Positions 1 through 64,000 of a DNA stretch of 64,000 nucleotides are shown here, one piece after another. The stretch covers positions 1,756,978-1,820,977 of the forward strand of contig NZ_PYYB01000001.1 of assembly GCF_003044185.1 (NCBI RefSeq), read 5' to 3'. The translations under genes and the position numbers were made by a program. The notes under the pieces were generated by a model. It ran no database searches and had not been told where the DNA came from. It was given only the letters and a program-made list of their open reading frames with translations. This DNA is from Paraconexibacter algicola. Lineage in GTDB: Bacteria; Actinomycetota; Thermoleophilia; Solirubrobacterales; Solirubrobacteraceae. The first letter of the stretch is position 1, and every line of letters starts with the position of its first letter.

Positions 1-1110
1 CGAGGCGCCGTCCGCGACGGTGCCGGTGCACGACTCGATGCCGGTGCCGCCGGTCTCGTCCGCGCAGGAGAACGACGCCTTGATGTCGGCGCCCTGGGCG
101 TAGGTGGCGCCGTCGGCCGGTCGGGTGATCGTCACGGTCGGCTCGGTCTGGTCGGTGACCGTGTAGGAGACGGTCCGCTCGGACGTGTTGCCGGCCTTGT
201 CGACGGCGGTGACGGTGAACGTCTTGGTGCCGCGGGTGGCGGTGTCGATGGCGGCGCCGTCGGCGACGGTGCCGGTGCACGACTCGATGCCGGTGCCGTC
301 CGCGTCGTCGGCGCACGCGAAGGACGCCTTGACGTCGGCGCCCTGCGCGTAGGTCGCGCCGTCCTGCGGCGTCGTGAGCGTGATCCCGGGCTTCGTCCGG
401 TCCGCGACGGTGTACGAGACCGTCGTCGTGGTGCTGTTGCCGGCCTGGTCGACCGCGGTGACGGTGAACGTCTTCGTGCCGCGCGTGGCCGTGTCGATCG
501 GCGAGCCGTCGTCGACGGTGCCCTTGCAGGTCGCGATGCCGGTGCCGCCGGTGTCGTCGGTGCACGCGAAGTCGGCGTCGATGCTGGCGCCCTGCGTGTA
601 GGTCCGACCGTCGGCGGGCGTGCTGATCGTCACGGTCGGCTTGGTCTGGTCGGCGACCGTGTAGGAGACGGTGGTCGTCGCGGTGTTGTTGGCGTTGTCG
701 GTCGCCGTGACGGTGAACGTCTTCGTGCCGAGCGTGGCCGTGTCGAGCGACGCGCCGTCGGCGACGGTGCCGACGCAGGACTTCAGCCCGCTCCCGCCGG
801 TCTCGTCAGCGCAGGAGAACGACGCCTTCACGTCCGCGCCCCGGGCGTACGTGGCGCCGTCGGCGGGCCGGGTCACCGTCACCGTGGGCTTGGTGACATC
901 CACGACGATGTAGGTGATGCTCCTGGTCGTCGTGTTCTGGGCGCGGTCGCTCGCCGTGACCGAGAGCGTCTTGGGGCCGAGCGTCGAGGTGTCGAGCGCG
1001 CCGCCGTCCGGGACGGTGCCCGTGCACGAGACGAGCTCGCCGACGGCGTCGGCGCAGCTGTAGTCCGCGACCAGGGAGGCGTTGCGGGCGACGGTCTGCC
1101 CGTCGGTCGG
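1..1110 (-). repeat. Tandem 249-bp (83-aa) coding repeats
   Basis: The landmark reading CGACGGTGCC on the plus strand, followed by a Cys codon, recurs near 19, 268, 517, 766 and 1015, exactly 249 bp apart. Units are highly similar in the DNA, not only in the protein, especially around the segments encoding DGATYAQGAD and GTKTFTVTAVD. The outermost N-terminal unit (about 860-1110) is the most diverged. Confidence 0.85.
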
Positions 1111-2010
1111 CGCGGTGATCGACGCCGTCGGGGCGACGGCGTCCTCGTAGGAGATGCTCACGGAGCCGTTGCCGGAGTTGCCGGAGGTCGAGAGCGTGGC
1201 ATTCGTCGGGACGAGCGACGACCCGCCGCCGCCACCACCGCCACCGGCTGCGTTCGCGGCGTCGTCGCTGCTGCCGCCGCCTCCGCCGCCGTAGAGCCCT
1301 CCGCCTCCGCCACCGCCCCCGCCGAGGTTCGTCTTCGTGAAGCGGTCCTCGAACGCCGGGAAGTAGGTGCCGCCCGTGCCGCCGGTCCCGAGGCTGCCGC
1401 TCGTCCCCGGACCGGCGCCCGTTCCGCCGGCGCCGCCTACGGCCGCGGTCCCGGCACCGCCGCCCCCGGCGCCGGTGGTGCCCCCGCCGGCGGCACCGGC
1501 GTCACCGCCACTTCCGGCGCTCCGGGGCTGGGCGTTGGAGCCGCCGCCGCCACCCCCGCCCGCGATCACGAACCGGTCGGCGAGGCCGCACGAGCCGGTG
1601 CGCAGGTCGCTCGCCCCGCCCCCGGAGCCTGCGAGCGCGTAGCTCGGGCTGAGGGAGGATCCCGGGGTCCCGCCGCCGTTGAACCCGGCCGTGGTTCCGA
1701 CGAAGACGCAGAGCTGCGACCCGGCGGTCACCGCGCGTGTCCCGGTGACGATGGCGCCCCGCCCGCCGGGGTACGGTGCGGTGTTGCCGCTGATGCCGTA
1801 CCGCTCGCCACTCGCGCCCTGGGCGCCGCTGACCGTGTACGACAGGCTGGTGATGCCCGCCGGAACGGTGTAGCTCGTCTGGCCCCCCGAGAACGTCTGC
1901 GTGGCGGTCGCCGCGCCGGCCGGGGCGACCCCGGTACCGAGGGCGAGCACCGCAGTGCCCACGGTCGCCGCCAGACCCCGTCCGATCGTCCGCTGCTGCC
2001 GTCCCCGCAT
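1..2010 (-). CDS. Secreted glycine-rich / Ig-like repeat protein (3' end outside window)
   Basis: Reading left from an ATG at 2010, the frame stays open to the window edge (670 codons visible). The N-terminus (MRGRQQRTIGRGLAATVG...) is a typical signal peptide with a likely cleavage after APAGA. Residues about 35-280 are an extremely glycine-rich segment with runs of 7-9 Gly. From about residue 283 come 83-residue Ig-like/OmpL47-like repeats built around DGATYAQGADVKASFSCAD, ESCTGTVADG and GTKTFTVTAVD, each with a Cys pair. Five units are visible, the last cut by the edge. The protein is probably exported and surface-associated or adhesive; the repeat type is recognised by pattern only. The gene has its own short upstream region and faces away from nothing else in the window. 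Confidence 0.85.
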   Translation of the reverse strand, partial: MRGRQQRTIGRGLAATVGTAVLALGTGVAPAGAATATQTFSGGQTSYTVPAGITSLSYTVSGAQGASGERYGISGNTAPYPGGRGAIVTGTRAVTAGSQLCVFVGTTAGFNGGGTPGSSLSPSYALAGSGGGASDLRTGSCGLADRFVIAGGGGGGGSNAQPRSAGSGGDAGAAGGGTTGAGGGGAGTAAVGGAGGTGAGPGTSGSLGTGGTGGTYFPAFEDRFTKTNLGGGGGGGGGLYGGGGGGSSDDAANAAGGGGGGGGSSLVPTNATLSTSGNSGNGSVSISYEDAVAPTASITAPTDGQTVARNASLVADYSCADAVGELVSCTGTVPDGGALDTSTLGPKTLSVTASDRAQNTTTRSITYIVVDVTKPTVTVTRPADGATYARGADVKASFSCADETGGSGLKSCVGTVADGASLDTATLGTKTFTVTATDNANNTATTTVSYTVADQTKPTVTISTPADGRTYTQGASIDADFACTDDTGGTGIATCKGTVDDGSPIDTATRGTKTFTVTAVDQAGNSTTTTVSYTVADRTKPGITLTTPQDGATYAQGADVKASFACADDADGTGIESCTGTVADGAAIDTATRGTKTFTVTAVDKAGNTSERTVSYTVTDQTEPTVTITRPADGATYAQGADIKASFSCADETGGTGIESCTGTVADGAS

Positions 2011-2122
2011 GTCGCCCCCTGGCGTTCCGTCGTTGAAGTCCGCCTCGCGTATCCCGACGCGAGCGGCAGCCAGGATGACAGATGCATGCAACCTTCTCCT
2101 GTCGATCTGCCGCTCGCCGGGC

Positions 2123-2149
2123 GTCCGGGACGGGCCGCCCGTCCCGGAC
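2123..2149 (-). terminator. GC hairpin downstream of clpP
   Basis: There is a perfect 12-bp inverted repeat (GTCCGGGACGGG / CCCGTCCCGGAC) with a 3-nt loop, 28 nt after the clpP stop codon. No T-tract follows. It probably terminates clpP transcription before the divergent-facing promoter region of the repeat protein gene. Confidence 0.6.
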
Positions 2150-2177
2150 CGGACGCGGCGTCGCCCGCCCGGTGCGG

Positions 2178-2816
2178 TCAGTCCGACCCCGCGCCGCGCC
2201 CGCCCGCGAAGCCCGCGGGGGTCCGCCCGACCGTCCGGTGCCCGGACACGACGTCGTCGATGAGCCCGTACTCCTTCGCCTGCTCGGCGGTGAAGAAGCG
2301 GTCGCGCTGCATGTCCTCGTGGACGCGCGCGACCGTCTGCCCGGTGTGCTCGGCGTAGATCTCGTCGAGCCGGCGGCGCAGCTCGCGCGTCTCCTGCGCG
2401 TGGATCTCGATGTCGCTGGCCTGGCCCTGGTAGCCGCCGTGCGGCTGGTGGATGAGGATGCGGCTGTTCGGCAGGGCGAACCGCTTGCCGGGGGCGCCGG
2501 CGGTGAGCAGCAGCGAGCCCATGCTCATGGCGATCCCGCAGCAGATCGTCTGCACGTCGGGCTTGATGAACTGCATGGTGTCGTAGATCGCCAGGCCGCT
2601 GTAGACGACCCCGCCCGGGCTGTTGACGTAGAGCGCGATGTCCTTGTCGGGGTCCTGGCTCTCGAGGTGCAGCAGCTGCGCGACGACGAGGTTGGCGATC
2701 TCGTCGTTCACCTCGCTGCCGAGGAAGACGATCCGCTCGTTGAGCAGCCGCGAGTAGATGTCGAAGCTCCGCTCGCCGCGGGAGCTCTGCTCGACGACCA
2801 TCGGGATGAGGGGCAT
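2178..2816 (-). CDS. clpP: ATP-dependent Clp protease proteolytic subunit
   Basis: The 212-residue protein starts [20 protein letters not shown] and matches ClpP along its length. It has the nucleophile Ser in AMSMGSLLL, the His in [12 protein letters not shown], and the Asp in [20 protein letters not shown], so the Ser-His-Asp triad looks complete. ClpP is a cytoplasmic serine peptidase forming tetradecamers with ClpX or ClpC. Actinobacteria often carry several copies. This one is monocistronic, with no clpX or tig beside it, so it may be an accessory ClpP. The start at 2816 fits the family N-terminus; an AAAGGA lies 11 nt upstream. It is divergent from the SRPBCC gene, with 22 bp between the two start codons. 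Confidence 0.95.
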
Positions 2817-2838
2817 GACCGCGTGTATCCTTTCGACA

Positions 2839-3171
2839 ATGAATCGGTTGTCATACGAGCATAGCAACCAATCGGTTGTCACGCGCGAGGTGGAGATCGA
2901 CGCGACCCCGGAGGAGGTCTGGGAGTCCCTGGCCACCGAGGAGGGCCGCGACGCCTGGCTCGAGGACGAGCCCGGCCGCGAGGTCCACGTCGAGGTCGTG
3001 CAGGCGCCGTCGCGGCTGGTCTGGTGGTGGTGGAACGGCGAGGAGCCCGCCACCCGCGTCGAGCTGCTCGTCGTCGCCGCCCCGGCGGGCGCCCGCGTCG
3101 TCGTGACCGAGTCCGTCCCCGCGTTCCCGCTCGCCGCCCTCGCGTGCGCGCACGCGTGCGCCCGCGCGTGA
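2839..3171 (+). CDS. SRPBCC (AHSA1/START-like) domain protein
   Basis: The 110-residue protein has the AHSA1-type opening [20 protein letters not shown] and a central W-rich strand ([17 protein letters not shown]), typical of the SRPBCC helix-grip fold that binds small hydrophobic ligands. No catalytic function can be assigned. The ATG at 2839 sits 7 nt after TATCCT (2826-2831), which suggests a leaderless start; GTG 2890 is an alternative. The C-terminal tail (ACAHACARA) is encoded by an alternating CG/CA tract. Its stop overlaps the GTG start of the ArsR gene by 4 bp. SRPBCC-ArsR pairs are common in actinobacteria, usually with the regulator first, so the order here is reversed. Confidence 0.85.
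2842..2881. promoter_or_regulatory. 12-bp direct repeat (candidate operator) between clpP and the SRPBCC/ArsR pair
   Basis: AATCGGTTGTCA occurs twice, at 2842-2853 and 2870-2881, 28 bp apart. The second copy also forms the dyad CAACC-AATC-GGTTG. The repeats lie inside the first codons of the SRPBCC gene and cover a possible -10 for clpP on the minus strand (TATGCT, 2863-2858). The ArsR protein encoded just downstream is the obvious candidate binder; that is inference. Confidence 0.5.
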
Positions 3172-3521
3172 GCACCGACGAGAGTCCCGGGCAGGAGCAG
3201 GTCAGCGCGGTGTTCGCCGCGCTCGCCGACCCGACCCGCCGACGCGTCGTCGAGACGCTCCTGCGCGACGGCACGACCTCCGTCCCGGCGCTGACCGAGA
3301 CGCTGCCGATCACGCGGCAGGCGGTCGCCAAGCACGTCGCGATCCTTGACGACGCCGGCCTCGTCGAGCGCGTGCCCGGCGGCGTCGGACGGGAGGTCCG
3401 CTACCGGCTGCGCGAGGAGGCGCTCGTGCCTGCCGCGACGTGGATGGCACAGGCCGACCGGGCCTGGGCGGGCCGCCTCGCCCGGCTGAAGGACGTCGTC
3501 GAGGGGCGCACCGGGGGCTGA
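3168..3521 (+). CDS. ArsR-family winged-helix regulator
   Basis: The 117-residue protein contains the ArsR core [21 protein letters not shown] and the recognition helix region [20 protein letters not shown], followed by the wing [13 protein letters not shown]. It has no Cys metal-binding motif in helix alpha3, so it is probably not a metal sensor. Proteins of this type usually pair with an AHSA1 protein. The GTG start at 3168 overlaps the SRPBCC stop (GTGA), implying translational coupling. It likely controls its own operon, perhaps through the direct repeats at 2842-2881. Confidence 0.9.
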
Positions 3522-3554
3522 TCCGGGCGCGCCCGCCGCACGCCTCCCGGCCGC

Positions 3555-3574
3555 TGTTGTGCTACACCACAACA
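3555..3574. promoter_or_regulatory. Palindromic candidate operator upstream of the acyl-CoA dehydrogenase
   Basis: TGTTGTG-ctacac-CACAACA is a perfect 7-bp dyad with a 6-bp spacer, ending 38 bp before the dehydrogenase start. A TetR-family gene is the second gene of this operon, and dyads of this size are typical TetR targets. Autoregulation is inferred. Confidence 0.55.
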
Positions 3575-3612
3575 AGCGGTCCCGCAGAACCTTCCGACCA
3601 AGGAGCATCCCC

Positions 3613-4782
3613 ATGGCCATCACGCTCGCCCCCGGCGCGCGCCGCCCGCTGTTCGACGACGTCCACGACGACTACCGCGAGAGCTTCCGGCGCTTCCTCA
3701 AGGCCGAGGTCGTCCCGCACCACGAGCAGTGGCAGCACGACCACATCACCTCGCGCGAGCTCTACACGAAGGCCGCCGAGCACGGCTTCCTCGCGATGGC
3801 CGTGCCGGAGGAGTACGGCGGCTCCGGCGTCGACGACTGGCGCTTCAACGCCGTCCTCTCCGAGGAGGCCGCCTACGCCGGCGTGCAGTCCTCGTGGATG
3901 GGCCCGAACGTCCACAACGACCTCGGCCTGCCGTACCTCCGCGCCGCCGCCAACGAGGAGCAGAAGGAGCGCTGGTACCCCGGCGTCGCCTCCGGCGAGT
4001 CCATCCTCGCGCTCGCGATGACCGAGCCCGGCACCGGCTCCGACCTGTCGGCGATCAGCACGAAGGCCAAGCGCGACGGCGACCACTACATCGTCAACGG
4101 CGGCAAGACCTTCATCTCCAACGGCATCAACGCCGACCTCGTCGTCACCGCCGTGCGCACCGGCGACGACCCGCACCGCGGCCTCTCGATGATCGTCATC
4201 GAGCGTGGCATGGACGGGTTCGAGCGCGGCAACCAGATCCACAAGCGCGGCCAGCACGCCAACGACACGGCCGAGCTGTTCTTCAACGACTGCAAGGTCC
4301 CGGTCGAGAACCTCCTCGGCGAGGAGGGCACGGGCTTCGCGCAGCTCATGGCCCACCTGATCCCCGAGCGCCTGGGCCTGGCCGTCAGCTCGATCGCCTG
4401 CGCCGAGGCCGCCCTCGACCTGACGCTCGACTACGTCAAGGAGCGCAAGGCGTTCGGCAAGCCGATCGGCTCGTTCCAGAACTCGCGCTTCGTGCTCGCC
4501 GACCTCCACACGAAGGTCACGATCACCCGCGCGTTCATGGACCAGACGATCCAGAAGTACGTCGACGGCACCTGCACCGTGCCCGAGGCCGCGATGGCGA
4601 AGTTCTGGACCACCGACCTGCTGTCCGAGGTCACCGACGCGTGCGTCCAGCTGTTCGGCGGCTACGGCTACACCACCGAGTACAAGATCAGCGAGATGTG
4701 GGCCGACGCGCGCGTCAACCGCATCTACGCCGGCACCAACGAGATCATGAAGGAGCTCGTCGGTCGCAGCCTCGGGCTGTGA
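3613..4782 (+). CDS. Acyl-CoA dehydrogenase
   Basis: The 389-residue protein is a full-length FAD acyl-CoA dehydrogenase. It has the signature [17 protein letters not shown], the helix [18 protein letters not shown], and the C-terminal [20 protein letters not shown] and [13 protein letters not shown]. The usual MCAD catalytic Glu in YEGT is Ala here (YAGT). The C-terminus resembles long-chain/isovaleryl types, where the base is a Glu in an earlier helix; the Glu in [14 protein letters not shown] is the likely equivalent. It oxidises acyl-CoA thioesters in beta-oxidation or branched-chain catabolism; chain length cannot be decided. The start at 3613 has AGGAG 7 nt upstream. It is followed with a 4-bp overlap by a TetR regulator. 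Confidence 0.93.
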
Positions 4783-5354
4783 CCGAGGTCGCTCGCCCGG
4801 GGCGCGCCGCGCGGCGCCTGCCCCGGGCGGAGCGCCGCGCGCAGCTGCTGTCCGCCGCGCGCGCGGTGCTCGCGCGCACCGGGGTCGACGGCTTCTCGCT
4901 CGAGGAGGTCGCCCGCGAGGCGGGCGTCGCCGCGTCGTTGCCCCGGCACTACTTCTCGAGCTCCGAGCGCCTGCTCGTCGTCGCCGTCCTGGACGCCGTC
5001 CAGCAGGCCACCGCGCCGCTCGTCGCCGCCGAGGGCGACGTCCAGGAGCGGCTGCGCGAGTGGATCGACGTGCTCGCCGCCGACCCGTGGATCCACGGGA
5101 TCTGGATGCACTCCGCCGGCGTGCACCCCGAGATCGACGACGCCGTGCGCCGCCGCCGCCGCGAGCTCGTCGAGCGCGCCGCGGGCCGCCCGTGGTCCGC
5201 GCTCTCGCGCGCCGACCAGCTGCGCGGGCTGGGCTGGATCGGCGCGTGCGACGCGATCACCGCCGAGTGGGTCGCCGACGGCGCCCACGACGGCACCCGG
5301 CTCGTCGCCGCGCTGACCGACGTGTCGCGGCGCATGGGCCTCGGCGTCGGCTGA
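4779..5354 (+). CDS. TetR-family regulator
   Basis: The 191-residue protein has a TetR N-terminal HTH (QLLSAARAVLARTGVDGFSL, then EEVAREAGVAASLPRHYFSS) and a helical ligand domain with ADPWIHGIWMHSAGVHPEID. It starts at a GTG overlapping the dehydrogenase stop, so the two are co-translated. It probably represses the operon and senses an acyl-CoA or related ligand; this follows from context only. The second HTH helix ending HYFSS rather than YYHF is a common variant. Confidence 0.88.
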   Translation: MTEVARPGRAARRLPRAERRAQLLSAARAVLARTGVDGFSLEEVAREAGVAASLPRHYFSSSERLLVVAVLDAVQQATAPLVAAEGDVQERLREWIDVLAADPWIHGIWMHSAGVHPEIDDAVRRRRRELVERAAGRPWSALSRADQLRGLGWIGACDAITAEWVADGAHDGTRLVAALTDVSRRMGLGVG

Positions 5355-5388
5355 CCGGCCACGCCGGGGGACGCGTGACCGCCCGCGG

Positions 5389-5420
5389 GCGGCCGGGCGC
5401 GCGCGTCCGCGCCCGGCCGC
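5389..5420 (+). terminator. GC hairpin after the dehydrogenase/TetR operon
   Basis: Perfect 13-bp arms (GCGGCCGGGCGCG / CGCGCCCGGCCGC) flank a 6-nt loop, 35 bp after the TetR stop codon. No T-tract follows. It separates this operon from the fructose operon promoter. Confidence 0.6.
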
Positions 5421-5455
5421 GCCGTCGCGATGCCCGACGCCCGGCTCTACCTGGT

Positions 5456-5510
5456 TTCCTGTGGGTACGTGTTGTTTTGTGTTGACTTCTGTGGGAACGC
5501 GGGGCATACT
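5456..5510 (+). promoter_or_regulatory. Fructose operon promoter with direct-repeat operators
   Basis: TTGACT (5482-5487) and CATACT (5505-5510) are spaced 17 bp, the best conventional promoter in the left half of the window. CTGTGGGTACG (from 5459) and CTGTGGGAACG (from 5489) form a direct repeat 30 bp apart, with a weaker TTTTGTGTTGAC between them. The second copy lies in the -35/-10 spacer, so binding there would block RNA polymerase. The DeoR-family protein encoded next is the likely ligand-controlled repressor. Confidence 0.7.
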
Positions 5511-5539
5511 GACCGGGCAGTCACCACGGAGGAGCCCGG

Positions 5540-6301
5540 ATGTACGCAGAGGAACGACAGGCAGCGATCGTCGAGCAGGCCCGGTCCCGCGGGCGCGTCG
5601 AGGTCGCCGGCCTGGCCCAGGAGCTGAACGTCACGACGGAGACCGTCCGGCGCGACCTCAGCGTCCTCGAGCGCCACGGCGTCCTGCGCCGCGTCCACGG
5701 CGGGGCGATCCCCGTCGAGCGGCTCGGCTTCGAGCCCGGCCTCGCCGACCGCGACCGGGCGATGAGCGACGAGAAGGAGCGGATCGCCCGCGCCGCCCTC
5801 GCCGAGGTGCCCGCCGAGGGCGCGATCCTGCTCGACGCCGGGACCACCACCGCGCGGCTCGCCGAGATCCTCCCCGCCGAGGCGACGCTCACGGTCGTCA
5901 CCAATAGCCTGCCGATCGCGCTCACCCTCTCCTCGCGGCCGAACCTCACCGTCCTCACCGTCGGCGGACGCATCCGCGGCCGCACCGCCGCGATGGTCGA
6001 CGCCTGGGCCCTGCGGGTCCTCGAGGACACGCTCGTCGACGTCGCCTTCGTCGGCACGAACGGCCTCAGCGTCGAGCGGGGGCTCACCACCCCGGACACC
6101 GCCGAGGCCGCGGTCAAGCGCGCGATGCTCCGCGCCGCCCGCCACACCGTCGTGCTCGCCGACCACACGAAGATCGGCAACGACCACTTCGCGCGGTTCG
6201 GCGACACCGGCGACATCGACGTCCTCATCACCGACCGCGGCATCGACCCCGACCAGGCCGGCTCGCTGGAGGCCTGCGGCATCCGCGTGGACCGGGCATG
6301 A
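5540..6301 (+). CDS. DeoR-family transcriptional regulator of the fructose operon
   Basis: The 253-residue protein opens with a DeoR HTH (MYAEERQAAIVEQARSRGRV, then LNVTTETVRRDLSVLE and the hallmark LRRVHGGAIP). The C-terminal DeoRC sensor domain contains ILLDAGTTTARLAEILP, VVTNSLPIA and VLADHTKIG. DeoRC domains bind sugar phosphates; with fruK next door, fructose 1-phosphate or fructose 1,6-bisphosphate is the probable inducer. GGAGGAG lies 5 nt before the ATG. Its stop overlaps the fruK ATG by 4 bp. As the first gene of the operon it should be autoregulated through the repeats at 5459-5499. Confidence 0.92.
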   Translation: MYAEERQAAIVEQARSRGRVEVAGLAQELNVTTETVRRDLSVLERHGVLRRVHGGAIPVERLGFEPGLADRDRAMSDEKERIARAALAEVPAEGAILLDAGTTTARLAEILPAEATLTVVTNSLPIALTLSSRPNLTVLTVGGRIRGRTAAMVDAWALRVLEDTLVDVAFVGTNGLSVERGLTTPDTAEAAVKRAMLRAARHTVVLADHTKIGNDHFARFGDTGDIDVLITDRGIDPDQAGSLEACGIRVDRA

Positions 6302-7233
6302 CCGTCGTCACGCTCACCGCCAACCCGTCGGTCGACCGCACCTGCGAGATCGACGCGCTGCGTCGCGGCGCCGTCCTGCGGCCGCTCTCCACCCGCGTCG
6401 ACGCGGGCGGCAAGGGCGTCAACGTCGCCCGCGCGCTGCACGCCGCCGGCGCCCCGAACGTGGCGGTGCTGCCCGTCGGCGGCCACGAGGGCGCGCAGCT
6501 CGTCGACCTCCTCGCCGCCGCCGGCCTGCGCACCCGCACCGTCCCGATCGCCGGCGCGATCCGCGCCAACGTGACGATCGCCGAGCCCGACGGCACCACC
6601 ACGAAGCTCAACGAGCCGGGTCCCGTGCTCGACGCCGACGAGGTCGCCGCGCTGCAGGCCGCCCTGCTCGACGAGGCGCGCACCGCCTCCTGGGCCGTGC
6701 TCTCCGGCAGCCTGCCCCCCGGCTGTCCCGTCGACCTCTACGCCCGCCTGACCGTGGCGCTGCACGCCGCGGGCGTGCGGGTCGCGCTGGACTGCGACGG
6801 CGAGGTCCTCCAGGCCGCGCTGCCCGCCGGCCCCGACCTCGTCAAGCCCAACCGCACCGAGCTCGCGCAGGCCACCGGCCTGGAGGTCCACTCCGCGCCC
6901 GACGCCGTGCGAGCCGCCCACGCCCTGCGCGAGCTCGGGGCGCGCGCCGTCCTCGCGAGCCTCGGCTCCCGCGGCGCCGTGCTGCTCGACGACAGCGGCG
7001 AGCACCACGCCCACGCCGCCGTCGACGCGCCGCGCAGCACGGTCGGGGCCGGCGACGCCGCGCTCGCCGGCTTCCTCGCCGCCGGCGCCCACGGGCCCGA
7101 CGCCCTCGACGTTGCCGTCGCCTACGGCGCGGCCGCCGTCGCGCTCCCCGGCAGCCGCATGCCGACCCCCGCCGACCTTCGTCCCGACGCCGTACGCCGG
7201 CTCCCCGTCCGATCCCAGGAGGCCCTGTCGTGA
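6298..7233 (+). CDS. fruK: 1-phosphofructokinase
   Basis: The 311-residue PfkB-family kinase converts fructose 1-phosphate to fructose 1,6-bisphosphate. It has the N-terminal GGKGVNVARALHAAG motif, SGSLPPGCPVDLYARL, the substrate/nucleotide segment DLVKPNRTELAQATG, and the C-terminal catalytic STVGAGDAALAGF with the base Asp at about residue 253. Length and motifs match FruK/LacC. It is coupled by 4-bp overlaps both to the regulator upstream and to EIIA downstream, placing it in the PTS operon. Confidence 0.95.
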   Translation: MTVVTLTANPSVDRTCEIDALRRGAVLRPLSTRVDAGGKGVNVARALHAAGAPNVAVLPVGGHEGAQLVDLLAAAGLRTRTVPIAGAIRANVTIAEPDGTTTKLNEPGPVLDADEVAALQAALLDEARTASWAVLSGSLPPGCPVDLYARLTVALHAAGVRVALDCDGEVLQAALPAGPDLVKPNRTELAQATGLEVHSAPDAVRAAHALRELGARAVLASLGSRGAVLLDDSGEHHAHAAVDAPRSTVGAGDAALAGFLAAGAHGPDALDVAVAYGAAAVALPGSRMPTPADLRPDAVRRLPVRSQEALS

Positions 7234-7676
7234 GCATCATCACCCCCGCCCTCGTCGACCTCGACCTGCCCGGGGACGACCGCGTCGCGGCCACCCGCGC
7301 GCTCGCGCAGCGGCTGCACGCCGAGGGTCGCGTCACCGACCTCGACGGCTTCCTCGCCGACGTCGCCGCCCGCGAGGCGCAGATGCCCACCGGCCTGGAG
7401 GGCGGCATCGGCATCCCGCACGCGCGCAGCGCGCACGTCACCGAGCCGACGCTCGCGTTCGGCCGCTGCGCCGACGGCGTCGACTTCGGCGCGGCCGACG
7501 GGCCCGCCACCCTCGTGTTCCTCATCGCGGCCCCCGCGGAGGGGGACGCCGACCACATGACGATCCTGGCGAAGCTCGCACGCCGCCTCGTCCGTCCCGC
7601 GTTCCGCGAGCACCTGATGACGGTCGCCGATGCGACCGCCGCGTCGTCCTACATCACCGAGGAGGTCGGGTCATGA
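7230..7676 (+). CDS. PTS fructose-type EIIA component
   Basis: The 148-residue stand-alone EIIA of the fructose/mannitol family carries the phosphorylation site GGIGIPHARS, with the active His at residue 64. It relays phosphate from HPr to the EIIB domain encoded next. In many bacteria this domain is fused in FruA or FruB; here it is separate. The GTG start at 7230 overlaps the fruK stop, and its own TGA overlaps the EIIBC ATG. Confidence 0.93.
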   Translation: MSIITPALVDLDLPGDDRVAATRALAQRLHAEGRVTDLDGFLADVAAREAQMPTGLEGGIGIPHARSAHVTEPTLAFGRCADGVDFGAADGPATLVFLIAAPAEGDADHMTILAKLARRLVRPAFREHLMTVADATAASSYITEEVGS

Positions 7677-9217
7677 GAATCGTCGCCGTCACGAGCTGTC
7701 CGACGGGCATCGCGCACACCTACATGGCGGCGGAGGCGCTCGAGCAGGCCGGCCGCGACGCCGGGCACGAGCTCGCCGTCGAGACGCAGGGGTCCGCCGG
7801 GATCGAGGCGCTCAGCGCCGAGCAGATCGCGGCCGCCGACGCGGTCATCTTCGCCGCCGACGTCGAGGTGCGCGACCGCGCCCGCTTCGCCGGCAAGCCG
7901 CTCGTCACCGCCACCGTCAAGCAGGGCATCAACGACGCGGCCGGGCTCGTCGCGCGCGCCGTCGCCGCCGCCCAGGAGGCCCCGGCCACCGCGGCGACCG
8001 CACACGTCCTCGCGGCGGGCGCCCCCGTCGCCGCCGGTGCCGACGGTCCCGGCGGCCCGGGCCGTGCGAGCGTCGTGCGCGGCTGGTTCATGACCGGCGT
8101 CAGCTACATGATCCCGTTCGTCGCCGCGGGCGGCCTGCTGATCGCGCTCGCCTTCCTCTTCGGCGGCGCCGAGATCGCGTCGAAGGTCAACGGCGGCACG
8201 TTCGAGGGCGTCACGTACGACGGCGTCTCGAGCATCACCGACATCTACGACCAGCTCGGCATCGCCGGCCTGATGTTCAAGATCGGCGCGACGTCGTTCT
8301 CGATGCTCGTGCCGATCCTCGCCGGCTTCATCGCGTTCGCGATGGCCGACCGGCCCGGCCTCGTGCCCGGCGTCGTCGCCGGCCTGCTCGCCAACGAGAT
8401 CGGCGCCGGCTTCCTCGGCGGCCTCGTCGGCGGCCTGCTCGCCGGTGCGGTCGTGCTCGGCATCCTGCGCGTCAAGGTCCCCTCGGCGATGGCCGGGATC
8501 ATGCCCGTCGTCGTCATCCCGCTCGTCTCGACGCTCGTCGTCGGCCTCCTGATGATCGTCGCGGTCGGCGAGCCGATCGCCTCCGCGCAGAACGAGCTGA
8601 CCGACTGGCTCGGCGGCCTCAGCGGCACCAACGGCATCGTCCTGGGCCTGCTGCTCGGCGCGATGATGGCCTTCGACATGGGCGGCCCCGTCAACAAGGT
8701 CGCCTACACGTTCGGCGTCGCCTCGCTCGCCTCTGGCGACCTGAAGATCATGGCCGCCGTCATGGCCGCGGGCATGACCCCGCCGATCGCCATGGCCCTC
8801 GCGACCGTCCTGCGCCCGAAGCTGTTCACGCGGGCCGAGCGCAAGGCCGGCGAGGCGGGCTGGCTGCTGGGCGCCTCGTTCATCACCGAGGGCGCGATCC
8901 CGTTCGCCGCCGCCGACCCGGCGCGCGTCATCCCCTCGCTGATGGCGGGCAGCGCGGTCACCGGGGCGCTGTCGATGGCCTTCGACGCCACGTCGCGCGC
9001 CCCGCACGGCGGCATCTGGGTCGTCGGCCTGATCGGCAACCCGCTGCTCTACGTCGTCGCGCTCGCCGCCGGCATCGCCGTCAGCACCGGCGCGGTGATC
9101 GCGCTGAAGAGCCGTCGCGGCGAGGTCACCGAGGACGCCACGAGCCCCTCGGTCACCGACCTGCTCGCCCCGTCGTCCCCGGCCCCGGCGCCCAGCGGCA
9201 CCGCGGTCCCGGCCTGA
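7673..9217 (+). CDS. fruA: PTS fructose transporter EIIBC
   Basis: The 514-residue protein combines a cytosolic EIIB domain (residues 1-105, phospho-Cys9 in VTSCPTGIAHTYMAAEAL), an Ala/Gly-rich linker (about 105-135), and a membrane EIIC domain with about 8-10 hydrophobic segments. EIIC landmarks include SYMIPFVAAGGLLIALAFL, FDMGGPVNKVAYTFG and GASFITEGAIPFAAADP. It imports fructose and phosphorylates it at C1, feeding fruK. The start at 7673 is set by the EIIB N-terminus and the ATGA overlap. Gly/Ala/Pro-rich residues form a short tail after the last membrane segment. Confidence 0.95.
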   Translation: MRIVAVTSCPTGIAHTYMAAEALEQAGRDAGHELAVETQGSAGIEALSAEQIAAADAVIFAADVEVRDRARFAGKPLVTATVKQGINDAAGLVARAVAAAQEAPATAATAHVLAAGAPVAAGADGPGGPGRASVVRGWFMTGVSYMIPFVAAGGLLIALAFLFGGAEIASKVNGGTFEGVTYDGVSSITDIYDQLGIAGLMFKIGATSFSMLVPILAGFIAFAMADRPGLVPGVVAGLLANEIGAGFLGGLVGGLLAGAVVLGILRVKVPSAMAGIMPVVVIPLVSTLVVGLLMIVAVGEPIASAQNELTDWLGGLSGTNGIVLGLLLGAMMAFDMGGPVNKVAYTFGVASLASGDLKIMAAVMAAGMTPPIAMALATVLRPKLFTRAERKAGEAGWLLGASFITEGAIPFAAADPARVIPSLMAGSAVTGALSMAFDATSRAPHGGIWVVGLIGNPLLYVVALAAGIAVSTGAVIALKSRRGEVTEDATSPSVTDLLAPSSPAPAPSGTAVPA

Positions 9218-9251
9218 CATCCCCACCACCACGATCCCCAGGAGCACCGAG

Positions 9252-9527
9252 ATGATGAGTGAGCGCCTCGTGAAGGTCGGCTCGCGGGTCGGCCTGCACG
9301 CCCGCCCCGCCAGCCTGTTCGTCCAGGCCGCCGCCGCCCAGCCGGCCGTGGTCACGATCGGCCGGCCCGACGGTGACGCCGTCGACGCCCGCAGCATCCT
9401 CGGCGTCCTCGGCCTCGGGGCCGCGCACGGCGACGAGGTCGTCCTGCGGGCCGAGGGGGAGGGCGCGGACGTCGCCGTCGCCGCCCTCGCCGAGCTCGTC
9501 GCGTCCGACCTCGACGCGGTGCAGTAG
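9252..9527 (+). CDS. ptsH: Phosphocarrier protein HPr
   Basis: The 91-residue protein has the HPr site VGLHARPASLFVQAA, with the phosphorylatable His at residue 16 (15 if the second ATG is used). ARSILGVLGLGAAHGDEV holds a Ser at the position equivalent to regulatory Ser46. AGGAG precedes the ATG by 7 nt. It passes phosphate from enzyme I to EIIA. It lies 34 bp after the EIIBC stop and 4 bp before ptsI, so the general PTS proteins are embedded in the fructose operon. Confidence 0.95.
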   Translation: MMSERLVKVGSRVGLHARPASLFVQAAAAQPAVVTIGRPDGDAVDARSILGVLGLGAAHGDEVVLRAEGEGADVAVAALAELVASDLDAVQ

Positions 9528-9531
9528 CCCG

Positions 9532-11217
9532 ATGGCCTCCCTCGAGCACCACGGCCTGGGCGTCAGCGCCGGCATCGCGGTCGGGCCGGTCGCCCGGCTC
9601 GCACCCGGCCCGCAGCTCCCGGCCCACGACGCGCCGGTCGCCGACACGGCGGCCGAGGCGCGGCGCGCGACCGCGGCGCTCGAGGCGGTCGCCGCCGACC
9701 TGGAGGCCCGGGCCGCGACGGCCGGCGGCGAGGCCGCCGACGTGCTGACGGCGCAGGCCCTCATGGCCCGCGACCCGATGCTCGCCTCGGGCATCGCCGA
9801 CCGCGTGACGGGCGGCCGCGACGCGCCGCACGCGGTCGACGCGGCGCTCGCCGAGCACCGTGCCGCGCTCGTCGCGCTCGGCGGCTACATGGCCGAGCGC
9901 GTCGCCGACCTCGACGACCTGCGGACCCGCGCGATCGCGCACCTGCTCGGCGTGCCGATGCCCGGCGTCCCCGACCCGGGGCACCCGTTCGTCCTCGTCG
10001 CGACCGACCTCGCGCCCGCCGACACGGCGACCCTCGACCGCGACCGCGTCGTCGCGATCGTCACCGAGCGCGGCGGGCCCACCGATCACACCGCGATCCT
10101 CGCGAAGTCGCTCGGCATCCCCGCCGTGGTCGCCTGCGCGGCCGCGGCCGGCCTGCACGACGGCGACGAGCTGCTCGTCGACGGGGGCGTCGGGCGGATC
10201 GTCGTCGGCCCCGACCGCGCGCAGGTCGCCGACGCGCAGCGCGCCGCCCAGGAGCTCGCCGCGCGTCGCGCGGGTTCGCACGGCCCCGGGCGCACCGCGG
10301 ACGGTCACCCGGTCCGCCTGCTCGTGAACATCGGCGGCCCGGCCGACGTCGACAGCGCCGGGGTCCCCGGGGCGCAGGGCGTCGGCCTGTTCCGCACCGA
10401 GTTCCTCTTCCTGGACCGGGCGACCGCCCCGACCCGCGACGAGCAGGAGGCCCTCTACCGGGAGGTCTTCACCGCGTTCGCCGGCCGCCGCGTGATCGTG
10501 CGGACGCTCGACGTCGGCGCCGACAAGCCGCTCGCGTACGTCGACCAGCCCGACGAGGCCAACCCGGCGCTCGGCGTCCGCGGCCTGCGGCTCGCGCGCC
10601 GCGACCCCGGGCTGCTGACCGAGCAGCTCCTCGCGATCGCCGCGGCCGCCGCCGGGACCGACGCCGAGGTCGGCGTGATGGCCCCGATGGTCGCGACCGC
10701 CGCCGAGGCGCGGGACTTCGCGGCGGTCGCCCGCGAGCACGGCATCGACCGCGTCGGCGTCATGGTCGAGGTCCCGGCCGCCGCCCTGTGCGCGACCGAG
10801 ATCCTGCAGCACGTCGACTTCGTCAGCCTCGGCACGAACGACCTCGCCCAGTACACGCTGGGCGCGGACCGGCTGGCGGGCGAGCTCGCCGACCTGCTCG
10901 ACCCGTGGCAGCCCGCGGTCCTGCGGCTCGTCGCGATGGTCGGCGAGGCCGGCCTGGCCCACGACAAGCCCGTCGGGGTCTGCGGCGAGGCGGCGTCCGA
11001 TCCGGAGCTCGCGCTCGTGCTGACCGGCCTGGGCGTCTCGTCCCTGTCGATGGCGGCCGCCTGCCTGCCCGACGTCCGCGCGACGCTCGCCGCGCACACG
11101 CTCGAGCAGTGCCGCGCGCTGGCGCAGCTCGCGCTCGCCGCGCCGTCGGCGCCCGACGCGCGCGCGGCCGTCCACGCCGCCGTTCGCGGGGAGGGCGCCG
11201 CGGTCGCGTCGGGCTAG
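9532..11217 (+). CDS. ptsI: PTS enzyme I (phosphoenolpyruvate-protein phosphotransferase)
   Basis: The 561-residue enzyme I transfers phosphate from PEP to HPr. It has the swivelling phospho-His domain with GGPTDHTAILAKSLGIPAVV (active His at about residue 186). The PEP-binding barrel follows, with GLFRTEFLFLDR, NPALGVRGLRLARRDP, the metal-binding segment FVSLGTNDLAQYTL, and the C-terminal acid/base Cys in VCGEAASDP (about residue 484). The start at 9532 gives the standard N-terminus LGVSAGIAVGPV. It is the last gene of the operon and converges on the P450 gene. Confidence 0.96.
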   Translation: MASLEHHGLGVSAGIAVGPVARLAPGPQLPAHDAPVADTAAEARRATAALEAVAADLEARAATAGGEAADVLTAQALMARDPMLASGIADRVTGGRDAPHAVDAALAEHRAALVALGGYMAERVADLDDLRTRAIAHLLGVPMPGVPDPGHPFVLVATDLAPADTATLDRDRVVAIVTERGGPTDHTAILAKSLGIPAVVACAAAAGLHDGDELLVDGGVGRIVVGPDRAQVADAQRAAQELAARRAGSHGPGRTADGHPVRLLVNIGGPADVDSAGVPGAQGVGLFRTEFLFLDRATAPTRDEQEALYREVFTAFAGRRVIVRTLDVGADKPLAYVDQPDEANPALGVRGLRLARRDPGLLTEQLLAIAAAAAGTDAEVGVMAPMVATAAEARDFAAVAREHGIDRVGVMVEVPAAALCATEILQHVDFVSLGTNDLAQYTLGADRLAGELADLLDPWQPAVLRLVAMVGEAGLAHDKPVGVCGEAASDPELALVLTGLGVSSLSMAAACLPDVRATLAAHTLEQCRALAQLALAAPSAPDARAAVHAAVRGEGAAVASG

Positions 11218-11218
11218 G

Positions 11219-11241
11219 CGCCGGGACGCCCGCGCCCGGCG
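11219..11241. terminator. Bidirectional hairpin between ptsI and the P450 gene
   Basis: CGCCGGG / CCCGGCG arms (11219-11225 and 11235-11241) lie in the 29 bp between the two convergent stop codons. Short outer pairing AGGC/GCCT extends it. It could end transcription from both sides. Confidence 0.5.
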
Positions 11242-11246
11242 GGTGC

Positions 11247-12488
11247 CTACCGCAGGGCGACCGGGATGTGCGTGTACTGGTTGAGGAACAGCGACCGGAT
11301 GCGCGTGGGGTCGCCGTCGAGGCGCATGTCCGGCCAGCGGGCGAGCGTCTCCTCGATCCAGATCCGCAGCTCCATCCGGGCGAGCGACGCGCCGAGGCAG
11401 AAGTGGCGGCCGCCGGCGCCGAACGCCTGGTGGCGGTCCAGGCCCTCGCGCGTGAGGTCGAAGGCGTCCGGGCGGTCGGGGTAGAGGGCCGGGTCGCGGT
11501 TGCTGGCGATGTACCAGAGCAGGACGCGGTCGCCCTCGCGGATCTGCGCGCCGCCGAGCTCGACGTCCCGGGTCGCGGCGCGACCCATCATCCCGAAGGC
11601 CGGGAAGCAGCGCAGGCCCTCCTCGACGGCGGCCGGGATGCGCGAGGGGTCCTCCACGAGCAGCCGACGCTGCTCCTCGTCCTCCATCAGGGCGAGCATC
11701 GTCGCGCTGTAGGTCGCGCGGGTCGAGTCGTTGCCCGCGGCGAGCAGCAGGACGAAGAAGGTGGCGATCTCCATCTCGGTGAGCCGGTCGCCATCGACCT
11801 CGGCGGTGATGAGGGCCGACAGGAGGTCGTCGCCGAGGTGCTCGACCCGCTCCTGGCGGACGGCCTCGATGTAGGCGACGACCTGCATGATCTCCTCGAG
11901 CGAGTCGCCCCAGGTCGCCCGGATGGCCGGGTCCTCGAACGCGGTGGCGACGTTCGTCCAGTGGACGAGCCGGCGGTCGTCGGACTCGGGGGTACCCAGG
12001 AGCGAGCCGATCACGCGCGCGGGGACGGGCTGGGCGATGTCGGTGACGAGGTCGACGTGGTCGTGGTCGGTGAAGCGGTCCAGGACGGTCTGGACGATCC
12101 GCCGCACGACGTGCTCGTGCTCGGCGATGCGGCCGGGGGTGAACGCCTTGCCGACGAGCTTCTTCATGCGGTCGTGCCGGGGCGGGTCCATCGAGATCAT
12201 CTGCAGGCGCTGGACGTCCAGCGGGACCCCGACGTCGTCGACGAGGAAGATGCCGCGCCGCTCGGAGGAGAAGGTCGTGAAGTCGCGCGTCGCGGCGTGG
12301 ACGAGGTCGGCGCGGGTGACCGACCAGAACCCGTCCTCGTCGGGGAAGCGGTCGTTCGGGCTCCAGTGGACGGGCTGCTCGCGGCGCATCTGCGCGAACA
12401 GCTCGTACGGGGGCCCGTCGGTCCAGTGGGCGTGGTCGCCGAGGTCGAGCGTCGACAGGTCGGCGGGGGCGGCGGTCGCGGAGCTCAT
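11247..12488 (-). CDS. Cytochrome P450
   Basis: The 413-residue bacterial class I P450 has the I-helix LLAAGNDSTRATYSATM, the ExxR helix EEGLRCFPAF, and the haem loop FGAGGRHFCLGASLARMEL with the thiolate Cys at about residue 364. The oxygen-activation motif reads AGND-S-T rather than AGxDTT. It hydroxylates an unknown hydrophobic substrate and needs a ferredoxin and reductase not encoded nearby. MSSATAAPADLS at 12488 is preferred over an upstream ATG at 12518, which would extend into the operator region. It is divergent from a TetR gene, its likely repressor. Confidence 0.93.
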   Translation of the reverse strand: MSSATAAPADLSTLDLGDHAHWTDGPPYELFAQMRREQPVHWSPNDRFPDEDGFWSVTRADLVHAATRDFTTFSSERRGIFLVDDVGVPLDVQRLQMISMDPPRHDRMKKLVGKAFTPGRIAEHEHVVRRIVQTVLDRFTDHDHVDLVTDIAQPVPARVIGSLLGTPESDDRRLVHWTNVATAFEDPAIRATWGDSLEEIMQVVAYIEAVRQERVEHLGDDLLSALITAEVDGDRLTEMEIATFFVLLLAAGNDSTRATYSATMLALMEDEEQRRLLVEDPSRIPAAVEEGLRCFPAFGMMGRAATRDVELGGAQIREGDRVLLWYIASNRDPALYPDRPDAFDLTREGLDRHQAFGAGGRHFCLGASLARMELRIWIEETLARWPDMRLDGDPTRIRSLFLNQYTHIPVALR

Positions 12489-12505
12489 GCCGCGAGCGTA
12501 AAACA

Positions 12506-12548
12506 GACACAGTGTCATTGCAAGCTGTCATCACGAGGTGCGTAGACT
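12506..12548. promoter_or_regulatory. P450/TetR divergent control region
   Basis: The perfect dyad GACAC-A-GTGTC (12506-12516) is followed by TGTCAT direct repeats near 12513 and 12526. A -10 TAGACT (12543-12548) lies 7 nt before the TetR GTG. The dyad is well placed to repress both genes. Confidence 0.5.
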
Positions 12549-12555
12549 GCGGCCC

Positions 12556-13152
12556 GTGGCCCTGCTCGAGAAGCGCACGCGCGAGGACCCCCGCCGGGGG
12601 GAGACCGAGCGCGCGTTCCTCGCCGCGACCGAGGCGCTCCTCGCCGAGGGCGCCTCGTTCGCCGACCTGAACGTCAGCCGCATCGCCAAGCGCGCGGGAC
12701 GCACCCGCACCGCGTTCTACGCGCACTTCGAGGATCGCCGCGACCTGCTCGTGCGCCTCGTCGAGGACTTCGCCACCGAGATCCACGGCGTCACCAGCGC
12801 GCACTGGGACCAGCCGCTCGCGCTCGCCGACGTGCGCCGCGTCGTCGCCGACCTGCTGGGCACCTTCCGCGCCCACGCCCCGCTCGTGCGCGCGCTCGTC
12901 GAGGCGTCGGGCTACGACCCGGAGATCCGCGCCTACTGGTCGGGGACGATCGAGCGCTTCGTCGGGCTCGCCGAGGAGCGGCTGCGGCGCGACGGTCGCC
13001 CGCCGGCCGCCGCCACCGCGACCGCCCAGGCGCTCGTGTGGATGACGGAGCGCACCGCCTACCAGCAGGTCGTCGCCGAGGACCCCGCCGTCGCCGATCG
13101 CACGCTCATCGCCGCACTCGCCGAGATCTGGGAGCGCACGCTCAACGGCTGA
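12556..13152 (+). CDS. TetR-family regulator (probable P450 repressor)
   Basis: The 198-residue protein has a TetR HTH with AFLAATEALLAEGASFADLN and SRIAKRAGRTRTAFYAHFED, then a ligand-binding domain ending MTERTAYQQVVAEDPAVADR. This layout resembles the KstR2/EthR-like regulators beside P450s. GTG at 12556 is chosen because TAGACT ends 7 nt upstream (leaderless pattern); an in-frame GTG at 12538 would place the -10 inside the gene. It is divergent from the P450 gene across a 67-bp region. Confidence 0.88.
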   Translation: MALLEKRTREDPRRGETERAFLAATEALLAEGASFADLNVSRIAKRAGRTRTAFYAHFEDRRDLLVRLVEDFATEIHGVTSAHWDQPLALADVRRVVADLLGTFRAHAPLVRALVEASGYDPEIRAYWSGTIERFVGLAEERLRRDGRPPAAATATAQALVWMTERTAYQQVVAEDPAVADRTLIAALAEIWERTLNG

Positions 13153-13207
13153 GCGGCCCCCGCGCGGCGCGCTCAAGTCCCCGCGCGCGTCCGTCGATGG
13201 TCGGCGG

Positions 13208-13861
13208 ATGTCCTCGCCGGTCCGCCATGCGCTCGCCGTCCTCGCGCTCCTGTGCGCGATCGTCGTCGTGCTCGACGGCCGCGGCGCCGACGCGCGCACC
13301 GAGCCGGTCGCCCGGGCACCGGACCGGGGCACCTTCACGTTTGCGCCCGGCACGCATCCGCTGGACCGTCAGGCCGTCCTGCAGGCGGTCGCGGCCGCTC
13401 GCCCGGAGGCCCGGGCGCTGATCGACCGCATCGACGGCCGCACCACGATCACCGTCGGCACCCCGTCGCTGCCCCAGGCCGCCGGCACCGCCCGCTCGCT
13501 GCCCGACGGCCGTCACGAGCTGACGCTCGACCTCGGTCCCGTCAGCCGGGGACTCGGCGCCGCCGGCGTGGCGCGCCTCGTGCTCCACGAGCTCGGGCAC
13601 GCGGTCGACGCGGCGCTCGTGCCTGCCGACCTGGCCGCCCGGCTCGACGCGCTCGTGCCCGCGGGCTACCCGTGCGGCACTCCCGGGGACGATCGCTCGT
13701 GCCTGGGCCGGTCGGCGCGCGAGGAGCGCTTCGCCGAGACGTTCGCCAAGTGGGCGACCGGCGACCTCGGGATCACCCTGCACATCGGCTACAAGGTGCC
13801 GCCCCCGCGGGTCTCGCTGGACCGCTGGGGTGCGCCGCTCGCCGCGCTCGCGCGACCCTAG
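13208..13861 (+). CDS. Small secreted HELGH metallopeptidase-like protein
   Basis: The 217-residue protein has an N-terminal hydrophobic segment (VRHALAVLALLCAIVVVLDG), probably a signal peptide. The zinc-binding helix is LVLHELGHAVDAALV and a later helix, EERFAETFAKWATGD, supplies a plausible third ligand Glu. Two Cys (YPCGTPGDDRSC) may form a disulfide in the exported protein. The overall layout resembles small gluzincin-like peptidases such as the anthrax-lethal-factor-like fold, but I do not recognise a named family. Activity is inferred from HExxH only. The last base pairs overlap the convergent MFS gene: both genes stop within the shared tetranucleotide CTAG. Confidence 0.75.
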   Translation: MSSPVRHALAVLALLCAIVVVLDGRGADARTEPVARAPDRGTFTFAPGTHPLDRQAVLQAVAAARPEARALIDRIDGRTTITVGTPSLPQAAGTARSLPDGRHELTLDLGPVSRGLGAAGVARLVLHELGHAVDAALVPADLAARLDALVPAGYPCGTPGDDRSCLGRSAREERFAETFAKWATGDLGITLHIGYKVPPPRVSLDRWGAPLAALARP

Positions 13862-15129
13862 GCGGCGACCGGCTCGCGCTCGCGCGCGGCGCGCGGCCGC
13901 ACGACCGGCGGCACGGGCGGTCCGCCGCCGGTGCGCCGGTAGGCGACGGCGGCGCCGACGGCGGCGGCCAGGGCGGCCAGCCCACCGAGCGCGAGGCCGG
14001 CACGGGGGCCGGCGTGCTCGCCGATCCAGCCGAGCAGCGGGGCGCCGAACGGGGTCGAGCCGAGGAACACGAGCGAGTAGAGCGCCATCACCCGACCGCG
14101 CATCTGCGGGTCGACGCGCAGCTGGAGCACCGACGTGACGCCGGAGGAGAACGTGACGCTCGCGGCACCCAGCAGCACGAGCGCGACGAGCTGCACCGCC
14201 ACGGTGGGGGAGGCGGCGACGAGCAGGTCGGTCACCCCGAACGCGGCCGCGGACGTGACGAGCGCGGCCGGCCCGAGGTCGCGCGCCCCGCCGATCGCCA
14301 CCGCGCCGGCGATCGAGCCGACGGCCATCGCCATCGTCATCGCGGTGAACAGCCACGCGTCGCCGCCCCAGGTCGTCGACGCGAGCAGCGCGAGCAGGAC
14401 CTGGAAGTTGAAGGCGAGCAGGCCGACGAGGGCCATCATCCCCAGCGGGATCAGCAGCTCGGGCGTGCGGCGGACGTAGGCGACGCCGGCCCGGATCGCG
14501 TGCGGCTCGCGCGGGCCGCGCGCGGGGGCGCCCATGCGCGCCGGGTCGAGCCGCGCGACGGCGACGATCATCGCGACGAAGGTGAGCGCGTCGACGACGA
14601 AGCACCAGGCGATCCCGGCGACGCCGATCAGCAGGCCGGCGACGGCCGGGCCGATGATCCGCGACGCGTTGATCGCGAGGCTGTTGAGCGCGACCGCCCC
14701 GACGACGCGGTCGGGCCCGACGAGCTCGATCGGCAGCGCCTGCCGTGCGGGACCGTCGAGCGCCATCGCGATTCCACGCAGCAGCACGGCCGCGTAGATC
14801 AGCGCCGGGGTCGCCGCGTCGAGGAAGGCGATCACGGCGAGGGCGGCCGCGGGGATGATCATCACCAGCTGGGTGCAGAGCAGCAGCCGGCGCTTGTCGA
14901 CGCGGTCGGCGAGCAGACCGCCGACCTGCCCGAGCAGCAGCAGCGGCACGAACTGCAGAGCGGGCACGAGGCCGACGGCGAGGCCGTCGCCGGTGAGCGA
15001 GACCATGAGCCAGACGGCGGCGACGTTCTGGATCCAGTTGCCGCTCGTCGAGATGAGCTGGGCGATGAAGTAGCGCCGGTAATCGGCGACGTGGAGGGGG
15101 TCGAACGTGCGGCGGATGCGCGCGCTCAT
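13858..15129 (-). CDS. MFS transporter (EntS/TMS5-like exporter)
   Basis: The 423-residue major facilitator has about 12 hydrophobic segments. It opens with FDPLHVADYRRYFIAQLIST and has the loop GGLLADRVDKRRLLL between helices 2 and 3, both typical of the MFS_3/enterobactin-exporter-like family, then LRVDPQMRGRVMALYSL. It probably exports a small molecule or drug. The ATG at 15129 overlaps the MarR stop by 4 bp, so the MarR-MFS pair is one operon. The C-terminus is hydrophilic and Arg/Pro-rich. Confidence 0.92.
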   Translation of the reverse strand: MSARIRRTFDPLHVADYRRYFIAQLISTSGNWIQNVAAVWLMVSLTGDGLAVGLVPALQFVPLLLLGQVGGLLADRVDKRRLLLCTQLVMIIPAAALAVIAFLDAATPALIYAAVLLRGIAMALDGPARQALPIELVGPDRVVGAVALNSLAINASRIIGPAVAGLLIGVAGIAWCFVVDALTFVAMIVAVARLDPARMGAPARGPREPHAIRAGVAYVRRTPELLIPLGMMALVGLLAFNFQVLLALLASTTWGGDAWLFTAMTMAMAVGSIAGAVAIGGARDLGPAALVTSAAAFGVTDLLVAASPTVAVQLVALVLLGAASVTFSSGVTSVLQLRVDPQMRGRVMALYSLVFLGSTPFGAPLLGWIGEHAGPRAGLALGGLAALAAAVGAAVAYRRTGGGPPVPPVVRPRAAREREPVAA

Positions 15130-15518
15130 CGGCGGTCCACGAGCCGCTCCAGGATGTCGGCGGCACGGTCGAGGGTGGCGCGGTCCTCGGCGCTGAGCTC
15201 GGCGAGGCGCCGGGCGAGCACGGCGTCCTTGCGCGAGCGGATCGCCTGCAGGTGGTCGCGGCCGGGCTCGGTGATCGCGACCCGGCAGGAGCGGCCGTCG
15301 GCCGGGTCCGGGGTGCGGGTGACGAGGTCGTGCTCCTCGAGCTTGGCGACGATCCGGGTCGCGGAGGGCCGGCGGATGCGCTCGCGGTCGGCGAGCTCGC
15401 TCGGGGCGAGCGGGCCGTGGCGCTCGACGGTGGCGAGCGCGGCGGTGAGCGTCGGGCCCAGGAGCGTGACCTCCTCGGCGCCCGCGTGGCGCAGCCAGCG
15501 GGCGGTGCGGGCGATCAC
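15126..15518 (-). CDS. MarR-family regulator
   Basis: The 130-residue protein has the MarR winged helix (GPLAPSELADRERIRRPSAT, RIVAKLEEHDLVTRTPDPAD) and the wing/dimer helix GRDHLQAIRSRKDAVLARRL. The GTG at 15518 is the only standard start near the family N-terminus. An in-frame extension upstream (ATSSAAQSATHLRH) looks homologous to MarR N-termini but has no ATG, GTG or TTG, so the true start is uncertain. It precedes an MFS exporter with a 4-bp overlap and probably represses both genes through the AT-rich dyad at 15566-15573. Confidence 0.88.
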   Translation of the reverse strand: MIARTARWLRHAGAEEVTLLGPTLTAALATVERHGPLAPSELADRERIRRPSATRIVAKLEEHDLVTRTPDPADGRSCRVAITEPGRDHLQAIRSRKDAVLARRLAELSAEDRATLDRAADILERLVDRR

Positions 15519-15560
15519 GTGGCGCAGATGCGTGGCGGACTGGGCAGCGGAAGAAGTTGC

Positions 15561-15583
15561 GATAGGTAATTACTTTAGCAAAC
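15561..15583. promoter_or_regulatory. MarR candidate operator
   Basis: The perfect 8-bp palindrome GTAATTAC (15566-15573) sits in a rare AT-rich stretch (GATAGGTAATTACTTTAGC) about 50 bp upstream of the MarR GTG. Outer TTGC/GCAA half-sites flank it. The position and AT-rich symmetry fit MarR autoregulation. Confidence 0.6.
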
Positions 15584-15601
15584 CACCTGGGACGACGACC
15601 G

Positions 15602-15630
15602 CCCGCCCGGCGCGAGGCCGGACGGGCGGG
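15602..15630 (-). terminator. Hairpin downstream of the minus-strand RTX-like gene
   Basis: CCCGCCC (15602-15608) pairs with GGGCGGG (15624-15630); inner GGC/GCC pairing is possible. It lies 32 bp past the stop codon and in front of the MarR promoter. Confidence 0.45.
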
Positions 15631-15661
15631 TCGGGGGACGTCGGGGTGGGGTCGGTGAGGA

Positions 15662-16534
15662 CTAGGAGCTGACCTTCTCGGCCGCCGGGGCGGACTGGAC
15701 GTCCTCCGAGGCGGACTCACGCGGCTTGGGGTCCTTGCGCTCGACCTGCTCGCACGAGCCGTTGGGGTTCTCGGCCGTCGCGTCGGCGATCACGTCGACG
15801 TTGTCGAGGAACGCGCGGTCGGTGCCCGCGCCACAGGTGATGCGGTCGACCTCGCCGTCGCGGGTGCGGAAGCGGTCGTTGCCGTTGCCGCCGTCGAGCG
15901 TGTCGCCGACCTGGTCGACCTCGCCGCCCGGACCGGGCTGCACGTCGGACCGCGCGAGCGCCCACAGCGTGTCGTTGCCGTCGCCGCCGATGCTCGTGTC
16001 GGTGCCGGCGTTGGCGTAGATGACGTCGTCGCCCGCGCCGCCCTCCTGGCGGTCGTCGCCGGTCCCGCCGGCCATCTTGTCGTTGCCCGACTCGCCGAAG
16101 GACGTGTCGTTGCCCGAGCCGCCGTACACCCAGTCACGGGAGTCGCCGCCGCGCAGCGTGTCGTCGCCCGAGGCGCCGTAGAGGCGGTCGAACGAGGTGC
16201 GGTCACCGGTGTTGTTGGCGTCGCCGGTGATGGTGTCGTTGCCCTTGCCGCCGTTGAGCCAGTCGTTGCCGGGCCCGCCGAACAGCGTGTCGTTGCCGTC
16301 GGCCGCGAACACGCGGTCGTTGCCGGAGCCGCCGTTCAGCTTGTCGTCGGCCGCGAAGCCGAAGATGCGGTCGTTGCCGGCGTTGCCGTTGATCACGTCG
16401 GCGGCGTTGGTCCCGCGCAGCCGCTCGTTCCCGGCACCACCGTCGATGTTCGCGGCGAAGGCCGAGGCCGGCACGAGCATGAGGGCGGCGAGGGCGCCGG
16501 CGGTGGCCTTGCGGCGGTCGGTGATGAAGTTCAT
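15662..16534 (-). CDS. Secreted RTX-like calcium-binding repeat protein
   Basis: The 290-residue protein has a signal peptide (TAGALAALMLVPASAFA) followed by about 13 nonapeptide-type repeats such as GGSGNDRVF, GGPGNDWLN, GGKGNDTIT and GESGNDKMA. These GGxGxD repeats bind Ca2+ in a beta-roll in the RTX/hemolysin family. The C-terminus has two Cys (ITCGAGTDRA and GSCEQVERK) that could be disulfide-linked, then a charged tail. There is no toxin or enzymatic domain. It is divergent from a smaller RTX-like gene across a shared symmetric regulatory region. GGAGGA lies 13 nt before the ATG, a long spacing. Confidence 0.9.
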   Translation of the reverse strand: MNFITDRRKATAGALAALMLVPASAFAANIDGGAGNERLRGTNAADVINGNAGNDRIFGFAADDKLNGGSGNDRVFAADGNDTLFGGPGNDWLNGGKGNDTITGDANNTGDRTSFDRLYGASGDDTLRGGDSRDWVYGGSGNDTSFGESGNDKMAGGTGDDRQEGGAGDDVIYANAGTDTSIGGDGNDTLWALARSDVQPGPGGEVDQVGDTLDGGNGNDRFRTRDGEVDRITCGAGTDRAFLDNVDVIADATAENPNGSCEQVERKDPKPRESASEDVQSAPAAEKVSS

Positions 16535-16609
16535 GGTGGGGTCGATCCTCCGGTGGGGTCGTTGCGGACTGCGACCGTTATCCCCGACCGGTGACGCTCC
16601 GTGGGGTCG

Positions 16610-16650
16610 CTCTCACGCAACGCTCACGATCCGTGAGGAAACGGTGAGAG
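16610..16650. promoter_or_regulatory. Nested dyad with 11-bp half-site spacing (candidate OmpR-type operator)
   Basis: CTCAC occurs at 16612-16616 and 16623-16627 (11 bp apart). Its complement GTGAG occurs at 16633-16637 and 16644-16648 (also 11 bp apart). The result is a symmetric structure, CTCTCAC-gcaacg-CTCACG-atc-CGTGAG-gaaacg-GTGAGAG. It lies between the two divergent RTX-like genes. Direct half-sites at about one helical turn are the usual target of OmpR/PhoB-type response regulators, and one is encoded 0.5 kb away. Confidence 0.6.
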
Positions 16651-16698
16651 ATCCGTCGTGCGCGTGCGTGGGGGACGTTCGGCTGCAACCCTTCCGTC

Positions 16699-17169
16699 AT
16701 GCCCCGCCGCCCCTCCGTGATCGCCGCGCTGACCGCGGTCCTGCTCGCCTGCACGCCGATCGTCGCCGACGGCGCGAAGCGCACCGGGACGAACGGGCGC
16801 GACGTCCTCACGGGCACGAGCAGCGTCGACAAGCTCTACGGGCGCGGCGGCGACGACAACCTGTACGGGCGCGGGGGCGGAGACACGCTCGACGGCGGGA
16901 CCGGCAACGACCTGATCCTCGGCGATGCGGGCAACGACACCATCACCGGCGGGGCGGGCAACGACACGCTGATCGGCGGCTCCGGCAACGACCGCATCTT
17001 CGGGCAGGCCGGCGTCGACACCGTCTCCGGCGGCAACGGCAACGACGTCATCAACACGGCCGGCGACGGCGCGGCCGACACCGTGACCTGCGGCAAGGGC
17101 CGCGACGTCGTCATCGCCGACGCCGCGGATCTGGTCGACGCCGACTGTGAGAGCATCACCCGTCGATGA
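16699..17169 (+). CDS. Small secreted RTX-like calcium-binding protein
   Basis: The 156-residue protein has a signal peptide (VIAALTAVLLACTPIVADGA; the Cys is not in a convincing lipobox). It carries about 6 repeats of the RTX type (GRGGDDNLY, GGTGNDLIL, GDAGNDTIT, GGAGNDTLI, GGSGNDRIF). Its C-terminus VTCGKGRDVVIADAADLVDADCE repeats the two-Cys end of the larger divergent RTX-like protein, so the two are related. Its stop overlaps the response regulator ATG by 4 bp, tying a surface calcium-binding protein to a two-component system in one operon. Confidence 0.88.
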   Translation: MPRRPSVIAALTAVLLACTPIVADGAKRTGTNGRDVLTGTSSVDKLYGRGGDDNLYGRGGGDTLDGGTGNDLILGDAGNDTITGGAGNDTLIGGSGNDRIFGQAGVDTVSGGNGNDVINTAGDGAADTVTCGKGRDVVIADAADLVDADCESITRR

Positions 17170-17876
17170 GCGAGCAGCCCGGCGGGAGCAGCGAGACGGA
17201 CGGCCGGCCGACCGTCCTGCTCGTCGACGACGACCCGGCGATCCGCCGCGCCGTCTCCGTCGGACTGGAGCTCGAGGGCTTCGCCGTCGTGCCCGCCTCG
17301 GGCGGCCGGGCGGCGCTGGCCGCGGTCGGGACCGTCCGGCCGGACGCCATGCTGCTCGACCTCACGATGCCCGACCTCGACGGGCTCGAGGTGCTGCGCC
17401 AGCTGCGCGCCGACGGCGAGGAGGTGCCGGTCTGCGTGCTCTCCGCGCGCGACGAGGTCGACGACCGCGTCCTGGGTCTCGAGGCCGGCGCCGACGACTA
17501 CGTCGTCAAGCCGTTCGCGCTCGAGGAGGTGGTCGCCCGCCTGCACGCGCTCCTGCGACGCCGTCCCGCCTCCCAGCAGCAGCGGGTGACGGTCGGCGAC
17601 ATCGAGCTCGACCCCGCCACGTTCGTCGCCGCCCGCGACGGCCACGACCTCGGGCTCACGCGACGCGAGTTCGAGCTGCTGCACCTGTTCCTGCGCCACC
17701 CCGGCGAGGTCCTCGAGCGCAAGGTGCTGCACGAGGAGGTCTGGGGCTACACGTTCGACCCGGGCACGAACGTCGCCGACGTCTTCGTCGGCTACCTGCG
17801 CCGCAAGCTCGAGGCGCACGGCGGCGAGCGCGTCCTGCACACGGTGCGCGGCGTCGGCTTCGTCCTGCGCGTCTGA
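17166..17876 (+). CDS. OmpR-family response regulator
   Basis: The 236-residue protein has a receiver domain (VLLVDDDPAIRRAV, phospho-Asp65 in MLLDLTMPDLDG, Ser/Thr in VLSARDEVDDR, Lys in YVVKPFALEE). A winged-helix DNA-binding domain follows (LTRREFELLHLFLRHPGEV, GTNVADVFVGYLRRKLE, HTVRGVGFVLRV). It resembles actinobacterial MprA/PrrA regulators. It is translationally coupled to the RTX-like gene and followed 29 bp later by its kinase. The likely target is the 11-bp-phased dyad at 16610-16650. Confidence 0.95.
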   Translation: MSEQPGGSSETDGRPTVLLVDDDPAIRRAVSVGLELEGFAVVPASGGRAALAAVGTVRPDAMLLDLTMPDLDGLEVLRQLRADGEEVPVCVLSARDEVDDRVLGLEAGADDYVVKPFALEEVVARLHALLRRRPASQQQRVTVGDIELDPATFVAARDGHDLGLTRREFELLHLFLRHPGEVLERKVLHEEVWGYTFDPGTNVADVFVGYLRRKLEAHGGERVLHTVRGVGFVLRV

Positions 17877-17905
17877 GCGTCGGCCCTCCGCGGTCCGCGA
17901 CCCCC

Positions 17906-19279
17906 ATGCGCCTGCGCAACCTCCGCAGCCGACTCACGCTCGGGGTCCTGTCCGTCCTGACGGTGGTCTTCGTCATCGGCGGGATCGTCGTCGCCGGCGT
18001 CAGCGACCGCTCCGAGCGCAGCGGCGTCGACGACCGGCTGCGCCGGACCGCCGAGCTGTCCGACACGGCGGCGCTCGCGGCGATCGAGGAGGACTCCAGC
18101 GACCAGCAGGGCCGGGATCCGCGGCTGAACAACGTCCTGCGCGCGACCGGCAGCTCGCTGGAGGCGACGCTCGGCAGCACGCCGGTCTTCGAGGCGGGGG
18201 TGCCGTTCCCGACGCTGAGCGACGCGCCGCTGGGCTTCTCGACCCGCAAGATCGACGGGCGCAACGTGCGGATCTACGTGACGACGCTGCGCGTCGACTC
18301 GCTCGGCGGTCTGAGCCGGCTGCAGGCCACGACCAGCCTGCGGCAGGTCGAGCGCCGCCAGCGCGAGCTGCGCGAGCGGCTGCTGCTCACGGGGATCCTG
18401 ATGCTCGTCGCCGCCGGGATCGGCACCTGGTTCGCGGCCGACGTCGTGCTGCGCCCGCTGCGGCGGCTGCGCCGTGCCACCCGCGACATCGCGGGCGAGG
18501 AGGACCTGTCGCGGCGCGTCCCCGAGCAGGACGGCACCGAGGAGCTGCGCGCGCTGGCCCGAGGCTTCAACGACATGCTCGAGCGGCTCGGGCGCTCCGC
18601 CGCCGAGCGCAACCGCGCGCTCGAGGCGACCCGCCGCTTCGCGGCCGACGCGGGCCACGAGCTGCGCACGCCGATGACCGCGATCCAGGCGACGCTCTCG
18701 ACGATCGCCCGCCACCCCGACATGCCCGGCGAGACGCGCCAGTCGATCGCGCAGGACGCCCTGGCCGAGCAGCGGCGCCTGGTCGCGCTGCTCGACGGCC
18801 TGCAGGCGCTCGCCCGTGGCGACGCGAACCCGGTCGAGCACGCTCCCGTCGACCTCGCCGGACTGATCGCCGACGGCGTGCAGTCCGCGCGCGGCACCCA
18901 CCTGGGCACGACGATCGAGCACGAGCCGCCGACCGAGCCCGTGGTCGTCGTCGGCTGGGAGCCGGGCATCCGGCTGATCCTCGACAACCTCGTGCGCAAC
19001 GCCGTGCGGCACGGCCGTCCCGGCGGGACCGTCCGCGTCACGCTCGACGGCGGCGCCGCACCGCGGCTGCTCGTCGAGGACGACGGGCCCGGGATCGCGC
19101 CGGAGGACCGCGACCGGATCTTCGAGCCGTTCACGCGCGTGGGCGACGAGGTCGACCAGCGGCCCGGGTCCGGCCTCGGGCTCGCGCTCGTCGCCCAGCA
19201 GGTCGGCCATCACGACGCGACGATCGCGGTCGACGCGTCGCCCGCGCTCGGCGGGGCGCGCTTCGTCGTGACGTTCTAG
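17906..19279 (+). CDS. Sensor histidine kinase
   Basis: The 457-residue membrane kinase has a TM1 (LTLGVLSVLTVVFVIGGIVV), an extracellular sensor of about 130 residues, and a TM2 (LLLTGILMLVAAGIGTWFAA). A HAMP domain follows (VLRPLRRLRRATRDIAGEED), then HisKA with phospho-His251 in DAGHELRTPMTAIQ, and HATPase_c with N box ILDNLVRNAVRHG, G1 VEDDGPGIAPED and G2 GSGLGLALVAQQ. It partners with the preceding response regulator. The extracellular domain has no recognised family; a calcium or envelope signal would fit the RTX-like neighbours but is inference. Its stop and that of the convergent regulator share CTAG. Confidence 0.94.
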   Translation: MRLRNLRSRLTLGVLSVLTVVFVIGGIVVAGVSDRSERSGVDDRLRRTAELSDTAALAAIEEDSSDQQGRDPRLNNVLRATGSSLEATLGSTPVFEAGVPFPTLSDAPLGFSTRKIDGRNVRIYVTTLRVDSLGGLSRLQATTSLRQVERRQRELRERLLLTGILMLVAAGIGTWFAADVVLRPLRRLRRATRDIAGEEDLSRRVPEQDGTEELRALARGFNDMLERLGRSAAERNRALEATRRFAADAGHELRTPMTAIQATLSTIARHPDMPGETRQSIAQDALAEQRRLVALLDGLQALARGDANPVEHAPVDLAGLIADGVQSARGTHLGTTIEHEPPTEPVVVVGWEPGIRLILDNLVRNAVRHGRPGGTVRVTLDGGAAPRLLVEDDGPGIAPEDRDRIFEPFTRVGDEVDQRPGSGLGLALVAQQVGHHDATIAVDASPALGGARFVVTF

Positions 19280-20598
19280 AGCACCGGGTCCGCGAGCGCG
19301 GCCGTGAGCGCCTGCCGCGCTGCGACGATCGCGGGCGCGCTCGACCCCGGCAGCAGCGGGCCGCGGACCCGCGAGCGGGCGCGCGCGACCTGCCCCTCCT
19401 GCAGGTCGGCGAGGACCGCGGCGACATCGCTGTCGACGTGCTCCAGCCGGTACGGGCGGGTCGCGAGCCCGGCACCGAGGACGTCCCGCAGCCGGTGCAT
19501 CTCGGCGCGGACCGTCACCTCGCGCGTGCGGTCGCCGTAGAGCATCTCGGCGAGGTCGGCGCTCGACAGGCCGTCCGGGTTGAGGGCCAGCAGCGCCACG
19601 ATCTCGCCGTGGCGGCCCGAGAGCCGGTGCTCGCCGTCGGGGGCGCGCAGCGTCACGAACGGCTTCCCGAACACGGTCACCGCAACGCGGGAGCGGGCGG
19701 CGCGCGCGTCCTGCGGCGCGGTCAGGAGCAGGCCCTCCCCGAGGTCGTGGAGCGTGCCGGTGCTGCCGTCGGGCAGCACGATCCGGCCGGTGCCGCCCGC
19801 GACCTCGAAGCGCTGGTCGCGCCACGCGTCGTGGGTCGCGGCGAGCACCCGCCCGCTCGGGGCGAGCGCCGCCGCCGGACCGCCGTGGCGCGAGGCGTGC
19901 TCGGCGAACAGGCCGAGGATGCGCGTGTGGCGCTCGAGCATCTCGCTGCGCAGCCGCTCCTCCGCCAGCCGGGCGGCGGTCTGCACGAGCGCGAGGTTGT
20001 GCGGGTGCCCGGTCCGGTAGCTGCCGGTCACGTCGATCACGCCGAGGATCTCCCCGCTGTCCGGGTCGCGGATCGGGGCGCCCGAGCACTGGAACGCGTG
20101 CACGGCGCTGCGGAAGTGCTCGGCGCTGAAGATCTGCACCGGCCGGCCGGCGGCGAGCGCGGTGCCGACCGCGTTGGTGCCCGCGTGGTCCTCCGCCCAC
20201 GAGTACCCTGGGCTGAACTGGATCGCCTCGGAGGCCCGCAGGACCTCCGGGTGGCCCTCGCTCCAGAGCAGCGTGCCGTCCGCGTCGGAGACGACGAGGA
20301 TGTGCCGCGCGTCGTGCAGCAGTCCGGCGAGCACGCCGCGCAGGAGGTCGGCGGTCCGCGACAGCGGGTGCTCCTCCCAGCGGCTGCGCGCGTCGTCGGG
20401 CTCCACCATCAGCGGCGCCGCGGGCGCGTCGGGCGTCAGCCCGCTGGTGGTGCACCGCTCCCAGGAGTCGGCGACGACGTCGCGCACGATCGACGGCGCC
20501 CGGCCGCGCGCGAACGTGGCCTCGTGCGCACGGCGCAGGAGATCCGCCCACCGTCGGGGGTCCACTCCGGCCTGGAGGCTCGCGTCGGGATCGTGCAC
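19276..20598 (-). CDS. GAF-domain regulator (AcoR-like, no AAA+ domain)
   Basis: The 440-residue protein starts with the AcoR-type region (SIVRDVVADSWERCTTSGLT), then a GAF domain (ILVVSDADGTLLWSEGHPEV, GYSWAEDHAGTNAVGTALA, HAFQCSGAPIRDPDSGEILG). The C-terminal half replaces the sigma-54 AAA+ module with a helical DNA-binding region (LSGRHGEIVALLALNPDGLS, LYGDRTREVTVRAEMHRLRD). Proteins of this shape accompany acetaldehyde/aldehyde dehydrogenase genes in actinobacteria, which lack sigma-54. The GTG start (20598) has GGGAGG 9-10 nt upstream. It is divergent from an aldehyde dehydrogenase, which it probably activates. Confidence 0.85.
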   Translation of the reverse strand: MHDPDASLQAGVDPRRWADLLRRAHEATFARGRAPSIVRDVVADSWERCTTSGLTPDAPAAPLMVEPDDARSRWEEHPLSRTADLLRGVLAGLLHDARHILVVSDADGTLLWSEGHPEVLRASEAIQFSPGYSWAEDHAGTNAVGTALAAGRPVQIFSAEHFRSAVHAFQCSGAPIRDPDSGEILGVIDVTGSYRTGHPHNLALVQTAARLAEERLRSEMLERHTRILGLFAEHASRHGGPAAALAPSGRVLAATHDAWRDQRFEVAGGTGRIVLPDGSTGTLHDLGEGLLLTAPQDARAARSRVAVTVFGKPFVTLRAPDGEHRLSGRHGEIVALLALNPDGLSSADLAEMLYGDRTREVTVRAEMHRLRDVLGAGLATRPYRLEHVDSDVAAVLADLQEGQVARARSRVRGPLLPGSSAPAIVAARQALTAALADPVL

Positions 20599-20681
20599 AG
20601 GAACTGACCTCCCGGTCAGCGTAGCGCTGCCGCGCCGTCGCCGGACGGGGATGCCACGTCGCTGCAACGTCGGCGCGACGG

Positions 20682-20712
20682 CCGCGCAACGGTCCCGCGG
20701 CCGGTTGCGCGG
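20682..20712. promoter_or_regulatory. Inverted repeat in the GAF-regulator/aldehyde dehydrogenase intergenic region
   Basis: CCGCGCAAC (20682-20690) and GTTGCGCGG (20704-20712) are perfectly complementary with a 13-bp spacer. A further half-site GCAACG occurs at 20664-20669. The location, about 75-105 bp before the dehydrogenase start, suits an activator site. Confidence 0.5.
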
Positions 20713-20744
20713 TCGTCGTGGCGGGAGGAACGTCGCGGTCACCA

Positions 20745-20765
20745 GCCCCGGCACGGTGCCGGGGC
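20745..20765. promoter_or_regulatory. Perfect 21-bp palindrome in the aldehyde dehydrogenase leader
   Basis: GCCCCGGCAC-G-GTGCCGGGGC is a perfect palindrome 21 bp before the start codon and just before the Shine-Dalgarno-like AGAGGAGAG. As RNA it would form a tight hairpin next to the ribosome-binding site; as DNA it could be an operator. Confidence 0.5.
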
Positions 20766-20786
20766 ACCCGAGAGGAGAGATCCCCC

Positions 20787-22283
20787 ATGGCCACGACCGC
20801 CCCCGCACCCGCCGGCGCCACCACCTTCCGTCCCGGCGGCCGCAAGCTCCTGATCGACGGCGAGTGGGTCGACGCTGCGTCCGGCCGGACCTTCGAGACC
20901 CACGACCCGGGCACCGGCGCGCTCCTGGCGACCGTCGCCGAGGGCGACCGCGAGGACATCGACCGTGCCGTCAGGGCGGCGCGCCGGGCGTTCGACAGCG
21001 GCCCCTGGTCGCGGCTGTCCCCGTCCGAGCGCGGGCGCATCGTCCACCGCGTCGGCGACCTGATCATGGAGCACGCCGAGGAGCTCGCCGAGCTCGAGTC
21101 GCTCGACAACGGCAAGCCCAAGTCGGTCGCGCTCGCCGCCGACGTGCCGCTCGCCGCCGACCTCTTCTGGTACATGGCGGGCTGGGCGACGAAGCTCAAG
21201 GGCGGCACGATCACGCCGTCCGTGCCGTACCTGCCGGACGCCGAGTTCCACGCCTACACGACGCGGGAGCCGATCGGCGTCGTCGGGCAGGTCATCCCCT
21301 GGAACTTCCCGCTGCTGATGGCCGCCTGGAAGCTCGGGCCGGCGCTCGCCACCGGCTGCACGATCGTCCTCAAGCCCGCCGAGCAGACGCCGCTCAGCGC
21401 GCTGCGGCTCGGCGAGCTGCTGCTCGAGGCGGGCGTGCCCGCGGGCGTCGTGAACATCGTCCCCGGCTTCGGGGAGACCGCGGGCGCCGCGCTCGCCGAG
21501 CACCCCGACGTCGACAAGATCGCGTTCACCGGCTCGACCGAGGTCGGGAAGATCATCGTGGGCGCGGCGCGCGGCAACCTCAAGCGCGTCTCGCTGGAGC
21601 TCGGCGGCAAGTCCCCGAACATCATCTTCAGCGACGCCGACGTGGATGCCGCGATCGCCGGTGCCGCGCAGGGGATCTTCTTCAACCAGGGCGAGGTCTG
21701 CTCCGCCGGCTCGCGCCTCTACGTCCAGGAGGACCAGTTCGACCGGGTCGTCGAGGGCCTGTCCGCCGCCGCCTCCGCGATCAAGGTCGGCCACGGCCTC
21801 GACCCGGAGACCGAGATGGGCCCGCTCGTCTCGCAGGAGCAGTTCGACCGCGTCACCGGCTACCTCTCCAAGGGCGAGCAGGAGGGCAACCGCGCAGTGA
21901 CCGGCGGCAAGGCGATCGAGGGCGACGGCTACTTCGTCGAGCCGACCGTCCTCGTCGACGCGCGCCCCGACCACACGATCGTCCGCGAGGAGGTCTTCGG
22001 GCCCGTCATCGCCGCGATGCCGTTCAGCGACGTCGACGACCTCGCCCGCCAGGCCAACGACTCCCACTACGGTCTCGCCGCCGGCGTCTGGACCCGCGAC
22101 ATCAGCAAGGCGCACCAGCTCGCCGCGCGGATCAAGGCCGGCACCGTGCACGTCAACACGTACCACGTGTTCAGCGCCGAGCTGCCGTTCGGCGGCTACA
22201 AGCAGTCCGGCTGGGGACGCGAGATGGGCGAGGAGGTCCTCGGCGCGTACCTCGAGACGAAGAGCGTGATCGTCTCGCTGTAG
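20787..22283 (+). CDS. NAD(P)-dependent aldehyde dehydrogenase
   Basis: The 498-residue protein is a full-length ALDH. It has PWNFPLLMAAWKLGPALATG, the glycine motif FTGSTEVGKII, general base Glu271 in SLELGGKSPN, nucleophile Cys305 in NQGEVCSAGSRL, and EEVFGPVIAAMPF near the C-terminus. The C-terminal LPFGGYKQSGWGREMGEE matches acetaldehyde/betaine/phenylacetaldehyde-type enzymes; substrate is not decided. AGAGGAGAG precedes the ATG by 7 nt. The divergent GAF regulator suggests a role in ethanol/acetaldehyde or similar short-chain aldehyde oxidation, and a zinc alcohol dehydrogenase lies 1.7 kb downstream on the other strand. Confidence 0.94.
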   Translation: MATTAPAPAGATTFRPGGRKLLIDGEWVDAASGRTFETHDPGTGALLATVAEGDREDIDRAVRAARRAFDSGPWSRLSPSERGRIVHRVGDLIMEHAEELAELESLDNGKPKSVALAADVPLAADLFWYMAGWATKLKGGTITPSVPYLPDAEFHAYTTREPIGVVGQVIPWNFPLLMAAWKLGPALATGCTIVLKPAEQTPLSALRLGELLLEAGVPAGVVNIVPGFGETAGAALAEHPDVDKIAFTGSTEVGKIIVGAARGNLKRVSLELGGKSPNIIFSDADVDAAIAGAAQGIFFNQGEVCSAGSRLYVQEDQFDRVVEGLSAAASAIKVGHGLDPETEMGPLVSQEQFDRVTGYLSKGEQEGNRAVTGGKAIEGDGYFVEPTVLVDARPDHTIVREEVFGPVIAAMPFSDVDDLARQANDSHYGLAAGVWTRDISKAHQLAARIKAGTVHVNTYHVFSAELPFGGYKQSGWGREMGEEVLGAYLETKSVIVSL

Positions 22284-22334
22284 GACGCCGCCACCTCGGG
22301 GGTCACCGCGCCCGGGACCGGGTACGGTGGCCCC

Positions 22335-23984
22335 ATGGCGTCCGTGGAGGAGACGACGACGCGCACGGCCGGGGCCCGGGGCCTCGAGGCCCGTGCGGTG
22401 ACCGTGACGGCGGGCGGCCAGACGATCCTGCGCGGCACCTCGATCACCGTCCCGGTCGGGAAGCTCGTCGCGCTGATCGGCCCGAGCGGGTCGGGCAAGT
22501 CGACGCTGCTGCGCGCGCTCGCGGGCGTGACCGTGCCGACCGCCGGGAGCGTCGACCTCGACGGGCACTCGATCCGGCTGCGGTCCACCGACGTCGGCTA
22601 CGTCCCGTTCGGGACGCTGCTGCACCCCGAGCTCACCGTGCGGGAGGCCCTGCGCTACGCGGCCGAGCTGCGCCTCCCGGCGGGCACGACCGCCACCGAG
22701 CTCGACGAGCGCGTCGACGAGGTGCTCGCGCAGCTGCAGATGACCGACCGGGCCGACCACCGCGTCGCGACCCTCTCCGACGGGCAGAAGCGCCGCGCGT
22801 CCTGCGGCGCCGAGCTCGTCGGCCGGCCGCCCGTGCTGCTGCTGGACGAGCCCGCCACCGGTCTCGACGCGGTGCTCGAGGCGCGGATGATGCGGCTGCT
22901 GCGTCGCCTCGCCGACGAGGGCCGCGGCGTCCTCGTCGCCACGCACGCGACGTCCTCGCTGGGCCTCTGCGACCAGGTCGCCGTGATGGCCCCGGGCGGC
23001 GAGCTGCGGTTCGTCGGCACCCCGCAGGAGATGCTCACGCGGTTCGGCGTCTCGAGCTACGACGAGGTCTACGAGGCGCTCGACCTCGAGGGCGCCCCGG
23101 CGATGGAGGACGAGCCGTTCCCCGACGCGCTGCCCGGCCCGCCGCCCGCGATGGAGCGCAAGCCGTTCCCGCCGCTGGGCCGGCAGACGACGGCCCTCGC
23201 CGCCCGCTACGCCACCTGCACCTGGCGCGACCGCCGCTCGCTGGCGATCCTCGTCGGGCAGGCGCCGATCATCGGCCTGGGCATCGGCCTCGCGATGCCG
23301 CCGAACGTCTTCGACAACCCGACGCTCGGCCCGTACTACAAGGTCACGATGTGCTTCCTGCTGCTGGTCGGCGCGATCTGGCTGGGGATCATCACCGCCT
23401 GCCGCGAGATCGTGAAGGAGCGCGCGATCGTCGACCGCGAGGTGGCGGTCGGGGTGCGCTTCGACGCCTACCTGCTCGCGAAGTGCGCGGTGCTGTTCCC
23501 GATGGTCGCCGGGCAGGTGACGCTGCTGCTCGTCGCCGCGATGCTGCTGCAGCCGATCGCCGGCGGCCCCGCCGGGTTCGGGCAGTTGCTCGTCGTCTGC
23601 GTCGCCGCGGGCTGGGCGGCGGTGGCGATGGGCCTGTGGCTGTCGGCCGCCGTGCAGAAGCCCGACCAGGCGACGAGCTCGGTCCCGCTGCTGCTGATCC
23701 CGCAGCTGCTGTTCGCGGGCGCGGTGATCCCGTACGCGACGATGGTCGCGCCGGTGAAGGCGGTCGCGAACCTCATGATCTCCCGCTGGGCGCTGACCGG
23801 CATGGGCAACTCGGTCGGGCTCGACGGGTCGCTGTCCAACGACTTCGGCGCGGTCACCGGCTTCGAGCCGGACTTCTACGCCACCCCGATGGTCGTGACG
23901 GTCGGCATCCTCGTGGCGGGCACGCTGCTGATGCTGTCGGCCACGGGCATGACGCTCGACCGCCGGCTCTCGGCGGCGCGCTGA
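22335..23984 (+). CDS. ABC transporter, fused ATPase and ABC-2 permease (ABCG-like)
   Basis: The 549-residue half-transporter has its ATPase first: Walker A GPSGSGKSTLL (about residues 50-60), the signature as LSDGQKRRAS, and Walker B VLLLDEPATGLD. A Pro-rich linker (about 255-280) precedes an ABC-2 membrane domain with about six hydrophobic segments (such as VTMCFLLLVGAIWLGIITA and the CREIVKERAIVDREVAVGV connecting helix, typical of ABCG proteins). It probably dimerises to export a lipid or hydrophobic compound. The start at 22335 lies 6 nt after TACGGT, a leaderless pattern. No cognate substrate gene is adjacent. Confidence 0.92.
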   Translation: MASVEETTTRTAGARGLEARAVTVTAGGQTILRGTSITVPVGKLVALIGPSGSGKSTLLRALAGVTVPTAGSVDLDGHSIRLRSTDVGYVPFGTLLHPELTVREALRYAAELRLPAGTTATELDERVDEVLAQLQMTDRADHRVATLSDGQKRRASCGAELVGRPPVLLLDEPATGLDAVLEARMMRLLRRLADEGRGVLVATHATSSLGLCDQVAVMAPGGELRFVGTPQEMLTRFGVSSYDEVYEALDLEGAPAMEDEPFPDALPGPPPAMERKPFPPLGRQTTALAARYATCTWRDRRSLAILVGQAPIIGLGIGLAMPPNVFDNPTLGPYYKVTMCFLLLVGAIWLGIITACREIVKERAIVDREVAVGVRFDAYLLAKCAVLFPMVAGQVTLLLVAAMLLQPIAGGPAGFGQLLVVCVAAGWAAVAMGLWLSAAVQKPDQATSSVPLLLIPQLLFAGAVIPYATMVAPVKAVANLMISRWALTGMGNSVGLDGSLSNDFGAVTGFEPDFYATPMVVTVGILVAGTLLMLSATGMTLDRRLSAAR

Positions 23985-24009
23985 CCGCGCCGCCGGGCCG
24001 GGACCGCCG

Positions 24010-25044
24010 TCAGGGCTCGATCAGCACCTTGATCGCCTCGCGCCCGTCCATCGCCGCGTAGCCCGCCGGGACGTCCTCGATGCCGATCGTGCGGTCGAAG
24101 ACGCGCCCCGGCTGGATCGCCCCCGAGAGCACGTCGGGGAGCAGCTCCTCGACGTAGGCGCGGACCGGCGCCATGCCGCCGGCGACCGAGACGTTCTTGG
24201 CGAACATCAGCTGGGAGGCCGGGATGTCCCCGGACTGCGGGACGCCGACGCGGCCGACGGTGCCGCCCGCGCGGGTGACGCGGATCGCGGTCTGCAGCGA
24301 GTCGGCCATGCCGACGCACTCGAGCACCGCGTGGGCGCCGTCGCCGCCGGTGAGCTCGAGCACCTTGGCGGTGCCCGCGCGGCCACGCTCGGCGACGACG
24401 TCGGTGGCGCCGAGCTCGCGCGCGAGCGACGTGCGGACCTCGTGGCGTCCCATGATCACGATCTGCTCGGCCCCGAGCCGCTTGGCGGCGATGACGCCGC
24501 AGAGGCCGACCGCGCCGTCCCCGACGACGACGACCGTGGAGCCGGGGCGCACGCCGGCGGCGACGGCCGCGTGGTGCCCGGTGCCCATCACGTCGGAGAG
24601 CGTGAGCAGCGACGGCATCAGCGCGTCGTCCTCGCCGACCGGCAGGACGACGAGCGTGCCGTCGGCCTGCGGGACGCGGACCGCCTCGCCCTGGCCGCCG
24701 TCGACGTCGCCGACGCCCCAGAAGCCGCCGTTGCGGCACGAGGTGTGCAGGCCCTCGGCGCAGAAGTCGCAGCGGCCGTCGGAGTACACGAACGGCGCGA
24801 GGACGACGTCCCCCGGCTTCACCGTCGTCACCTCGGCGCCGACGTTCTCCACGACGCCGATGAACTCGTGGCCCATCCGCTGCCCGTCGGCGCCCGCGGG
24901 CTTGGACTTGTAGGGCCACAGGTCGCTGCCGCAGATGCAGGACCGGGTGACGCGCACGAGGGCGTCGGTCGGCAGGGAGATCGACGCGTCCGGCACGTCC
25001 TCGACGCGGACGTCGCCGGCGCCGTACAGCAGGGTGGCTCGCAT
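24010..25044 (-). CDS. Zinc-dependent alcohol dehydrogenase family protein
   Basis: The 344-residue medium-chain dehydrogenase has catalytic zinc ligands Cys38 (RSCICGSDLW) and His59-Glu60 (RMGHEFIGVV). The structural zinc loop DGRCDFCAEGLHTSC has three Cys, with Asp in place of the first, a variant known in this subfamily. The Rossmann motif is VVVVGDGAVGLCGVIAA. It oxidises alcohols or reduces aldehydes with NAD(P); the substrate is unknown. The ATG at 25044 lies 7 nt after a -10 TAGGGT on the minus strand, which argues against the longer start 69 nt upstream. It converges on the ABC transporter gene. Confidence 0.93.
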   Translation of the reverse strand: MRATLLYGAGDVRVEDVPDASISLPTDALVRVTRSCICGSDLWPYKSKPAGADGQRMGHEFIGVVENVGAEVTTVKPGDVVLAPFVYSDGRCDFCAEGLHTSCRNGGFWGVGDVDGGQGEAVRVPQADGTLVVLPVGEDDALMPSLLTLSDVMGTGHHAAVAAGVRPGSTVVVVGDGAVGLCGVIAAKRLGAEQIVIMGRHEVRTSLARELGATDVVAERGRAGTAKVLELTGGDGAHAVLECVGMADSLQTAIRVTRAGGTVGRVGVPQSGDIPASQLMFAKNVSVAGGMAPVRAYVEELLPDVLSGAIQPGRVFDRTIGIEDVPAGYAAMDGREAIKVLIEP

Positions 25045-25111
25045 GCTCGGGACCCTACCCGCGCGGTCCGTTCGCGGTTCGTGCTCGATTCCCCGGCCGC
25101 AACGTGGCACC

Positions 25112-25579
25112 ATGCCCTGCGTGCCGTCCTACGTGCACGCGATGTTCGGCGCCGTCGGTCTCACGCTCGTCGTCGCGGTCCTCGCGCCCGCGCCCCGCAT
25201 GCCCGTCAACCGGGCGGCGCGTGCCTGCCGTGTCCTGATGATCTCCGGCGGGCTGCTCTGGATCGCCGCGTTCACGATGCCGGCGTTCGACGTCTGGTAC
25301 CCCGCGCTCGCGCTGCTCGGCGCGGCGATGGGGACGTGGTTCGGCATGTTCTGGCTCGCGCGACAGCCGTCGCTGTACGACCTGCCGCCGGAGCGCGCCG
25401 AGCACTCCGACGACGCCGACGACGACGACCAGGGCGGTGGTGGTGGCGGCGGGCGCGGTCCCGAGCCCGATCCGGGCCCCGAGCCCTCCGGTCCCGACGG
25501 GATCGACTGGGACGACTTCGACCGGCAGCGCCGGTCGTGGGAGTCCGACCGGGATCGCACCCCGGTCGGCACGCTCTAG
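25112..25579 (+). CDS. Small membrane protein of unknown function
   Basis: I do not recognise a family. The 155-residue protein has three hydrophobic segments (AMFGAVGLTLVVAVLAPAP, RVLMISGGLLWIAAFTMPAF, YPALALLGAAMGTWFGMFWL). A cytosolic-type acidic, Gly-rich, low-complexity tail follows (DDADDDD, a run of Gly, then PEPDPGPEPSGPDGIDWDDF). GTG at 25121 is an alternative start. The gene is flanked by a divergent alcohol dehydrogenase and by a GC hairpin at its 3' side. Confidence 0.7.
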   Translation: MPCVPSYVHAMFGAVGLTLVVAVLAPAPRMPVNRAARACRVLMISGGLLWIAAFTMPAFDVWYPALALLGAAMGTWFGMFWLARQPSLYDLPPERAEHSDDADDDDQGGGGGGGRGPEPDPGPEPSGPDGIDWDDFDRQRRSWESDRDRTPVGTL

Positions 25580-25608
25580 GCGCCTGCCGCGCCCGACCCA
25601 TGTGGGAC

Positions 25609-25627
25609 GGCCGGCGGGCCGCCGGCC
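25609..25627 (+). terminator. GC palindrome after the small membrane protein gene
   Basis: GGCCGGCGG-G-CCGCCGGCC is a perfect 19-bp inverted repeat 30 bp downstream of the stop codon. No T-tract follows. Confidence 0.5.
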
Positions 25628-25660
25628 TGCGGGTGGCGTACGGCGGTGTCTACTGCCCGC

Positions 25661-25680
25661 GTATACGCTGTGTGTATACT
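25661..25680 (+). promoter_or_regulatory. PadR operon promoter and candidate operator
   Basis: GTATAC occurs at 25661-25666 and 25674-25679, a self-complementary hexamer repeated as a dyad with a 7-bp spacer. The -10 TATACT (25675-25680) overlaps the second copy and ends 6 nt before the PadR ATG. A repressor bound here would cover the promoter of a leaderless mRNA. Confidence 0.65.
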
Positions 25681-25686
25681 CGGCAT

Positions 25687-26211
25687 ATGTCCATCGCCAA
25701 GACCTTCCTCGGGCTGCTCGAAGCGGGCCCGAGTCACGGCTACGACCTCAAGCGCTCCTACGACGAGCGGTTCGGGCACGACAAGCCGCTCGCCTACGGG
25801 CAGGTGTACGCCACGCTCGCCCGGCTGCTGAAGAACGGCCTCGTCGCCGTCGACGGCATCGAGCCCGGGGAAGGACCCGAGCGCAAGCGCTACGTCATCA
25901 CGCAGGAGGGCGTCGCCGACATCGCCGCCTGGCTCGAGCAGCCCGAGCGGCCCGACCTCTACCTGCAGAGCACCCTGTACACGAAGGTCGTCCTCGCGAT
26001 GCTCACCGGCCGCTCGGCCCGCGAGGTGCTCGACACCCAGCGCGCCGAGCACCTCGCGCTGATGCGCGCGCTCACCCGGCGCAAGCTCGACGGCGACCTC
26101 GCCGACCAGCTGATCTGCGACCACGCGATCTTCCACCTCGAAGCCGACCTGAAGTGGCTGGAGCTGACCGCCGACCGCCTTGACGACCTCGCGACGGAGG
26201 TCGCACGATGA
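25687..26211 (+). CDS. PadR-family regulator
   Basis: The 174-residue protein has the PadR winged helix (MSIAKTFLGLLEAGPSHGYD, LAYGQVYATLARLLKNGLVA, ERKRYVITQEGVADIAAWLE) and a C-terminal dimerisation helix region rich in Arg/Leu. PadR proteins often repress an adjacent ABC exporter and respond to its substrates. It is coupled by ATGA to an ABC ATPase gene, and the likely operator overlaps its own -10. Confidence 0.93.
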   Translation: MSIAKTFLGLLEAGPSHGYDLKRSYDERFGHDKPLAYGQVYATLARLLKNGLVAVDGIEPGEGPERKRYVITQEGVADIAAWLEQPERPDLYLQSTLYTKVVLAMLTGRSAREVLDTQRAEHLALMRALTRRKLDGDLADQLICDHAIFHLEADLKWLELTADRLDDLATEVAR

Positions 26212-26924
26212 GCCCGAGCACCGTGTCCCAGGACCCGACCACCACCGCGGCCGGCGGCCGCGCCCCCGGCCCGCTGCTTCGTGCCGGCGGCCTGCGCAAG
26301 CAGTTCGGGACCACCCTCGCCCTCGACGGCGCCGACTTCGAGATCGCCGCGGGCGAGGTCGTCGCCGTGATGGGCGCCTCCGGCTCCGGCAAGTCGACGC
26401 TGCTGCACTGCCTCGCCGGCATCGTGCCGCCCGACACGGGCACGATCAGCTACGACGGCTCCGACCTCGTCGCGCTCGGCGACGCCGGCCGCAGCGAGCT
26501 GCGCCGCACCGCGTTCGGCTTCGTGTTCCAGTTCGGCCAGCTCGTCCCCGAGCTGCGCTGCGTCGAGAACGTCGCGCTGCCGCTGCGCCTGCAGGGCGTC
26601 CGGCGCCGCACGGCCGAGCGGCAGGCGCGCGAGTGGATGGAGCGCCTCCAGGTCGCCGACGTCGCCGACCAGACCCCCGGGCAGGTCTCCGGCGGTCAGG
26701 GCCAGCGCGTCGCCGTGGCCCGCGCGCTCGTCACCGGCCCGCGGGTCGTCTTCGCCGACGAGCCCACCGGGGCGCTCGACTCGCTCAACGGCGAGCGGGT
26801 CATGCAGCTGCTCGTCGCCGCCGCGCGCGACAGCGGCGCCGCGGTCGTGCTCGTCACCCACGAGGCGCGCGTCGCCGCCTACGCGGACCGCGAGATCGTC
26901 GTCCGGGACGGGCGGACCGCATGA
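26208..26924 (+). CDS. ABC transporter ATPase (MacB/LolD-type)
   Basis: The 238-residue ATPase has Walker A GASGSGKSTLL, the Q-loop FVFQFGQLVPELRCVENVAL, the signature VSGGQGQRVAVARAL, Walker B VVFADEPTGALDSLNG and the switch His in VLVTHEARVAA. This sequence type pairs with FtsX-like permeases. Both of its ends overlap neighbours by 4 bp (PadR and permease), so it belongs to a three-gene operon for efflux of peptides, lipids or drugs. Confidence 0.94.
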   Translation: MSPSTVSQDPTTTAAGGRAPGPLLRAGGLRKQFGTTLALDGADFEIAAGEVVAVMGASGSGKSTLLHCLAGIVPPDTGTISYDGSDLVALGDAGRSELRRTAFGFVFQFGQLVPELRCVENVALPLRLQGVRRRTAERQAREWMERLQVADVADQTPGQVSGGQGQRVAVARALVTGPRVVFADEPTGALDSLNGERVMQLLVAAARDSGAAVVLVTHEARVAAYADREIVVRDGRTA

Positions 26925-29182
26925 CCGCCCTGCTCCTCGGCGTGCGCCTCGCCCTCGCGGGCGGGCGCCCCTCCGCCGTGCGCGCCGCCATGACCGCGGC
27001 AGGGGTCGCGCTCGGCGTCCTCGTCCTGCTCGTCGCCGCCTCGATCCCCACCATGGTCGACGGGCACGACGGCCGCGAGGCCGCCCGCGCCGTGACGCCG
27101 AGCCCCGGTCCGGCGACCGCGACCTCCACGCTCGTGACCGCCGCGGACACGACCTTCCGCGACGAGGACATCGGCGGCCTGCTCGTGCAGGCCGAGGGCG
27201 ACCGTCCCGCCACGCCGCCCGGCGTGCGCCGGCTCCCCGGCCCCGGTGACCTCGTCGTGTCCCCGGCGCTGCGCGACCTCCTCGCCCGCCCGGACGCCGC
27301 GCTCCTGCGCGAGCGCCTGCGCGGCCGCATCGTCGGCACGATCGGCGACGCCGGGCTGACCGGCCCGGCTGAGCTGTTCTTCTACGCCGGGACCGACCGG
27401 CTCTCCGCCGCCGACGGCGACCGCGTCACCCGTTTCGGCGGTGGCGTCGCGCCCGACCCCCTGCCCGGGTTCCTCACCTTCCTGATCGCGGTCGCCGTCG
27501 TCGTCCTGCTGCTGCCGATCGGCGCGTTCATCGCGACCGCCGTGCGGTTCGGCGGCGAGGACCGCGACCGGCGCCTCGCCGCCCTGCGCCTGGTCGGCGC
27601 CGACCGCGCGATGGCCGCGCGGGTCGCCACGGGCGAGACGCTCGTCGGCGCCCTCGGCGGCCTGCTCGTCGGGGTCGGGCTGTTCGCGCTCGCCCGGCCG
27701 CTCGCCGGCGGGATCGAGCTGTTCGGGGTCAGCGTCTTCCCGGCCGACGTGCGGCCCGACGCCACCCTCGCGGCGCTCGTCGTCCTCGCCATCCCGCTCG
27801 CCGCGATCGTCTCCTCGCTGGCCGTGCTGCGCTCCGTCGTCATCGAGCCGCTCGGCGTCGTGCGGCGCAGCGCCACCGCACCGCGCCGCCTCGGCTGGCG
27901 CCTGCTGCCCGCGGTGATCGGCGCCTGGATGCTGTGGGGCATGCGCGGCGACCTGCTGCGCACCGACCAGGAGTTCGACGCCTACCGCGCCGGGGTCGCC
28001 GTGCTGCTCGTCCTCGTCGGGATGACCGCGGTGCTGCCCTGGGTCGTCGAGGCGAGCGTCCGCCGGCTCGGCGGTGGCGGCCTGCCGTGGCAGCTCGCCG
28101 TCCGCCGGATCCAGATGGACGGCGGCACCGCCGCGCGCGTCGTCAGCGGCGTCGCCGTCGCCGTCGCCGGGGCGATCGCGCTGCAGACGCTCTTCACCGC
28201 CGCCGAGCGCGTCTCCACGCTGCCCAACCCGCAGAGCAGCGCCCGCGCGAACGTCGCGATCTACCCCGTCTACCCCGGGGACGCCGCGATGCCGCAGCGG
28301 AGCGTCGCCGCGCTACGGGCGATCCCGGGGGTGCAGGAGGTCAGCAGCGTGCGGCTCGCCCCCGCCCAGCGGGTCGGGGCCGACGAAGGGGCCGAGATCA
28401 TCGTCGGCGACTGCGACTCGCTACGCGCCTACGGACGCATCGGGCGCTGCCGGGACGGCGACACGTTCCTGACCGGGCGGACCGCCGCCGCACCGGCCCG
28501 CACGTTCGAGCTCGGTGGGGAGGGCGCCGCCCCGAGCCGCTGGCGGATCCCCGCCGGCGCCCGCCGCGTCGAGCCCGCTCCCGGCCCGACCGGCGGCGCG
28601 CTCACCGGCATCCTCGCGACGCCACGCGCGCTCGCCGGGATCCGCCTGCCGGGCGCGGAGGAGGAGGTCTACGCGACCGTCGCCCCCGGGGTCGGCGGCG
28701 ACACGATCGAGCGGATGCGCAACGTCGTCGCCGACGGGGCGCTGCGCAGCGACGTGTTCCGCACCGACGACCCGATCGAGCTCGGTGCGTTCACGAGCGT
28801 GCGGCGCGCGATCTTCGCGGGCACCGCGCTCGTGCTGCTGCTGCTCGGCGCCAGCCTGCTCGTCGGTGGTCTCGAGCAGCTGCGCGAGCGGCGCCGGCCG
28901 CTGGCCGTGCTCGCCGCGTTCGGCACGCGGCGCCGGGTGCTCGCCTGGTCGGTGCTGCTGCAGGCCGCGGTGCCCGTCACGCTGGGTCTCGCCGTCGCGG
29001 TCGGCACCGGCATCGGGCTGGGCTGGATGCTGCTGCGCGTCGGCGGTGCCTCGTTCGTCATGGACTGGGGCGCGGTCGCCGGGATGACCGGGATCGGCGC
29101 GGCCGTCGTGCTGCTCGTCACCGCGCTGACGCTGCCTGCCCTGCTGCGCCTCACCGCGCCGTCCGGGCTGCGGACGGAGTAG
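26921..29182 (+). CDS. FtsX-like ABC permease
   Basis: The 753-residue permease has an N-terminal TM (AAMTAAGVALGVLVLLVAAS), an extracellular domain, a block of TM segments around residues 185-380 (FLTFLIAVAVVVLLLPIGAF with the coupling segment DRDRRLAALRLVGADRAMAA), and a second extracellular domain. The C-terminal FtsX block starts around residue 625, with RRPLAVLAAFGTRRRVLAWS. It forms the membrane part of the preceding ATPase in a MacB/BceB-like exporter. The start is fixed by the ATGA overlap. It ends 6 bp before the stop of the convergent unknown gene. Confidence 0.9.
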   Translation: MTALLLGVRLALAGGRPSAVRAAMTAAGVALGVLVLLVAASIPTMVDGHDGREAARAVTPSPGPATATSTLVTAADTTFRDEDIGGLLVQAEGDRPATPPGVRRLPGPGDLVVSPALRDLLARPDAALLRERLRGRIVGTIGDAGLTGPAELFFYAGTDRLSAADGDRVTRFGGGVAPDPLPGFLTFLIAVAVVVLLLPIGAFIATAVRFGGEDRDRRLAALRLVGADRAMAARVATGETLVGALGGLLVGVGLFALARPLAGGIELFGVSVFPADVRPDATLAALVVLAIPLAAIVSSLAVLRSVVIEPLGVVRRSATAPRRLGWRLLPAVIGAWMLWGMRGDLLRTDQEFDAYRAGVAVLLVLVGMTAVLPWVVEASVRRLGGGGLPWQLAVRRIQMDGGTAARVVSGVAVAVAGAIALQTLFTAAERVSTLPNPQSSARANVAIYPVYPGDAAMPQRSVAALRAIPGVQEVSSVRLAPAQRVGADEGAEIIVGDCDSLRAYGRIGRCRDGDTFLTGRTAAAPARTFELGGEGAAPSRWRIPAGARRVEPAPGPTGGALTGILATPRALAGIRLPGAEEEVYATVAPGVGGDTIERMRNVVADGALRSDVFRTDDPIELGAFTSVRRAIFAGTALVLLLLGASLLVGGLEQLRERRRPLAVLAAFGTRRRVLAWSVLLQAAVPVTLGLAVAVGTGIGLGWMLLRVGGASFVMDWGAVAGMTGIGAAVVLLVTALTLPALLRLTAPSGLRTE

Positions 29183-29188
29183 TCCGGG

Positions 29189-29848
29189 TCAGTCGAGCTG
29201 GAGCAGCAGGTCGTCCAGGTGGTCGGCGAGCCCGACCTCCTGGGCGCCGCGGCCGACCGCCACGTCCGTCGAGGCGGCGTGCACGTGCCGGTCGGGTGGC
29301 CACAGCGCCGCGAGCAGCAGGTCGTGCGCGAGCCCGGCCGCGTCGGTCGCCGTGGCGGCCTGCAGCTCGACGATCCACACCGGCGTGCCGGTCGGGTCCT
29401 CGCGGACGTGCACCGCGGTCACGTCCCCGTGCGCGGCGACCTCGCGCGCCACGAGCTCCGGGTCCGCGCCGTGCGCGAGGTCCGGGTCGTGGACCGCGAA
29501 GTACCAGTCGTGCACGTCGTCGTCGGCGTCCGCCGCCCGCTCCTGCGCGAACCGCGCGTGCGCCGCGGCGACCGTCGAGCGGGCCTGCGCCGCCGCCTCG
29601 CCCCGGAACCGCGGGTACGCCGCGACGTCCTCCACGCCCGCGGTCAGCCGCCCGCCCACCTCGACGACGATCCGCGGGCAGCGCTCCGCCGCCCAGAGGA
29701 TCGCGTCGTCGAGGTCGGCGAACTCGCCGGTGTCCTGCGCCCCGGTCGCGTGCACGCCCGCCACGCCCGCGGGCTCCAGGCTCCCGGCGAGCACGGGCGG
29801 TGACCCGATGCCGCGGGTGCGCAGGCGGATCCAGGCGGTCGCGGGCAC
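29189..29848 (-). CDS. Protein of unknown function, partner of the monooxygenase
   Basis: The 219-residue protein is acidic and soluble with no signal peptide or membrane segment. The first part (AWIRLRTRGIGSPPVLAGSL, DAILWAAERCPRIVVEVGG) and the end (DLLLAALWPPDRHVHAASTD) look like alternating strand/helix, but I recognise no family or catalytic motif. It starts with GTG 12 bp after the stop of the monooxygenase gene on the same strand, so the two are probably co-transcribed. Length and start are moderately certain; the function is unknown. Confidence 0.65.
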   Translation of the reverse strand: MPATAWIRLRTRGIGSPPVLAGSLEPAGVAGVHATGAQDTGEFADLDDAILWAAERCPRIVVEVGGRLTAGVEDVAAYPRFRGEAAAQARSTVAAAHARFAQERAADADDDVHDWYFAVHDPDLAHGADPELVAREVAAHGDVTAVHVREDPTGTPVWIVELQAATATDAAGLAHDLLLAALWPPDRHVHAASTDVAVGRGAQEVGLADHLDDLLLQLD

Positions 29849-29860
29849 CGGCGGTCCGTC

Positions 29861-31372
29861 CTACGAGGCCGCGGGCTCGGCGGTCGCGGGCGCGCGCTCG
29901 GGCGCCGGCACGAACGTGTACTCGGCCGGGTCGAGCACCGCGGTCCGCTGCGTGTACTCGCCCATGTACCCCGGCCAGTTCGTGACGATCCGGCCCGACT
30001 CGTTGCGGTACCAGGAGTCGCACTGCGTCCACGCCGTCCCCGCGAAGCGCGCCTGCAGCTCGCGGTCGGAGGCCGCCTCGACCTCCGGGCGGACCTCGAT
30101 GGCGGCCGCGTCCGCGCGCCCGCGGACGTGCTGGAGCGCCTGCCGGATGTACGCGGCCTGCGCCTCCAGGTAGACGATGATCGAGCCGCCCGACGTGTTC
30201 GTGTTCGGCCCGTACATGAGGAACATCGACGGGAAGCCGGGCACCGTCACGCCCAGGTGGGCGTGCGGGCCGTCCGCCCACGCGTCGGTGAGCGCCACCC
30301 CGTCACGACCGGTGACGGTCATGGGGAGCATGAAGTCCGTGGTGCGGAAGCCGGTCCCGTAGATGATCACGTCGACCTCGCGCTCGAGGCCGTCGGCGGT
30401 GACGACGCCGCGCGGCGTGATCGCCGTGATCGCGTCGGTCACCAGCTCCACGTTCGGGCGCTGCAGCGCCGGCAGCCACTTCGAGCTGAACAGGACCCGC
30501 TTGCAGCCGAACGTGTAGTCCGGCCACGCCTTGCGCCGCACCTCCGCGTCGCGCAGCTGCCAGCGCATGAACGCGGTCGCGCGCAGCCGGCCGAGGCGGC
30601 CGAGCGTGCGCGGGTTGCGGATCATCGCGGTCAGCGACTCGCCGTAGTGGTAGATGAACCGGCGCCGGAAGGCCTGCAGGCCGGGGGTGTGCCGGATCAG
30701 CGCGCGGACGAGCGCCGGGTAGGGACGGTTGCGGCGCGGCATGAACCAGTTGCCCGACCGCTGGAAGACGTGCAGCCGCCCGACCTCCTTGGCGATCTCC
30801 GGCACGAACTGCACGGCGCTGGCGCCCGTGCCGACGACCGCGACGCGGCGTCCGGCGAGCGGCACGTCGTGGTTCCACTCCGCGGAGTGGAAGGCGTCGC
30901 CCTCGAACTGCTCGAGGCCGGGGATGCGCGGGTAGGCGAGGCGGTGCAGCTGGCCCGTCGCGATGACGACCGCGTCGGCCTCCCAGGTGCGACCGTCGGT
31001 CGCGGTGACGGTCCACTGGACGTTCGTGTCGCTCCACGTGCACGACGCGACCTCGACACCGGTCTCCGTGCGGCCGGTGACGCCGTGCTCGGCGGCGACG
31101 CCCTGGAGGTAGTCGAGGATCTGCGCCTGCGGGGAGCAGAGGTGCGACCAGTCGGTGCGGGTCGCGAACGAGTACGAGTACAGGTGGCTGGGCACGTCGC
31201 ACGCCGCGCCCGGATAGGTGTTGTGGAACCACGTGCCTCCGACCTGCTCGCCGCGCTCCAGCAGCGTGATGTCGCGGAAGCCGTGCTGCTGCAGCTCGAT
31301 CGCGCAGCCGATCCCGCCGAATCCGGCGCCGACGATGACGACCCTCGTCCCCGAACGTGACATGCGCGTCAT
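29861..31372 (-). CDS. Flavin-containing monooxygenase (Baeyer-Villiger type)
   Basis: The 503-residue protein has an N-terminal FAD Rossmann motif (VVIVGAGFGGIGCAIELQQ), QVGGTWFHNTYPGAACDVPS, a NADPH motif (VAVVGTGASAVQFVPEI), and between them FEGDAFHSAEWNHDV. The last matches the Baeyer-Villiger fingerprint FxGxxxHxxxW(P/D). It converts ketones to esters/lactones or N/S-oxygenates; the substrate is unknown. The ATG at 31363 (MSRSGTRVVIVG) is an equally good start. It is divergent from an acyltransferase gene and probably co-transcribed with the unknown gene that follows. Confidence 0.93.
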   Translation of the reverse strand: MTRMSRSGTRVVIVGAGFGGIGCAIELQQHGFRDITLLERGEQVGGTWFHNTYPGAACDVPSHLYSYSFATRTDWSHLCSPQAQILDYLQGVAAEHGVTGRTETGVEVASCTWSDTNVQWTVTATDGRTWEADAVVIATGQLHRLAYPRIPGLEQFEGDAFHSAEWNHDVPLAGRRVAVVGTGASAVQFVPEIAKEVGRLHVFQRSGNWFMPRRNRPYPALVRALIRHTPGLQAFRRRFIYHYGESLTAMIRNPRTLGRLGRLRATAFMRWQLRDAEVRRKAWPDYTFGCKRVLFSSKWLPALQRPNVELVTDAITAITPRGVVTADGLEREVDVIIYGTGFRTTDFMLPMTVTGRDGVALTDAWADGPHAHLGVTVPGFPSMFLMYGPNTNTSGGSIIVYLEAQAAYIRQALQHVRGRADAAAIEVRPEVEAASDRELQARFAGTAWTQCDSWYRNESGRIVTNWPGYMGEYTQRTAVLDPAEYTFVPAPERAPATAEPAAS

Positions 31373-31426
31373 CTTCGCAGAGGACGCGGCCCGGGCGAGG
31401 CGGCGGGGCCGCTAGCCTCCGGCACG

Positions 31427-32602
31427 ATGCCGCCGGGCCCCGCGACCGCAGACCGCAGCGACGCCCTCGACGGCATCCGCGCGCTCGCCGCCCTGTCGGT
31501 CCTCGCCTTCCACGTCTGGCTCTACCGCGACGACCGGCCCCGCGGGTTCGCCGACCGCGACCTCCTGGACCGGGTCCTGTTCGAGGCCAACGCCGGGCTG
31601 ATCGCGTTCTTCGTCCTGTCCGGCTACCTCCTGTACCGGGGGTTCGCGCGCGCCGCGGTGACCGGGGCGGCGCCCCCGTCGGTGCGCGGCTACGCGGTCC
31701 GCCGCGCGGCGCGCATCCTGCCCGCCTACTACGTGTGCGGCGCGGTCGTGTTCCTCCTCTACGCGACCGTCGGGCCGACGACGATCCAGCCCGAGCTGCA
31801 CGAGCTGCCGCTGTTCGCGGTCTTCGCGCAGAACTACTCGCTCGACACGCTCATGCAGCTGAACCCCGTGCTGTGGACGCTGACGATCGAGATGGCGTTC
31901 TACGTCGCGCTGCCGCTGATCGCGCTCGCGGGCCTCGCGCTCGGCCCGCGACGCACCGCCTGGCACGCCGGAGTGCTGCTCGCGCTCGTCGGCGTGACGC
32001 TCGCCTGGTACTACGCGGACTACCGCGGCGACTGGGGCGAGATCCCGCGCAAGACGCTCCCCGCCTACATCGGGCACTTCGCGCTGGGCATGCTCGTCGC
32101 GCTGTGGCTCGAGCACCGGCGCGCGCGGCGCGACGGGGCGCGCCTCACCCCGGCGGTGACCGCGGGGCTCAGCGTCGTCGGCTGGCTGCTCGTGGTCGCC
32201 GAGGGCTACTGGCACGAGACCGAGCCCAGCGGCGGCCTCGCGCGGGCGCTGTTCTCGACGCTCATGGTCGCGCTCGGCTTCGCGCTCGTCGTCGCGGCCG
32301 CCGCCGGGGGGAGCGGCCCGTCGGTCGACTGGCTGCGCGCACGCTGGCTCGCCCGCACGGGCCTGATCTCCTACGGCCTGTACCTCTGGCACCTGCCGCT
32401 GCTGCTCGTGCTGCGCGACAACGGCCTGCTCCCCGAGGCGCTGTGGCCGCGCATGCTCGTGGTCCTCGCGGTGTCGCTGCTGGCGGCCGAGGCGACCTGG
32501 CGCTGGGTCGAGCGTCCCGCGATCGACTGGGCGGCGCGCCGACGCGCGGGACGGACCGGCTCCTTCACACGGTCGAAACAGGTCGCCGCCGAAATTTCCT
32601 AG
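31427..32602 (+). CDS. Acyltransferase-3 family membrane protein
   Basis: The 391-residue OafA/YrhL-type O-acyltransferase has SDALDGIRALAALSVLAFHV, with the catalytic-type His in the first helix, then GLIAFFVLSGYLLYRGFARA, RRAARILPAYYVCG and about ten hydrophobic segments ending in a W-rich C-terminus. It transfers acyl groups to surface sugars or lipids. TAGCCT lies 8 nt before the ATG. It precedes a large polytopic protein by 11 bp, in what looks like a surface-glycan neighbourhood. Confidence 0.93.
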   Translation: MPPGPATADRSDALDGIRALAALSVLAFHVWLYRDDRPRGFADRDLLDRVLFEANAGLIAFFVLSGYLLYRGFARAAVTGAAPPSVRGYAVRRAARILPAYYVCGAVVFLLYATVGPTTIQPELHELPLFAVFAQNYSLDTLMQLNPVLWTLTIEMAFYVALPLIALAGLALGPRRTAWHAGVLLALVGVTLAWYYADYRGDWGEIPRKTLPAYIGHFALGMLVALWLEHRRARRDGARLTPAVTAGLSVVGWLLVVAEGYWHETEPSGGLARALFSTLMVALGFALVVAAAAGGSGPSVDWLRARWLARTGLISYGLYLWHLPLLLVLRDNGLLPEALWPRMLVVLAVSLLAAEATWRWVERPAIDWAARRRAGRTGSFTRSKQVAAEIS

Positions 32603-32613
32603 AGTTGGCGGGA

Positions 32614-34452
32614 ATGGCACTCCGCAGCCGCCGGGGCGCGCTCGCGCTCGTCGCCCTCGGTCTGGGGTGGGCGCTCGTCATGCAGTCGCTCGGCTGGGCC
32701 CAGACGTCGTACTACGCGTTCGTCAAGGCGCTCGGCGCCGGGACGACGAAGATCGACGCCTACCACTGGGAGACGCGCGACAAGTCGTACATCGACGGGC
32801 ACTTCTACTCGGTGAAGGCGCCCGGGCTGCCGCTGCTCCTGACGCCGGTGAGCGAGGTCCTCGACGCCGCCGGCGGGCGTACCGTCGCCGCGGACGCCGC
32901 GAAGCGCGCGAAGGAGGGCGGCGCCGCGCAGTGGTCCTACCGGGCGCTGAACGTGCACGCCTACGGGTACGACCGCGCCAACGCGATCGCCACGAAGAGC
33001 CGCCTCGAGCGGCAGGCGCCGCTGGTCTGGGCGCTCGGCCTCGTCGGCACGGTGATCCCGGCGCTGCTGCTGCTCGTGCTCGTGCGACGACGCGTCGAAC
33101 GGGTGGAGCCCGGGCTCGGGGCGCTCACCGCGGTGACGCTCGGCGGCGCGACGCTGATCATGCCGTTCGCCGTGAACCTCTTCGGCCACGTGCTCGCGAC
33201 GCTGCTCGCGTTCGCCGCCTTCGCCCTGGCCTGGCACGAGCGCGACCGCCCGACACCGCGGCTCGTGCTCCTCGCCCTCGCGGGCCTCCTGTCCGGGCTC
33301 GCCGTCACGACCGAGTACCCGCTCGCCATCGCCGGGGCGATCGTCGGCCTGTACGCGATGCTGCGGCCCGACGCGATCACCGCCGGGCCGCGCGCGCTCG
33401 CCGCGCGCGCCGGCACCTACGCGACCGGCGTGATCCTCGGCGTGGTGCCGCTGTTCGTCTACAACCTCGTCGCGTTCGGCTCGATCACCACGCTCTCCTA
33501 CAAGAACGCGGTCAACGAGCAGGGCACCACCGGGCACGAGACGCTCGGGCTCAACGACGGCGGCTTCTTCGGCATCGGCGTGCCCGCCCCGCGGCAGGCG
33601 CTCGACCTGCTGATCTCGCCGCGCGGCGTGCTCGTGCTCATCCCGATCGTCGTCATGGCCTGCGTCGGCACCTGGCTGCTGTACCGCCGCGGCCGCCGCG
33701 CCGAGGCGTCGGTCATCGGCGCGATCGCCGCCGCCTACTACCTCTACGACACCGGCTACTGGCTGCCGATGGGCGGCGGCTCGCCCGGCCCGCGGTTCCT
33801 CATCCCGATGCTGCCGTTCCTCGCCGTCGGGCTCGCGTGCGCGTGGCGCCGCTACCCGGGTCCGACGCTCGCGCTCGCCGTCCCGAGCGCGGTGACGATG
33901 GTCGTCGCCACGATCACGATGCCGCTCATCGGCCCCGGCGGGACCGCGACCTGGATGGACCGGCTGGAGATCGCGAACTTCCAGCACACGTTCCTCAGCG
34001 TGCTCGGCCTCGACAACGGCTGGGCCGCCATCGCGCCCGTGCTGCTGCTGTTCGCTGCCGCCGCCGTGCTCGCCGCGCGCTCCGCGCCGCGCTTGGCGCT
34101 GCTGCGCGGGCAGGCGCGGCCGGCGGCGCTGACGCTGCTGGCCTGGGGCGTCCTCGCCGGGCTCGTCGCGCCCGCCTACGGCGAGGAGGAGATCTCCGGG
34201 GCGATCGTCGGCCCGACCGGCAAGGTCATCCACACCGCCCACCAGTCGCTCGTCGTCGCCGCCGTGCTCGTCGCGGCGCTCGTCCTGCTGGTGACGATCC
34301 GCCGCTCAGCGGACGCGGTAGACGACGAGGTCCCCACGGACGCGGCGCTCGAGACCCAGGCCCGCGAGCGGACGCGCACGCCACGCCTGCCATGGCGTCC
34401 CCGCGAGCCGATCGGCGTGCAGCACCACCGACCGGACCCCGAGACGGCGTAG
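32614..34452 (+). CDS. Polytopic membrane protein, probable lipid-linked-sugar transferase relative
   Basis: The 612-residue protein has about 10-12 TM segments and a first loop containing KIDAYHWETRDKSYIDGHFY and SVKAPGLPLLLTPVSEV. This layout resembles GT-C glycosyltransferases, but the family is not certain. GGGSPGPRFLIPMLPFLAVG in the later half is typical of such dolichyl/polyprenyl-phosphate-mannose-like transferases. TAGAGT (32600-32605), overlapping the previous stop codon, ends 8 nt before the ATG. The last 49 codons (34306-34452), hydrophilic and Arg/Pro-rich, lie antisense to the end of the convergent gene. Confidence 0.8.
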   Translation: MALRSRRGALALVALGLGWALVMQSLGWAQTSYYAFVKALGAGTTKIDAYHWETRDKSYIDGHFYSVKAPGLPLLLTPVSEVLDAAGGRTVAADAAKRAKEGGAAQWSYRALNVHAYGYDRANAIATKSRLERQAPLVWALGLVGTVIPALLLLVLVRRRVERVEPGLGALTAVTLGGATLIMPFAVNLFGHVLATLLAFAAFALAWHERDRPTPRLVLLALAGLLSGLAVTTEYPLAIAGAIVGLYAMLRPDAITAGPRALAARAGTYATGVILGVVPLFVYNLVAFGSITTLSYKNAVNEQGTTGHETLGLNDGGFFGIGVPAPRQALDLLISPRGVLVLIPIVVMACVGTWLLYRRGRRAEASVIGAIAAAYYLYDTGYWLPMGGGSPGPRFLIPMLPFLAVGLACAWRRYPGPTLALAVPSAVTMVVATITMPLIGPGGTATWMDRLEIANFQHTFLSVLGLDNGWAAIAPVLLLFAAAAVLAARSAPRLALLRGQARPAALTLLAWGVLAGLVAPAYGEEEISGAIVGPTGKVIHTAHQSLVVAAVLVAALVLLVTIRRSADAVDDEVPTDAALETQARERTRTPRLPWRPREPIGVQHHRPDPETA

Positions 34453-35988
34453 CGCCGCCACCGACCGGGCGTCCGGGAAGCCGTCCATCCGGGCCAGCAG
34501 CCGCGTCGTGCGCTGCGGCTGGATGCTGCTGCGCCCGTTGACCATCGGGGCGAACCCGTCGGTCGACCACAGCAGGTACTCGCGGTTGTCCTGCGCCCGG
34601 ACCGGCAGCTGCAGCAGCGGCCCGGGCACGTCCGCCAGCCCGGCCGGCGCGGGCGGCGCGGTCGGGTGCGGGTAGGCGCGGCCGGGCCCGAAGCCCGCGC
34701 CCTCCGCGAGCACGACCGCGGTGAGCGCCAGCGCCAGCGCGGTCCGTGTCCGGGCGGCGGTGACGCGCGACAGCAGCGCCGCCGTCCCGCCCGCCGCGAG
34801 CAGCGCAAGCAGCAGCGACGTGAACGTGTTCATCCGCTGCGGCACGCGGATCCCGGAGAAGCCGGGCACCAGCTCGTAGAGCAGCCGGTAGGGGAGCAGC
34901 TGCCCGAGCCCGGAGGTCTCGAAGCCGAGCGACAGCACCGCGAAGAGCCCGGTGCCCGCGACGAGCGCGCGGCGCAGCCGCCGCGACCAGCCCGCCCACA
35001 GCGCGCCGAGGACCGCGAGCGCGACCGCCAGCAGGCCGGGGAACAGGGTCTGCTCGGCGACCGCGGGGAGGTCCTCGCGGGCGCCCGCGCCCGCCGGACC
35101 CCACAGCGGGTTCAGCGACGAGCTGATGAGGAACTGCTTCGGGCCGACGCTGTAGGTGGCGAGCGTCTCGGCGCTGCGCTGCGCCGCGGGCTCCCCGTCG
35201 CGCACCCGCAGGTACGGCCGCCCGATCACCGCGCTGACGACGAGCACGAGGGCGACCCCGAGCGCGGTCGCGCGCACGAGCGCCCGGCCGGGTCGCGGCC
35301 GGGCGTCCGGGGCGGTCCGCCACCAGGCGGCCGCGAGCACCGCCGCGCCGCCGGCGAGGACGACGAGGAACGGCAGCCCGAGGCTGAAGCCGATCGACAC
35401 CTGCCACGCCACGGTCGCCCACCCCGCCACCACCATGCGCGGCCGGCGCGCGCGGTAGCCGCGCAGCAGCAGCATCAGGGCGAGCGGGATCCCACCGCTG
35501 GAGAGGATGTGCAGGTGCCCGCCCTGCTCCAGCCGCCACGGCGCGTAGGCGAAGACCGCGCCGGCGACCACCGCCCCCGCGACCGGGGCGCCGAGCTCCC
35601 GCGCCAGCAGGTACGCCCCGGCGAACGCGAGCGCGGTCGCGAGCAGGAACAGCAGCGCGTACCGCGTCAGGGCCGCCTCGACCCCGTCCCCGGGAACGGC
35701 GAGCGGCGCGTACCCGACGAGGGCGTCCGACAGGGCCAGCGTGTCCCGCACCGGCCAGAACTGGTTGCTCTGGAAGAACGCGCCCGGCTGCTCCACCAGC
35801 GCATGGCCGCCCCAGGCCAGCTGCCAGGCCTGCGAGAGCGGGTCGCCGAGGTCCTTCGGGACGTCGCTGCCGAGGTGCAGCACCAGCGGCCAGAACATCG
35901 CGACCGCCAGGAGCGCCGAGCCGACGGCGAGCACGACGAGCTCGCGGGGCGTCAGCCGCGGTGACGGCGGCAGCATCGGGGCGCGCAT
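34306..35988 (-). CDS. Polytopic membrane protein (YfhO/GT-C-like)
   Basis: The 560-residue protein has about 11 hydrophobic segments. It opens with LVVLAVGSALLAVAMFWPLV and has an extracytoplasmic loop with KDLGDPLSQAWQLAWGGHAL, then SFGLGLPF-like and YAPWRLEQGGHLHILSSGGI. The C-terminal soluble domain ends RLGVRSVVLHADRL ... GDLVVYRVR. I recognise the general GT-C/YfhO-like shape, not a specific function; it may transfer a sugar to a lipid or protein outside the membrane. The ATG at 35988 is 9 nt after TACCCT. Its 3' end overlaps the convergent gene by 147 bp. Confidence 0.8.
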   Translation of the reverse strand: MRAPMLPPSPRLTPRELVVLAVGSALLAVAMFWPLVLHLGSDVPKDLGDPLSQAWQLAWGGHALVEQPGAFFQSNQFWPVRDTLALSDALVGYAPLAVPGDGVEAALTRYALLFLLATALAFAGAYLLARELGAPVAGAVVAGAVFAYAPWRLEQGGHLHILSSGGIPLALMLLLRGYRARRPRMVVAGWATVAWQVSIGFSLGLPFLVVLAGGAAVLAAAWWRTAPDARPRPGRALVRATALGVALVLVVSAVIGRPYLRVRDGEPAAQRSAETLATYSVGPKQFLISSSLNPLWGPAGAGAREDLPAVAEQTLFPGLLAVALAVLGALWAGWSRRLRRALVAGTGLFAVLSLGFETSGLGQLLPYRLLYELVPGFSGIRVPQRMNTFTSLLLALLAAGGTAALLSRVTAARTRTALALALTAVVLAEGAGFGPGRAYPHPTAPPAPAGLADVPGPLLQLPVRAQDNREYLLWSTDGFAPMVNGRSSIQPQRTTRLLARMDGFPDARSVAALRRLGVRSVVLHADRLAGTPWQAWRARPLAGLGLERRVRGDLVVYRVR

Positions 35989-36083
35989 CCGCGCTGGAGG
36001 GTACGGGAGCGGCCCGGCGATCCGGGACTCGACCGTCGGTCGAGTGACCCGGTGCGGGCGCACAGCTATCGTCCGCCGCTCCT

Positions 36084-39000
36084 GTGAGCGTCCGCGTCGC
36101 CATCGAGCACCGCACGGTCTACCGCTTCGACCGTCCGGTCCGGCTCGGACCGCACGTCGTCCGGCTCCGTCCGGCGCCGCACTGCCGTACCCCGATCGAC
36201 GGCTACGCGCTGACGGTCGGGCCCGACCCGCACCGCGTGGTCTGGCAGCAGGACCCGTTCGGCAACCACACCGCGCGGCTCGTGCACGCCGAGCCGGTGC
36301 GCGAGCTGTCGATCACCGTCGAGCTCGTCGCCGACCTCACGACGATCAACCCGTTCGACTTCTACCTCGACGAGGACGCCGCACGCTGGCCGTTCGCCTA
36401 CCGCGAGCCGACCGCGACCGACCTCGGGCCGTTCCTCGTCCTCGAGCCGAGCCCCGCGCTCGACGCGTGGGTCGCGGCCTACGGGCGGCAGGAGCGCGGC
36501 ACGATCGACCTGCTCGTCGACCTGACCGCCCGGATCGCGCAGGAGGTCCGCTACGAGACGCGCCTGGAGGAGGGCGTCCAGACCCCGGACGAGACGTTCG
36601 AGCGCGCCGCGGGCTCGTGCCGGGACAGCGCCTGGCTGCTCGTGCAGCTGCTGCGCCGTCTCGGGGTCGCGGCCCGCTTCGCCTCCGGGTACCTCGTGCA
36701 GCTCGCGGGCACCGACGGCGACGGGCCCGCACACGACAGCACCGACCTGCACGCCTGGGCCGAGGCGTACGTCCCGGGCGCCGGCTGGATCGGCCTGGAC
36801 GCCACCTCCGGACTGCTCGCCGGCGAGGGCCACATCCCGCTCTGCTGCACCTCCACCCCCGCGGCGGCCGCCCCGGTCAGCGGCACCAGCGAGGCCGCCG
36901 GCACGCTGACCTTCGCCAACGCGGTCCGGCGGCTCGAGGAGGACCCGGACGTCACCGCGCCGTACACCCCCGAGCAGTGGGAGCGCATCGACCGCCTCGG
37001 CCACGAGGTCGACGCGCGCCTGGAGGCGGGCGGGGTCGCGCTGACGATGGGCGGCGAGCCGACGTTCGTCGCGGTCGACGACCCCGACGCCCCCGAGTGG
37101 AACATCGCCGCGCTCGGCCCGACGAAGCACGGGCGCGCGATCGAGCTCACCCACCGGCTCGCCGACGCCTTCGCCCCGGGGGCGCTCCTGCGCTACGGCC
37201 AGGGCAAGTGGTACCCGAGCGACCCGCTGCCGCGCTGGGAGATCGGCGTGCACTGGCGGCACGACGGCGTGCCGGTCTGGCGCGACCGGTCGCTGCAGGC
37301 CGACCCGACCACCGAGGGCTCCGCGACCGCCCAGGACGCCGAGGACTTCGTCCGCGGCCTGCTGCCGTGGCTGGGCCTGCCCGTCGAGGCCGCCTACCCC
37401 GCCTACGAGGACACGATCGACGAGCTGTGGCGGGAGGCCCGCCTGCCCGGCGGCGACCCGCCGGAGCTCGACGCCCCGGACCCGACCGACCTGCGGCTCG
37501 CCGCGTCGGTGGCGCGCGCCGCGTTCATCGAGCAGCTCGACAAGCGCACCGGCGACCCGGTCGGCTGGGCGGTCCCGCTGCACCGGGCGCCGGGCGACGA
37601 GGAGTGGTCGACGGGCCGCTGGGCGCTGCGCCGCGGACGGCTGTTCCTCACCCCGGGCGACTCGCCGATCGGCCTGCGGCTGCCGCTCGACGCCCTGACC
37701 TGGCGGCCGCCGGAGTTCGTGCCCGAGCCGTCCGTGTTCGCCGAGGTCGCGCCGCTGCCCGTCCCCGCCGACGCGGTCCCGGGCGAGCCCGGGTCGGCGC
37801 CGCCGACGGTCGCCGCCGGAGCGCCCACCGACACCGCCGCGCCCGCGGCCGCCGACGCGCGGCTCGTCGAACCGCCTCCGATCACGACGCTCACCGCCCA
37901 GGTCCGCGCCAGCGGGCACCTGCACGTGTTCCTCCCGCCGCTCACCGCGCTCGAGCACGCGCTCGAGCTCCTGCGCGCGATCGAGGACACCGCCGCCGGG
38001 ATCGGGGTGCCCGTCGTCATCGAGGGCTACGCGCCCCCGTCGGACCGGCGTGCCGGCCGCTTCGTCGTCACGCCCGACCCCGGCGTCATCGAGGTCAACA
38101 TCCACCCCAGCGCGAGCTGGCCCGAGCTGTGCGAGCGCTCCCGCACGATCGTCGACGCCGCCCGCGAGACCGGGCTCGCCGCCGAGAAGTTCGCGCTCGA
38201 CGGCACCCACACCGGGACGGGCGGCGGCAGCCACCTCACCGTCGGCGGCGCCACGCCCGCGGAGAGCCCGTTCCTGCGCCGTCCCGACCTGCTGCGCAGC
38301 CTCATCACCTACTGGCAGATCCACCCGTCGCTCTCCTACGTGTTCTCCGGCCGGTTCGTCGGCCCCACGAGCCAGGCGCCGCGCATCGACGAGGCCCGCC
38401 ACGAGGCGCTCTACGAGCTGGAGATCGCGTTCGCGGAGCTCGAGCGGCTCGGCGAGCAGGCGCGCGAGAACGGCTGGGAGACCCCCGCCTGGCAGGTCGA
38501 CCGGCTGCTGCGCAACATCCTCACCGACCTGACGGGCAACACGCACCGCGCCGAGTTCTGCATCGACAAGCTCCACAACCCCGCGCTCGAGAGCGGCCGC
38601 ATCGGCGTGCTGGAGCTCCGCGGCTTCGAGATGCCGCCGCACGTCGACATGGGCCTCGTGCAGGCGCTGCTCGTCCGGACGCTGATCGCGCGGTTCGCGG
38701 AGACCCCATTCACCGCGCCGCTGCGCCGCTGGGGCACCGAGCTGCACGACCGCTTCCTGCTGCCCTGGTGGGCCGCGGAGGACCTGCGCGCCGTCGCCGC
38801 CGACCTGCGCGACAGCGGCTACGCCTTCGACGACGACTGGCTCGACCCGTTCCTGCACTTCCGCTTCCCGCGCCTGGGCGAGGTCACGCTCGACGGCACC
38901 CGGATCGAGCTGCGCCGCGCGATCGAGCCGTGGAACGTGCTCGGGGAGGAGGCGACCACCAGCGGCACCGCCCGGATGGTCGACTCCTCGCTCGAGCGGC

Positions 39001-39422
39001 TGCAGGTCCGCGTCGACCACCTCGATCCCGACCGTCACCTCGTCACCTGCAACGGGCACGCGCTGCCGCTGCACCCGACCGCCGTGCCCGGCGTGCAGGT
39101 CGCCGGGGTGCGCTACCGGGCGTGGAGCCTGTGGTCGGCGCTGCACCCGACGATCGGCGTGCACGCCCCGCTGGAGCTCGAGCTCGTCGACCGGCGCACG
39201 CGCCGCTCCCTGGGCGGCTGCGCCTACCACGTGACCGAGCCCGACGGGCGCGCCTACGGCGGCGTGCCCCGTGGCGCGAAGGAGGCGGAGGCGCGCCGGG
39301 CGTCCCGCTTCGTGCCCGGTGGGCGCCCCGGGACGATCGTCGACGCGCTCGACCCCGACTGGGACGCCGACTACCCTCGGACGCTCGATCTCCGCCGGAA
39401 GCCCGTCCGGCCGCGCTCCTGA
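36084..39422 (+). CDS. Transglutaminase-like + DUF2126 protein
   Basis: The 1112-residue protein starts with a bacterial transglutaminase N-domain (residues 1-110) and a transglutaminase-like papain-fold core with Cys179 (GSCRDSAWLLVQLLRRLG), His223 (DLHAWAEAYVPG) and Asp239 (IGLDATSG), a complete triad. The large DUF2126 region follows (about 310-1100), with LTMGGEPTFVAVDDPDAPEW, YGQGKWYPSDPLPRWEIG, FVVTPDPGVIEVNIHPSASW and HTGTGGGSHLTVGG. DUF2126 is predicted to contain a peptide-ligase-like (glutamine synthetase/ATP-grasp-type) module. It is a GTG start, 11 nt after TATCGT. It is the first gene of a three-gene operon, 6 bp before the ATP-grasp gene. Confidence 0.9.
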   Translation: MSVRVAIEHRTVYRFDRPVRLGPHVVRLRPAPHCRTPIDGYALTVGPDPHRVVWQQDPFGNHTARLVHAEPVRELSITVELVADLTTINPFDFYLDEDAARWPFAYREPTATDLGPFLVLEPSPALDAWVAAYGRQERGTIDLLVDLTARIAQEVRYETRLEEGVQTPDETFERAAGSCRDSAWLLVQLLRRLGVAARFASGYLVQLAGTDGDGPAHDSTDLHAWAEAYVPGAGWIGLDATSGLLAGEGHIPLCCTSTPAAAAPVSGTSEAAGTLTFANAVRRLEEDPDVTAPYTPEQWERIDRLGHEVDARLEAGGVALTMGGEPTFVAVDDPDAPEWNIAALGPTKHGRAIELTHRLADAFAPGALLRYGQGKWYPSDPLPRWEIGVHWRHDGVPVWRDRSLQADPTTEGSATAQDAEDFVRGLLPWLGLPVEAAYPAYEDTIDELWREARLPGGDPPELDAPDPTDLRLAASVARAAFIEQLDKRTGDPVGWAVPLHRAPGDEEWSTGRWALRRGRLFLTPGDSPIGLRLPLDALTWRPPEFVPEPSVFAEVAPLPVPADAVPGEPGSAPPTVAAGAPTDTAAPAAADARLVEPPPITTLTAQVRASGHLHVFLPPLTALEHALELLRAIEDTAAGIGVPVVIEGYAPPSDRRAGRFVVTPDPGVIEVNIHPSASWPELCERSRTIVDAARETGLAAEKFALDGTHTGTGGGSHLTVGGATPAESPFLRRPDLLRSLITYWQIHPSLSYVFSGRFVGPTSQAPRIDEARHEALYELEIAFAELERLGEQARENGWETPAWQVDRLLRNILTDLTGNTHRAEFCIDKLHNPALESGRIGVLELRGFEMPPHVDMGLVQALLVRTLIARFAETPFTAPLRRWGTELHDRFLLPWWAAEDLRAVAADLRDSGYAFDDDWLDPFLHFRFPRLGEVTLDGTRIELRRAIEPWNVLGEEATTSGTARMVDSSLERLQVRVDHLDPDRHLVTCNGHALPLHPTAVPGVQVAGVRYRAWSLWSALHPTIGVHAPLELELVDRRTRRSLGGCAYHVTEPDGRAYGGVPRGAKEAEARRASRFVPGGRPGTIVDALDPDWDADYPRTLDLRRKPVRPRS

Positions 39423-39428
39423 CCCCTC

Positions 39429-41945
39429 GTGAACCCGCCCACGGCCACCACCGACGCGCCGTACCGGCCCCTGGACGGGTGCTACGACGAGATGGTCGAC
39501 GCGCGGGGCGAGACGCGCGAGCACTGGACGCCGCTGGCCGAGGCGCTGCGCGGCCTCGGGACCGCGGCGCTGCTGGACCGGCGCGCCGAGGCCGCCCGGC
39601 TGCTCGACCAGGACGGCGTCGTCTACCACGCCTACGAGGACCAGCGCTCCGACGCGTGGCTGCTCGACCCGCTGCCCACCGTCCTGACCAGCCGCGAGTG
39701 GCTGCTGCTCGAGGCGGGCCTGATCGAGCGCGCCGAGCTGCTCAACCTCGTGCTCGAGGACCTCTACGGCGCGCGGGACCTGCTGCGCCGCGGCATCGTG
39801 CCGCCCGAGGTCGTGTACGGCCACGACGGCTTCCTGCGCGCCTGCGACGGCATCCGCCTGCCCGGCACCCAGCAGCTCTTCTCCTACGCCGCCGACCTCG
39901 GCCGTGACGCGAGCGGCGCCTGGGTCGTCGTCAGCGACCGCGCGCAGGCCCCGTCCGGCTTCGGGTACGCGCTGGAGAACCGGCTCGTCGTCTCGCGCGT
40001 GCTGCCGTCCCTGTACCGCGACGCGCACGTCCACCGCCTCGCCCCGTTCTTCCGTCAGCTGCGCACCGCGCTGCAGGAGGCCGCCCCGCCCGGCGTCGAC
40101 GACCCGCGGATCGTGGTGCTCTCCCCGGGCCCGTGGAACGAGACCGCGTTCGAGCACGGCATCCTCGCCTCGACGCTCGGCTACCCGCTCGTCGAGGGCG
40201 CCGACCTCACCGTGCGACGCGACGGCGTGTGGATGCGCTCGCTCGGGCGGCTCGAGCCCGTGCACGTCATCCTGCGCCGCGTCGACGGCGACTCCTGCGA
40301 CCCGCTGGAGCTGCGCGCCGACTCGCTGCTCGGCGTGCCCGGGCTGGTCGAGGCCAGCCGCCGCGGCGTCGTCAGCGTCGTCAACACGCTCGGATCCAGC
40401 GCCCTGGAGAACCCGGCGCTGCTCGCGTACCTGCCGCGCATCAGCCGCCACCTGCTCGGACGCGAGCTGCGCCTGCCGACCGTGCCGAGCTGGTGGTGCG
40501 GGGACGAGGACGGGCGCGCGGAGGTGCTCGCGCGCCTCGACGAGCTCGTCGTCCGGCCACTCTCGCGCGGCGCCGGCAGCGCCACCGTCTTCGGCTGGGA
40601 GCTCAGCAACCACGAGCTCGAGGAGCTGCGCGCCCGCATCGAGGCACGCCCCGGGGCGTGGGTCGGGCAGGAGCGCGTCATCACCTCGAGCACGCCGACG
40701 CTCACCGACGACGGGCTCGTCGCGCGCCGCAGCCTGCTGCGGTCCTTCGCCGTCGCGCGCAACGACTCCTACGCGGTGATGCCCGGGGGGCTCACCCGCG
40801 TCGCGCCCGACGACGGCGACGGGCGCATCAGCAACCAGGCGGGCGCGATCTCCAAGGACACCTGGGTCCTGGCCAGCGAGCCCGAGCACCTCACCGGCTT
40901 CTGGCTGCAGACCGGGCCGGTCGTCGAGGGCATCGACCCGATGGCGCAGGTGCCCTCGCGCGTCGCCGAGAACCTCTTCTGGCTCGGCCGCTACGCCGAG
41001 CGTGCCGAGTCCGTCACGCGGCTGCTGCGCGTCATCGACGACCGGCGCACCGAGTTCGAGGGCAGCGACAACCCCGCCGGGGTGGAGGCGCTGCGCACGC
41101 TGCTGCAGGCGGTCACGCGGGTGACCGCGACCGAGCCCGGGTTCCTCGGCGACGGCGCGTCCCAGCGGCTGGCGAGCCCCGGGACGGAGCTGCGCGACCT
41201 CGTGATCGACGAGCGCCGACCGGGCACGGTCGGCCACGCGATCCGCGGCATGCTCGGGGCCGCGTACGCGGTGCGCGACCAGCTCTCGACCGACACGTTC
41301 CTCGTCGTCGGCACGCTCGACCGCACGATCGGCGGCATCTCCGGGGCGGCGCGCGCCGCGACCGTGCAGGCCGCGCTGGGCAAGGTCATGCAGTCGGTGC
41401 TCGCGTTCTCCGGCCTCGCGCAGGAGAGCATGGTCCGCGACCTCGGCTGGCGCTTCATGGACGCCGGACGACGGCTCGAGCGCGCCCTGCAGCTGCTCGC
41501 GCTGCTGCGCGCCACCGTCACGACGGACCGCGGCACCGCGGCCGACAGCCTCGTGCTCGAGAGCGTGCTGGCGGCCGGCGAGTCGCTCATCACCTACCGT
41601 CGCCGCTACCGCTCGCAGGCGCAGCTCGCGACGCTGCTCGACCTGCTGCTGCTCGACGACGGCAACCCCCGCTCGCTGGCCCACCAGCTCGCCCGGGCGG
41701 CGGAGGACCTCGCCGAGCTGCCCGCGGGCAGCGGCCGCCTGCGCGAGGACCAGCGCCGCGTGCTCGAGGCGTCGACCGCGCTGCAGCTCGCCGACGTCGG
41801 CGGTCTCGCGCTGTCCGGGGCCGACGGCGATCGGCCGGCGCTGTCCGCGTTCCTGGACGAGCAGCTGCGGCTGCTCGAGGAGGCGGCGCTCGCCCTGGAG
41901 CGCGACCACTTCGTCCACCGGCTGCCGCAGAGGACGCTGTCGTGA
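39429..41945 (+). CDS. Circularly permuted ATP-grasp + alpha-E domain protein
   Basis: The 838-residue fusion has residues about 60-480 as a circularly permuted ATP-grasp (GHDGFLRACDGIRLPGTQQ, VLSPGPWNETAFEHGILAST, LRADSLLGVPGLVEASRRG, VVNTLGSSALENPALLAYL, VVRPLSRGAGSATVFG). Residues from about 505 are an alpha-E domain (PSRVAENLFWLGRYAERAES). In most genomes these are separate genes (CP_ATPgrasp and DUF403); here they are fused. ATP-grasp enzymes join a carboxylate to an amine using ATP, so peptide or amide formation is the predicted chemistry. The GTG start is 6 bp after the DUF2126 stop, and the stop overlaps the next gene (GTGA). Confidence 0.92.
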   Translation: MNPPTATTDAPYRPLDGCYDEMVDARGETREHWTPLAEALRGLGTAALLDRRAEAARLLDQDGVVYHAYEDQRSDAWLLDPLPTVLTSREWLLLEAGLIERAELLNLVLEDLYGARDLLRRGIVPPEVVYGHDGFLRACDGIRLPGTQQLFSYAADLGRDASGAWVVVSDRAQAPSGFGYALENRLVVSRVLPSLYRDAHVHRLAPFFRQLRTALQEAAPPGVDDPRIVVLSPGPWNETAFEHGILASTLGYPLVEGADLTVRRDGVWMRSLGRLEPVHVILRRVDGDSCDPLELRADSLLGVPGLVEASRRGVVSVVNTLGSSALENPALLAYLPRISRHLLGRELRLPTVPSWWCGDEDGRAEVLARLDELVVRPLSRGAGSATVFGWELSNHELEELRARIEARPGAWVGQERVITSSTPTLTDDGLVARRSLLRSFAVARNDSYAVMPGGLTRVAPDDGDGRISNQAGAISKDTWVLASEPEHLTGFWLQTGPVVEGIDPMAQVPSRVAENLFWLGRYAERAESVTRLLRVIDDRRTEFEGSDNPAGVEALRTLLQAVTRVTATEPGFLGDGASQRLASPGTELRDLVIDERRPGTVGHAIRGMLGAAYAVRDQLSTDTFLVVGTLDRTIGGISGAARAATVQAALGKVMQSVLAFSGLAQESMVRDLGWRFMDAGRRLERALQLLALLRATVTTDRGTAADSLVLESVLAAGESLITYRRRYRSQAQLATLLDLLLLDDGNPRSLAHQLARAAEDLAELPAGSGRLREDQRRVLEASTALQLADVGGLALSGADGDRPALSAFLDEQLRLLEEAALALERDHFVHRLPQRTLS

Positions 41946-42817
41946 GCACCCGCTACCGCGTGGTCCACCGCACGCAGTACACGTACGCGTCCGTCGTCAA
42001 CCCGAGCTACTCGCAGCTGCACCTGCTGCCACGCGACGTGCCCGGACAGCGCTGCGTCTCGAGCGAGGTCGTCGTGTCCCCGCGGCCGGAGGACTACCGC
42101 GAGCACGTCGACTTCTTCGGCAACCGCGTCGGGTACGTCGCGATCCACCGGCCGCACAAGACGCTCACCGTCACGGCCACGAGCGTCGTCGAGGTCGACG
42201 ACCGGCCCGCCGGCCTGCCGCTGCTCGGCCGCCGGCCGTGGGAGGAGGTCCCCGCCGCGCTGCGCGAGACCGACCCGCTGTGGGCCGCCCACTACACGCT
42301 CGACTCGCCGCTGGTGGCCGCGTCCGAGGCGGCCCGCGCGTACGCGGAGCCGTCCTTCCCGCCGGGCCGTGACATGGCGGAGGCGGCCACCGACCTGTGC
42401 GCGCGCATCCACCGCGACTTCACCTTCGACGCGAAGGCGACGACCGTCGCCACCCCGCTGGAGGAGGTGCTGCGCGACCGGCGCGGCGTCTGCCAGGACT
42501 TCGCGCACGTCGGCATCGCGTGCGTGCGCGCGATGGGCCTGCCCGCCCGCTACGTGTCCGGCTACCTGGAGACCGACCCGCCGCCCGGCAAGCCGAAGCT
42601 CGTCGGCGCCGACGTGTCGCACGCGTGGTTCAGCGTCCTGCTGCCCGAGGTCGGCTGGCTCGACCTCGACCCCACGAACGACCAGGTCGTCGGGTCCCGC
42701 TACGTCGTCACCGCGTACGGGCGCGACTACCAGGACCTGCCCCCGGTGAGCGGCGTGATCTTCACCGAGGGCCGGACGAAGAAGCTCGAGGTCACGGTCG
42801 ACGTGACCGCCCTCTGA
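41942..42817 (+). CDS. Transglutaminase family protein
   Basis: The 291-residue protein has a transglutaminase N-domain (RYRVVHRTQYTYASVVNPSY, FFGNRVGYVAIHRPHK) and the papain-like core with Cys184 (RRGVCQDFAHVGIACVRAMG), His227 (DVSHAWFSVLLPEVGW) and Asp243 (LDLDPTNDQ). It may cleave or transfer peptide/isopeptide bonds rather than cross-link proteins. It is cytoplasmic: no signal peptide is seen. It starts at a GTG overlapping the ATP-grasp/alpha-E stop, so the three proteins are probably made in fixed ratio and act together. A perfect hairpin spans its stop codon. Confidence 0.94.
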   Translation: MSTRYRVVHRTQYTYASVVNPSYSQLHLLPRDVPGQRCVSSEVVVSPRPEDYREHVDFFGNRVGYVAIHRPHKTLTVTATSVVEVDDRPAGLPLLGRRPWEEVPAALRETDPLWAAHYTLDSPLVAASEAARAYAEPSFPPGRDMAEAATDLCARIHRDFTFDAKATTVATPLEEVLRDRRGVCQDFAHVGIACVRAMGLPARYVSGYLETDPPPGKPKLVGADVSHAWFSVLLPEVGWLDLDPTNDQVVGSRYVVTAYGRDYQDLPPVSGVIFTEGRTKKLEVTVDVTAL

Positions 42818-42830
42818 CGGTCACGTCGAC
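42797..42830. terminator. Perfect 13-bp hairpin spanning the operon stop codon
   Basis: GTCGACGTGACCG (42797-42809) and CGGTCACGTCGAC (42818-42830) are perfectly complementary around an 8-nt loop that contains the TGA stop. It lies between convergent genes (stops at 42817 and 42842) and could terminate in both directions. Confidence 0.65.
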
Positions 42831-42841
42831 GCCCGCCCCGC

Positions 42842-45424
42842 TCAGCCGCCGGTGTAGCCGGCGATCTGGAACCGGTGCGGGTACGGGAACGCGCCGCCCG
42901 CCGCCACGATCCGGTCGCCCACGACCACGACGTCGTTGAAGAACCCGGGCGAGCCCGCCGAGGGCACCGTGCGCACGCCGCCGGCGGCGAACGCGGAGTC
43001 CGGCTGACCGCTCGCGCTCACCCGACCGAGCACCGCGTGCGTGTCGAGCGCGAAGTCCGACCCGGCGATGACGTAGCCGCCGGCGGCGCGGCGCGCGAGG
43101 CCCGGGGCCTCGCAGCCGTCCGGGAGCGCGAGCGTGATCGAGCCGCCGGCGCCGAACGCCGTGTCGACGCCGCCCTGCGGCGTGATCTTCGCGACCGTGC
43201 ACTGCGGGCGCGGGTTCGCGCTCGTGCGACCGCTGAGGACGAGGGAGCCGTCGGGCTCCCCGACGATCGCGGTCGCGGACGCCACCCGGTCGGGGTCGAG
43301 CACGCGGCGGCCGGGGGTCCCGGCGTCACCCCAGAGCGCGTCGACCTGCACGTCGCCCGCGCCCGACTGCGGCGCGAGGCGCAGCACGACGCCCTCGGAG
43401 TACCCCGGACGCGCGCTGTCGATCGTGAACCCGCTGAGCACCAGGCCGGTGAGGGCGCCGCCCGCGGTCTGCATGGCCATGTCGGTGATCTGGCAGCCGC
43501 TGCCGCCGCCCCCGGCGATGTCGCAGGCGTTCGCGGGGAGCGTGACGAGGCCGTCGCCGCCGTTGTCGAACGTCGGGTCCGGGGTGCCGTCCGCGGTGAA
43601 GCGGGCGGCGAACACGCGCGAGGAGATGCCGTCGGCGTAGTCGCCGGCCACGACGATCCGGCCGTCGGGCTGGATCGCGACGGCCTGCCCCCTCACGCGC
43701 AACGCCCCGGGGACCGGGATCGAGGCGAGGCCGCTGGAGCCGAACGTCCCGTCGGGCGTGCCGGCGGGCGTGAGCCCGTAGACGCGGACGTCGCCGAGCG
43801 CGGTGGTCTCGCCGACCAGCAGGATCCGGCCCGAAGGCGCGACGGCGGCGTCGCGGCCCCCGAGGTCGATCCCGCTCTCGATGAAGGTCGCCGTGCCGCC
43901 GCTGCCGTAGGTGTCGAGCGCGCCGTTGGCCGTGTAGCGCGCCGTCGCCCAGTCGTAGGCGCTGCCGCGCTCGCGCAGGCCGATGAGCACGAACTTGCCG
44001 TCCGGGCCGGTCGCGATCCGGTTGACGTACGCGCTGCGCGGCATGCCGCCCTGACTGAAGGGCAGCGACTCGACGCCCCCGAGACCGAAGGTCGGGTCGA
44101 GCGTCGCGGGCGGCAGGCCGCTCACGTCGGGCGCGCCGCCGCCCCCGGTGGCCGGAACCTTCGGCCGGAAGTTCGCGGCGACGATGAGCGACGGCCCGGG
44201 CCGGTCGGTCACCAGGCCGACCCGGCAGGTCTCGCCCTTGTTCGGGTTGCCCTTCGTGCAGCCCTCGAAGCTCGCGATCTCCGAGCCCGCCGCCGGCTTG
44301 GCGTCGAGGTCCACGCTGTCACCGGTGACGAAGAGGTGCGAGCAGACCGGCGGGCACGAGATCTCCCCGCCCGCGGACACGAGGGCGCCGCTCCCGCTGC
44401 CGGTGATCTGCACGGTGATGCGCGTGCCCGGGACCGTCGGCGCGGTGATCCGCGGCGCCTCGATCGCGGCCTGCTGGGTGGAGTTCACCTGGTCACGGAT
44501 CGTGACCTGGCGGGCGGTGATCCGGGTGCGCGGCACCCGCACGAACTGCGCCTCGGTCCTCGCCGCGGCGGCGTACGTGTCGGGCACCTGCAGCGGCAGC
44601 CGCTTGGCGACGTCCGCCCAGCGCGTGGCGACCGCCGCGTTGCCGAGCTCGGCGCGGATGAAGTCGACGACCGCCGGGCTCTTCTTCGCCGCCTGGTAGG
44701 AGAGCGGCTCGCCGAGCGTGCCGAAGATCAGCTCGTACATCGTGCGCGTCCGCGCGTTCATCTTCGCGCCACCCGTGGAGATGGTGCCCGCGGTCTGCGG
44801 CGGGGCCTGCCGGAAGCGCCCGTGCACGTCGATGGGACGGTGCGCCGCCCGCAGCGCGTTGCGGGCGCCGAGGACCTTGAGGTAGCCGCTCCAGTTGCCC
44901 AGCGCGGTCGTGAGCGCGTTGCGCACGGTGAACGTGGTCGCCCGCCCGGTCTTCGCCGACACGGACCGCACCCAGAACGACCGGTTGGCGGTCGCGTTGG
45001 TGACCTTCACGGTGAACGAGGCGGTCTTCGGCGTCGTGGCCTTCGTCTTCTTGCGGACGAGGAACACGAGGACGTTGCGGACGGCGGCGCTGCCCTGGCC
45101 CTGGACGGGCGCGGTCGCGACATAGACCTTGGTGGTGCGCCGCAGCCGCTTCCAGGCGCTCGAGCGGATGTCGATGCCGAGGGTCCCGACGGTCTGCCCG
45201 ACGGCGCGCGTGGCGCCCGGCCGGGATCGCGGCACCTTCGTGCTCGTACGGCGCACCTGCACGACGCCGTAGGAGACGTCGCCGGGTGCGGGGGCGGCGA
45301 GGACGAACGAGGCGGGCTTGGCCTTCTGGGCGACGGCGGCCGACGGTGCGACGGTGGCGACCGCGAGCAGACCGACGGCAACGGACGCGGCTGTGGCGCG
45401 CGCGGCCCGGGAACCTGCGGGCAT
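42842..45424 (-). CDS. Secreted delta-60 repeat protein
   Basis: The 860-residue exported protein has a signal peptide (RATAASVAVGLLAVATVAPSA). An N-terminal half of unknown fold (residues 35-440) includes a two-Cys motif EISCPPVCSHLF and a later Cys pair. The C-terminal half carries repeats of the uncharacterised delta-60 family, seen as LDPTFGLGGVESL, GTPDGTFGSSGLASI, GTPDPTFDNGGDGLVTL, GVDTAFGAGGSITL and GQPDSAFAAGG, which fold as a propeller-like domain. The function is unknown; cell-surface or extracellular. AGGAG 5 nt upstream supports the ATG at 45424. It converges on the transglutaminase operon. Confidence 0.87.
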   Translation of the reverse strand: MPAGSRAARATAASVAVGLLAVATVAPSAAVAQKAKPASFVLAAPAPGDVSYGVVQVRRTSTKVPRSRPGATRAVGQTVGTLGIDIRSSAWKRLRRTTKVYVATAPVQGQGSAAVRNVLVFLVRKKTKATTPKTASFTVKVTNATANRSFWVRSVSAKTGRATTFTVRNALTTALGNWSGYLKVLGARNALRAAHRPIDVHGRFRQAPPQTAGTISTGGAKMNARTRTMYELIFGTLGEPLSYQAAKKSPAVVDFIRAELGNAAVATRWADVAKRLPLQVPDTYAAAARTEAQFVRVPRTRITARQVTIRDQVNSTQQAAIEAPRITAPTVPGTRITVQITGSGSGALVSAGGEISCPPVCSHLFVTGDSVDLDAKPAAGSEIASFEGCTKGNPNKGETCRVGLVTDRPGPSLIVAANFRPKVPATGGGGAPDVSGLPPATLDPTFGLGGVESLPFSQGGMPRSAYVNRIATGPDGKFVLIGLRERGSAYDWATARYTANGALDTYGSGGTATFIESGIDLGGRDAAVAPSGRILLVGETTALGDVRVYGLTPAGTPDGTFGSSGLASIPVPGALRVRGQAVAIQPDGRIVVAGDYADGISSRVFAARFTADGTPDPTFDNGGDGLVTLPANACDIAGGGGSGCQITDMAMQTAGGALTGLVLSGFTIDSARPGYSEGVVLRLAPQSGAGDVQVDALWGDAGTPGRRVLDPDRVASATAIVGEPDGSLVLSGRTSANPRPQCTVAKITPQGGVDTAFGAGGSITLALPDGCEAPGLARRAAGGYVIAGSDFALDTHAVLGRVSASGQPDSAFAAGGVRTVPSAGSPGFFNDVVVVGDRIVAAGGAFPYPHRFQIAGYTGG

Positions 45425-45519
45425 GAGGACTCCTGAGGACGAGTGAACCGCTGACCGCGGCCCCTGGACGGGCGCGAATGTACCGGCTGTCGCACCTTCG
45501 TGCCACTGCCGCACCGCGT

Positions 45520-46299
45520 TCAGGTGTAGTCGACGCTCTCCGGGGTCGCGCGGTGCTTCCAGTAGCCGAGCACCTGGACCGCGCCGGCGCACGCTGGCAG
45601 GTGGGCGGCGACGTGCCGTCGCACGTCGCGCATGACGAGCGCCTCGCCGCCGCCCCAGCACTGCCCGCGGGTCGTCGGCAGCTCCAGCGTCCGCAGCGTG
45701 TCGATCACCACCGTCGACGTCCCCGGCGCGGCGTCCCCGCGCACGCACCAGTGCCAGTCCACGTCCGCGGCGCTGTCCACCGGGGCCCGCTCCGCCTCGT
45801 CCTGGACCTCGACGAGCGCGATCGTCCGGTGGCCGGCCGGCAGCTGCTCGACGATCGCCTGCAGGGCGGGCAGCCCGGTCTCGTCCGCGGCCAGCAGGCT
45901 CCAACCGGCGTCGGCGACCGGCTCCCAGTGGGTGCGCGGTCCGGCGTGGCCGACCCTGTCACCCGGACGGGCGTGGAGCGCCCAGCGCGCCGCGATCCCC
46001 GCGGGGCCGTGCAGGAACACGTCGACGTCGATGGTCGCGTCCGCCGGGGCGCTGCGGCGGACGGTGAAGTTGCGCCAGTGCTGCTCGGGGCCGCCGGGCG
46101 GGAAGCGCCAGCCCTCGCGCGGGAGCACGAGCTCCTCCCCGGGACCGGCGAATCCGAGCGTGACGATCTCCCCGGGCTGCTCGATCCCGGGATCGCCGAA
46201 CGCGTCCGCGGCGAGCGTCAGGCGCAGCATCCGCGGCGTGAGCGCGCGTCGCGCCACGACCGTGGCGATGCCGGCGTGCAGCGGGAACGGCCGGGTCAT
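45520..46299 (-). CDS. Siderophore-interacting FAD-binding protein
   Basis: The 259-residue protein is of the ViuB/SIP family. It has the FAD-binding RNFTVRR after a beta-barrel, the FAD/substrate segment HGPAGIAARWALHARPGD, LAADETGLPALQAIVEQLP and the C-terminal GYWKHR. It reduces Fe(III) bound to an imported siderophore and releases Fe(II) in the cytoplasm. It is the last gene of the iron operon: its ATG overlaps the ATPase stop by 4 bp. Confidence 0.93.
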   Translation of the reverse strand: MTRPFPLHAGIATVVARRALTPRMLRLTLAADAFGDPGIEQPGEIVTLGFAGPGEELVLPREGWRFPPGGPEQHWRNFTVRRSAPADATIDVDVFLHGPAGIAARWALHARPGDRVGHAGPRTHWEPVADAGWSLLAADETGLPALQAIVEQLPAGHRTIALVEVQDEAERAPVDSAADVDWHWCVRGDAAPGTSTVVIDTLRTLELPTTRGQCWGGGEALVMRDVRRHVAAHLPACAGAVQVLGYWKHRATPESVDYT

Positions 46300-47102
46300 G
46301 CGGGCAGCTCCTGCGCGACCGCCGTGCGCGCCGCCGGGATGACGAGCGGGGCGCCGGTCTCCGGGTCCTCGATCACCCGGCAGCGCAGACCGAAGACGCG
46401 CTCGACGAGGCCGGCGTCCACGATCATGCGCGGATCGCCCTGCGCGACGATCGCCCCCTCGCGCATCGCGACGAGATGCGTCGCGTAGCGGCAGGCGTGG
46501 TTGAGGTCGTGCAGGACCGCCACCAGCGTGCGGCCGCGCTCGTGCAGCTCGGCGCAGAGGTCGAGCACCTCGACCTGGTGGGCGATGTCCAGGAACGTCG
46601 TCGGCTCGTCGAGCAGCAGGATCGGCGTGTCCTGCGCGAGCGCCATCGCCAGCCAGACCCGCTGGCGCTGACCGCCGGAGAGCTCGTCGACGATCCGGTC
46701 GGCGAGGTCCGTCACGCCGGTGGCGTCCATCGCCGTGGCGACCGCCTGCTCGTCGGCGACCGACCACTGCCGCAGCAGCCGCTGATGGGGATAGCGGCCC
46801 CGGGCGACGAGGTCCGCGACCGTGATCCCGTCCGGGGCGATCGCGCTCTGCGGCAGCAGGCCGAGCTCGCGCGCGACCGCCCGCGACGGCTGCGCGCCGA
46901 TGTCGCGCCCGTCGAGCAGGACCGTCCCGGTGCGGGGGCGCAGCATCCGCGCGAGCGCGCGCAGCAGCGTGCTCTTGCCGCACGCGTTCGGGCCGACGAT
47001 CACGGTGAAGGAGCCGTCGGCGATCGCGAGGTCGAGGTCGCGCGCGACGATCCGCCGGTCGTAGGCGAGCTCGAGGTCGGTGGCGGTGAGGCGGGGGCTC
47101 AT
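46296..47102 (-). CDS. Ferric-siderophore ABC transporter ATPase (FepC-type)
   Basis: The 268-residue ATPase has Walker A VGPNACGKSTLLRALA, the signature DELSGGQRQRVWLAMAL, Walker B ILLLDEPTTFLDIAHQVEVL and switch His VLHDLNHACRYA, all typical of FecE/FepC proteins. It powers uptake of ferric siderophore through the two permeases encoded upstream. The start at 47102 is fixed by overlap with the permease stop; an in-frame ATG 30 nt upstream lies inside that gene. Confidence 0.95.
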   Translation of the reverse strand: MSPRLTATDLELAYDRRIVARDLDLAIADGSFTVIVGPNACGKSTLLRALARMLRPRTGTVLLDGRDIGAQPSRAVARELGLLPQSAIAPDGITVADLVARGRYPHQRLLRQWSVADEQAVATAMDATGVTDLADRIVDELSGGQRQRVWLAMALAQDTPILLLDEPTTFLDIAHQVEVLDLCAELHERGRTLVAVLHDLNHACRYATHLVAMREGAIVAQGDPRMIVDAGLVERVFGLRCRVIEDPETGAPLVIPAARTAVAQELPA

Positions 47103-48127
47103 CGGGTTCTCCACTCCTGGGTCAGCAGCCATGCGAGGAAGACGCCGCCGACGAGGCCGGTGACGACGCCCACGGGCAGGTCCTGGTCGAGCAGCCGCTG
47201 GGCGGCGAAGTCGCCGGCGGCCATGAGCGTCGCGCCGGTCAGGGCGCTCGTGCCGAGGCCGGGGACGGCGGCACGCGTCAGGCGCCGGGCGATCTGCGGG
47301 GCGGCGAGCGCGACGAACAGCACCGGCCCGGTCGACGCGGTCCCCACGGCGGTCAGCGCCACGGCGAGCGCGGCGAGCGCCAGCCGCGCGCGCTGCACCC
47401 CGACCCCCAGCGCGCTGGCGGCGTCGTCCCCGAGCTCGAGCAGCTGCATCGAGCGGGACAGCAGCAGCGCCAGCGGCAGCAGCACCGCGAGCGCGGCCGC
47501 GACCGGCCAGACGTGCTCCCAGCCGCGCCCGTTGAGGCTGCCGACGAGCCAGTGCGACGCCTCCAGCGCGTCCTCGCGGGTGGCGCGGGTGATCAGGTAG
47601 TCGTTGAGCGAGTAGAGCGCGTAGCCGATCCCGATGCCGACGAGCACCAGCCGGTAGCCCTGCACGCCGCCGCGGAACGCGAGCAGGTACACGACCGCCG
47701 CGGTGACGACGCCGCCCGCGACGGAGCCGAGCGCGATCGCGACCGCGCCGCCGCTCGTCGTGAGGATGACGAGCAGCGCACCGCTCGCCGAGCCGGCGGT
47801 GAAGCCGATGACGTCCGGGCTCCCGAGCGGGTTGCGGGTGATCGACTGGAAGATCGCGCCCGCGACGCCGAACGCGGCGCCGACCAGCACCGCCGTGAGG
47901 ACGCGCGGCAGGCGCAGCGTCTCGACGATGAACGCGTCCCCGGGATCGCCGCGGCCGACGAGCACGGCGAGGACCTGGCCGACGGACAGCGGGAAGTCCC
48001 CCGTGGTGAGCGCCAGCACGACCGTCGCGAACGTCAGCAGCGCGAGGGCCGCCCCGACGAGGATCGGACGGCGGTGCAGCCGCAGCGAGACGCGGCCGCC
48101 GGCGGCGCGCAGGACGATCGCGCTCAC
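47099..48127 (-). CDS. Ferric-siderophore ABC permease (FepG-type)
   Basis: The 342-residue FecCD-family permease has about 9-10 TM helices, LRLPRVLTAVLVGAAFGVAG, the FecCD hallmark AIFQSITRNPLGSPDVIGF, and LALAALAVALTAVGTASTGP. It pairs with the other permease and with the ATPase. It begins with a GTG that overlaps the previous stop (GTGA). Confidence 0.94.
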   Translation of the reverse strand: MSAIVLRAAGGRVSLRLHRRPILVGAALALLTFATVVLALTTGDFPLSVGQVLAVLVGRGDPGDAFIVETLRLPRVLTAVLVGAAFGVAGAIFQSITRNPLGSPDVIGFTAGSASGALLVILTTSGGAVAIALGSVAGGVVTAAVVYLLAFRGGVQGYRLVLVGIGIGYALYSLNDYLITRATREDALEASHWLVGSLNGRGWEHVWPVAAALAVLLPLALLLSRSMQLLELGDDAASALGVGVQRARLALAALAVALTAVGTASTGPVLFVALAAPQIARRLTRAAVPGLGTSALTGATLMAAGDFAAQRLLDQDLPVGVVTGLVGGVFLAWLLTQEWRTR

Positions 48128-49161
48128 AGCTGCGCGATCCGGGTGCGGCGCACGAGCGCGATGAACACGGGCGCGCCGACGAGCGCGGTGACGATCCCGA
48201 CCTGCAGCTCCCCGGGGCGCACGACGACGCGTCCGAGGACGTCGGCGGCGAGGATGAGGATCGGGCCGAGCAGCACGCAGTACGGGAACACCCAGCGCTG
48301 GTCGGGGCCGGTGATCGCGCGCGCGACGTGCGGGATCGTCAGGCCGACGAACGCGATCGGCCCGGCGGCGGCGGTCGCGGCGCCGCACAGGAGCGTGATC
48401 GCGACCGCGGCGAGGATCCGCGTGCGGCCGAGGTTGGCGCCGAGCGCGCGTCCGGTCTCGTCGCCCAGCGCGATCGCGTTGAGCGACCGGGCGAGCCCGA
48501 GCGCGAGCAGCGTCCCGGCGAGCAGGAACGGCCCGACCTGCGCCAGCACGTCGAGGTCCCGGCCCGCGAGCGAGCCGACGCGCCAGAAGCGGAAGTCGTC
48601 GAACGCGACGGGGTCGAGCAGCGTGACGCCCTCGATGAACGCGCTGAGCGCCGCGTACGTCGCGGTCCCGGCGAGCGCGAGCCGGACCGGGGTGGCGCCA
48701 CCGCGGCCCATCGAGCCGAGCGCGTAGACCGCGACCGACGCGAGCGCGGCACCGGCGAAGGCGAACCACACGTAGCCGGAGGGGTCGCTGACGCCGAGGA
48801 AGCCGATGGCGACGACGACCGCCGCGGAGGCCCCGGCCTGCACGCCGAGGATGCCCGGGTCGGCGAGCGGGTTGCGCGTGATCGCCTGCATCAGCGCGCC
48901 GGAGAGGCCGAGGGCGACGCCGACCGCGATGCCCACGAGGGTCCGCGGGATCCGCAGGTCGCGGACGACCGCCGCGTCCTGCGAGCCGTCGTCGGCACGG
49001 AGGTGGTCGAGGACCTCGCCGAGCGGGATCGAGCGGGTGCCGACCGCCGCCGAGAGGCCGACGAGCAGCACGAGGACGGCGACGCCGAGCAGCAGTCCGG
49101 CGGGACGCGTGATGCGGGGGAGCCGGCGTTCGGCCGGAGGGGTGGCTGCGACAGAGGACAC
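48124..49161 (-). CDS. Ferric-siderophore ABC permease (FepD-type)
   Basis: The 345-residue FecCD-family permease has the N-terminal hydrophobic segment (AGLLLGVAVLVLLVGLSAAV), DLRIPRTLVGIAVGVALGL, the hallmark ALMQAITRNPLADPGILGV and VGLTIPHVARAITGPDQRW. It forms a heterodimeric channel with the next gene product. The GTG start at 49161 lies just left of the iron-box-like sequence, and the binding-protein gene runs divergently 36 bp away. It heads the four-gene uptake operon. Confidence 0.94.
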   Translation of the reverse strand: MSSVAATPPAERRLPRITRPAGLLLGVAVLVLLVGLSAAVGTRSIPLGEVLDHLRADDGSQDAAVVRDLRIPRTLVGIAVGVALGLSGALMQAITRNPLADPGILGVQAGASAAVVVAIGFLGVSDPSGYVWFAFAGAALASVAVYALGSMGRGGATPVRLALAGTATYAALSAFIEGVTLLDPVAFDDFRFWRVGSLAGRDLDVLAQVGPFLLAGTLLALGLARSLNAIALGDETGRALGANLGRTRILAAVAITLLCGAATAAAGPIAFVGLTIPHVARAITGPDQRWVFPYCVLLGPILILAADVLGRVVVRPGELQVGIVTALVGAPVFIALVRRTRIAQL

Positions 49162-49171
49162 GGATAAGGGT

Positions 49172-49190
49172 GCCCTAACGATGCTAGCGT
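49172..49190. promoter_or_regulatory. Iron-box-like dyad and SBP promoter
   Basis: TAAGGGTGCCCTAAC (from 49174) is a near-palindrome resembling the DtxR/IdeR iron box (consensus TTAGGTTAGCCTAACCTAA). It lies between the divergent permease and binding-protein genes. TAGCGT (49185-49190) is a -10 that ends 7 nt before the binding-protein ATG. Binding of an iron-loaded DtxR/IdeR protein would repress both sides; the match is partial, about 11 of 19 positions by eye. Confidence 0.5.
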
Positions 49191-49197
49191 GGCGACC

Positions 49198-50214
49198 ATG
49201 TCAAAGGTCCTCTCCCTCCTCGCCGGCCTCGCGCTGGCCCTCCTCGTCCTCGCCGGGTGCGGTGACGACGACCCGTCGTCGGCCACCGGGGCGGGCACGG
49301 TCAGCACCGCCGCCGGCGCGGCCTTCCCCGTCACGATCACCCACCGCTACGGCTCGACCGAGATCGAACGCGCCCCCGAGCGGATCGTCACCGTCGGGCT
49401 CGTCGAGCAGGACGCCCTGCTCGCGCTCGGCATCACCCCGGTCGCCACCACCGAGTGGTTCGGTGACCGGCCCGGCGCGATCTTCCCCTGGGCGAAGGAC
49501 GAGCAGGGCGACGCCCCCGACCCGACGGTCCTGAAGTCCCCGACCGGCGCGGTCCAGTTCGAGAAGATCGCCGCGCTGCGCCCCGATCTCATCCTGGCCC
49601 TCTACGCGGACCTGAAGAAGACCGACTACGACAAGCTGTCGCGGATCGCCCCGGTCGTCGTCGCGCCGAAGCAGTACGTCCCCTACGGCATCCCCTGGCA
49701 GGACGTCACGACGATCGTCGGCCGTGCCGTCGGCCGCCCGGCGCAGGCCGCCGAGCTCGTCGACGGCGTCGAGCAGCAGCTCGCCGACGCCAAGGCCGCC
49801 CACCCCGAGTTCGCCGGTAGGCGCGGGCTCGTCGCCACCTACTTCGAGGGCAAGCCGTACGTGTACGGCCCCCAGGACCCGCGCGGGCGGCTGCTCACCA
49901 CGCTCGGGTTCTCGCTGCCGGACGGCCTGCAGGAGTACGTCGGCACCGAGTTCGGCCGCGACCTCAGCGAGGAGCGCGCCGACCTCCTCGACGTCGACGC
50001 GATCACCTGGCTCGTCGCGTCCGACAAGGACCGCCAGGTCATCCGCGACCGCCCGACCTACCGGCGGCTGCCCGTCCGCCAGAAGGGCCGTGAGGTCTTC
50101 CTCGACGAGACCACCACGCTCGGCCAGGCCGCGTCCTTCATCAGCGTCCTCTCGATCCCCTACCTCCTCGACGAGCTCGTCCCGCAGCTCTCCACCGCCG
50201 TCGAGCGGGAGTAG
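49198..50214 (+). CDS. Iron-siderophore substrate-binding lipoprotein
   Basis: The 338-residue protein is of the FepB/FecB type (TroA fold). It has a lipoprotein signal with lipobox LVLAGC (Cys21), then FPVTITHRYGSTEIERAPER, TVGLVEQDALLALGITPVA and FEKIAALRPDLILALYADL, all standard for this family. It captures ferric siderophore outside the membrane for the divergent permease pair. ATG 49198 is chosen over GTG 49189 because the -10 TAGCGT overlaps the latter. A strong hairpin follows. Confidence 0.94.
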   Translation: MSKVLSLLAGLALALLVLAGCGDDDPSSATGAGTVSTAAGAAFPVTITHRYGSTEIERAPERIVTVGLVEQDALLALGITPVATTEWFGDRPGAIFPWAKDEQGDAPDPTVLKSPTGAVQFEKIAALRPDLILALYADLKKTDYDKLSRIAPVVVAPKQYVPYGIPWQDVTTIVGRAVGRPAQAAELVDGVEQQLADAKAAHPEFAGRRGLVATYFEGKPYVYGPQDPRGRLLTTLGFSLPDGLQEYVGTEFGRDLSEERADLLDVDAITWLVASDKDRQVIRDRPTYRRLPVRQKGREVFLDETTTLGQAASFISVLSIPYLLDELVPQLSTAVERE

Positions 50215-50238
50215 CGGCCGGGCGGCTCTCCCAGGGTC

Positions 50239-50281
50239 GAGTGGACGCCAGATCCTTCCGCGAAGGACCTGGTGTCCACTC
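50239..50281 (+). terminator. 43-nt hairpin after the siderophore lipoprotein gene
   Basis: 20-nt arms with a CGC loop pair as GAGTGGAC/GTCCACTC, CCAG/CTGG and TCCTTC/GAAGGA, with one G-T and one A-C mismatch between the blocks. It lies 24 nt after the stop codon. The interrupted but long symmetry also looks like a dispersed palindromic element. Confidence 0.6.
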
Positions 50282-50335
50282 GGCGCCGCGGCCGCAGGCG
50301 CCTGAGTTCGGCGTCCGGCGGGTAGACCGCGACGG

Positions 50336-51766
50336 ATGAGCGATCTCCGCACGCCGACACCCGTCGCCTCGTTCGAGCTGCACGAGCTGCGCTCCGAGCA
50401 CGACCGGGTCGTCGTCCGGGGACGGTGGAGCGGCACGCGCGGCATGCGGTTCGTGCGCCCCACGCTGCTCGTCGGCGATCGTGAGGTGCTCGCCTCGCTG
50501 GAGCACAAGCCCTGGGCGCCCGACGAGGGCGCCCCCTGGACCGCGGCGTTCCCCTGGGAGGGGCCGGCGATCGAGCCGGGCGACGCCGCGCTGGCGGTGA
50601 CGCCGGCGGTGACCGTCCCGCTCGCCCCCGAGGCGTCGCGGTCCGCGCCGCCGGCGCCCGCCCCTGCTCACCGCGGCACGCCGCCCGCGCGTGCCGACCT
50701 GCCCGCGCGCGCCGACCGGCCTGCGCCCGCCGCCCCGTCGGCGGATGTCGACCTGTCCGCGCGTTCTGACCGGCCCGCGCCCGCGGACGAGCGCAACGCC
50801 GTGCGTCCCGACCGGCCCGAGCCCGTGGGCGCCGACCGGCGTGACCGCGGATCCGGCCAGCGGTCCGCCTCCGCGGACCGGCCCGCGCCCGCCATGGAGG
50901 CACCGGGGGCGGCCCCGGAGCTCGATCGGCTGCGGGCGCGGCTCGCCGGCGCCGAGCGCGACCGGGAGGAGGCGCGCGCGACCGCGAGCCGCCTGCGGGA
51001 GGACCTCGACGAGGCGCGCGAGCGACGGTTCGCGGCCGAGGACGCGCTCCGCACCGCGCAGGAGCAGCGCCACCGCGTGGAGCTCGAACGGGACGACGCG
51101 CGCGCCGACGGCCGGCGCTCCGAGGGCTGGGCGGAGCAGCAGAGCCGCCACGTGCGCAGCGTCCAGGAGGAGTCCGCCCGGCTGGTCCGGGAGCGCGACG
51201 AGCTGCGCGCCGCGCTCACCGCCGTGGAGCGCGAGCGCGACGAGGCGCTCCGTCGTGCCGAGCACGCGCGCGAGGCGCGCGACGAGACCCTGATCGCCTT
51301 CCGCGCGCTGGAGCGCCGCGCGCGCACCGGCGACACCGCCGACCACGCCGCGCTCCCGGTCGCGACACGCGACCGGCGCGCGGAGGCCGAGGACCCGGCG
51401 CCCGCCGCGCAGCGGCCAGCCGCCCGCGCGGAGCCCGCTCCCGAGCGGCTCGTCCCCCGCGACGACGGGGACGACGACACGCAGCTGCCCGCCGACCGGC
51501 GCCGCGCGCACGCCGACCCGACCCCGACCCCGACCGCGCCCGACGACGACCCGACGCTCGTGGCACCCGCCGACGACCCGGACGAGCCGCTCGGCGTCGT
51601 CGCGCTCCCCGCCGCGAAGGACCTCGCGGCGGACGTCCATCACGTCGACCGGCTGAGCGCCCGCCCGGTCACGGCGTTCGACGTCTGGGCCGTGCGGATC
51701 CTCGGCTCGGTCGCGGCGGTGTGCTTCCTCGGGCTGCTGCTGCTCCTGATGCTCACGTTCGCGTGA
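50336..51766 (+). CDS. Coiled-coil protein with C-terminal membrane anchor
   Basis: I do not recognise the whole protein (476 residues). Residues 1-85 form a compact beta-rich domain (VASFELHELRSEHDRVVVRG, MRFVRPTLLVGDREVLASLE). Residues about 90-185 are Pro/Ala/Arg-rich low complexity with near-repeats of ADRPAPA. Residues about 190-320 are a long heptad coiled coil (LDRLRARLAGAERDREEARA, RRFAAEDALRTAQEQRHRVE, LVRERDELRAALTAVERERD). An acidic/Pro-rich linker follows, and the protein ends in a single TM (ILGSVAAVCFLGLLLLLMLT). It is tail-anchored, with the bulk probably cytoplasmic. The stop overlaps the convergent amine oxidase gene by 14 bp. Confidence 0.78.
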   Translation: MSDLRTPTPVASFELHELRSEHDRVVVRGRWSGTRGMRFVRPTLLVGDREVLASLEHKPWAPDEGAPWTAAFPWEGPAIEPGDAALAVTPAVTVPLAPEASRSAPPAPAPAHRGTPPARADLPARADRPAPAAPSADVDLSARSDRPAPADERNAVRPDRPEPVGADRRDRGSGQRSASADRPAPAMEAPGAAPELDRLRARLAGAERDREEARATASRLREDLDEARERRFAAEDALRTAQEQRHRVELERDDARADGRRSEGWAEQQSRHVRSVQEESARLVRERDELRAALTAVERERDEALRRAEHAREARDETLIAFRALERRARTGDTADHAALPVATRDRRAEAEDPAPAAQRPAARAEPAPERLVPRDDGDDDTQLPADRRRAHADPTPTPTAPDDDPTLVAPADDPDEPLGVVALPAAKDLAADVHHVDRLSARPVTAFDVWAVRILGSVAAVCFLGLLLLLMLTFA

Positions 51767-53114
51767 GCGCCAGCGCGGCGAGCGCCTCGCCCGCCGCCCG
51801 CTCGCCGGACTGGATCGCCCCGTCGATGTAGCCGTTCCAGGTCGTCGCGGTCTCCGTGCCCGCCCAGTGCAGCCGGCCGGTCGGGGCGCGCACCGCGCGG
51901 CCGAACGCCGTCCACGTGCCGGGGGTGAAGAAGCCCGCGTAGCAGCCGCGGGTCCACTCCTCCGCCGACCAGTCCCGGTCGACGTACTCCACCGGCCGGG
52001 CGGCCCGCTCGCCGAACAGCCGCGCGAGCGTGCCGGTGACCGCGCGGCGCCGCTCGTCGGTCGACCGTCCCGAGAACGCCCGCGCCTCCGCGCCCTCGAG
52101 GAACACGAGCAGCACGCCGATCCCGGTGCCGTGCGGCGAGTTGTCGAACACGACCTTGCCCGGGCCGCGCAGGCTGATCGCCTGTCCCGACAGCCCGTCC
52201 GCCCGCCAGAACGGCTCCTCGTAGACGGACATCGTCTTGATCACGGAGCCGTTGGGCACCCGCTGGGTGAGCTGGTCGCGCGCGGCCGGGAGCGCGGGCG
52301 CGTAGCTGATCCGGGCGGCGAGCGCGGGGGCGAGCGCGACGATCACGCGGCGGGCACGGTGCTCGCCGGCCTCGCCGCGGACCACCACCTCCTCGCCCCG
52401 GGTCGTGATCGAGCGGACCGGCTGCCCCAGCTGCACCATCCCGTCGGGGAGCGTCGCGGCGAGGTCGAGCGCGAGCCGCTGCGACCCGCCGACGATCCGG
52501 TCCTGCTGCGCGCCGCCCCGGGTCCCGAGGAGGAGGTCGAAGCCACCCGCCGCGTGCATGTAGAAGAGGACGTGCAGCAGCGACACGTCCCGGGGCTCGC
52601 ACGCCCAGACCGCCGCGCACGAGAGCCGCAGCAGCTCGCGGCCGACCTCGGTCCGCAGCGACCGCACGATCCAGTCCTCGAACGTGCGGGCGTCCCAGCG
52701 CGCGGCACGGCGCGCGGCCCACGGCGCGTCCGTCGGCACCTGGCGGGCCATCGCCTCGAGCCGCAGCTGCGCCTGCCCGACGTCGACGAGGACCGCCGGG
52801 TTCAGCCGCGGGATGTCGCCCCGGTAGCGCGAGACGCCGCGGTGGTGCTCGACGAGGTTCAGCCCGGTCGCGTGCGTCGGGTAGGTGCGCAGGCCGAGCC
52901 GCTGCGCGAGCGCGACGGCACGGTGCTGCGTCGGCCCGATCCACTGGCCGCCGACCTCGACCGTGCCCCCGTGGTCGAGGTCGTGGTTCAGGAGCCGTCC
53001 GCCGACGCGGTCGCGCGCCTCGAGCACGACGACGTCACGGCCCGCGCGGTGCAGCGCGTCCGCCGCGGTGAGGCCGGCGATCCCGGCGCCGACGACGAGG
53101 ACGTCATGGGTCAT
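51753..53114 (-). CDS. Flavin monoamine oxidase family protein
   Basis: The 453-residue protein has the FAD motif VLVVGAGIAGLTAADALHRA, EARDRVGGRLLNHDLDHGG, and the C-terminal FAD/active-site block HWAGTETATTWNGYIDGAIQ. TRGCYAGFFTPGTW carries a Cys at the position of the covalent-FAD Cys of MAO-A/B, so the flavin may be covalently bound. It oxidises primary or polyamine substrates to imines with H2O2; the substrate is unknown. Divergent -10 elements overlap the M28 peptidase promoter. No signal peptide is evident. Confidence 0.92.
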   Translation of the reverse strand: MTHDVLVVGAGIAGLTAADALHRAGRDVVVLEARDRVGGRLLNHDLDHGGTVEVGGQWIGPTQHRAVALAQRLGLRTYPTHATGLNLVEHHRGVSRYRGDIPRLNPAVLVDVGQAQLRLEAMARQVPTDAPWAARRAARWDARTFEDWIVRSLRTEVGRELLRLSCAAVWACEPRDVSLLHVLFYMHAAGGFDLLLGTRGGAQQDRIVGGSQRLALDLAATLPDGMVQLGQPVRSITTRGEEVVVRGEAGEHRARRVIVALAPALAARISYAPALPAARDQLTQRVPNGSVIKTMSVYEEPFWRADGLSGQAISLRGPGKVVFDNSPHGTGIGVLLVFLEGAEARAFSGRSTDERRRAVTGTLARLFGERAARPVEYVDRDWSAEEWTRGCYAGFFTPGTWTAFGRAVRAPTGRLHWAGTETATTWNGYIDGAIQSGERAAGEALAALALTRT

Positions 53115-53124
53115 GGTGCGACTC

Positions 53125-53134
53125 AGCCTACGAT
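53125..53134. promoter_or_regulatory. Overlapping divergent -10 boxes
   Basis: TACGAT (53129-53134, plus) ends 6 nt before the M28 GTG. TAGGCT on the minus strand (53130-53125) ends 10 nt before the amine oxidase ATG. The two -10 elements share base pairs, so the promoters probably exclude each other. Confidence 0.5.
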
Positions 53135-53140
53135 CCGCCC

Positions 53141-54316
53141 GTGACCGCTGCCGAGGATCGCCTGCGCGAGGACGTCGAGGCGCTCTGCCGGATCGTCCGG
53201 TCCAGCGCGGGGGAGGGGGAGCGCCGGGCCGCCGCGTGGGTGGCCGGGCAGCTGCGCGACGCCGGCCTGCGCCCGGTCGTGCAGCCCTACCGCTCGCCGC
53301 GCGGGTACGCGCTCGCGCACGCGCTGCACGACGCCGCCGGGCTCGCCGCGATCGGCCGCGGCGGCCTGCTCGGGGCGGCCCTCACGCTCGCGGTCCTGCG
53401 CTCCTACGAGCGCGAGACGAGCGGCCGCGACCAGTGGGTCCGCCGCGTCCTGCCGTCCGGGGAGGGCGCGAACGTCGTCGTGCGCATCCCGGGAACCGGC
53501 GAGGTGCGCCGCACGCTCGTCCTCGTCGCGCACCTCGACGCGGCGCCGACCGGCTGGGTCTGGCGCCCGGCCTTCGCCAACGCGGGCGCGGGTCTGGCCC
53601 GGCGCACGCGGCGGATGTCCCCCGTGATGGGCGCGCTCACGGGCGCGTTCCTCGCCGGTGCGGCGGGCAGCGCCGTCGAGCGGGCAGCGCCGCGGGCCGG
53701 CCGCGCGCTGCGGACCGGCGCGCTGGCGACGATCGGGGTCGGCCTCGCGGGGCTCGTCAGCGTCGCCCGCGGCGCGACCGTGCCCGGGGCGTCCGACAAC
53801 GCGACGGGCGTCGCGGTCCTGCTCGGCCTCGCCCGCGCGCTCGCCGCCGCGCCGCCCGTGGGCGTCGACGTCGTGCTCGTCCTCCCCGGCGGCGAGGAGG
53901 CCGGGATGGGCGGCATGCGGGCCTTCGCCGACGGGCCGGTCCTCGCGGCGGCGCTGGCGGCGGGGCCGGTCACGGTCGTCGGCGTCGACACGCTCGGAGG
54001 CGGGACCCCGATCGTCGCCGCGGCCGAGGGGGCGATGCGCACCCACCGCTTCGATCCGGAGGCCGTTGCGCTCGTGCAGGCGGGCGCCCGCGCGGCCGGG
54101 GAGGACCCGCCCGCGCGCTGGCGGATCGGCGCCTGGACCGACCCGGTCCTCACCCAGCACCGCGGCATCCCGTCGACGACGCTGCTGAGCGTCGGGGACC
54201 GCGGCCACTACACCGAGTACCACCTGCCGACCGACACGCCCGACCGCGTCGACTGGGACTGCGTGGAGCGGTGCGCGCGGATCGTCGCGGGCGTGGTCGT
54301 GGCCGCGTCCGGGTAG
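53141..54316 (+). CDS. M28-family zinc peptidase with membrane-like insert
   Basis: The 391-residue protein has the complete M28 metal set: His131 (VAHLDAAPTG), Asp219 (GASDNATGVAV), Glu252-Glu253 (PGGEEAGMGG), Asp283 (VGVDTLGGG) and His361 (EYHLPTDTPDRVDW). Between His131 and Asp219 is an insert with hydrophobic stretches (MGALTGAFLAGAAGSAV and ALATIGVGLAGLVSVARG), and another lies at about 55-85, so part of the domain may contact a membrane. No signal peptide is present. It removes N-terminal amino acids from peptides in relatives. The GTG start is leaderless by position. Confidence 0.85.
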   Translation: MTAAEDRLREDVEALCRIVRSSAGEGERRAAAWVAGQLRDAGLRPVVQPYRSPRGYALAHALHDAAGLAAIGRGGLLGAALTLAVLRSYERETSGRDQWVRRVLPSGEGANVVVRIPGTGEVRRTLVLVAHLDAAPTGWVWRPAFANAGAGLARRTRRMSPVMGALTGAFLAGAAGSAVERAAPRAGRALRTGALATIGVGLAGLVSVARGATVPGASDNATGVAVLLGLARALAAAPPVGVDVVLVLPGGEEAGMGGMRAFADGPVLAAALAAGPVTVVGVDTLGGGTPIVAAAEGAMRTHRFDPEAVALVQAGARAAGEDPPARWRIGAWTDPVLTQHRGIPSTTLLSVGDRGHYTEYHLPTDTPDRVDWDCVERCARIVAGVVVAASG

Positions 54317-54325
54317 CCGTCGGAC

Positions 54326-54610
54326 ATGGCTTCACCATCGACGCTCGACGTCGGGGCCGCCCGGGTCCTGCTCCTCGACGCCCACGACCAGCTCCTGGCC
54401 CGTCGCGGCCGCTTCGTCCGCGCCGTCGAGGCGGAGGCCCTCGACCGCGTGGAGCGCGCACTGCAGAAGCTCGACGAGGGCACCTACGGGACCTGTGACG
54501 ACTGTGGCCGCGCGATCGCCGCGACCCGGATCGACACGGCGCCGGACAGCGTCCTGTGCGTCGCGTGCGAGGGCCGCGCCGCCCGCCGCCTCACCGCGCC
54601 GCGCAGCTGA
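54326..54610 (+). CDS. DksA/TraR-type zinc finger protein
   Basis: The 94-residue protein has an N-terminal helical part (LDRVERALQKLDEGTYGTCD) leading to a four-Cys zinc finger (CDDCGRAIAATRIDT ... CVACEG, pattern CxxC-x17-CxxC), the DksA/TraR C4-type. Such proteins bind RNA polymerase near the secondary channel and alter transcription; the short coiled coil here is closer to TraR-like than full DksA. It lies 9 bp after the peptidase gene and 22 bp before the zinc-ribbon SDR gene, in the same direction. Confidence 0.9.
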   Translation: MASPSTLDVGAARVLLLDAHDQLLARRGRFVRAVEAEALDRVERALQKLDEGTYGTCDDCGRAIAATRIDTAPDSVLCVACEGRAARRLTAPRS

Positions 54611-54632
54611 CCACCCGTACCATCCGGGCGCC

Positions 54633-56075
54633 ATGACGGCGCCCGACGGCATCGACCCGCAGGACCTCCAGCACGCGCTGCGCGTGCTCGCCGACGCGCA
54701 GTCGCTGTCGCCGCAGCACCCCGACTCGATCGCGTTGCAGCGCGCGACCGCCGCGCTGTTCAAGGCGGCCAAGGACCGCCGCCGCGCGGAGCGCCGCGCC
54801 GCGGTGAAGGCCAACGACGACGCGGTGACCGCGGCGACGGCGACCGCCGCGCCCGACCGGATCGACGACGAGACCGAGGGCCTGCCGCTCGCATCGCGGG
54901 CGGGCAACGGCTCGGCCGGCCGCCTGATCAAGGCGCGCGCCTGCTACGTCTGCAAGGAGCGCTTCCACGAGGTCGACGCGTTCTACCACCAGCTCTGTCC
55001 GTCCTGCGCGGCGTTCAACCACGAGCGTCGCGACCAGCACACCGACCTGCGCGGCCGGCGCGCGCTGCTCACCGGCGGGCGCGCGAAGATCGGCATGCAC
55101 ATCGCGCTGCGGCTGCTGCGCGACGGCGCGGACCTCACGATCACCACGCGCTTCCCGCGGGACGCCGCGCGCCGCTTCGCGCAGCTGGCCGACAGCGAGG
55201 AGTGGCTGACGCGGCTGCACGTCGTCGGCGTGGATCTGCGTGACCCGGCGCAGGTCGTGGCGCTCGCCGACGAGGTCGCCGCGCGCGGTCCGCTCGACGT
55301 CCTGATCAACAACGCCGCGCAGACGGTCAAGCGCCGCCCGCAGGCCTACGCGCTCGTCGCGGCGGGGGAGCGCGAGCCGCTGCCGGGCGGGCCGCTGCCC
55401 GAGATCGTCCAGCTCGGCCGCTCGCCCGACGCGGACGCGCAGACCTCCCGGCCGGCGATCTCGACCCCGCACTGGTCCCCGACGCCGGACGTCGTGGCGT
55501 CGATGGCGCTGACCGCCGGGAGCGCATCGCTGGAGCGGATCGCCGCCGGTCGCGCGGTCGACGCGGGCGGCCTGATCCCGGATCTCGACGACACGAACAG
55601 CTGGATCGACGCGGTCGACCAGGTCGACCCGATCGAGATGCTCGAGGTCCAGCTCTGCAACGCGACGGCGCCGTTCATCCTCATCGGCCGCCTGCGCGCG
55701 ACGCTGGCGGCGTCGACGGCGCGCCGCACGTACGTGGTCAACGTGTCCGCGATGGAGGGGCAGTTCGCGCGCGGCTACAAGGGGCCGGGGCACCCGCACA
55801 CCAACATGGCGAAGGCCGCGCTGAACATGCTCACGCGCACGAGCGCGCAGGAGATGTTCCAGACCGACGGGATCCTGATGACCGCGGTCGACACCGGCTG
55901 GATCACCGACGAGCGCCCGCACCCGACGAAGGCGCGGTTGGCGGAGGCGGGCTTCCACGCGCCGCTGGACCTCGTGGACGGCGCGGCCCGCGTGTACGAC
56001 CCGATCGTGCGCGGGGAGGCGGGGGAGGACCTCTTCGGCGTGTTCCTCAAGGACTACCGGGTCGCCGACTGGTAG
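54633..56075 (+). CDS. Zinc-ribbon + SDR-fold fusion protein with altered active site
   Basis: The 480-residue protein has a helical N-terminus (1-60), a zinc ribbon with Cys104, Cys107, Cys122, Cys125 (CYVCKERFHE ... CPSC), then a short-chain dehydrogenase/reductase domain. The SDR has ALLTGGRAKIGMHIALRLL, VDLRDPAQVV, LDVLINNAAQTVKRRPQ and VNVSAMEGQF. The usual YxxxK is HPHTNMAKAALNM: Lys394 is present but Thr390 stands at the Tyr position. A 100-residue insert sits between the NNA motif and the Ser. It binds NAD(P) by fold, but normal SDR catalysis is doubtful. The ATG is 9 nt after TACCAT. Confidence 0.83.
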   Translation: MTAPDGIDPQDLQHALRVLADAQSLSPQHPDSIALQRATAALFKAAKDRRRAERRAAVKANDDAVTAATATAAPDRIDDETEGLPLASRAGNGSAGRLIKARACYVCKERFHEVDAFYHQLCPSCAAFNHERRDQHTDLRGRRALLTGGRAKIGMHIALRLLRDGADLTITTRFPRDAARRFAQLADSEEWLTRLHVVGVDLRDPAQVVALADEVAARGPLDVLINNAAQTVKRRPQAYALVAAGEREPLPGGPLPEIVQLGRSPDADAQTSRPAISTPHWSPTPDVVASMALTAGSASLERIAAGRAVDAGGLIPDLDDTNSWIDAVDQVDPIEMLEVQLCNATAPFILIGRLRATLAASTARRTYVVNVSAMEGQFARGYKGPGHPHTNMAKAALNMLTRTSAQEMFQTDGILMTAVDTGWITDERPHPTKARLAEAGFHAPLDLVDGAARVYDPIVRGEAGEDLFGVFLKDYRVADW

Positions 56076-56093
56076 ACCGCTCCACTCCACCAT

Positions 56094-56122
56094 TTGACAA
56101 CTACACAGTAGTGGAGTAGCTT
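56094..56122 (+). promoter_or_regulatory. Sulfur operon promoter with operator in the spacer
   Basis: TTGACA (56094-56099) and TAGCTT (56117-56122) are spaced 17 bp. The perfect dyad ACTAC-ACA-GTAGT (56100-56112) fills the spacer. The start codon lies 7 nt after the -10. The ArsR-family protein encoded as the second gene is the expected repressor. Confidence 0.7.
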
Positions 56123-56129
56123 GCGGTCT

Positions 56130-57233
56130 ATGGTGCGAACCGTGGACCCCGAGACCCTCGCCGCCGAGCTGCTGTCCGGCGACCGCCCCGCCCTCGTCGA
56201 CGTGCGCCCGGCCGCCGACGCCGCCGGCTGGACGCTCGACGGGGACGGCGTCACGACCGTGAACGTCCCTGCCGTCGGCGTGCTGGACCCCCCGCACGCC
56301 GCCGCGGACCAGGTCCCCGCCGGCAGCGTGCTCGTCTGCACCCGCGGCCGCATGGCGACCGCCGTCGCGCAGGCGCTCCCGGAGAAGGACCTCCGGGTCC
56401 TCGACGGCGGGCTGCGCGCCTGGATCGGCCTGCTGCTGCCCCACCGCGTCGACGTCGGCGTCGACGGCCTCACCGTCCTGCAGGTCCAGCGCCCCGGTCG
56501 TGGCTGCCTCTCCTACGTCCTGGTCGCCGACGGGGAGGCGCTCGTCGTCGACCCGGCCCCGCACCCCGACGCGTACGTCGCGCTCGCCGCCGAGCACGGC
56601 GCGCGGATCGTCGGCGTGCTCGACACGCACCTGCACGCCGACCACCTCTCCGGGGCCCGCGCGCTCGCCGCCGCGGCCGACGCCCGTCACGTCGTCCCGG
56701 CCGCCACGGTCGACCGCGGCGTCGCGTTCACGCCCGACGCCACCGTCGCCGACGGGGAGACGCTCACGCTCGGGGCCCACGACCTCCGCGTCGTCGCCCT
56801 GCCCGGCCACACGACCGACATGACCGGCCTGCTCGTCGGCGACCGCGCGATTCTCTCCGGCGACTCGCTGTTCGCCGACGGCATCGCCCGTCCCGACCTC
56901 GAGGTCGGCGACCTCGAGCGGTCCCGCGCGATGGCGCGCACGCTGCACGCGACCCTGCGCCACCAGATCCTCTCGCTGCCCGGCGACGCGATCCTGCTCG
57001 GCGGTCACGCCCACCCCGGCCTGCGCGCGGGCGCGGTCGCGCCGACGCTCGACGCGGTCCGCGCCGCGGTGCCCGAGCTGGCGCTGGCGGACCCCGAGGC
57101 GTTCGCCGACGAGCTGCTGCGCGCGATGCCGCCGCGCCCCGCCAACTACGAGGCCGTCATCGAGGCCAACGCCGGCCGCACCGATCCCGATCCCGAGCTG
57201 GAGAGCGGCGGCAACAGCTGCTCCTCCCGCTGA
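56130..57233 (+). CDS. Rhodanese / metallo-beta-lactamase fusion (persulfide-dioxygenase-like)
   Basis: The 367-residue protein has an N-terminal rhodanese domain (1-95) with active-site loop VCTRGRMATAVAQALP. A metallo-beta-lactamase domain (about 110-310) follows, with THLHADHLSGA, PGHTTDMTG, LSGDSLF and LGGHAHPG, the ETHE1-type iron/zinc ligand set. The C-terminus PRPANYEAVIEANAG is also found in persulfide dioxygenases. It likely oxidises glutathione or mycothiol persulfide, with the rhodanese domain moving sulfane sulfur. The rhodanese is N-terminal, whereas several known fusions have it C-terminal. It ends SCSSR and is followed by ArsR. ATG 56130 fits the promoter; GTG 56133 is possible. 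Confidence 0.88.
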   Translation: MVRTVDPETLAAELLSGDRPALVDVRPAADAAGWTLDGDGVTTVNVPAVGVLDPPHAAADQVPAGSVLVCTRGRMATAVAQALPEKDLRVLDGGLRAWIGLLLPHRVDVGVDGLTVLQVQRPGRGCLSYVLVADGEALVVDPAPHPDAYVALAAEHGARIVGVLDTHLHADHLSGARALAAAADARHVVPAATVDRGVAFTPDATVADGETLTLGAHDLRVVALPGHTTDMTGLLVGDRAILSGDSLFADGIARPDLEVGDLERSRAMARTLHATLRHQILSLPGDAILLGGHAHPGLRAGAVAPTLDAVRAAVPELALADPEAFADELLRAMPPRPANYEAVIEANAGRTDPDPELESGGNSCSSR

Positions 57234-57258
57234 CCCCTCCCGCCCAGGAGCACCGACC

Positions 57259-57618
57259 ATGGCCGTCCCGCATCCCATCCCCGCCGACCTCGCCGAGCTC
57301 ATCGCCCAGCGCTTCCGCGTCATGGGTGACCCGCTGCGCATCCGCGCGCTCGACCTCCTGCGCGAGGAGGAGCTGTCCGTCGGGGAGCTCACCGAGCGCC
57401 TCGGCGCCTCGCAGCAGAACGTCTCCAAGCACCTCGGCGTCCTGCTCCAGGCCGGCATCGTCTCGCGGCGCAAGGAGGGCACCAGCTCGATCTACGCGAT
57501 CGCCGACCGCGCCGTCTTCGACCTCTGCGAGCAGGTCTGCGGCGGGCTGCAGCAGCAGCTCTCCGAGCTGACCGCCCTGCTCGGCGAGGCCGGCGCGAGC
57601 GCCGAGGCCGACCGATGA
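57259..57618 (+). CDS. ArsR-family regulator (possible sulfane-sulfur sensor)
   Basis: The 119-residue protein has the ArsR core (IAQRFRVMGDPLRIRALDLL, LTERLGASQQNVSKHLGVLL, RRKEGTSSIYAIADRAVFDL). Its only Cys pair is LCEQVCGGL in the C-terminal helix. The BigR/SqrR persulfide sensors use two Cys that form a tetrasulfide bridge, but theirs lie far apart in sequence, so this may be a different sensing chemistry. GGAGCA-like SD upstream of the ATG. The gene is coupled to the MMPL gene by ATGA and likely represses the operon through the dyad at 56100-56112. Confidence 0.88.
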   Translation: MAVPHPIPADLAELIAQRFRVMGDPLRIRALDLLREEELSVGELTERLGASQQNVSKHLGVLLQAGIVSRRKEGTSSIYAIADRAVFDLCEQVCGGLQQQLSELTALLGEAGASAEADR

Positions 57619-59777
57619 GCACCACCCTCCCGCGCCCCGCGGCGCCCGCGTCCGGCCCCGCGCCCCGGGCGCACCGTCACGGCCCGATCGGCCGACTCGG
57701 CCGCTGGGCGGCCACGCACCGTCGTGCCGTGTTCGCCGTCTGGGCGGTCCTCGTCATCGGCCTGGGCGTCTTCGCCCCGAAGGTCGAGCACGCGCTCTCG
57801 GGGGCCGGCTGGCAGGACTCCGGCTCGGAGTCCGTCCAGGTCCGCGACCTCGTCCAGCAGGAGTTCGGCGGGCTGAACTCGACCGGGCTGATGGTCGCCC
57901 TGCACAGCACCACGGACACCGCGACCTCTCCCGCGTTCGCGCAGCGCATCGCCGCGGTGACGCGGGTGCTCCAGGAGGACGACCGGGTCTCGCAGGTCGT
58001 CGGGCCGCAGCCCGGCGTGACGATCAGCCAGGACGGCCGCACCGCGATCGTGATGGCCGGCGCCGCGGCGGACGCCAACGACATGGTCCGCGCGGCGGAC
58101 GACCTGAAGGAGCCGGTGCGCGCGCTCGGGGACGACCGCATCGAGATCGCCATGACCGGCGCCTCGGGGCTGTGGTCGGACTTCAACGAGGCCAACCGCG
58201 CCGCGATGATGAAGAGCGAGCTCTACAGCTGGCCGGTCACCCTCGGCATCCTCGTGCTCGCGTTCGGCGGTCTCGCCGCCGCCGGTCTGCCGCTGCTGCT
58301 CACGATCCTCGGCCTGGTCGCCTCCGCCGGCTCCCTGTACCTCGGCACGCACGTGTTCGACATCTCGATCTGGGCGATGAACTTCGCGCTGATGTTCGCG
58401 CTCGCGCTCGGCATCGACTACGCGCTGTTCGTGGTGATGCGCTTCCGCGCCGCGCTGCGCGAGACGCCGGACGACGTCCCCGACGCGGTCGCGGCGACGA
58501 TGGACACCGCCGGCAAGGCCGTGCTCTTCAGCGGCATCACCGTCCTGATCTCGCTCAGCGCGGTGATGCTCGTGGACAGCCCCGCGTTCCGGTCGATGGC
58601 CGGCGGGATCATGGTGAGCGTCATCTTCGTCCTCGCCGCGAGCCTGACGCTGCTGCCCGCGGTGCTCGGTCGCAAGGGGCACCGGATCAACGCCCGGGCG
58701 GTCCCGTGGGCGAAGGCGAGCGAGCCGCGCTCCGCGCGCTTCGCCGCCTGGGGTGAGCGGCTCTGGGCCCGGCCCTGGCTCGCCGGTCTCGCGGCCCTCG
58801 GCGTCCTGCTGGCGCTCGCCGTCCCGGTCCTGCACCTCGACACGGGCATGCCGTCGATCAAGGTCGTGCCCCAGGAGGACTCCTCCCGCGTCGGCTACGG
58901 CCTCGTCCAGGACGCGTTCGGCCCCGGGGCCCCGGGCACGCTGCAGGTCGTCGTGCCGACCGCCGAGGCCGACGCGGCCCGCACCGCCCTGCAGGCCGAC
59001 GGCGGGATCGCGCAGGTCGCCCCGGCCCAGCCCGGTCGCAGTGGCGACGTCGTGCTGCTCCAGGCCGTCCCCAGGACGGACCCCTCGGACCCGTCGGTCG
59101 GTGCGACGATCGACCGCCTGCGCGACACCCTGCCCGCGGGCAGCCAGGTCGGCGGGGCCACCGCGGAGAACCACGACCTCGAGCAGGAGCTCGCCGCCAA
59201 GACCCCGCTGGTCATCGGCGTCGTCCTCGCGCTCGGCTTCCTGCTGCTGCTCGTGGCGCTGCAGGCGCCGCTCGTGGCGCTGATCGGCACGGTCACGAAC
59301 CTCCTCGCCACGGGCGCGGCGTTCGGCGTCGCGAAGCTCGTCTTCCAGGACGGCCACGGGGCGAGCCTGCTCGGCTTCGAGTCCCAGGGCTTCCTCGACG
59401 CCTGGGGGCCCGTGTTCTTCTTCGCGATGATCTTCGCGATCTCGATGGACTACACGGTCTTCCTGCTGTCGTCCGCCAAGGAGCACTGGGACCGCACCGG
59501 TGACCCGAAGGAGGCGATGGTCGGCGGCCTCGCCCACTCCGGCCGCGTGATCTTCGCCGCCGCCGCCGTCATGGTCGCCGTGTTCTTCACGTTCGCGCTG
59601 TCCGGGCCGCTGCCCCCGAAGGAGATGGGGATCATCCTCGGCGTGGCCGTGCTGCTCGACGCGGCGCTCGTGCGCCTGCTGCTCGTGCCGGTCCTGCTGC
59701 GGCTGACCGGCCGCGCCGCCTGGGCGGTGCCGGCACCGCTCAAGCGGATCCTCCCCGACGTCCGGTTCGGTCACTGA
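57615..59777 (+). CDS. MMPL-family RND transporter
   Basis: The 720-residue RND protein has the two-fold layout of MMPL: TM1, a first large extracellular domain (about 60-195), TM2-6 (ALGIDYALFVVMRFRAALRE, VLFSGITVLISLSAVMLVD), TM7, a second extracellular domain (about 400-530), and TM8-12 (MIFAISMDYTVFLLSSAKEH). The proton-relay type Asp-Tyr pairs (GIDYALF and SMDYTVF) are present. It exports lipids or other hydrophobic compounds in relatives. Its place between ArsR and rhodanese genes is unusual; it may export sulfur-containing compounds, but that is inference. Confidence 0.93.
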   Translation: MSTTLPRPAAPASGPAPRAHRHGPIGRLGRWAATHRRAVFAVWAVLVIGLGVFAPKVEHALSGAGWQDSGSESVQVRDLVQQEFGGLNSTGLMVALHSTTDTATSPAFAQRIAAVTRVLQEDDRVSQVVGPQPGVTISQDGRTAIVMAGAAADANDMVRAADDLKEPVRALGDDRIEIAMTGASGLWSDFNEANRAAMMKSELYSWPVTLGILVLAFGGLAAAGLPLLLTILGLVASAGSLYLGTHVFDISIWAMNFALMFALALGIDYALFVVMRFRAALRETPDDVPDAVAATMDTAGKAVLFSGITVLISLSAVMLVDSPAFRSMAGGIMVSVIFVLAASLTLLPAVLGRKGHRINARAVPWAKASEPRSARFAAWGERLWARPWLAGLAALGVLLALAVPVLHLDTGMPSIKVVPQEDSSRVGYGLVQDAFGPGAPGTLQVVVPTAEADAARTALQADGGIAQVAPAQPGRSGDVVLLQAVPRTDPSDPSVGATIDRLRDTLPAGSQVGGATAENHDLEQELAAKTPLVIGVVLALGFLLLLVALQAPLVALIGTVTNLLATGAAFGVAKLVFQDGHGASLLGFESQGFLDAWGPVFFFAMIFAISMDYTVFLLSSAKEHWDRTGDPKEAMVGGLAHSGRVIFAAAAVMVAVFFTFALSGPLPPKEMGIILGVAVLLDAALVRLLLVPVLLRLTGRAAWAVPAPLKRILPDVRFGH

Positions 59778-59778
59778 C

Positions 59779-60126
59779 ATGGGGTTCCTCGATCGCCTCC
59801 TCGGGCGCTCCGCCGCCCTGACCCCGGTCGCCGCCCACGAGCGGGCGGCGGCCGGGGAGCTGCTGCTCGTCGACGTCCGCGAGCCGGGGGAGTTCCGCTC
59901 CGGGCACGCGCCCGGGGCGCGGAACGTGCCCCTCGCCGGCGTCGGTGCCGCCTGCGCGCAGCTCGCCGCCGACGGCCGTGACGTCGCCTTCGTCTGCAAG
60001 TCCGGGATGCGAAGCGGCGCCGCGGTGAGCGCCGCCCGGCAACACGGTCTTCACGCGGCGAACGTCCGGGGTGGCATGCTGGCCTGGCAGCGGGCCGGAC
60101 TCCCCACGACGACGAAGGGTCGCTAG
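59779..60126 (+). CDS. Single-domain rhodanese
   Basis: The 115-residue protein has the rhodanese landmarks LLVDVREPGEFRSGHAPGAR and the active loop VAFVCKSGMRSGAAV, with the nucleophile Cys, ending RGGMLAWQRAGLP. It is cytoplasmic and transfers sulfane sulfur. It starts 1 bp after the MMPL stop. It differs from the next rhodanese in lacking a signal sequence, so the operon covers both sides of the membrane. Confidence 0.93.
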   Translation: MGFLDRLLGRSAALTPVAAHERAAAGELLLVDVREPGEFRSGHAPGARNVPLAGVGAACAQLAADGRDVAFVCKSGMRSGAAVSAARQHGLHAANVRGGMLAWQRAGLPTTTKGR

Positions 60127-60567
60127 ATGCGCCGACGACTGCTGCGCACGGTGATCGCGCTCGCCGCCTCGGGCGGTCTGGTCGCCTGCGGTGGCGACGA
60201 CCGCTCCACCGGCGCGACTCCCGATGCGTCGTTCACGACGGTCACGCCCGCGCAGATCGCACCGCGCGCCGCTGCCGGCGAGGTCCTGCTCGTCGACGTC
60301 CGCGAGGACGACGAGTGGCAGGCAGGCCACGCCGGTGACGCGCAGCACGTGCCGCTCGCCGAGGTCTCCGGCCGGCTCGACCGGTTGCGTACCGAGGCGG
60401 CCGGCCGCCCGATCGCCTTCATCTGTCGCTCGGGCAACCGCAGCGGCCAGGCCGCACGCGCGGCGGTCGACGCCGGACTGACGCAGGTCATCAACGTCGA
60501 CGGCGGCATGGGCGCCTGGCTGGCGGCCGGGCTGCCGATCGTCCCCGCCGACGGGCGGGTGCTCTGA
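60127..60567 (+). CDS. Rhodanese-domain lipoprotein
   Basis: The 146-residue protein has a lipoprotein signal (VIALAASGGLVACGG, Cys21) followed by a short linker and a rhodanese domain (LLVDVREDDEWQAGHAGDAQ, active loop IAFICRSGNRSGQA, GGMGAWLAAGLP). It should be anchored outside the membrane and act on extracytoplasmic sulfur species. It starts directly after the preceding stop (TAG-ATG) and is followed by a TauE/SafE gene. Confidence 0.92.
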   Translation: MRRRLLRTVIALAASGGLVACGGDDRSTGATPDASFTTVTPAQIAPRAAAGEVLLVDVREDDEWQAGHAGDAQHVPLAEVSGRLDRLRTEAAGRPIAFICRSGNRSGQAARAAVDAGLTQVINVDGGMGAWLAAGLPIVPADGRVL

Positions 60568-60571
60568 GCTC

Positions 60572-61351
60572 GTGATCGCGCTCGCGATCCCGTTCGGCCT
60601 CGCGATCGGGCTCGTCGTCGGCACCGTCGGCGGCGGCGGGGCGATCCTCGCGCTGCCGGTGCTCGTCTACGTGCTCGGGGAGCCGCCCGGGCCCGCGTCG
60701 ACCGCGTCGCTCGTCGTCGTCGCGCTCGCGGCGGCCGTCGGGGCGGGGCGTCCCGCGCTGGACGGCAAGGTCTGCTGGCGGGTCGCGCTGCTGTTCGCCG
60801 GGCCGGCCGCGCTCGGCGCGCTCGGCGGCGCGGTGCTCAACGAGCAGGCCGACCCGAAGGTCCTCGTCCTGTCGTTCATCCCGGTGATGCTCACCGCGGC
60901 AGCGGCCACATGGCGGCGCGCGTGCGAGGACCACGAGGGGGAGGAGGACGGCCTGTGCGCGGTCGTCACCGCCCGCCGGATCGCGCCGGCCGGGCTCGGC
61001 GTCGGGCTCCTGACCGGGTTCTTCGGGGTCGGCGGCGGCTTCGTCATCGTGCCGCTGCTGACGGTCTGGCTGGGCATGCGCTTCCGCCGGGCGGTCGCCA
61101 CCTCGCTGGTCATCATCACGCTGACCGGGCTCGCCGCGCTCGCCAGCCACCTCGTCGCCGGCGCCGGTCTCGCCGACATCGGGCTGACCGCCGCGCTCGC
61201 GGGCGCCACCGCCACCGGGGCGCTGGCCGGGTCGTTCGTCGGCGCGCGGCTGCCGCAGGCCACGCTCGGCAAGGCGTTCGCCGTCATGGTCGTCGCGGTC
61301 GCCGCCTTCCTGCTGGTGGACGTCTCGCTGCTGGGCGGACCGCCCGGATAG
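60572..61351 (+). CDS. TauE/SafE-family sulfite/sulfonate exporter-like protein
   Basis: The 259-residue membrane protein has about eight hydrophobic segments in two halves (LAIGLVVGTVGGGGAILALP, GVGLLTGFFGVGGGFVIVPL), each with the GxGGG-type motif of this family. Members move sulfite, sulfoacetate or other organosulfur anions. It is the sixth gene of the sulfur operon and would remove sulfite produced by persulfide oxidation. The GTG start is 4 bp after the lipoprotein stop. The stop TAG is also the start of a -10 TAGGGT for the next gene. Confidence 0.92.
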   Translation: MIALAIPFGLAIGLVVGTVGGGGAILALPVLVYVLGEPPGPASTASLVVVALAAAVGAGRPALDGKVCWRVALLFAGPAALGALGGAVLNEQADPKVLVLSFIPVMLTAAAATWRRACEDHEGEEDGLCAVVTARRIAPAGLGVGLLTGFFGVGGGFVIVPLLTVWLGMRFRRAVATSLVIITLTGLAALASHLVAGAGLADIGLTAALAGATATGALAGSFVGARLPQATLGKAFAVMVVAVAAFLLVDVSLLGGPPG

Positions 61352-61354
61352 GGT
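61349..61354 (+). promoter_or_regulatory. -10 box overlapping a stop codon
   Basis: TAGGGT begins with the TAG stop of the TauE/SafE gene and ends 6 nt before the SRPBCC ATG, giving that gene a possible leaderless transcript of its own inside the operon. A similar overlap occurs at 32600-32605. Confidence 0.45.
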
Positions 61355-61360
61355 CCGGGC

Positions 61361-61810
61361 ATGGCCCTCACCGGAACCGCGAGCGTCGAGATCGACGCGC
61401 CCATCCAGACCGTCTACGCCATCGCCGCCGAGCCCGGCATCGCGCCCAAGTGGCAGCCGGAGATCAAGTCCGCGGACGTCGTCGAGACCAACGCGGCGGG
61501 CGAGCAGACGAAGGTCGTCATGGAGACTGACCTGAAGGTCAAGACGATCGACGTGACGATGCGCTTCGCCTACACGCCGAACTCGGGCCTGACCTGGGAG
61601 CAGGAGAAAGGCGCGCTGAAGTCGATCAAGGGCCGCTGGGAGTTCGAGGACCTCGGCGGCGACCGCACGAAGGCGACCGTCCACATGGAGGTCGACTTCG
61701 GCCGCACGCTCGGCATGGTCATCCGCGGCCCGCTCGTCGACGTGCTGCGCGGCCAGCTCGTCGAGTCGATGCCCACGAAGCTGAAGACCTACGTCGAGGC
61801 GCAGGGCTGA
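61361..61810 (+). CDS. SRPBCC-family protein
   Basis: The 149-residue protein has the cyclase/dehydrase-type SRPBCC layout: TASVEIDAPIQTVYAIAAEP, PKWQPEIKSADVVE, KGRWEFEDLGGDRTKATVHM and a long C-terminal helix (DVLRGQLVESMPTKLKTYVE). Typically a ligand-binding or lipid-transfer protein; no enzymatic residues can be named. It may be the last gene of the sulfur operon or have its own promoter. Its 3' end overlaps the convergent membrane gene by 22 bp. Confidence 0.87.
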   Translation: MALTGTASVEIDAPIQTVYAIAAEPGIAPKWQPEIKSADVVETNAAGEQTKVVMETDLKVKTIDVTMRFAYTPNSGLTWEQEKGALKSIKGRWEFEDLGGDRTKATVHMEVDFGRTLGMVIRGPLVDVLRGQLVESMPTKLKTYVEAQG

Positions 61811-62424
61811 GGCTCGGGGTCCGCGGGCCGCGCCCCGGGGACCTCGAACAGCGGGACGAACACGTGCGCGAGCGGCCCGATGCCGACCGCGTACACGAGC
61901 GTGCCGATCCCGACCGTGCCCCCGAGCACGGCGCCGACCACGAGCACGGCGACCTCGATCGTCGTGCGGACCGCCCGGATCGAGCCGCCGCGCAGCGCGA
62001 CGTAGCCCGTCATCAGGCCGTCGCGCGGGCCCGGCCCGAGGCGCGCGCCGATGTAGAGGCCGGTCGCGACGCCGTTGAAGAGGACGCCGCCGAGCAGCAG
62101 GGCCCAGCGCGCCGCGAGATCGTCCGGGGTCTCGAGCGTCGTGAGCATCAGCTCGATGACGAGCCCGACGACGAGCACGTTGCTGACCGTCCCGAGGCCC
62201 GGGCGCTGGCGCAGCGGGATCCACAGCAGCAGCACGGCCGCGCCGACGAGCATCACCCAGATGCCGACGCCGATCCCGGTCTGCCGGGAGAGGCCCTGGT
62301 GCAGCACGTCCCACGGATCGACGCCGAGCCCGGCGAGCAGGATCGCGCCGCCGCTGGCCCCGTAGAGCACGAGGCCGAGGTAGAGCTGGACGAGGCGGCG
62401 CGGCACGCGGCCATCCTCCCGCAC
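61789..62424 (-). CDS. YczE/YitT-like membrane protein
   Basis: The 211-residue protein has five hydrophobic segments and opens with RRLVQLYLGLVLYGASGGAI, then LAGLGVDPWDVLHQGLSRQT, ARLGPGPRDGLMTGYVALRG, matching the uncharacterised YczE (DUF6198) family. These proteins are thought to be transporters, but no substrate is known. GTG at 62424 or 62406 could be the start. It is downstream (in transcription) of a hairpin-rich non-coding region. Confidence 0.85.
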   Translation of the reverse strand: MREDGRVPRRLVQLYLGLVLYGASGGAILLAGLGVDPWDVLHQGLSRQTGIGVGIWVMLVGAAVLLLWIPLRQRPGLGTVSNVLVVGLVIELMLTTLETPDDLAARWALLLGGVLFNGVATGLYIGARLGPGPRDGLMTGYVALRGGSIRAVRTTIEVAVLVVGAVLGGTVGIGTLVYAVGIGPLAHVFVPLFEVPGARPADPEPQPCAST

Positions 62425-62451
62425 CCGGCGCGCGGCCGCCCGATGCCGCAG

Positions 62452-62493
62452 CGCCGTACGAACCCCGCGCTGGATGCGGGGTTTCGTACGGCG
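62452..62493. repeat. Hairpin element, copy A
   Basis: CGCCGTACGAA-CCCCGC pairs with GCGGGG-TTTCGTACGGCG around a 7-nt loop, with one bulged base. It is similar along its length to copy B at 62911-62956. It may be the old terminator of the decayed gene copy, or a dispersed palindromic element. Confidence 0.65.
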
Positions 62494-62735
62494 GTCGCGG
62501 GCCCGGGGCGGCCCGGGGGCGTCCGGTGCCGGTGCCGGGGGCGCCGTGGTGGGTCCGGTGCGCTCGTCGCGCGAGGCGCCGTGGGCGCGACGCCGGGCCC
62601 GTTCGGGGCGCCACCCGGCGCTTGTGCCTCTTGCGGCTTTTGTCCGGGGCGCTGCGGAGCGCCCGCTCGGCCGAGACGCAACGCCTCTCCGGCGCGCGAC
62701 GGGTGCGCTGCCGGCAGCGCGCGTGGGTCAGGCCG

Positions 62736-62873
62736 GGGCGACAGCTTGCGGGGGCCCGCACCCCAGGCGGCAGCGCCGGCGACGAAGCGGGAGACCGCGG
62801 ACGGGCCTCGCGGTGCGACGCCCGAAGCGGGCTCGACGATCCCGGTGCCCATGAGGTCGCGGGCGGAGCTGGC
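62736..62873 (-). pseudogene. Decayed copy of the Nudix regulator C-terminus
   Basis: Translated on the minus strand, this segment reads SSARDLMGTGIVEPAS ... SRFVAGAAAWGAGPRKLSP. The intact neighbour ends TFARDLKATGLVEPTG ... YRFVTAAPAWGAGRRKRVSP. Only the last 45 residues or so are recognisable; the upstream part is missing and there is no start or stop in the right place. Confidence 0.7.
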
Positions 62874-62910
62874 GGGGTCGTGCACGGACTCGGCCGCGTG
62901 CCGCGGCGCG

Positions 62911-62956
62911 ACCGCCGTGCGAACTCCGCGCTGGGTGCGGGGTTTGGTACGGCGGT
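62911..62956. repeat. Hairpin element, copy B
   Basis: ACCGCCGT pairs with ACGGCGGT at the base, with imperfect inner pairing (GCGAACTCCGC / GCGGGGTTTGG). It differs from copy A at a handful of positions, several of which break pairing. It lies about 170 bp after the stop of the intact Nudix gene and could be its terminator. Confidence 0.6.
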
Positions 62957-63124
62957 CATGGTTCGCTGCGGTGCTGGGGGTGCCGGGCTGCGCGCCACGC
63001 CGTGGGCGTGACGCGCCGGGGCGCGGCGCGACGCCGGGGCGTGCCGAGACCGCGGGCGTGACGCAGCGCCGGGGCGCGAGGCAGCGCTCGTTCGCGGCGC
63101 GCTGCCGGTGCGGGGGCGCCGCGG

Positions 63125-63805
63125 TCAGGCGGGCGAGACGCGCTTGCGCCGGCCGGCGCCCCAGGCGGGCGCGGCGGTGACGAAGCGGTAGAGGGCGGCC
63201 GGGCGGCCCGGGCCGTCGCTGCGCCGCTCGCCGGTGGGCTCGACGAGCCCCGTGGCCTTGAGGTCCCGCGCGAACGTGGCGCCGTCGTAGCCCGTGTCGG
63301 CGACGCCCTCGTAGACGGCACGGGCCTGGCTGAGGGTGAACGCGGCGGGGAGCAGGCCCACCGCGACGTTGGACCACCACAGCTTCCCCTCGACGCGGTC
63401 CACCGCGAGGGCGAGCATGTCGCGGTGGTCGTGGGCCCAGCGGTGCCGGCCGCGCGCGGTCACCCAGCGGGCCGCGGGGTCACGGGGGGTCGTGTCCGCG
63501 GGGACGAGGGCGAGGTGGGCGATCGACGGGATCCAGCCCCGTGGGTCGCGGTCCGGGTCGGCGAAGGCGGCGAGCTGCTCGAGGTAGATCCCGTCGAGCC
63601 CGGTCTTCTCCGCGAGGACCCGGCGGACCGCCTCGGCCGGGTCGTCGCGGGGGCCGAGCAGGCCGCCGGGCAGCGCGCGCCGACCGTCCTCCGTGCGGAG
63701 CGCGAGCACCTCGAGCCGGCGGTCGGCGACGCGCAGGACGACGGCGTCGACCGCGAGGGCGGCGGGGGCGGGGCGGCCCTCGGTGTTGGTCGCGGTCCAC
63801 GGCAC
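63125..63805 (-). CDS. Nudix/winged-helix regulator (NrtR-like)
   Basis: The 226-residue protein has an N-terminal Nudix fold with a degenerate Nudix box (LPGGLLGPRDDPAEAVRRVL, AEKTGL; the REUxEE core reads RRVLAEK), so hydrolysis is unlikely. A C-terminal winged helix (FTLSQARAVYEGVADTGYDG, FARDLKATGLVEPTG, RPAALYRFV) completes the NrtR/NadQ layout, which senses ADP-ribose or related nucleotides. GTG 63805 is preferred: TAGGCT ends 7 nt upstream. It is divergent from a probable SPFH gene, an association I recall in related actinobacteria. Confidence 0.87.
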   Translation of the reverse strand: MPWTATNTEGRPAPAALAVDAVVLRVADRRLEVLALRTEDGRRALPGGLLGPRDDPAEAVRRVLAEKTGLDGIYLEQLAAFADPDRDPRGWIPSIAHLALVPADTTPRDPAARWVTARGRHRWAHDHRDMLALAVDRVEGKLWWSNVAVGLLPAAFTLSQARAVYEGVADTGYDGATFARDLKATGLVEPTGERRSDGPGRPAALYRFVTAAPAWGAGRRKRVSPA

Positions 63806-63936
63806 ATCCGTCAGCCTACGCGGCGAAGGGAGCGTATACACGCCAAATAGGCAGATTGCCCAATATTGACTTGACGCGCCACGTGTCGCGGGTCTAGGGT
63901 TGTTTTAGGCATTACGACCAGAAAGGAATCGACCCC
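63806..63936. promoter_or_regulatory. Divergent Nudix/SPFH promoter region
   Basis: For the plus strand, TTGACG (63871-63876) and TAGGGT (63895-63900) are spaced 18 bp; an overlapping TTGACT sits at 63866. The unusually AT-rich stretch 63841-63870 holds the dyad GGCA-GAT-TGCC (63850-63860) and may bind the Nudix regulator. Confidence 0.5.
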
Positions 63937-64000
63937 ATGGCCGAGATCAGGCAGTTCCCCCTCTTCCGTCACCTCCGCGCCGAGCCCACGAGCCACGTGC
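63937..64000 (+). CDS. Start of a probable SPFH/band-7 protein (cut by window edge)
   Basis: Twenty-one codons are visible: MAEIRQFPLFRHLRAEPTSH and V. GAAAGGA lies about 9 nt upstream and a clear promoter precedes it. The opening resembles SPFH-domain (stomatin-like) proteins found next to Nudix regulators in actinobacteria, which form membrane-associated scaffolds. The call rests on a short N-terminus and context. Confidence 0.55.
   Translation, partial: MAEIRQFPLFRHLRAEPTSHV

Follow-up and report, generated by a model that had tools for sequence, protein, structure and literature searches.

The three-gene operon described here raises the question of whether its products act as one peptide-modifying system and, if so, which of them makes the amide bond. 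It lies in a window of 64,000 nucleotides, the whole stretch of DNA that was analysed, for which a preliminary description had predicted a joint system of peptide synthesis or modification with the ATP-grasp protein as ligase. What stood of this prediction is a co-encoded, widely conserved set of genes with conserved transglutaminase-like (TG) triads; the part given to the ATP-grasp domain was not supported. We think it probable that amide ligation in the cytoplasm, for peptide synthesis or peptide tagging, is the task of a two-module system to which the operon contributes one module. The parts of this system would be a glutamine synthetase (GS)-like ligase, an ATP-grasp/alpha-E adaptor with no catalysis of its own, two enzymes of TG fold and a metallopeptidase.

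Gene order, catalytic triads and distribution

The operon consists of three coupled genes (Table 1), whose reading frames are all open and mostly covered by Pfam matches. As previously described, genes 1 and 2 are spaced by 6 bp, genes 2 and 3 overlap by 4 bp (GTGA) and a perfect hairpin closes the unit. The hairpin has its arms at 42797-42809 and 42818-42830 and an 8-nt loop holding the stop codon of the small TG gene. Although this stem is beyond chance (the window has two perfect stems of 13 bp, where codon shuffles predict about 0.1), it lacks a U tract and was rejected as a textbook intrinsic terminator; in the relatives L144-L146 no comparable perfect stem lies just 3' of the small TG gene. 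No sigma-70-like promoter was found, and neither the NCBIfam search nor the PADLOC search for anti-phage defence families gave a match. The convergent neighbour (42842-45334, minus strand) encodes a probably secreted protein with a DUF5122 beta-propeller repeat, and is itself adjoined by genes for a siderophore-interacting reductase and a FecCD transporter (45523-48769). Neighbouring kinase, ABC-transporter and reductase clusters were rejected as conserved partners, being generic.

Table 1. Genes, domains and sites of the operon, in window coordinates.
Feature	Coordinates	Strand	Remarks
Gene 1, large TG-like + DUF2126	36084..39422	+	1112 aa, GTG start; PF08379 6-83, PF01841 142-240, PF09899 272-1104, E~0
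Large TG triad C179/H223/D239	36618..36800	+	C179 36618-36620, H223 36750-36752, D239 36798-36800
DUF2126 domain, predicted glutamine-synthetase-like amidoligase	36897..39395	+	PF09899; AlphaFold2 + Foldseek
Gene 2, circularly permuted (CP) ATP-grasp + alpha-E	39429..41945	+	838 aa; PF14403 (CP_ATPgrasp_2) 83-459, PF04168 509-828
Lost Mg-binding ExN site, S169-D170-R171	39933..39941	+	E-D-N in standalone homologues
Alpha-E domain	40953..41912	+	PF04168, E 6e-70
Gene 3, small TG-like protein	41942..42817	+	291 aa; PF08379 + PF01841 (Bact_transglu_N + Transglut_core)
Small TG triad C184/H227/D243	42491..42670	+	C184 42491-42493, H227 42620-42622, D243 42668-42670
13-bp perfect hairpin	42797..42830	+	overlaps gene 3 stop codon; between convergent genes; no U tract

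A TG-like protein with a catalytic triad, one of the parts of an Iyer-type gene set, is found twice in the operon. Both had been recognised as papain-fold proteins with intact Cys-His-Asp triads, and these residues are nearly invariant among homologues: C179, H223 and D239 of the large TG are each kept in 81 of 81, and in the small TG, whose best PDB relatives are 6g49 and 3isr, C184 is kept in 48 and H227 and D243 in all 49 of 49.

Scanning the DUF2126 alignment against 84,980 species genomes returned at least 563 relatives, and 80 loci were read. The order TG-DUF2126, ATP-grasp/alpha-E, TG recurs in Actinomycetota, Pseudomonadota, Bacteroidota, Planctomycetota, Poribacteria and Nitrospirota, and the ATP-grasp/alpha-E fusion stands beside DUF2126 in at least 40 loci. 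Of the 53 loci whose flanks are complete, the fused type occurs in 36, as does the standalone type, and 25 have the two together. In control searches, Synechococcus elongatus was positive for alpha-E, DUF2126 and TG. The operon itself is present in four genomes of the same family (L144-L147; about 57-70% identity), with ATP-grasp and alpha-E in different frames in the fragmented assembly of L147. In a sample of 150 genomes of the phylum, alpha-E occurs in 25 and DUF2126 in 6. The fusion and the second TG recur across phyla and Anbu is rarely found beside alpha-E in the phylum (see below), so that these features, correctly noted in the preliminary description as present or absent here but held to be odd, are ordinary for the family or the phylum.

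Several local variants were also observed. In a few Methylococcaceae (L047, L051, L058, L068, L090), what we take by eye to be a citrate synthase-like gene is inserted between the DUF2126 gene and the fused ATP-grasp gene. At 12 loci, mainly of methylotrophic Proteobacteria, the DUF2126 operon has in its vicinity a member of a conserved family of about 410 aa with no Pfam match (such as L070:14769-15998, minus strand; 65-85% identical). One open frame appears to encode ATP-grasp, alpha-E and small TG together on a short contig from the same order (L143:2642-5185), either as a triple fusion or through a fault of assembly.

Unlinked putative partners elsewhere in the genome

The absence of Anbu from the window, already remarked on, extends to the genome: a PF00227 search over the whole 4.74-Mb assembly (95.6% complete) gave no match, and so no Anbu or 20S proteasome. 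The same search was positive elsewhere, with an Anbu-like gene directly beside alpha-E in only two of the 150 phylum genomes (G104 and G125); a weak match in G101 was rejected as Anbu, since it is not near alpha-E and its contig (C7) holds no system genes.

Clustering of the neighbours of DUF2126 loci pointed instead to a protein with a zinc ribbon and a Peptidase_Mx domain (PF10005 and PF15887), with HExxH in 22 of 22 sequences. In the genome studied here it is encoded on contig C3 (G000:C3:382953-383651; L160:1228-2199), unlinked to the operon, and it was present in all ten DUF2126 genomes sampled. Within the phylum it occurs in 6/6 DUF2126 genomes against 1/144 others (p = 5e-10), the genomes over the Pfam cut-off being those six and G109, which has alpha-E; within the order it occurs in 5/5 against 13/146 (p = 1e-5), and 16 of the 18 genomes of the order sample with this peptidase carry alpha-E (p = 5e-11), all three p values ignoring shared ancestry. 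Furthermore, its gene lies close to the operon by coordinates in G031, G038, G075, G097, G114, G212 and G265, and near it in L046, L107 and L122. From this sequence evidence, we consider Peptidase_Mx the strongest candidate for the hydrolase that would otherwise be lacking, and the likely partner in place of Anbu. Our literature search, outside which the full text of Iyer et al. 2009 lay, returned no paper linking Peptidase_Mx to the DUF2126 set. Mutual exclusion of the two hydrolases was rejected: Anbu and Peptidase_Mx occur in 8 and 17 of the 53 full-flank loci and together in one, which is at chance level. One locus of G212 (L154) combines a fused ATP-grasp/alpha-E, a TG and Peptidase_Mx with no DUF2126.

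A second set of parts is encoded on contig C5 (L003, about 7870-11327), likewise unlinked to the operon: an intact ATP-grasp, directly followed by a 321-aa alpha-E, and a TG overlapping by 4 bp. The genes beside this trio are, by eye, presumably rpmG-secE-nusG-rplK-rplA, and its same-family relatives (L140, L141, L149, L151-L153) share conserved downstream genes. A separate standalone ATP-grasp/alpha-E copy was found in all ten DUF2126 genomes sampled from phylum and order, the alpha-E of G279 being split over two frames. Ignoring shared ancestry, this copy is present in 6/6 DUF2126 genomes against 19/144 others in the phylum (p = 1e-5) and in 5/5 against 27/146 in the order (p = 3e-4). The converse fails, most alpha-E genomes having no DUF2126, and this nesting of modules is consistent with a fused module that needs the standalone one.

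A predicted GS-like fold in DUF2126 and lost residues in gene 2

DUF2126, which Pfam labels a putative amidoligase, is the likely ligase of the operon, because structure prediction places it with the glutamine synthetases. The AlphaFold2 model of residues 248-1112 of gene 1 (pLDDT 79.5, pTM 0.82) appears to have the GS-type fold of a GS/GCS-fold amidoligase: all 50 Foldseek matches listed are GS, GmaS (gamma-glutamylmethylamide synthetase) or the YbdK-type 1tt4, with a best E value among them of 2.6e-3 and probabilities of 0.98-0.99. The TM-scores are low (0.15-0.17 of the query), for which circular permutation could account without this being proof; in this regard, Iyer and colleagues reportedly described a circularly permuted GS-like ligase in 2009, which would fit such scores. 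Sequence comparison with the PDB gave chance-level matches only and no sequence-level relative. The motifs GGEPTF (E325), VIEVN (E670), GTGGGSH (GTGGGxH; H717) and LELR (E844/R846) are invariant in DUF2126 and, compared as sequence motifs, seem to resemble those of GS. The earlier naming of a DUF2126 module was thus right as to its presence and understated as to its nature.

The product of such a ligase might be a free peptide or amide metabolite, serving as a nitrogen store or protectant, and not a protein tag. GmaS-like and glutathione-synthetase-like relatives produce small molecules, in metagenomes from the sea related domains vary together with those of urea metabolism (PMC3597751), and Anbu is up under nitrogen limitation in Pseudomonas putida according to work cited in PMC5666114. 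However, two TGs and a metallopeptidase exceed the needs of a simple metabolite pathway and the conserved surroundings of the operon include neither a transporter nor a gene dedicated to metabolism, which leaves this alternative possible but doubtful. Clearly less likely is a removal system, in which the TGs and the peptidase would strip peptide modifications and DUF2126 recycle them: three or more hydrolase-type domains do stand against one predicted ligase in the operon, yet within the set conservation is highest for the GS-fold ligase (mean column identity of 53%, compared with 41% in the fused ATP-grasp/alpha-E) and synthesis fits at least equally well.

In gene 2 the ATP-grasp fold is kept, since its structure model (pLDDT 88.7) best matches 3n6x (TM-score 0.89 of the target), with glutathione synthetases and glutathionylspermidine synthetase next. 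The motif columns, which read D-E-N-K-K-G-G-G-D-R-N-G-G in standalone relatives and are intact without exception in the standalone copies of the order, read D-S-R-P-R-A-G-A-L-R-S-G-A in gene 2. Of what is expected in an active ATP-grasp carboxylate-amine ligase, gene 2 thus has S169/R171 for the ExN metal motif, P329 and R376 for the ATP-binding lysines, and no GGxG for the glycine-rich loop. The E and N of ExN, which by motif order we equate with E144/N146, the ligands of Mg in human glutathione synthetase, are kept in 83 of 85 standalone-group sequences (the other two being divergent third paralogues of family f27) and in 0 of 56 of the fused clade, whose members have, all 56 or nearly so, lost both of these residues together with the lysine of ADDK and the glycine-rich loop. 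Moreover, mean retention in the fused clade is 0.32 for catalytic and 0.63 for other standalone-invariant columns, and retention reaches 80% in 2/13 of the former against 44/92 of the latter (p = 0.007); it is thus at the active site that the loss is centred. In a tree built with the catalytic columns removed, 59 lost and 83 intact sequences separate exactly (support 0.72); among the sequences compared, ExN loss marks one clade. Fusion to alpha-E was rejected as the cause of catalytic loss, since the fused proteins L028 and L029 keep EDN and NSSQGG; these two (736-737 aa) are a separate ATP-grasp/alpha-E fusion with the catalytic motif retained.

The preliminary description had made its joint system depend on conservation of triad and ATP-binding residues among homologues; the triads are indeed conserved, whereas the ATP- and metal-binding residues of gene 2 are lost here and clade-wide, and its role as amide-bond maker is not supported. 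The CP ATP-grasp and alpha-E of an Iyer-type set are encoded together here as one polypeptide, with a degenerate ATP-grasp, the intact copy being that of contig C5. We infer that the ATP-grasp of gene 2 is a predicted pseudo-ligase. Dead-looking enzymes can carry out other chemistry, and the invariant R438, the Lys/Arg at 376 and a conserved DRTQAPSG motif peculiar to the fused clade suggest that its pocket still binds something. That gene 2 is an active ATP-grasp, with motif changes that do no more than alter how metal or nucleotide is bound and with the two ligases acting in sequence, is the least probable of the alternatives and in our view improbable: fold, R438, K/R376, Q414 and GG453-454 are kept and a related ATP-grasp of the Yersinia bercovieri Anbu operon frees phosphate from ATP (PMC6376114), but the residues listed above are gone throughout the clade and the assayed protein is, judged by operon type, most likely of the intact standalone type because it comes from an Anbu-type operon with a separate alpha-E.

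Proposed mechanism and comparison with known systems

In the amide-ligation system, DUF2126 would use ATP to activate a carboxylate for coupling to an amine. Cleavage, trimming or transfer of amide bonds would fall to the triads of the two papain-fold parts, namely the domain fused to DUF2126 and the small TG. The gene 2 pseudo-ligase with its alpha-E domain would act as an adaptor that binds substrate or aids assembly, perhaps in a pair with the intact ATP-grasp of contig C5, which would supply a second ligation step, and Peptidase_Mx would be the likely hydrolytic partner, cutting or transferring alongside the TGs. More speculatively, and as an idea that we put forward tentatively, DUF2126 systems may be a distinct two-module machine in which an ancestral CP ATP-grasp duplicate was inactivated a single time and became an alpha-E-fused adaptor for the GS-fold ligase, dependent on its intact paralogue and with a zinc-ribbon HExxH metallopeptidase replacing Anbu, that is, an unrecognised conjugation/deconjugation apparatus. 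The gene set is widespread in many bacterial phyla, and our literature search returned no product or target for it. If gene 2 is, as is probable, not a ligase, DUF2126 becomes the enzyme of interest and the need of the genome for two copies of the parts is accounted for, while the link to Peptidase_Mx names a metallopeptidase as a candidate component. Were the tagging reading true, this would be a peptide-conjugation pathway with parts unrelated to Pup and ubiquitin.

In pupylation, PafA and Dop are GS-fold ligases, and the likeness to the operon would lie in a GS-fold ligase proposed to attach a peptide; unlike pupylation, the genome has no 20S proteasome (PF00227), a different GS subfamily, and TG and alpha-E parts. 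Closer is a gene set of CP ATP-grasp, CP GS-like ligase, NTN hydrolase and alpha-E that Iyer and colleagues are said to have predicted in 2009 as a peptide-tagging system. The operon shares with the Iyer et al. 2009 system a CP-type ATP-grasp, alpha-E, TG-like proteins, the GS-like DUF2126 and the conserved neighbourhood, whereas the genome differs by having no Anbu, a degenerate operon ATP-grasp, unlinked modules and a co-occurring Peptidase_Mx. The Anbu operon (Valas and Bourne 2008; PMC5666114; PMC6376114) has ATP-grasp, alpha-E and TG in common with this genome, and the C5 trio corresponds to its first three genes; the operon in the window, in contrast, is without Anbu, adds DUF2126 and has ATP-grasp fused to alpha-E. 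In Y. bercovieri, no peptidase activity of Anbu was seen and a pull-down of the Anbu-operon proteins gave no specific complex (PMC6376114). Additionally, 3n6x, a putative glutathionylspermidine synthase of Methylobacillus flagellatus from structural genomics, shares the CP ATP-grasp fold with gene 2 (32% identity over 465 columns) but keeps the EDN, ADDK, VVK-SGGYG and NSSQGG motifs that gene 2 does not. The operon is a true member of a known system, predicted but unproven, to which it adds a predicted pseudo-ligase, the nesting of modules and the link to a metallopeptidase.
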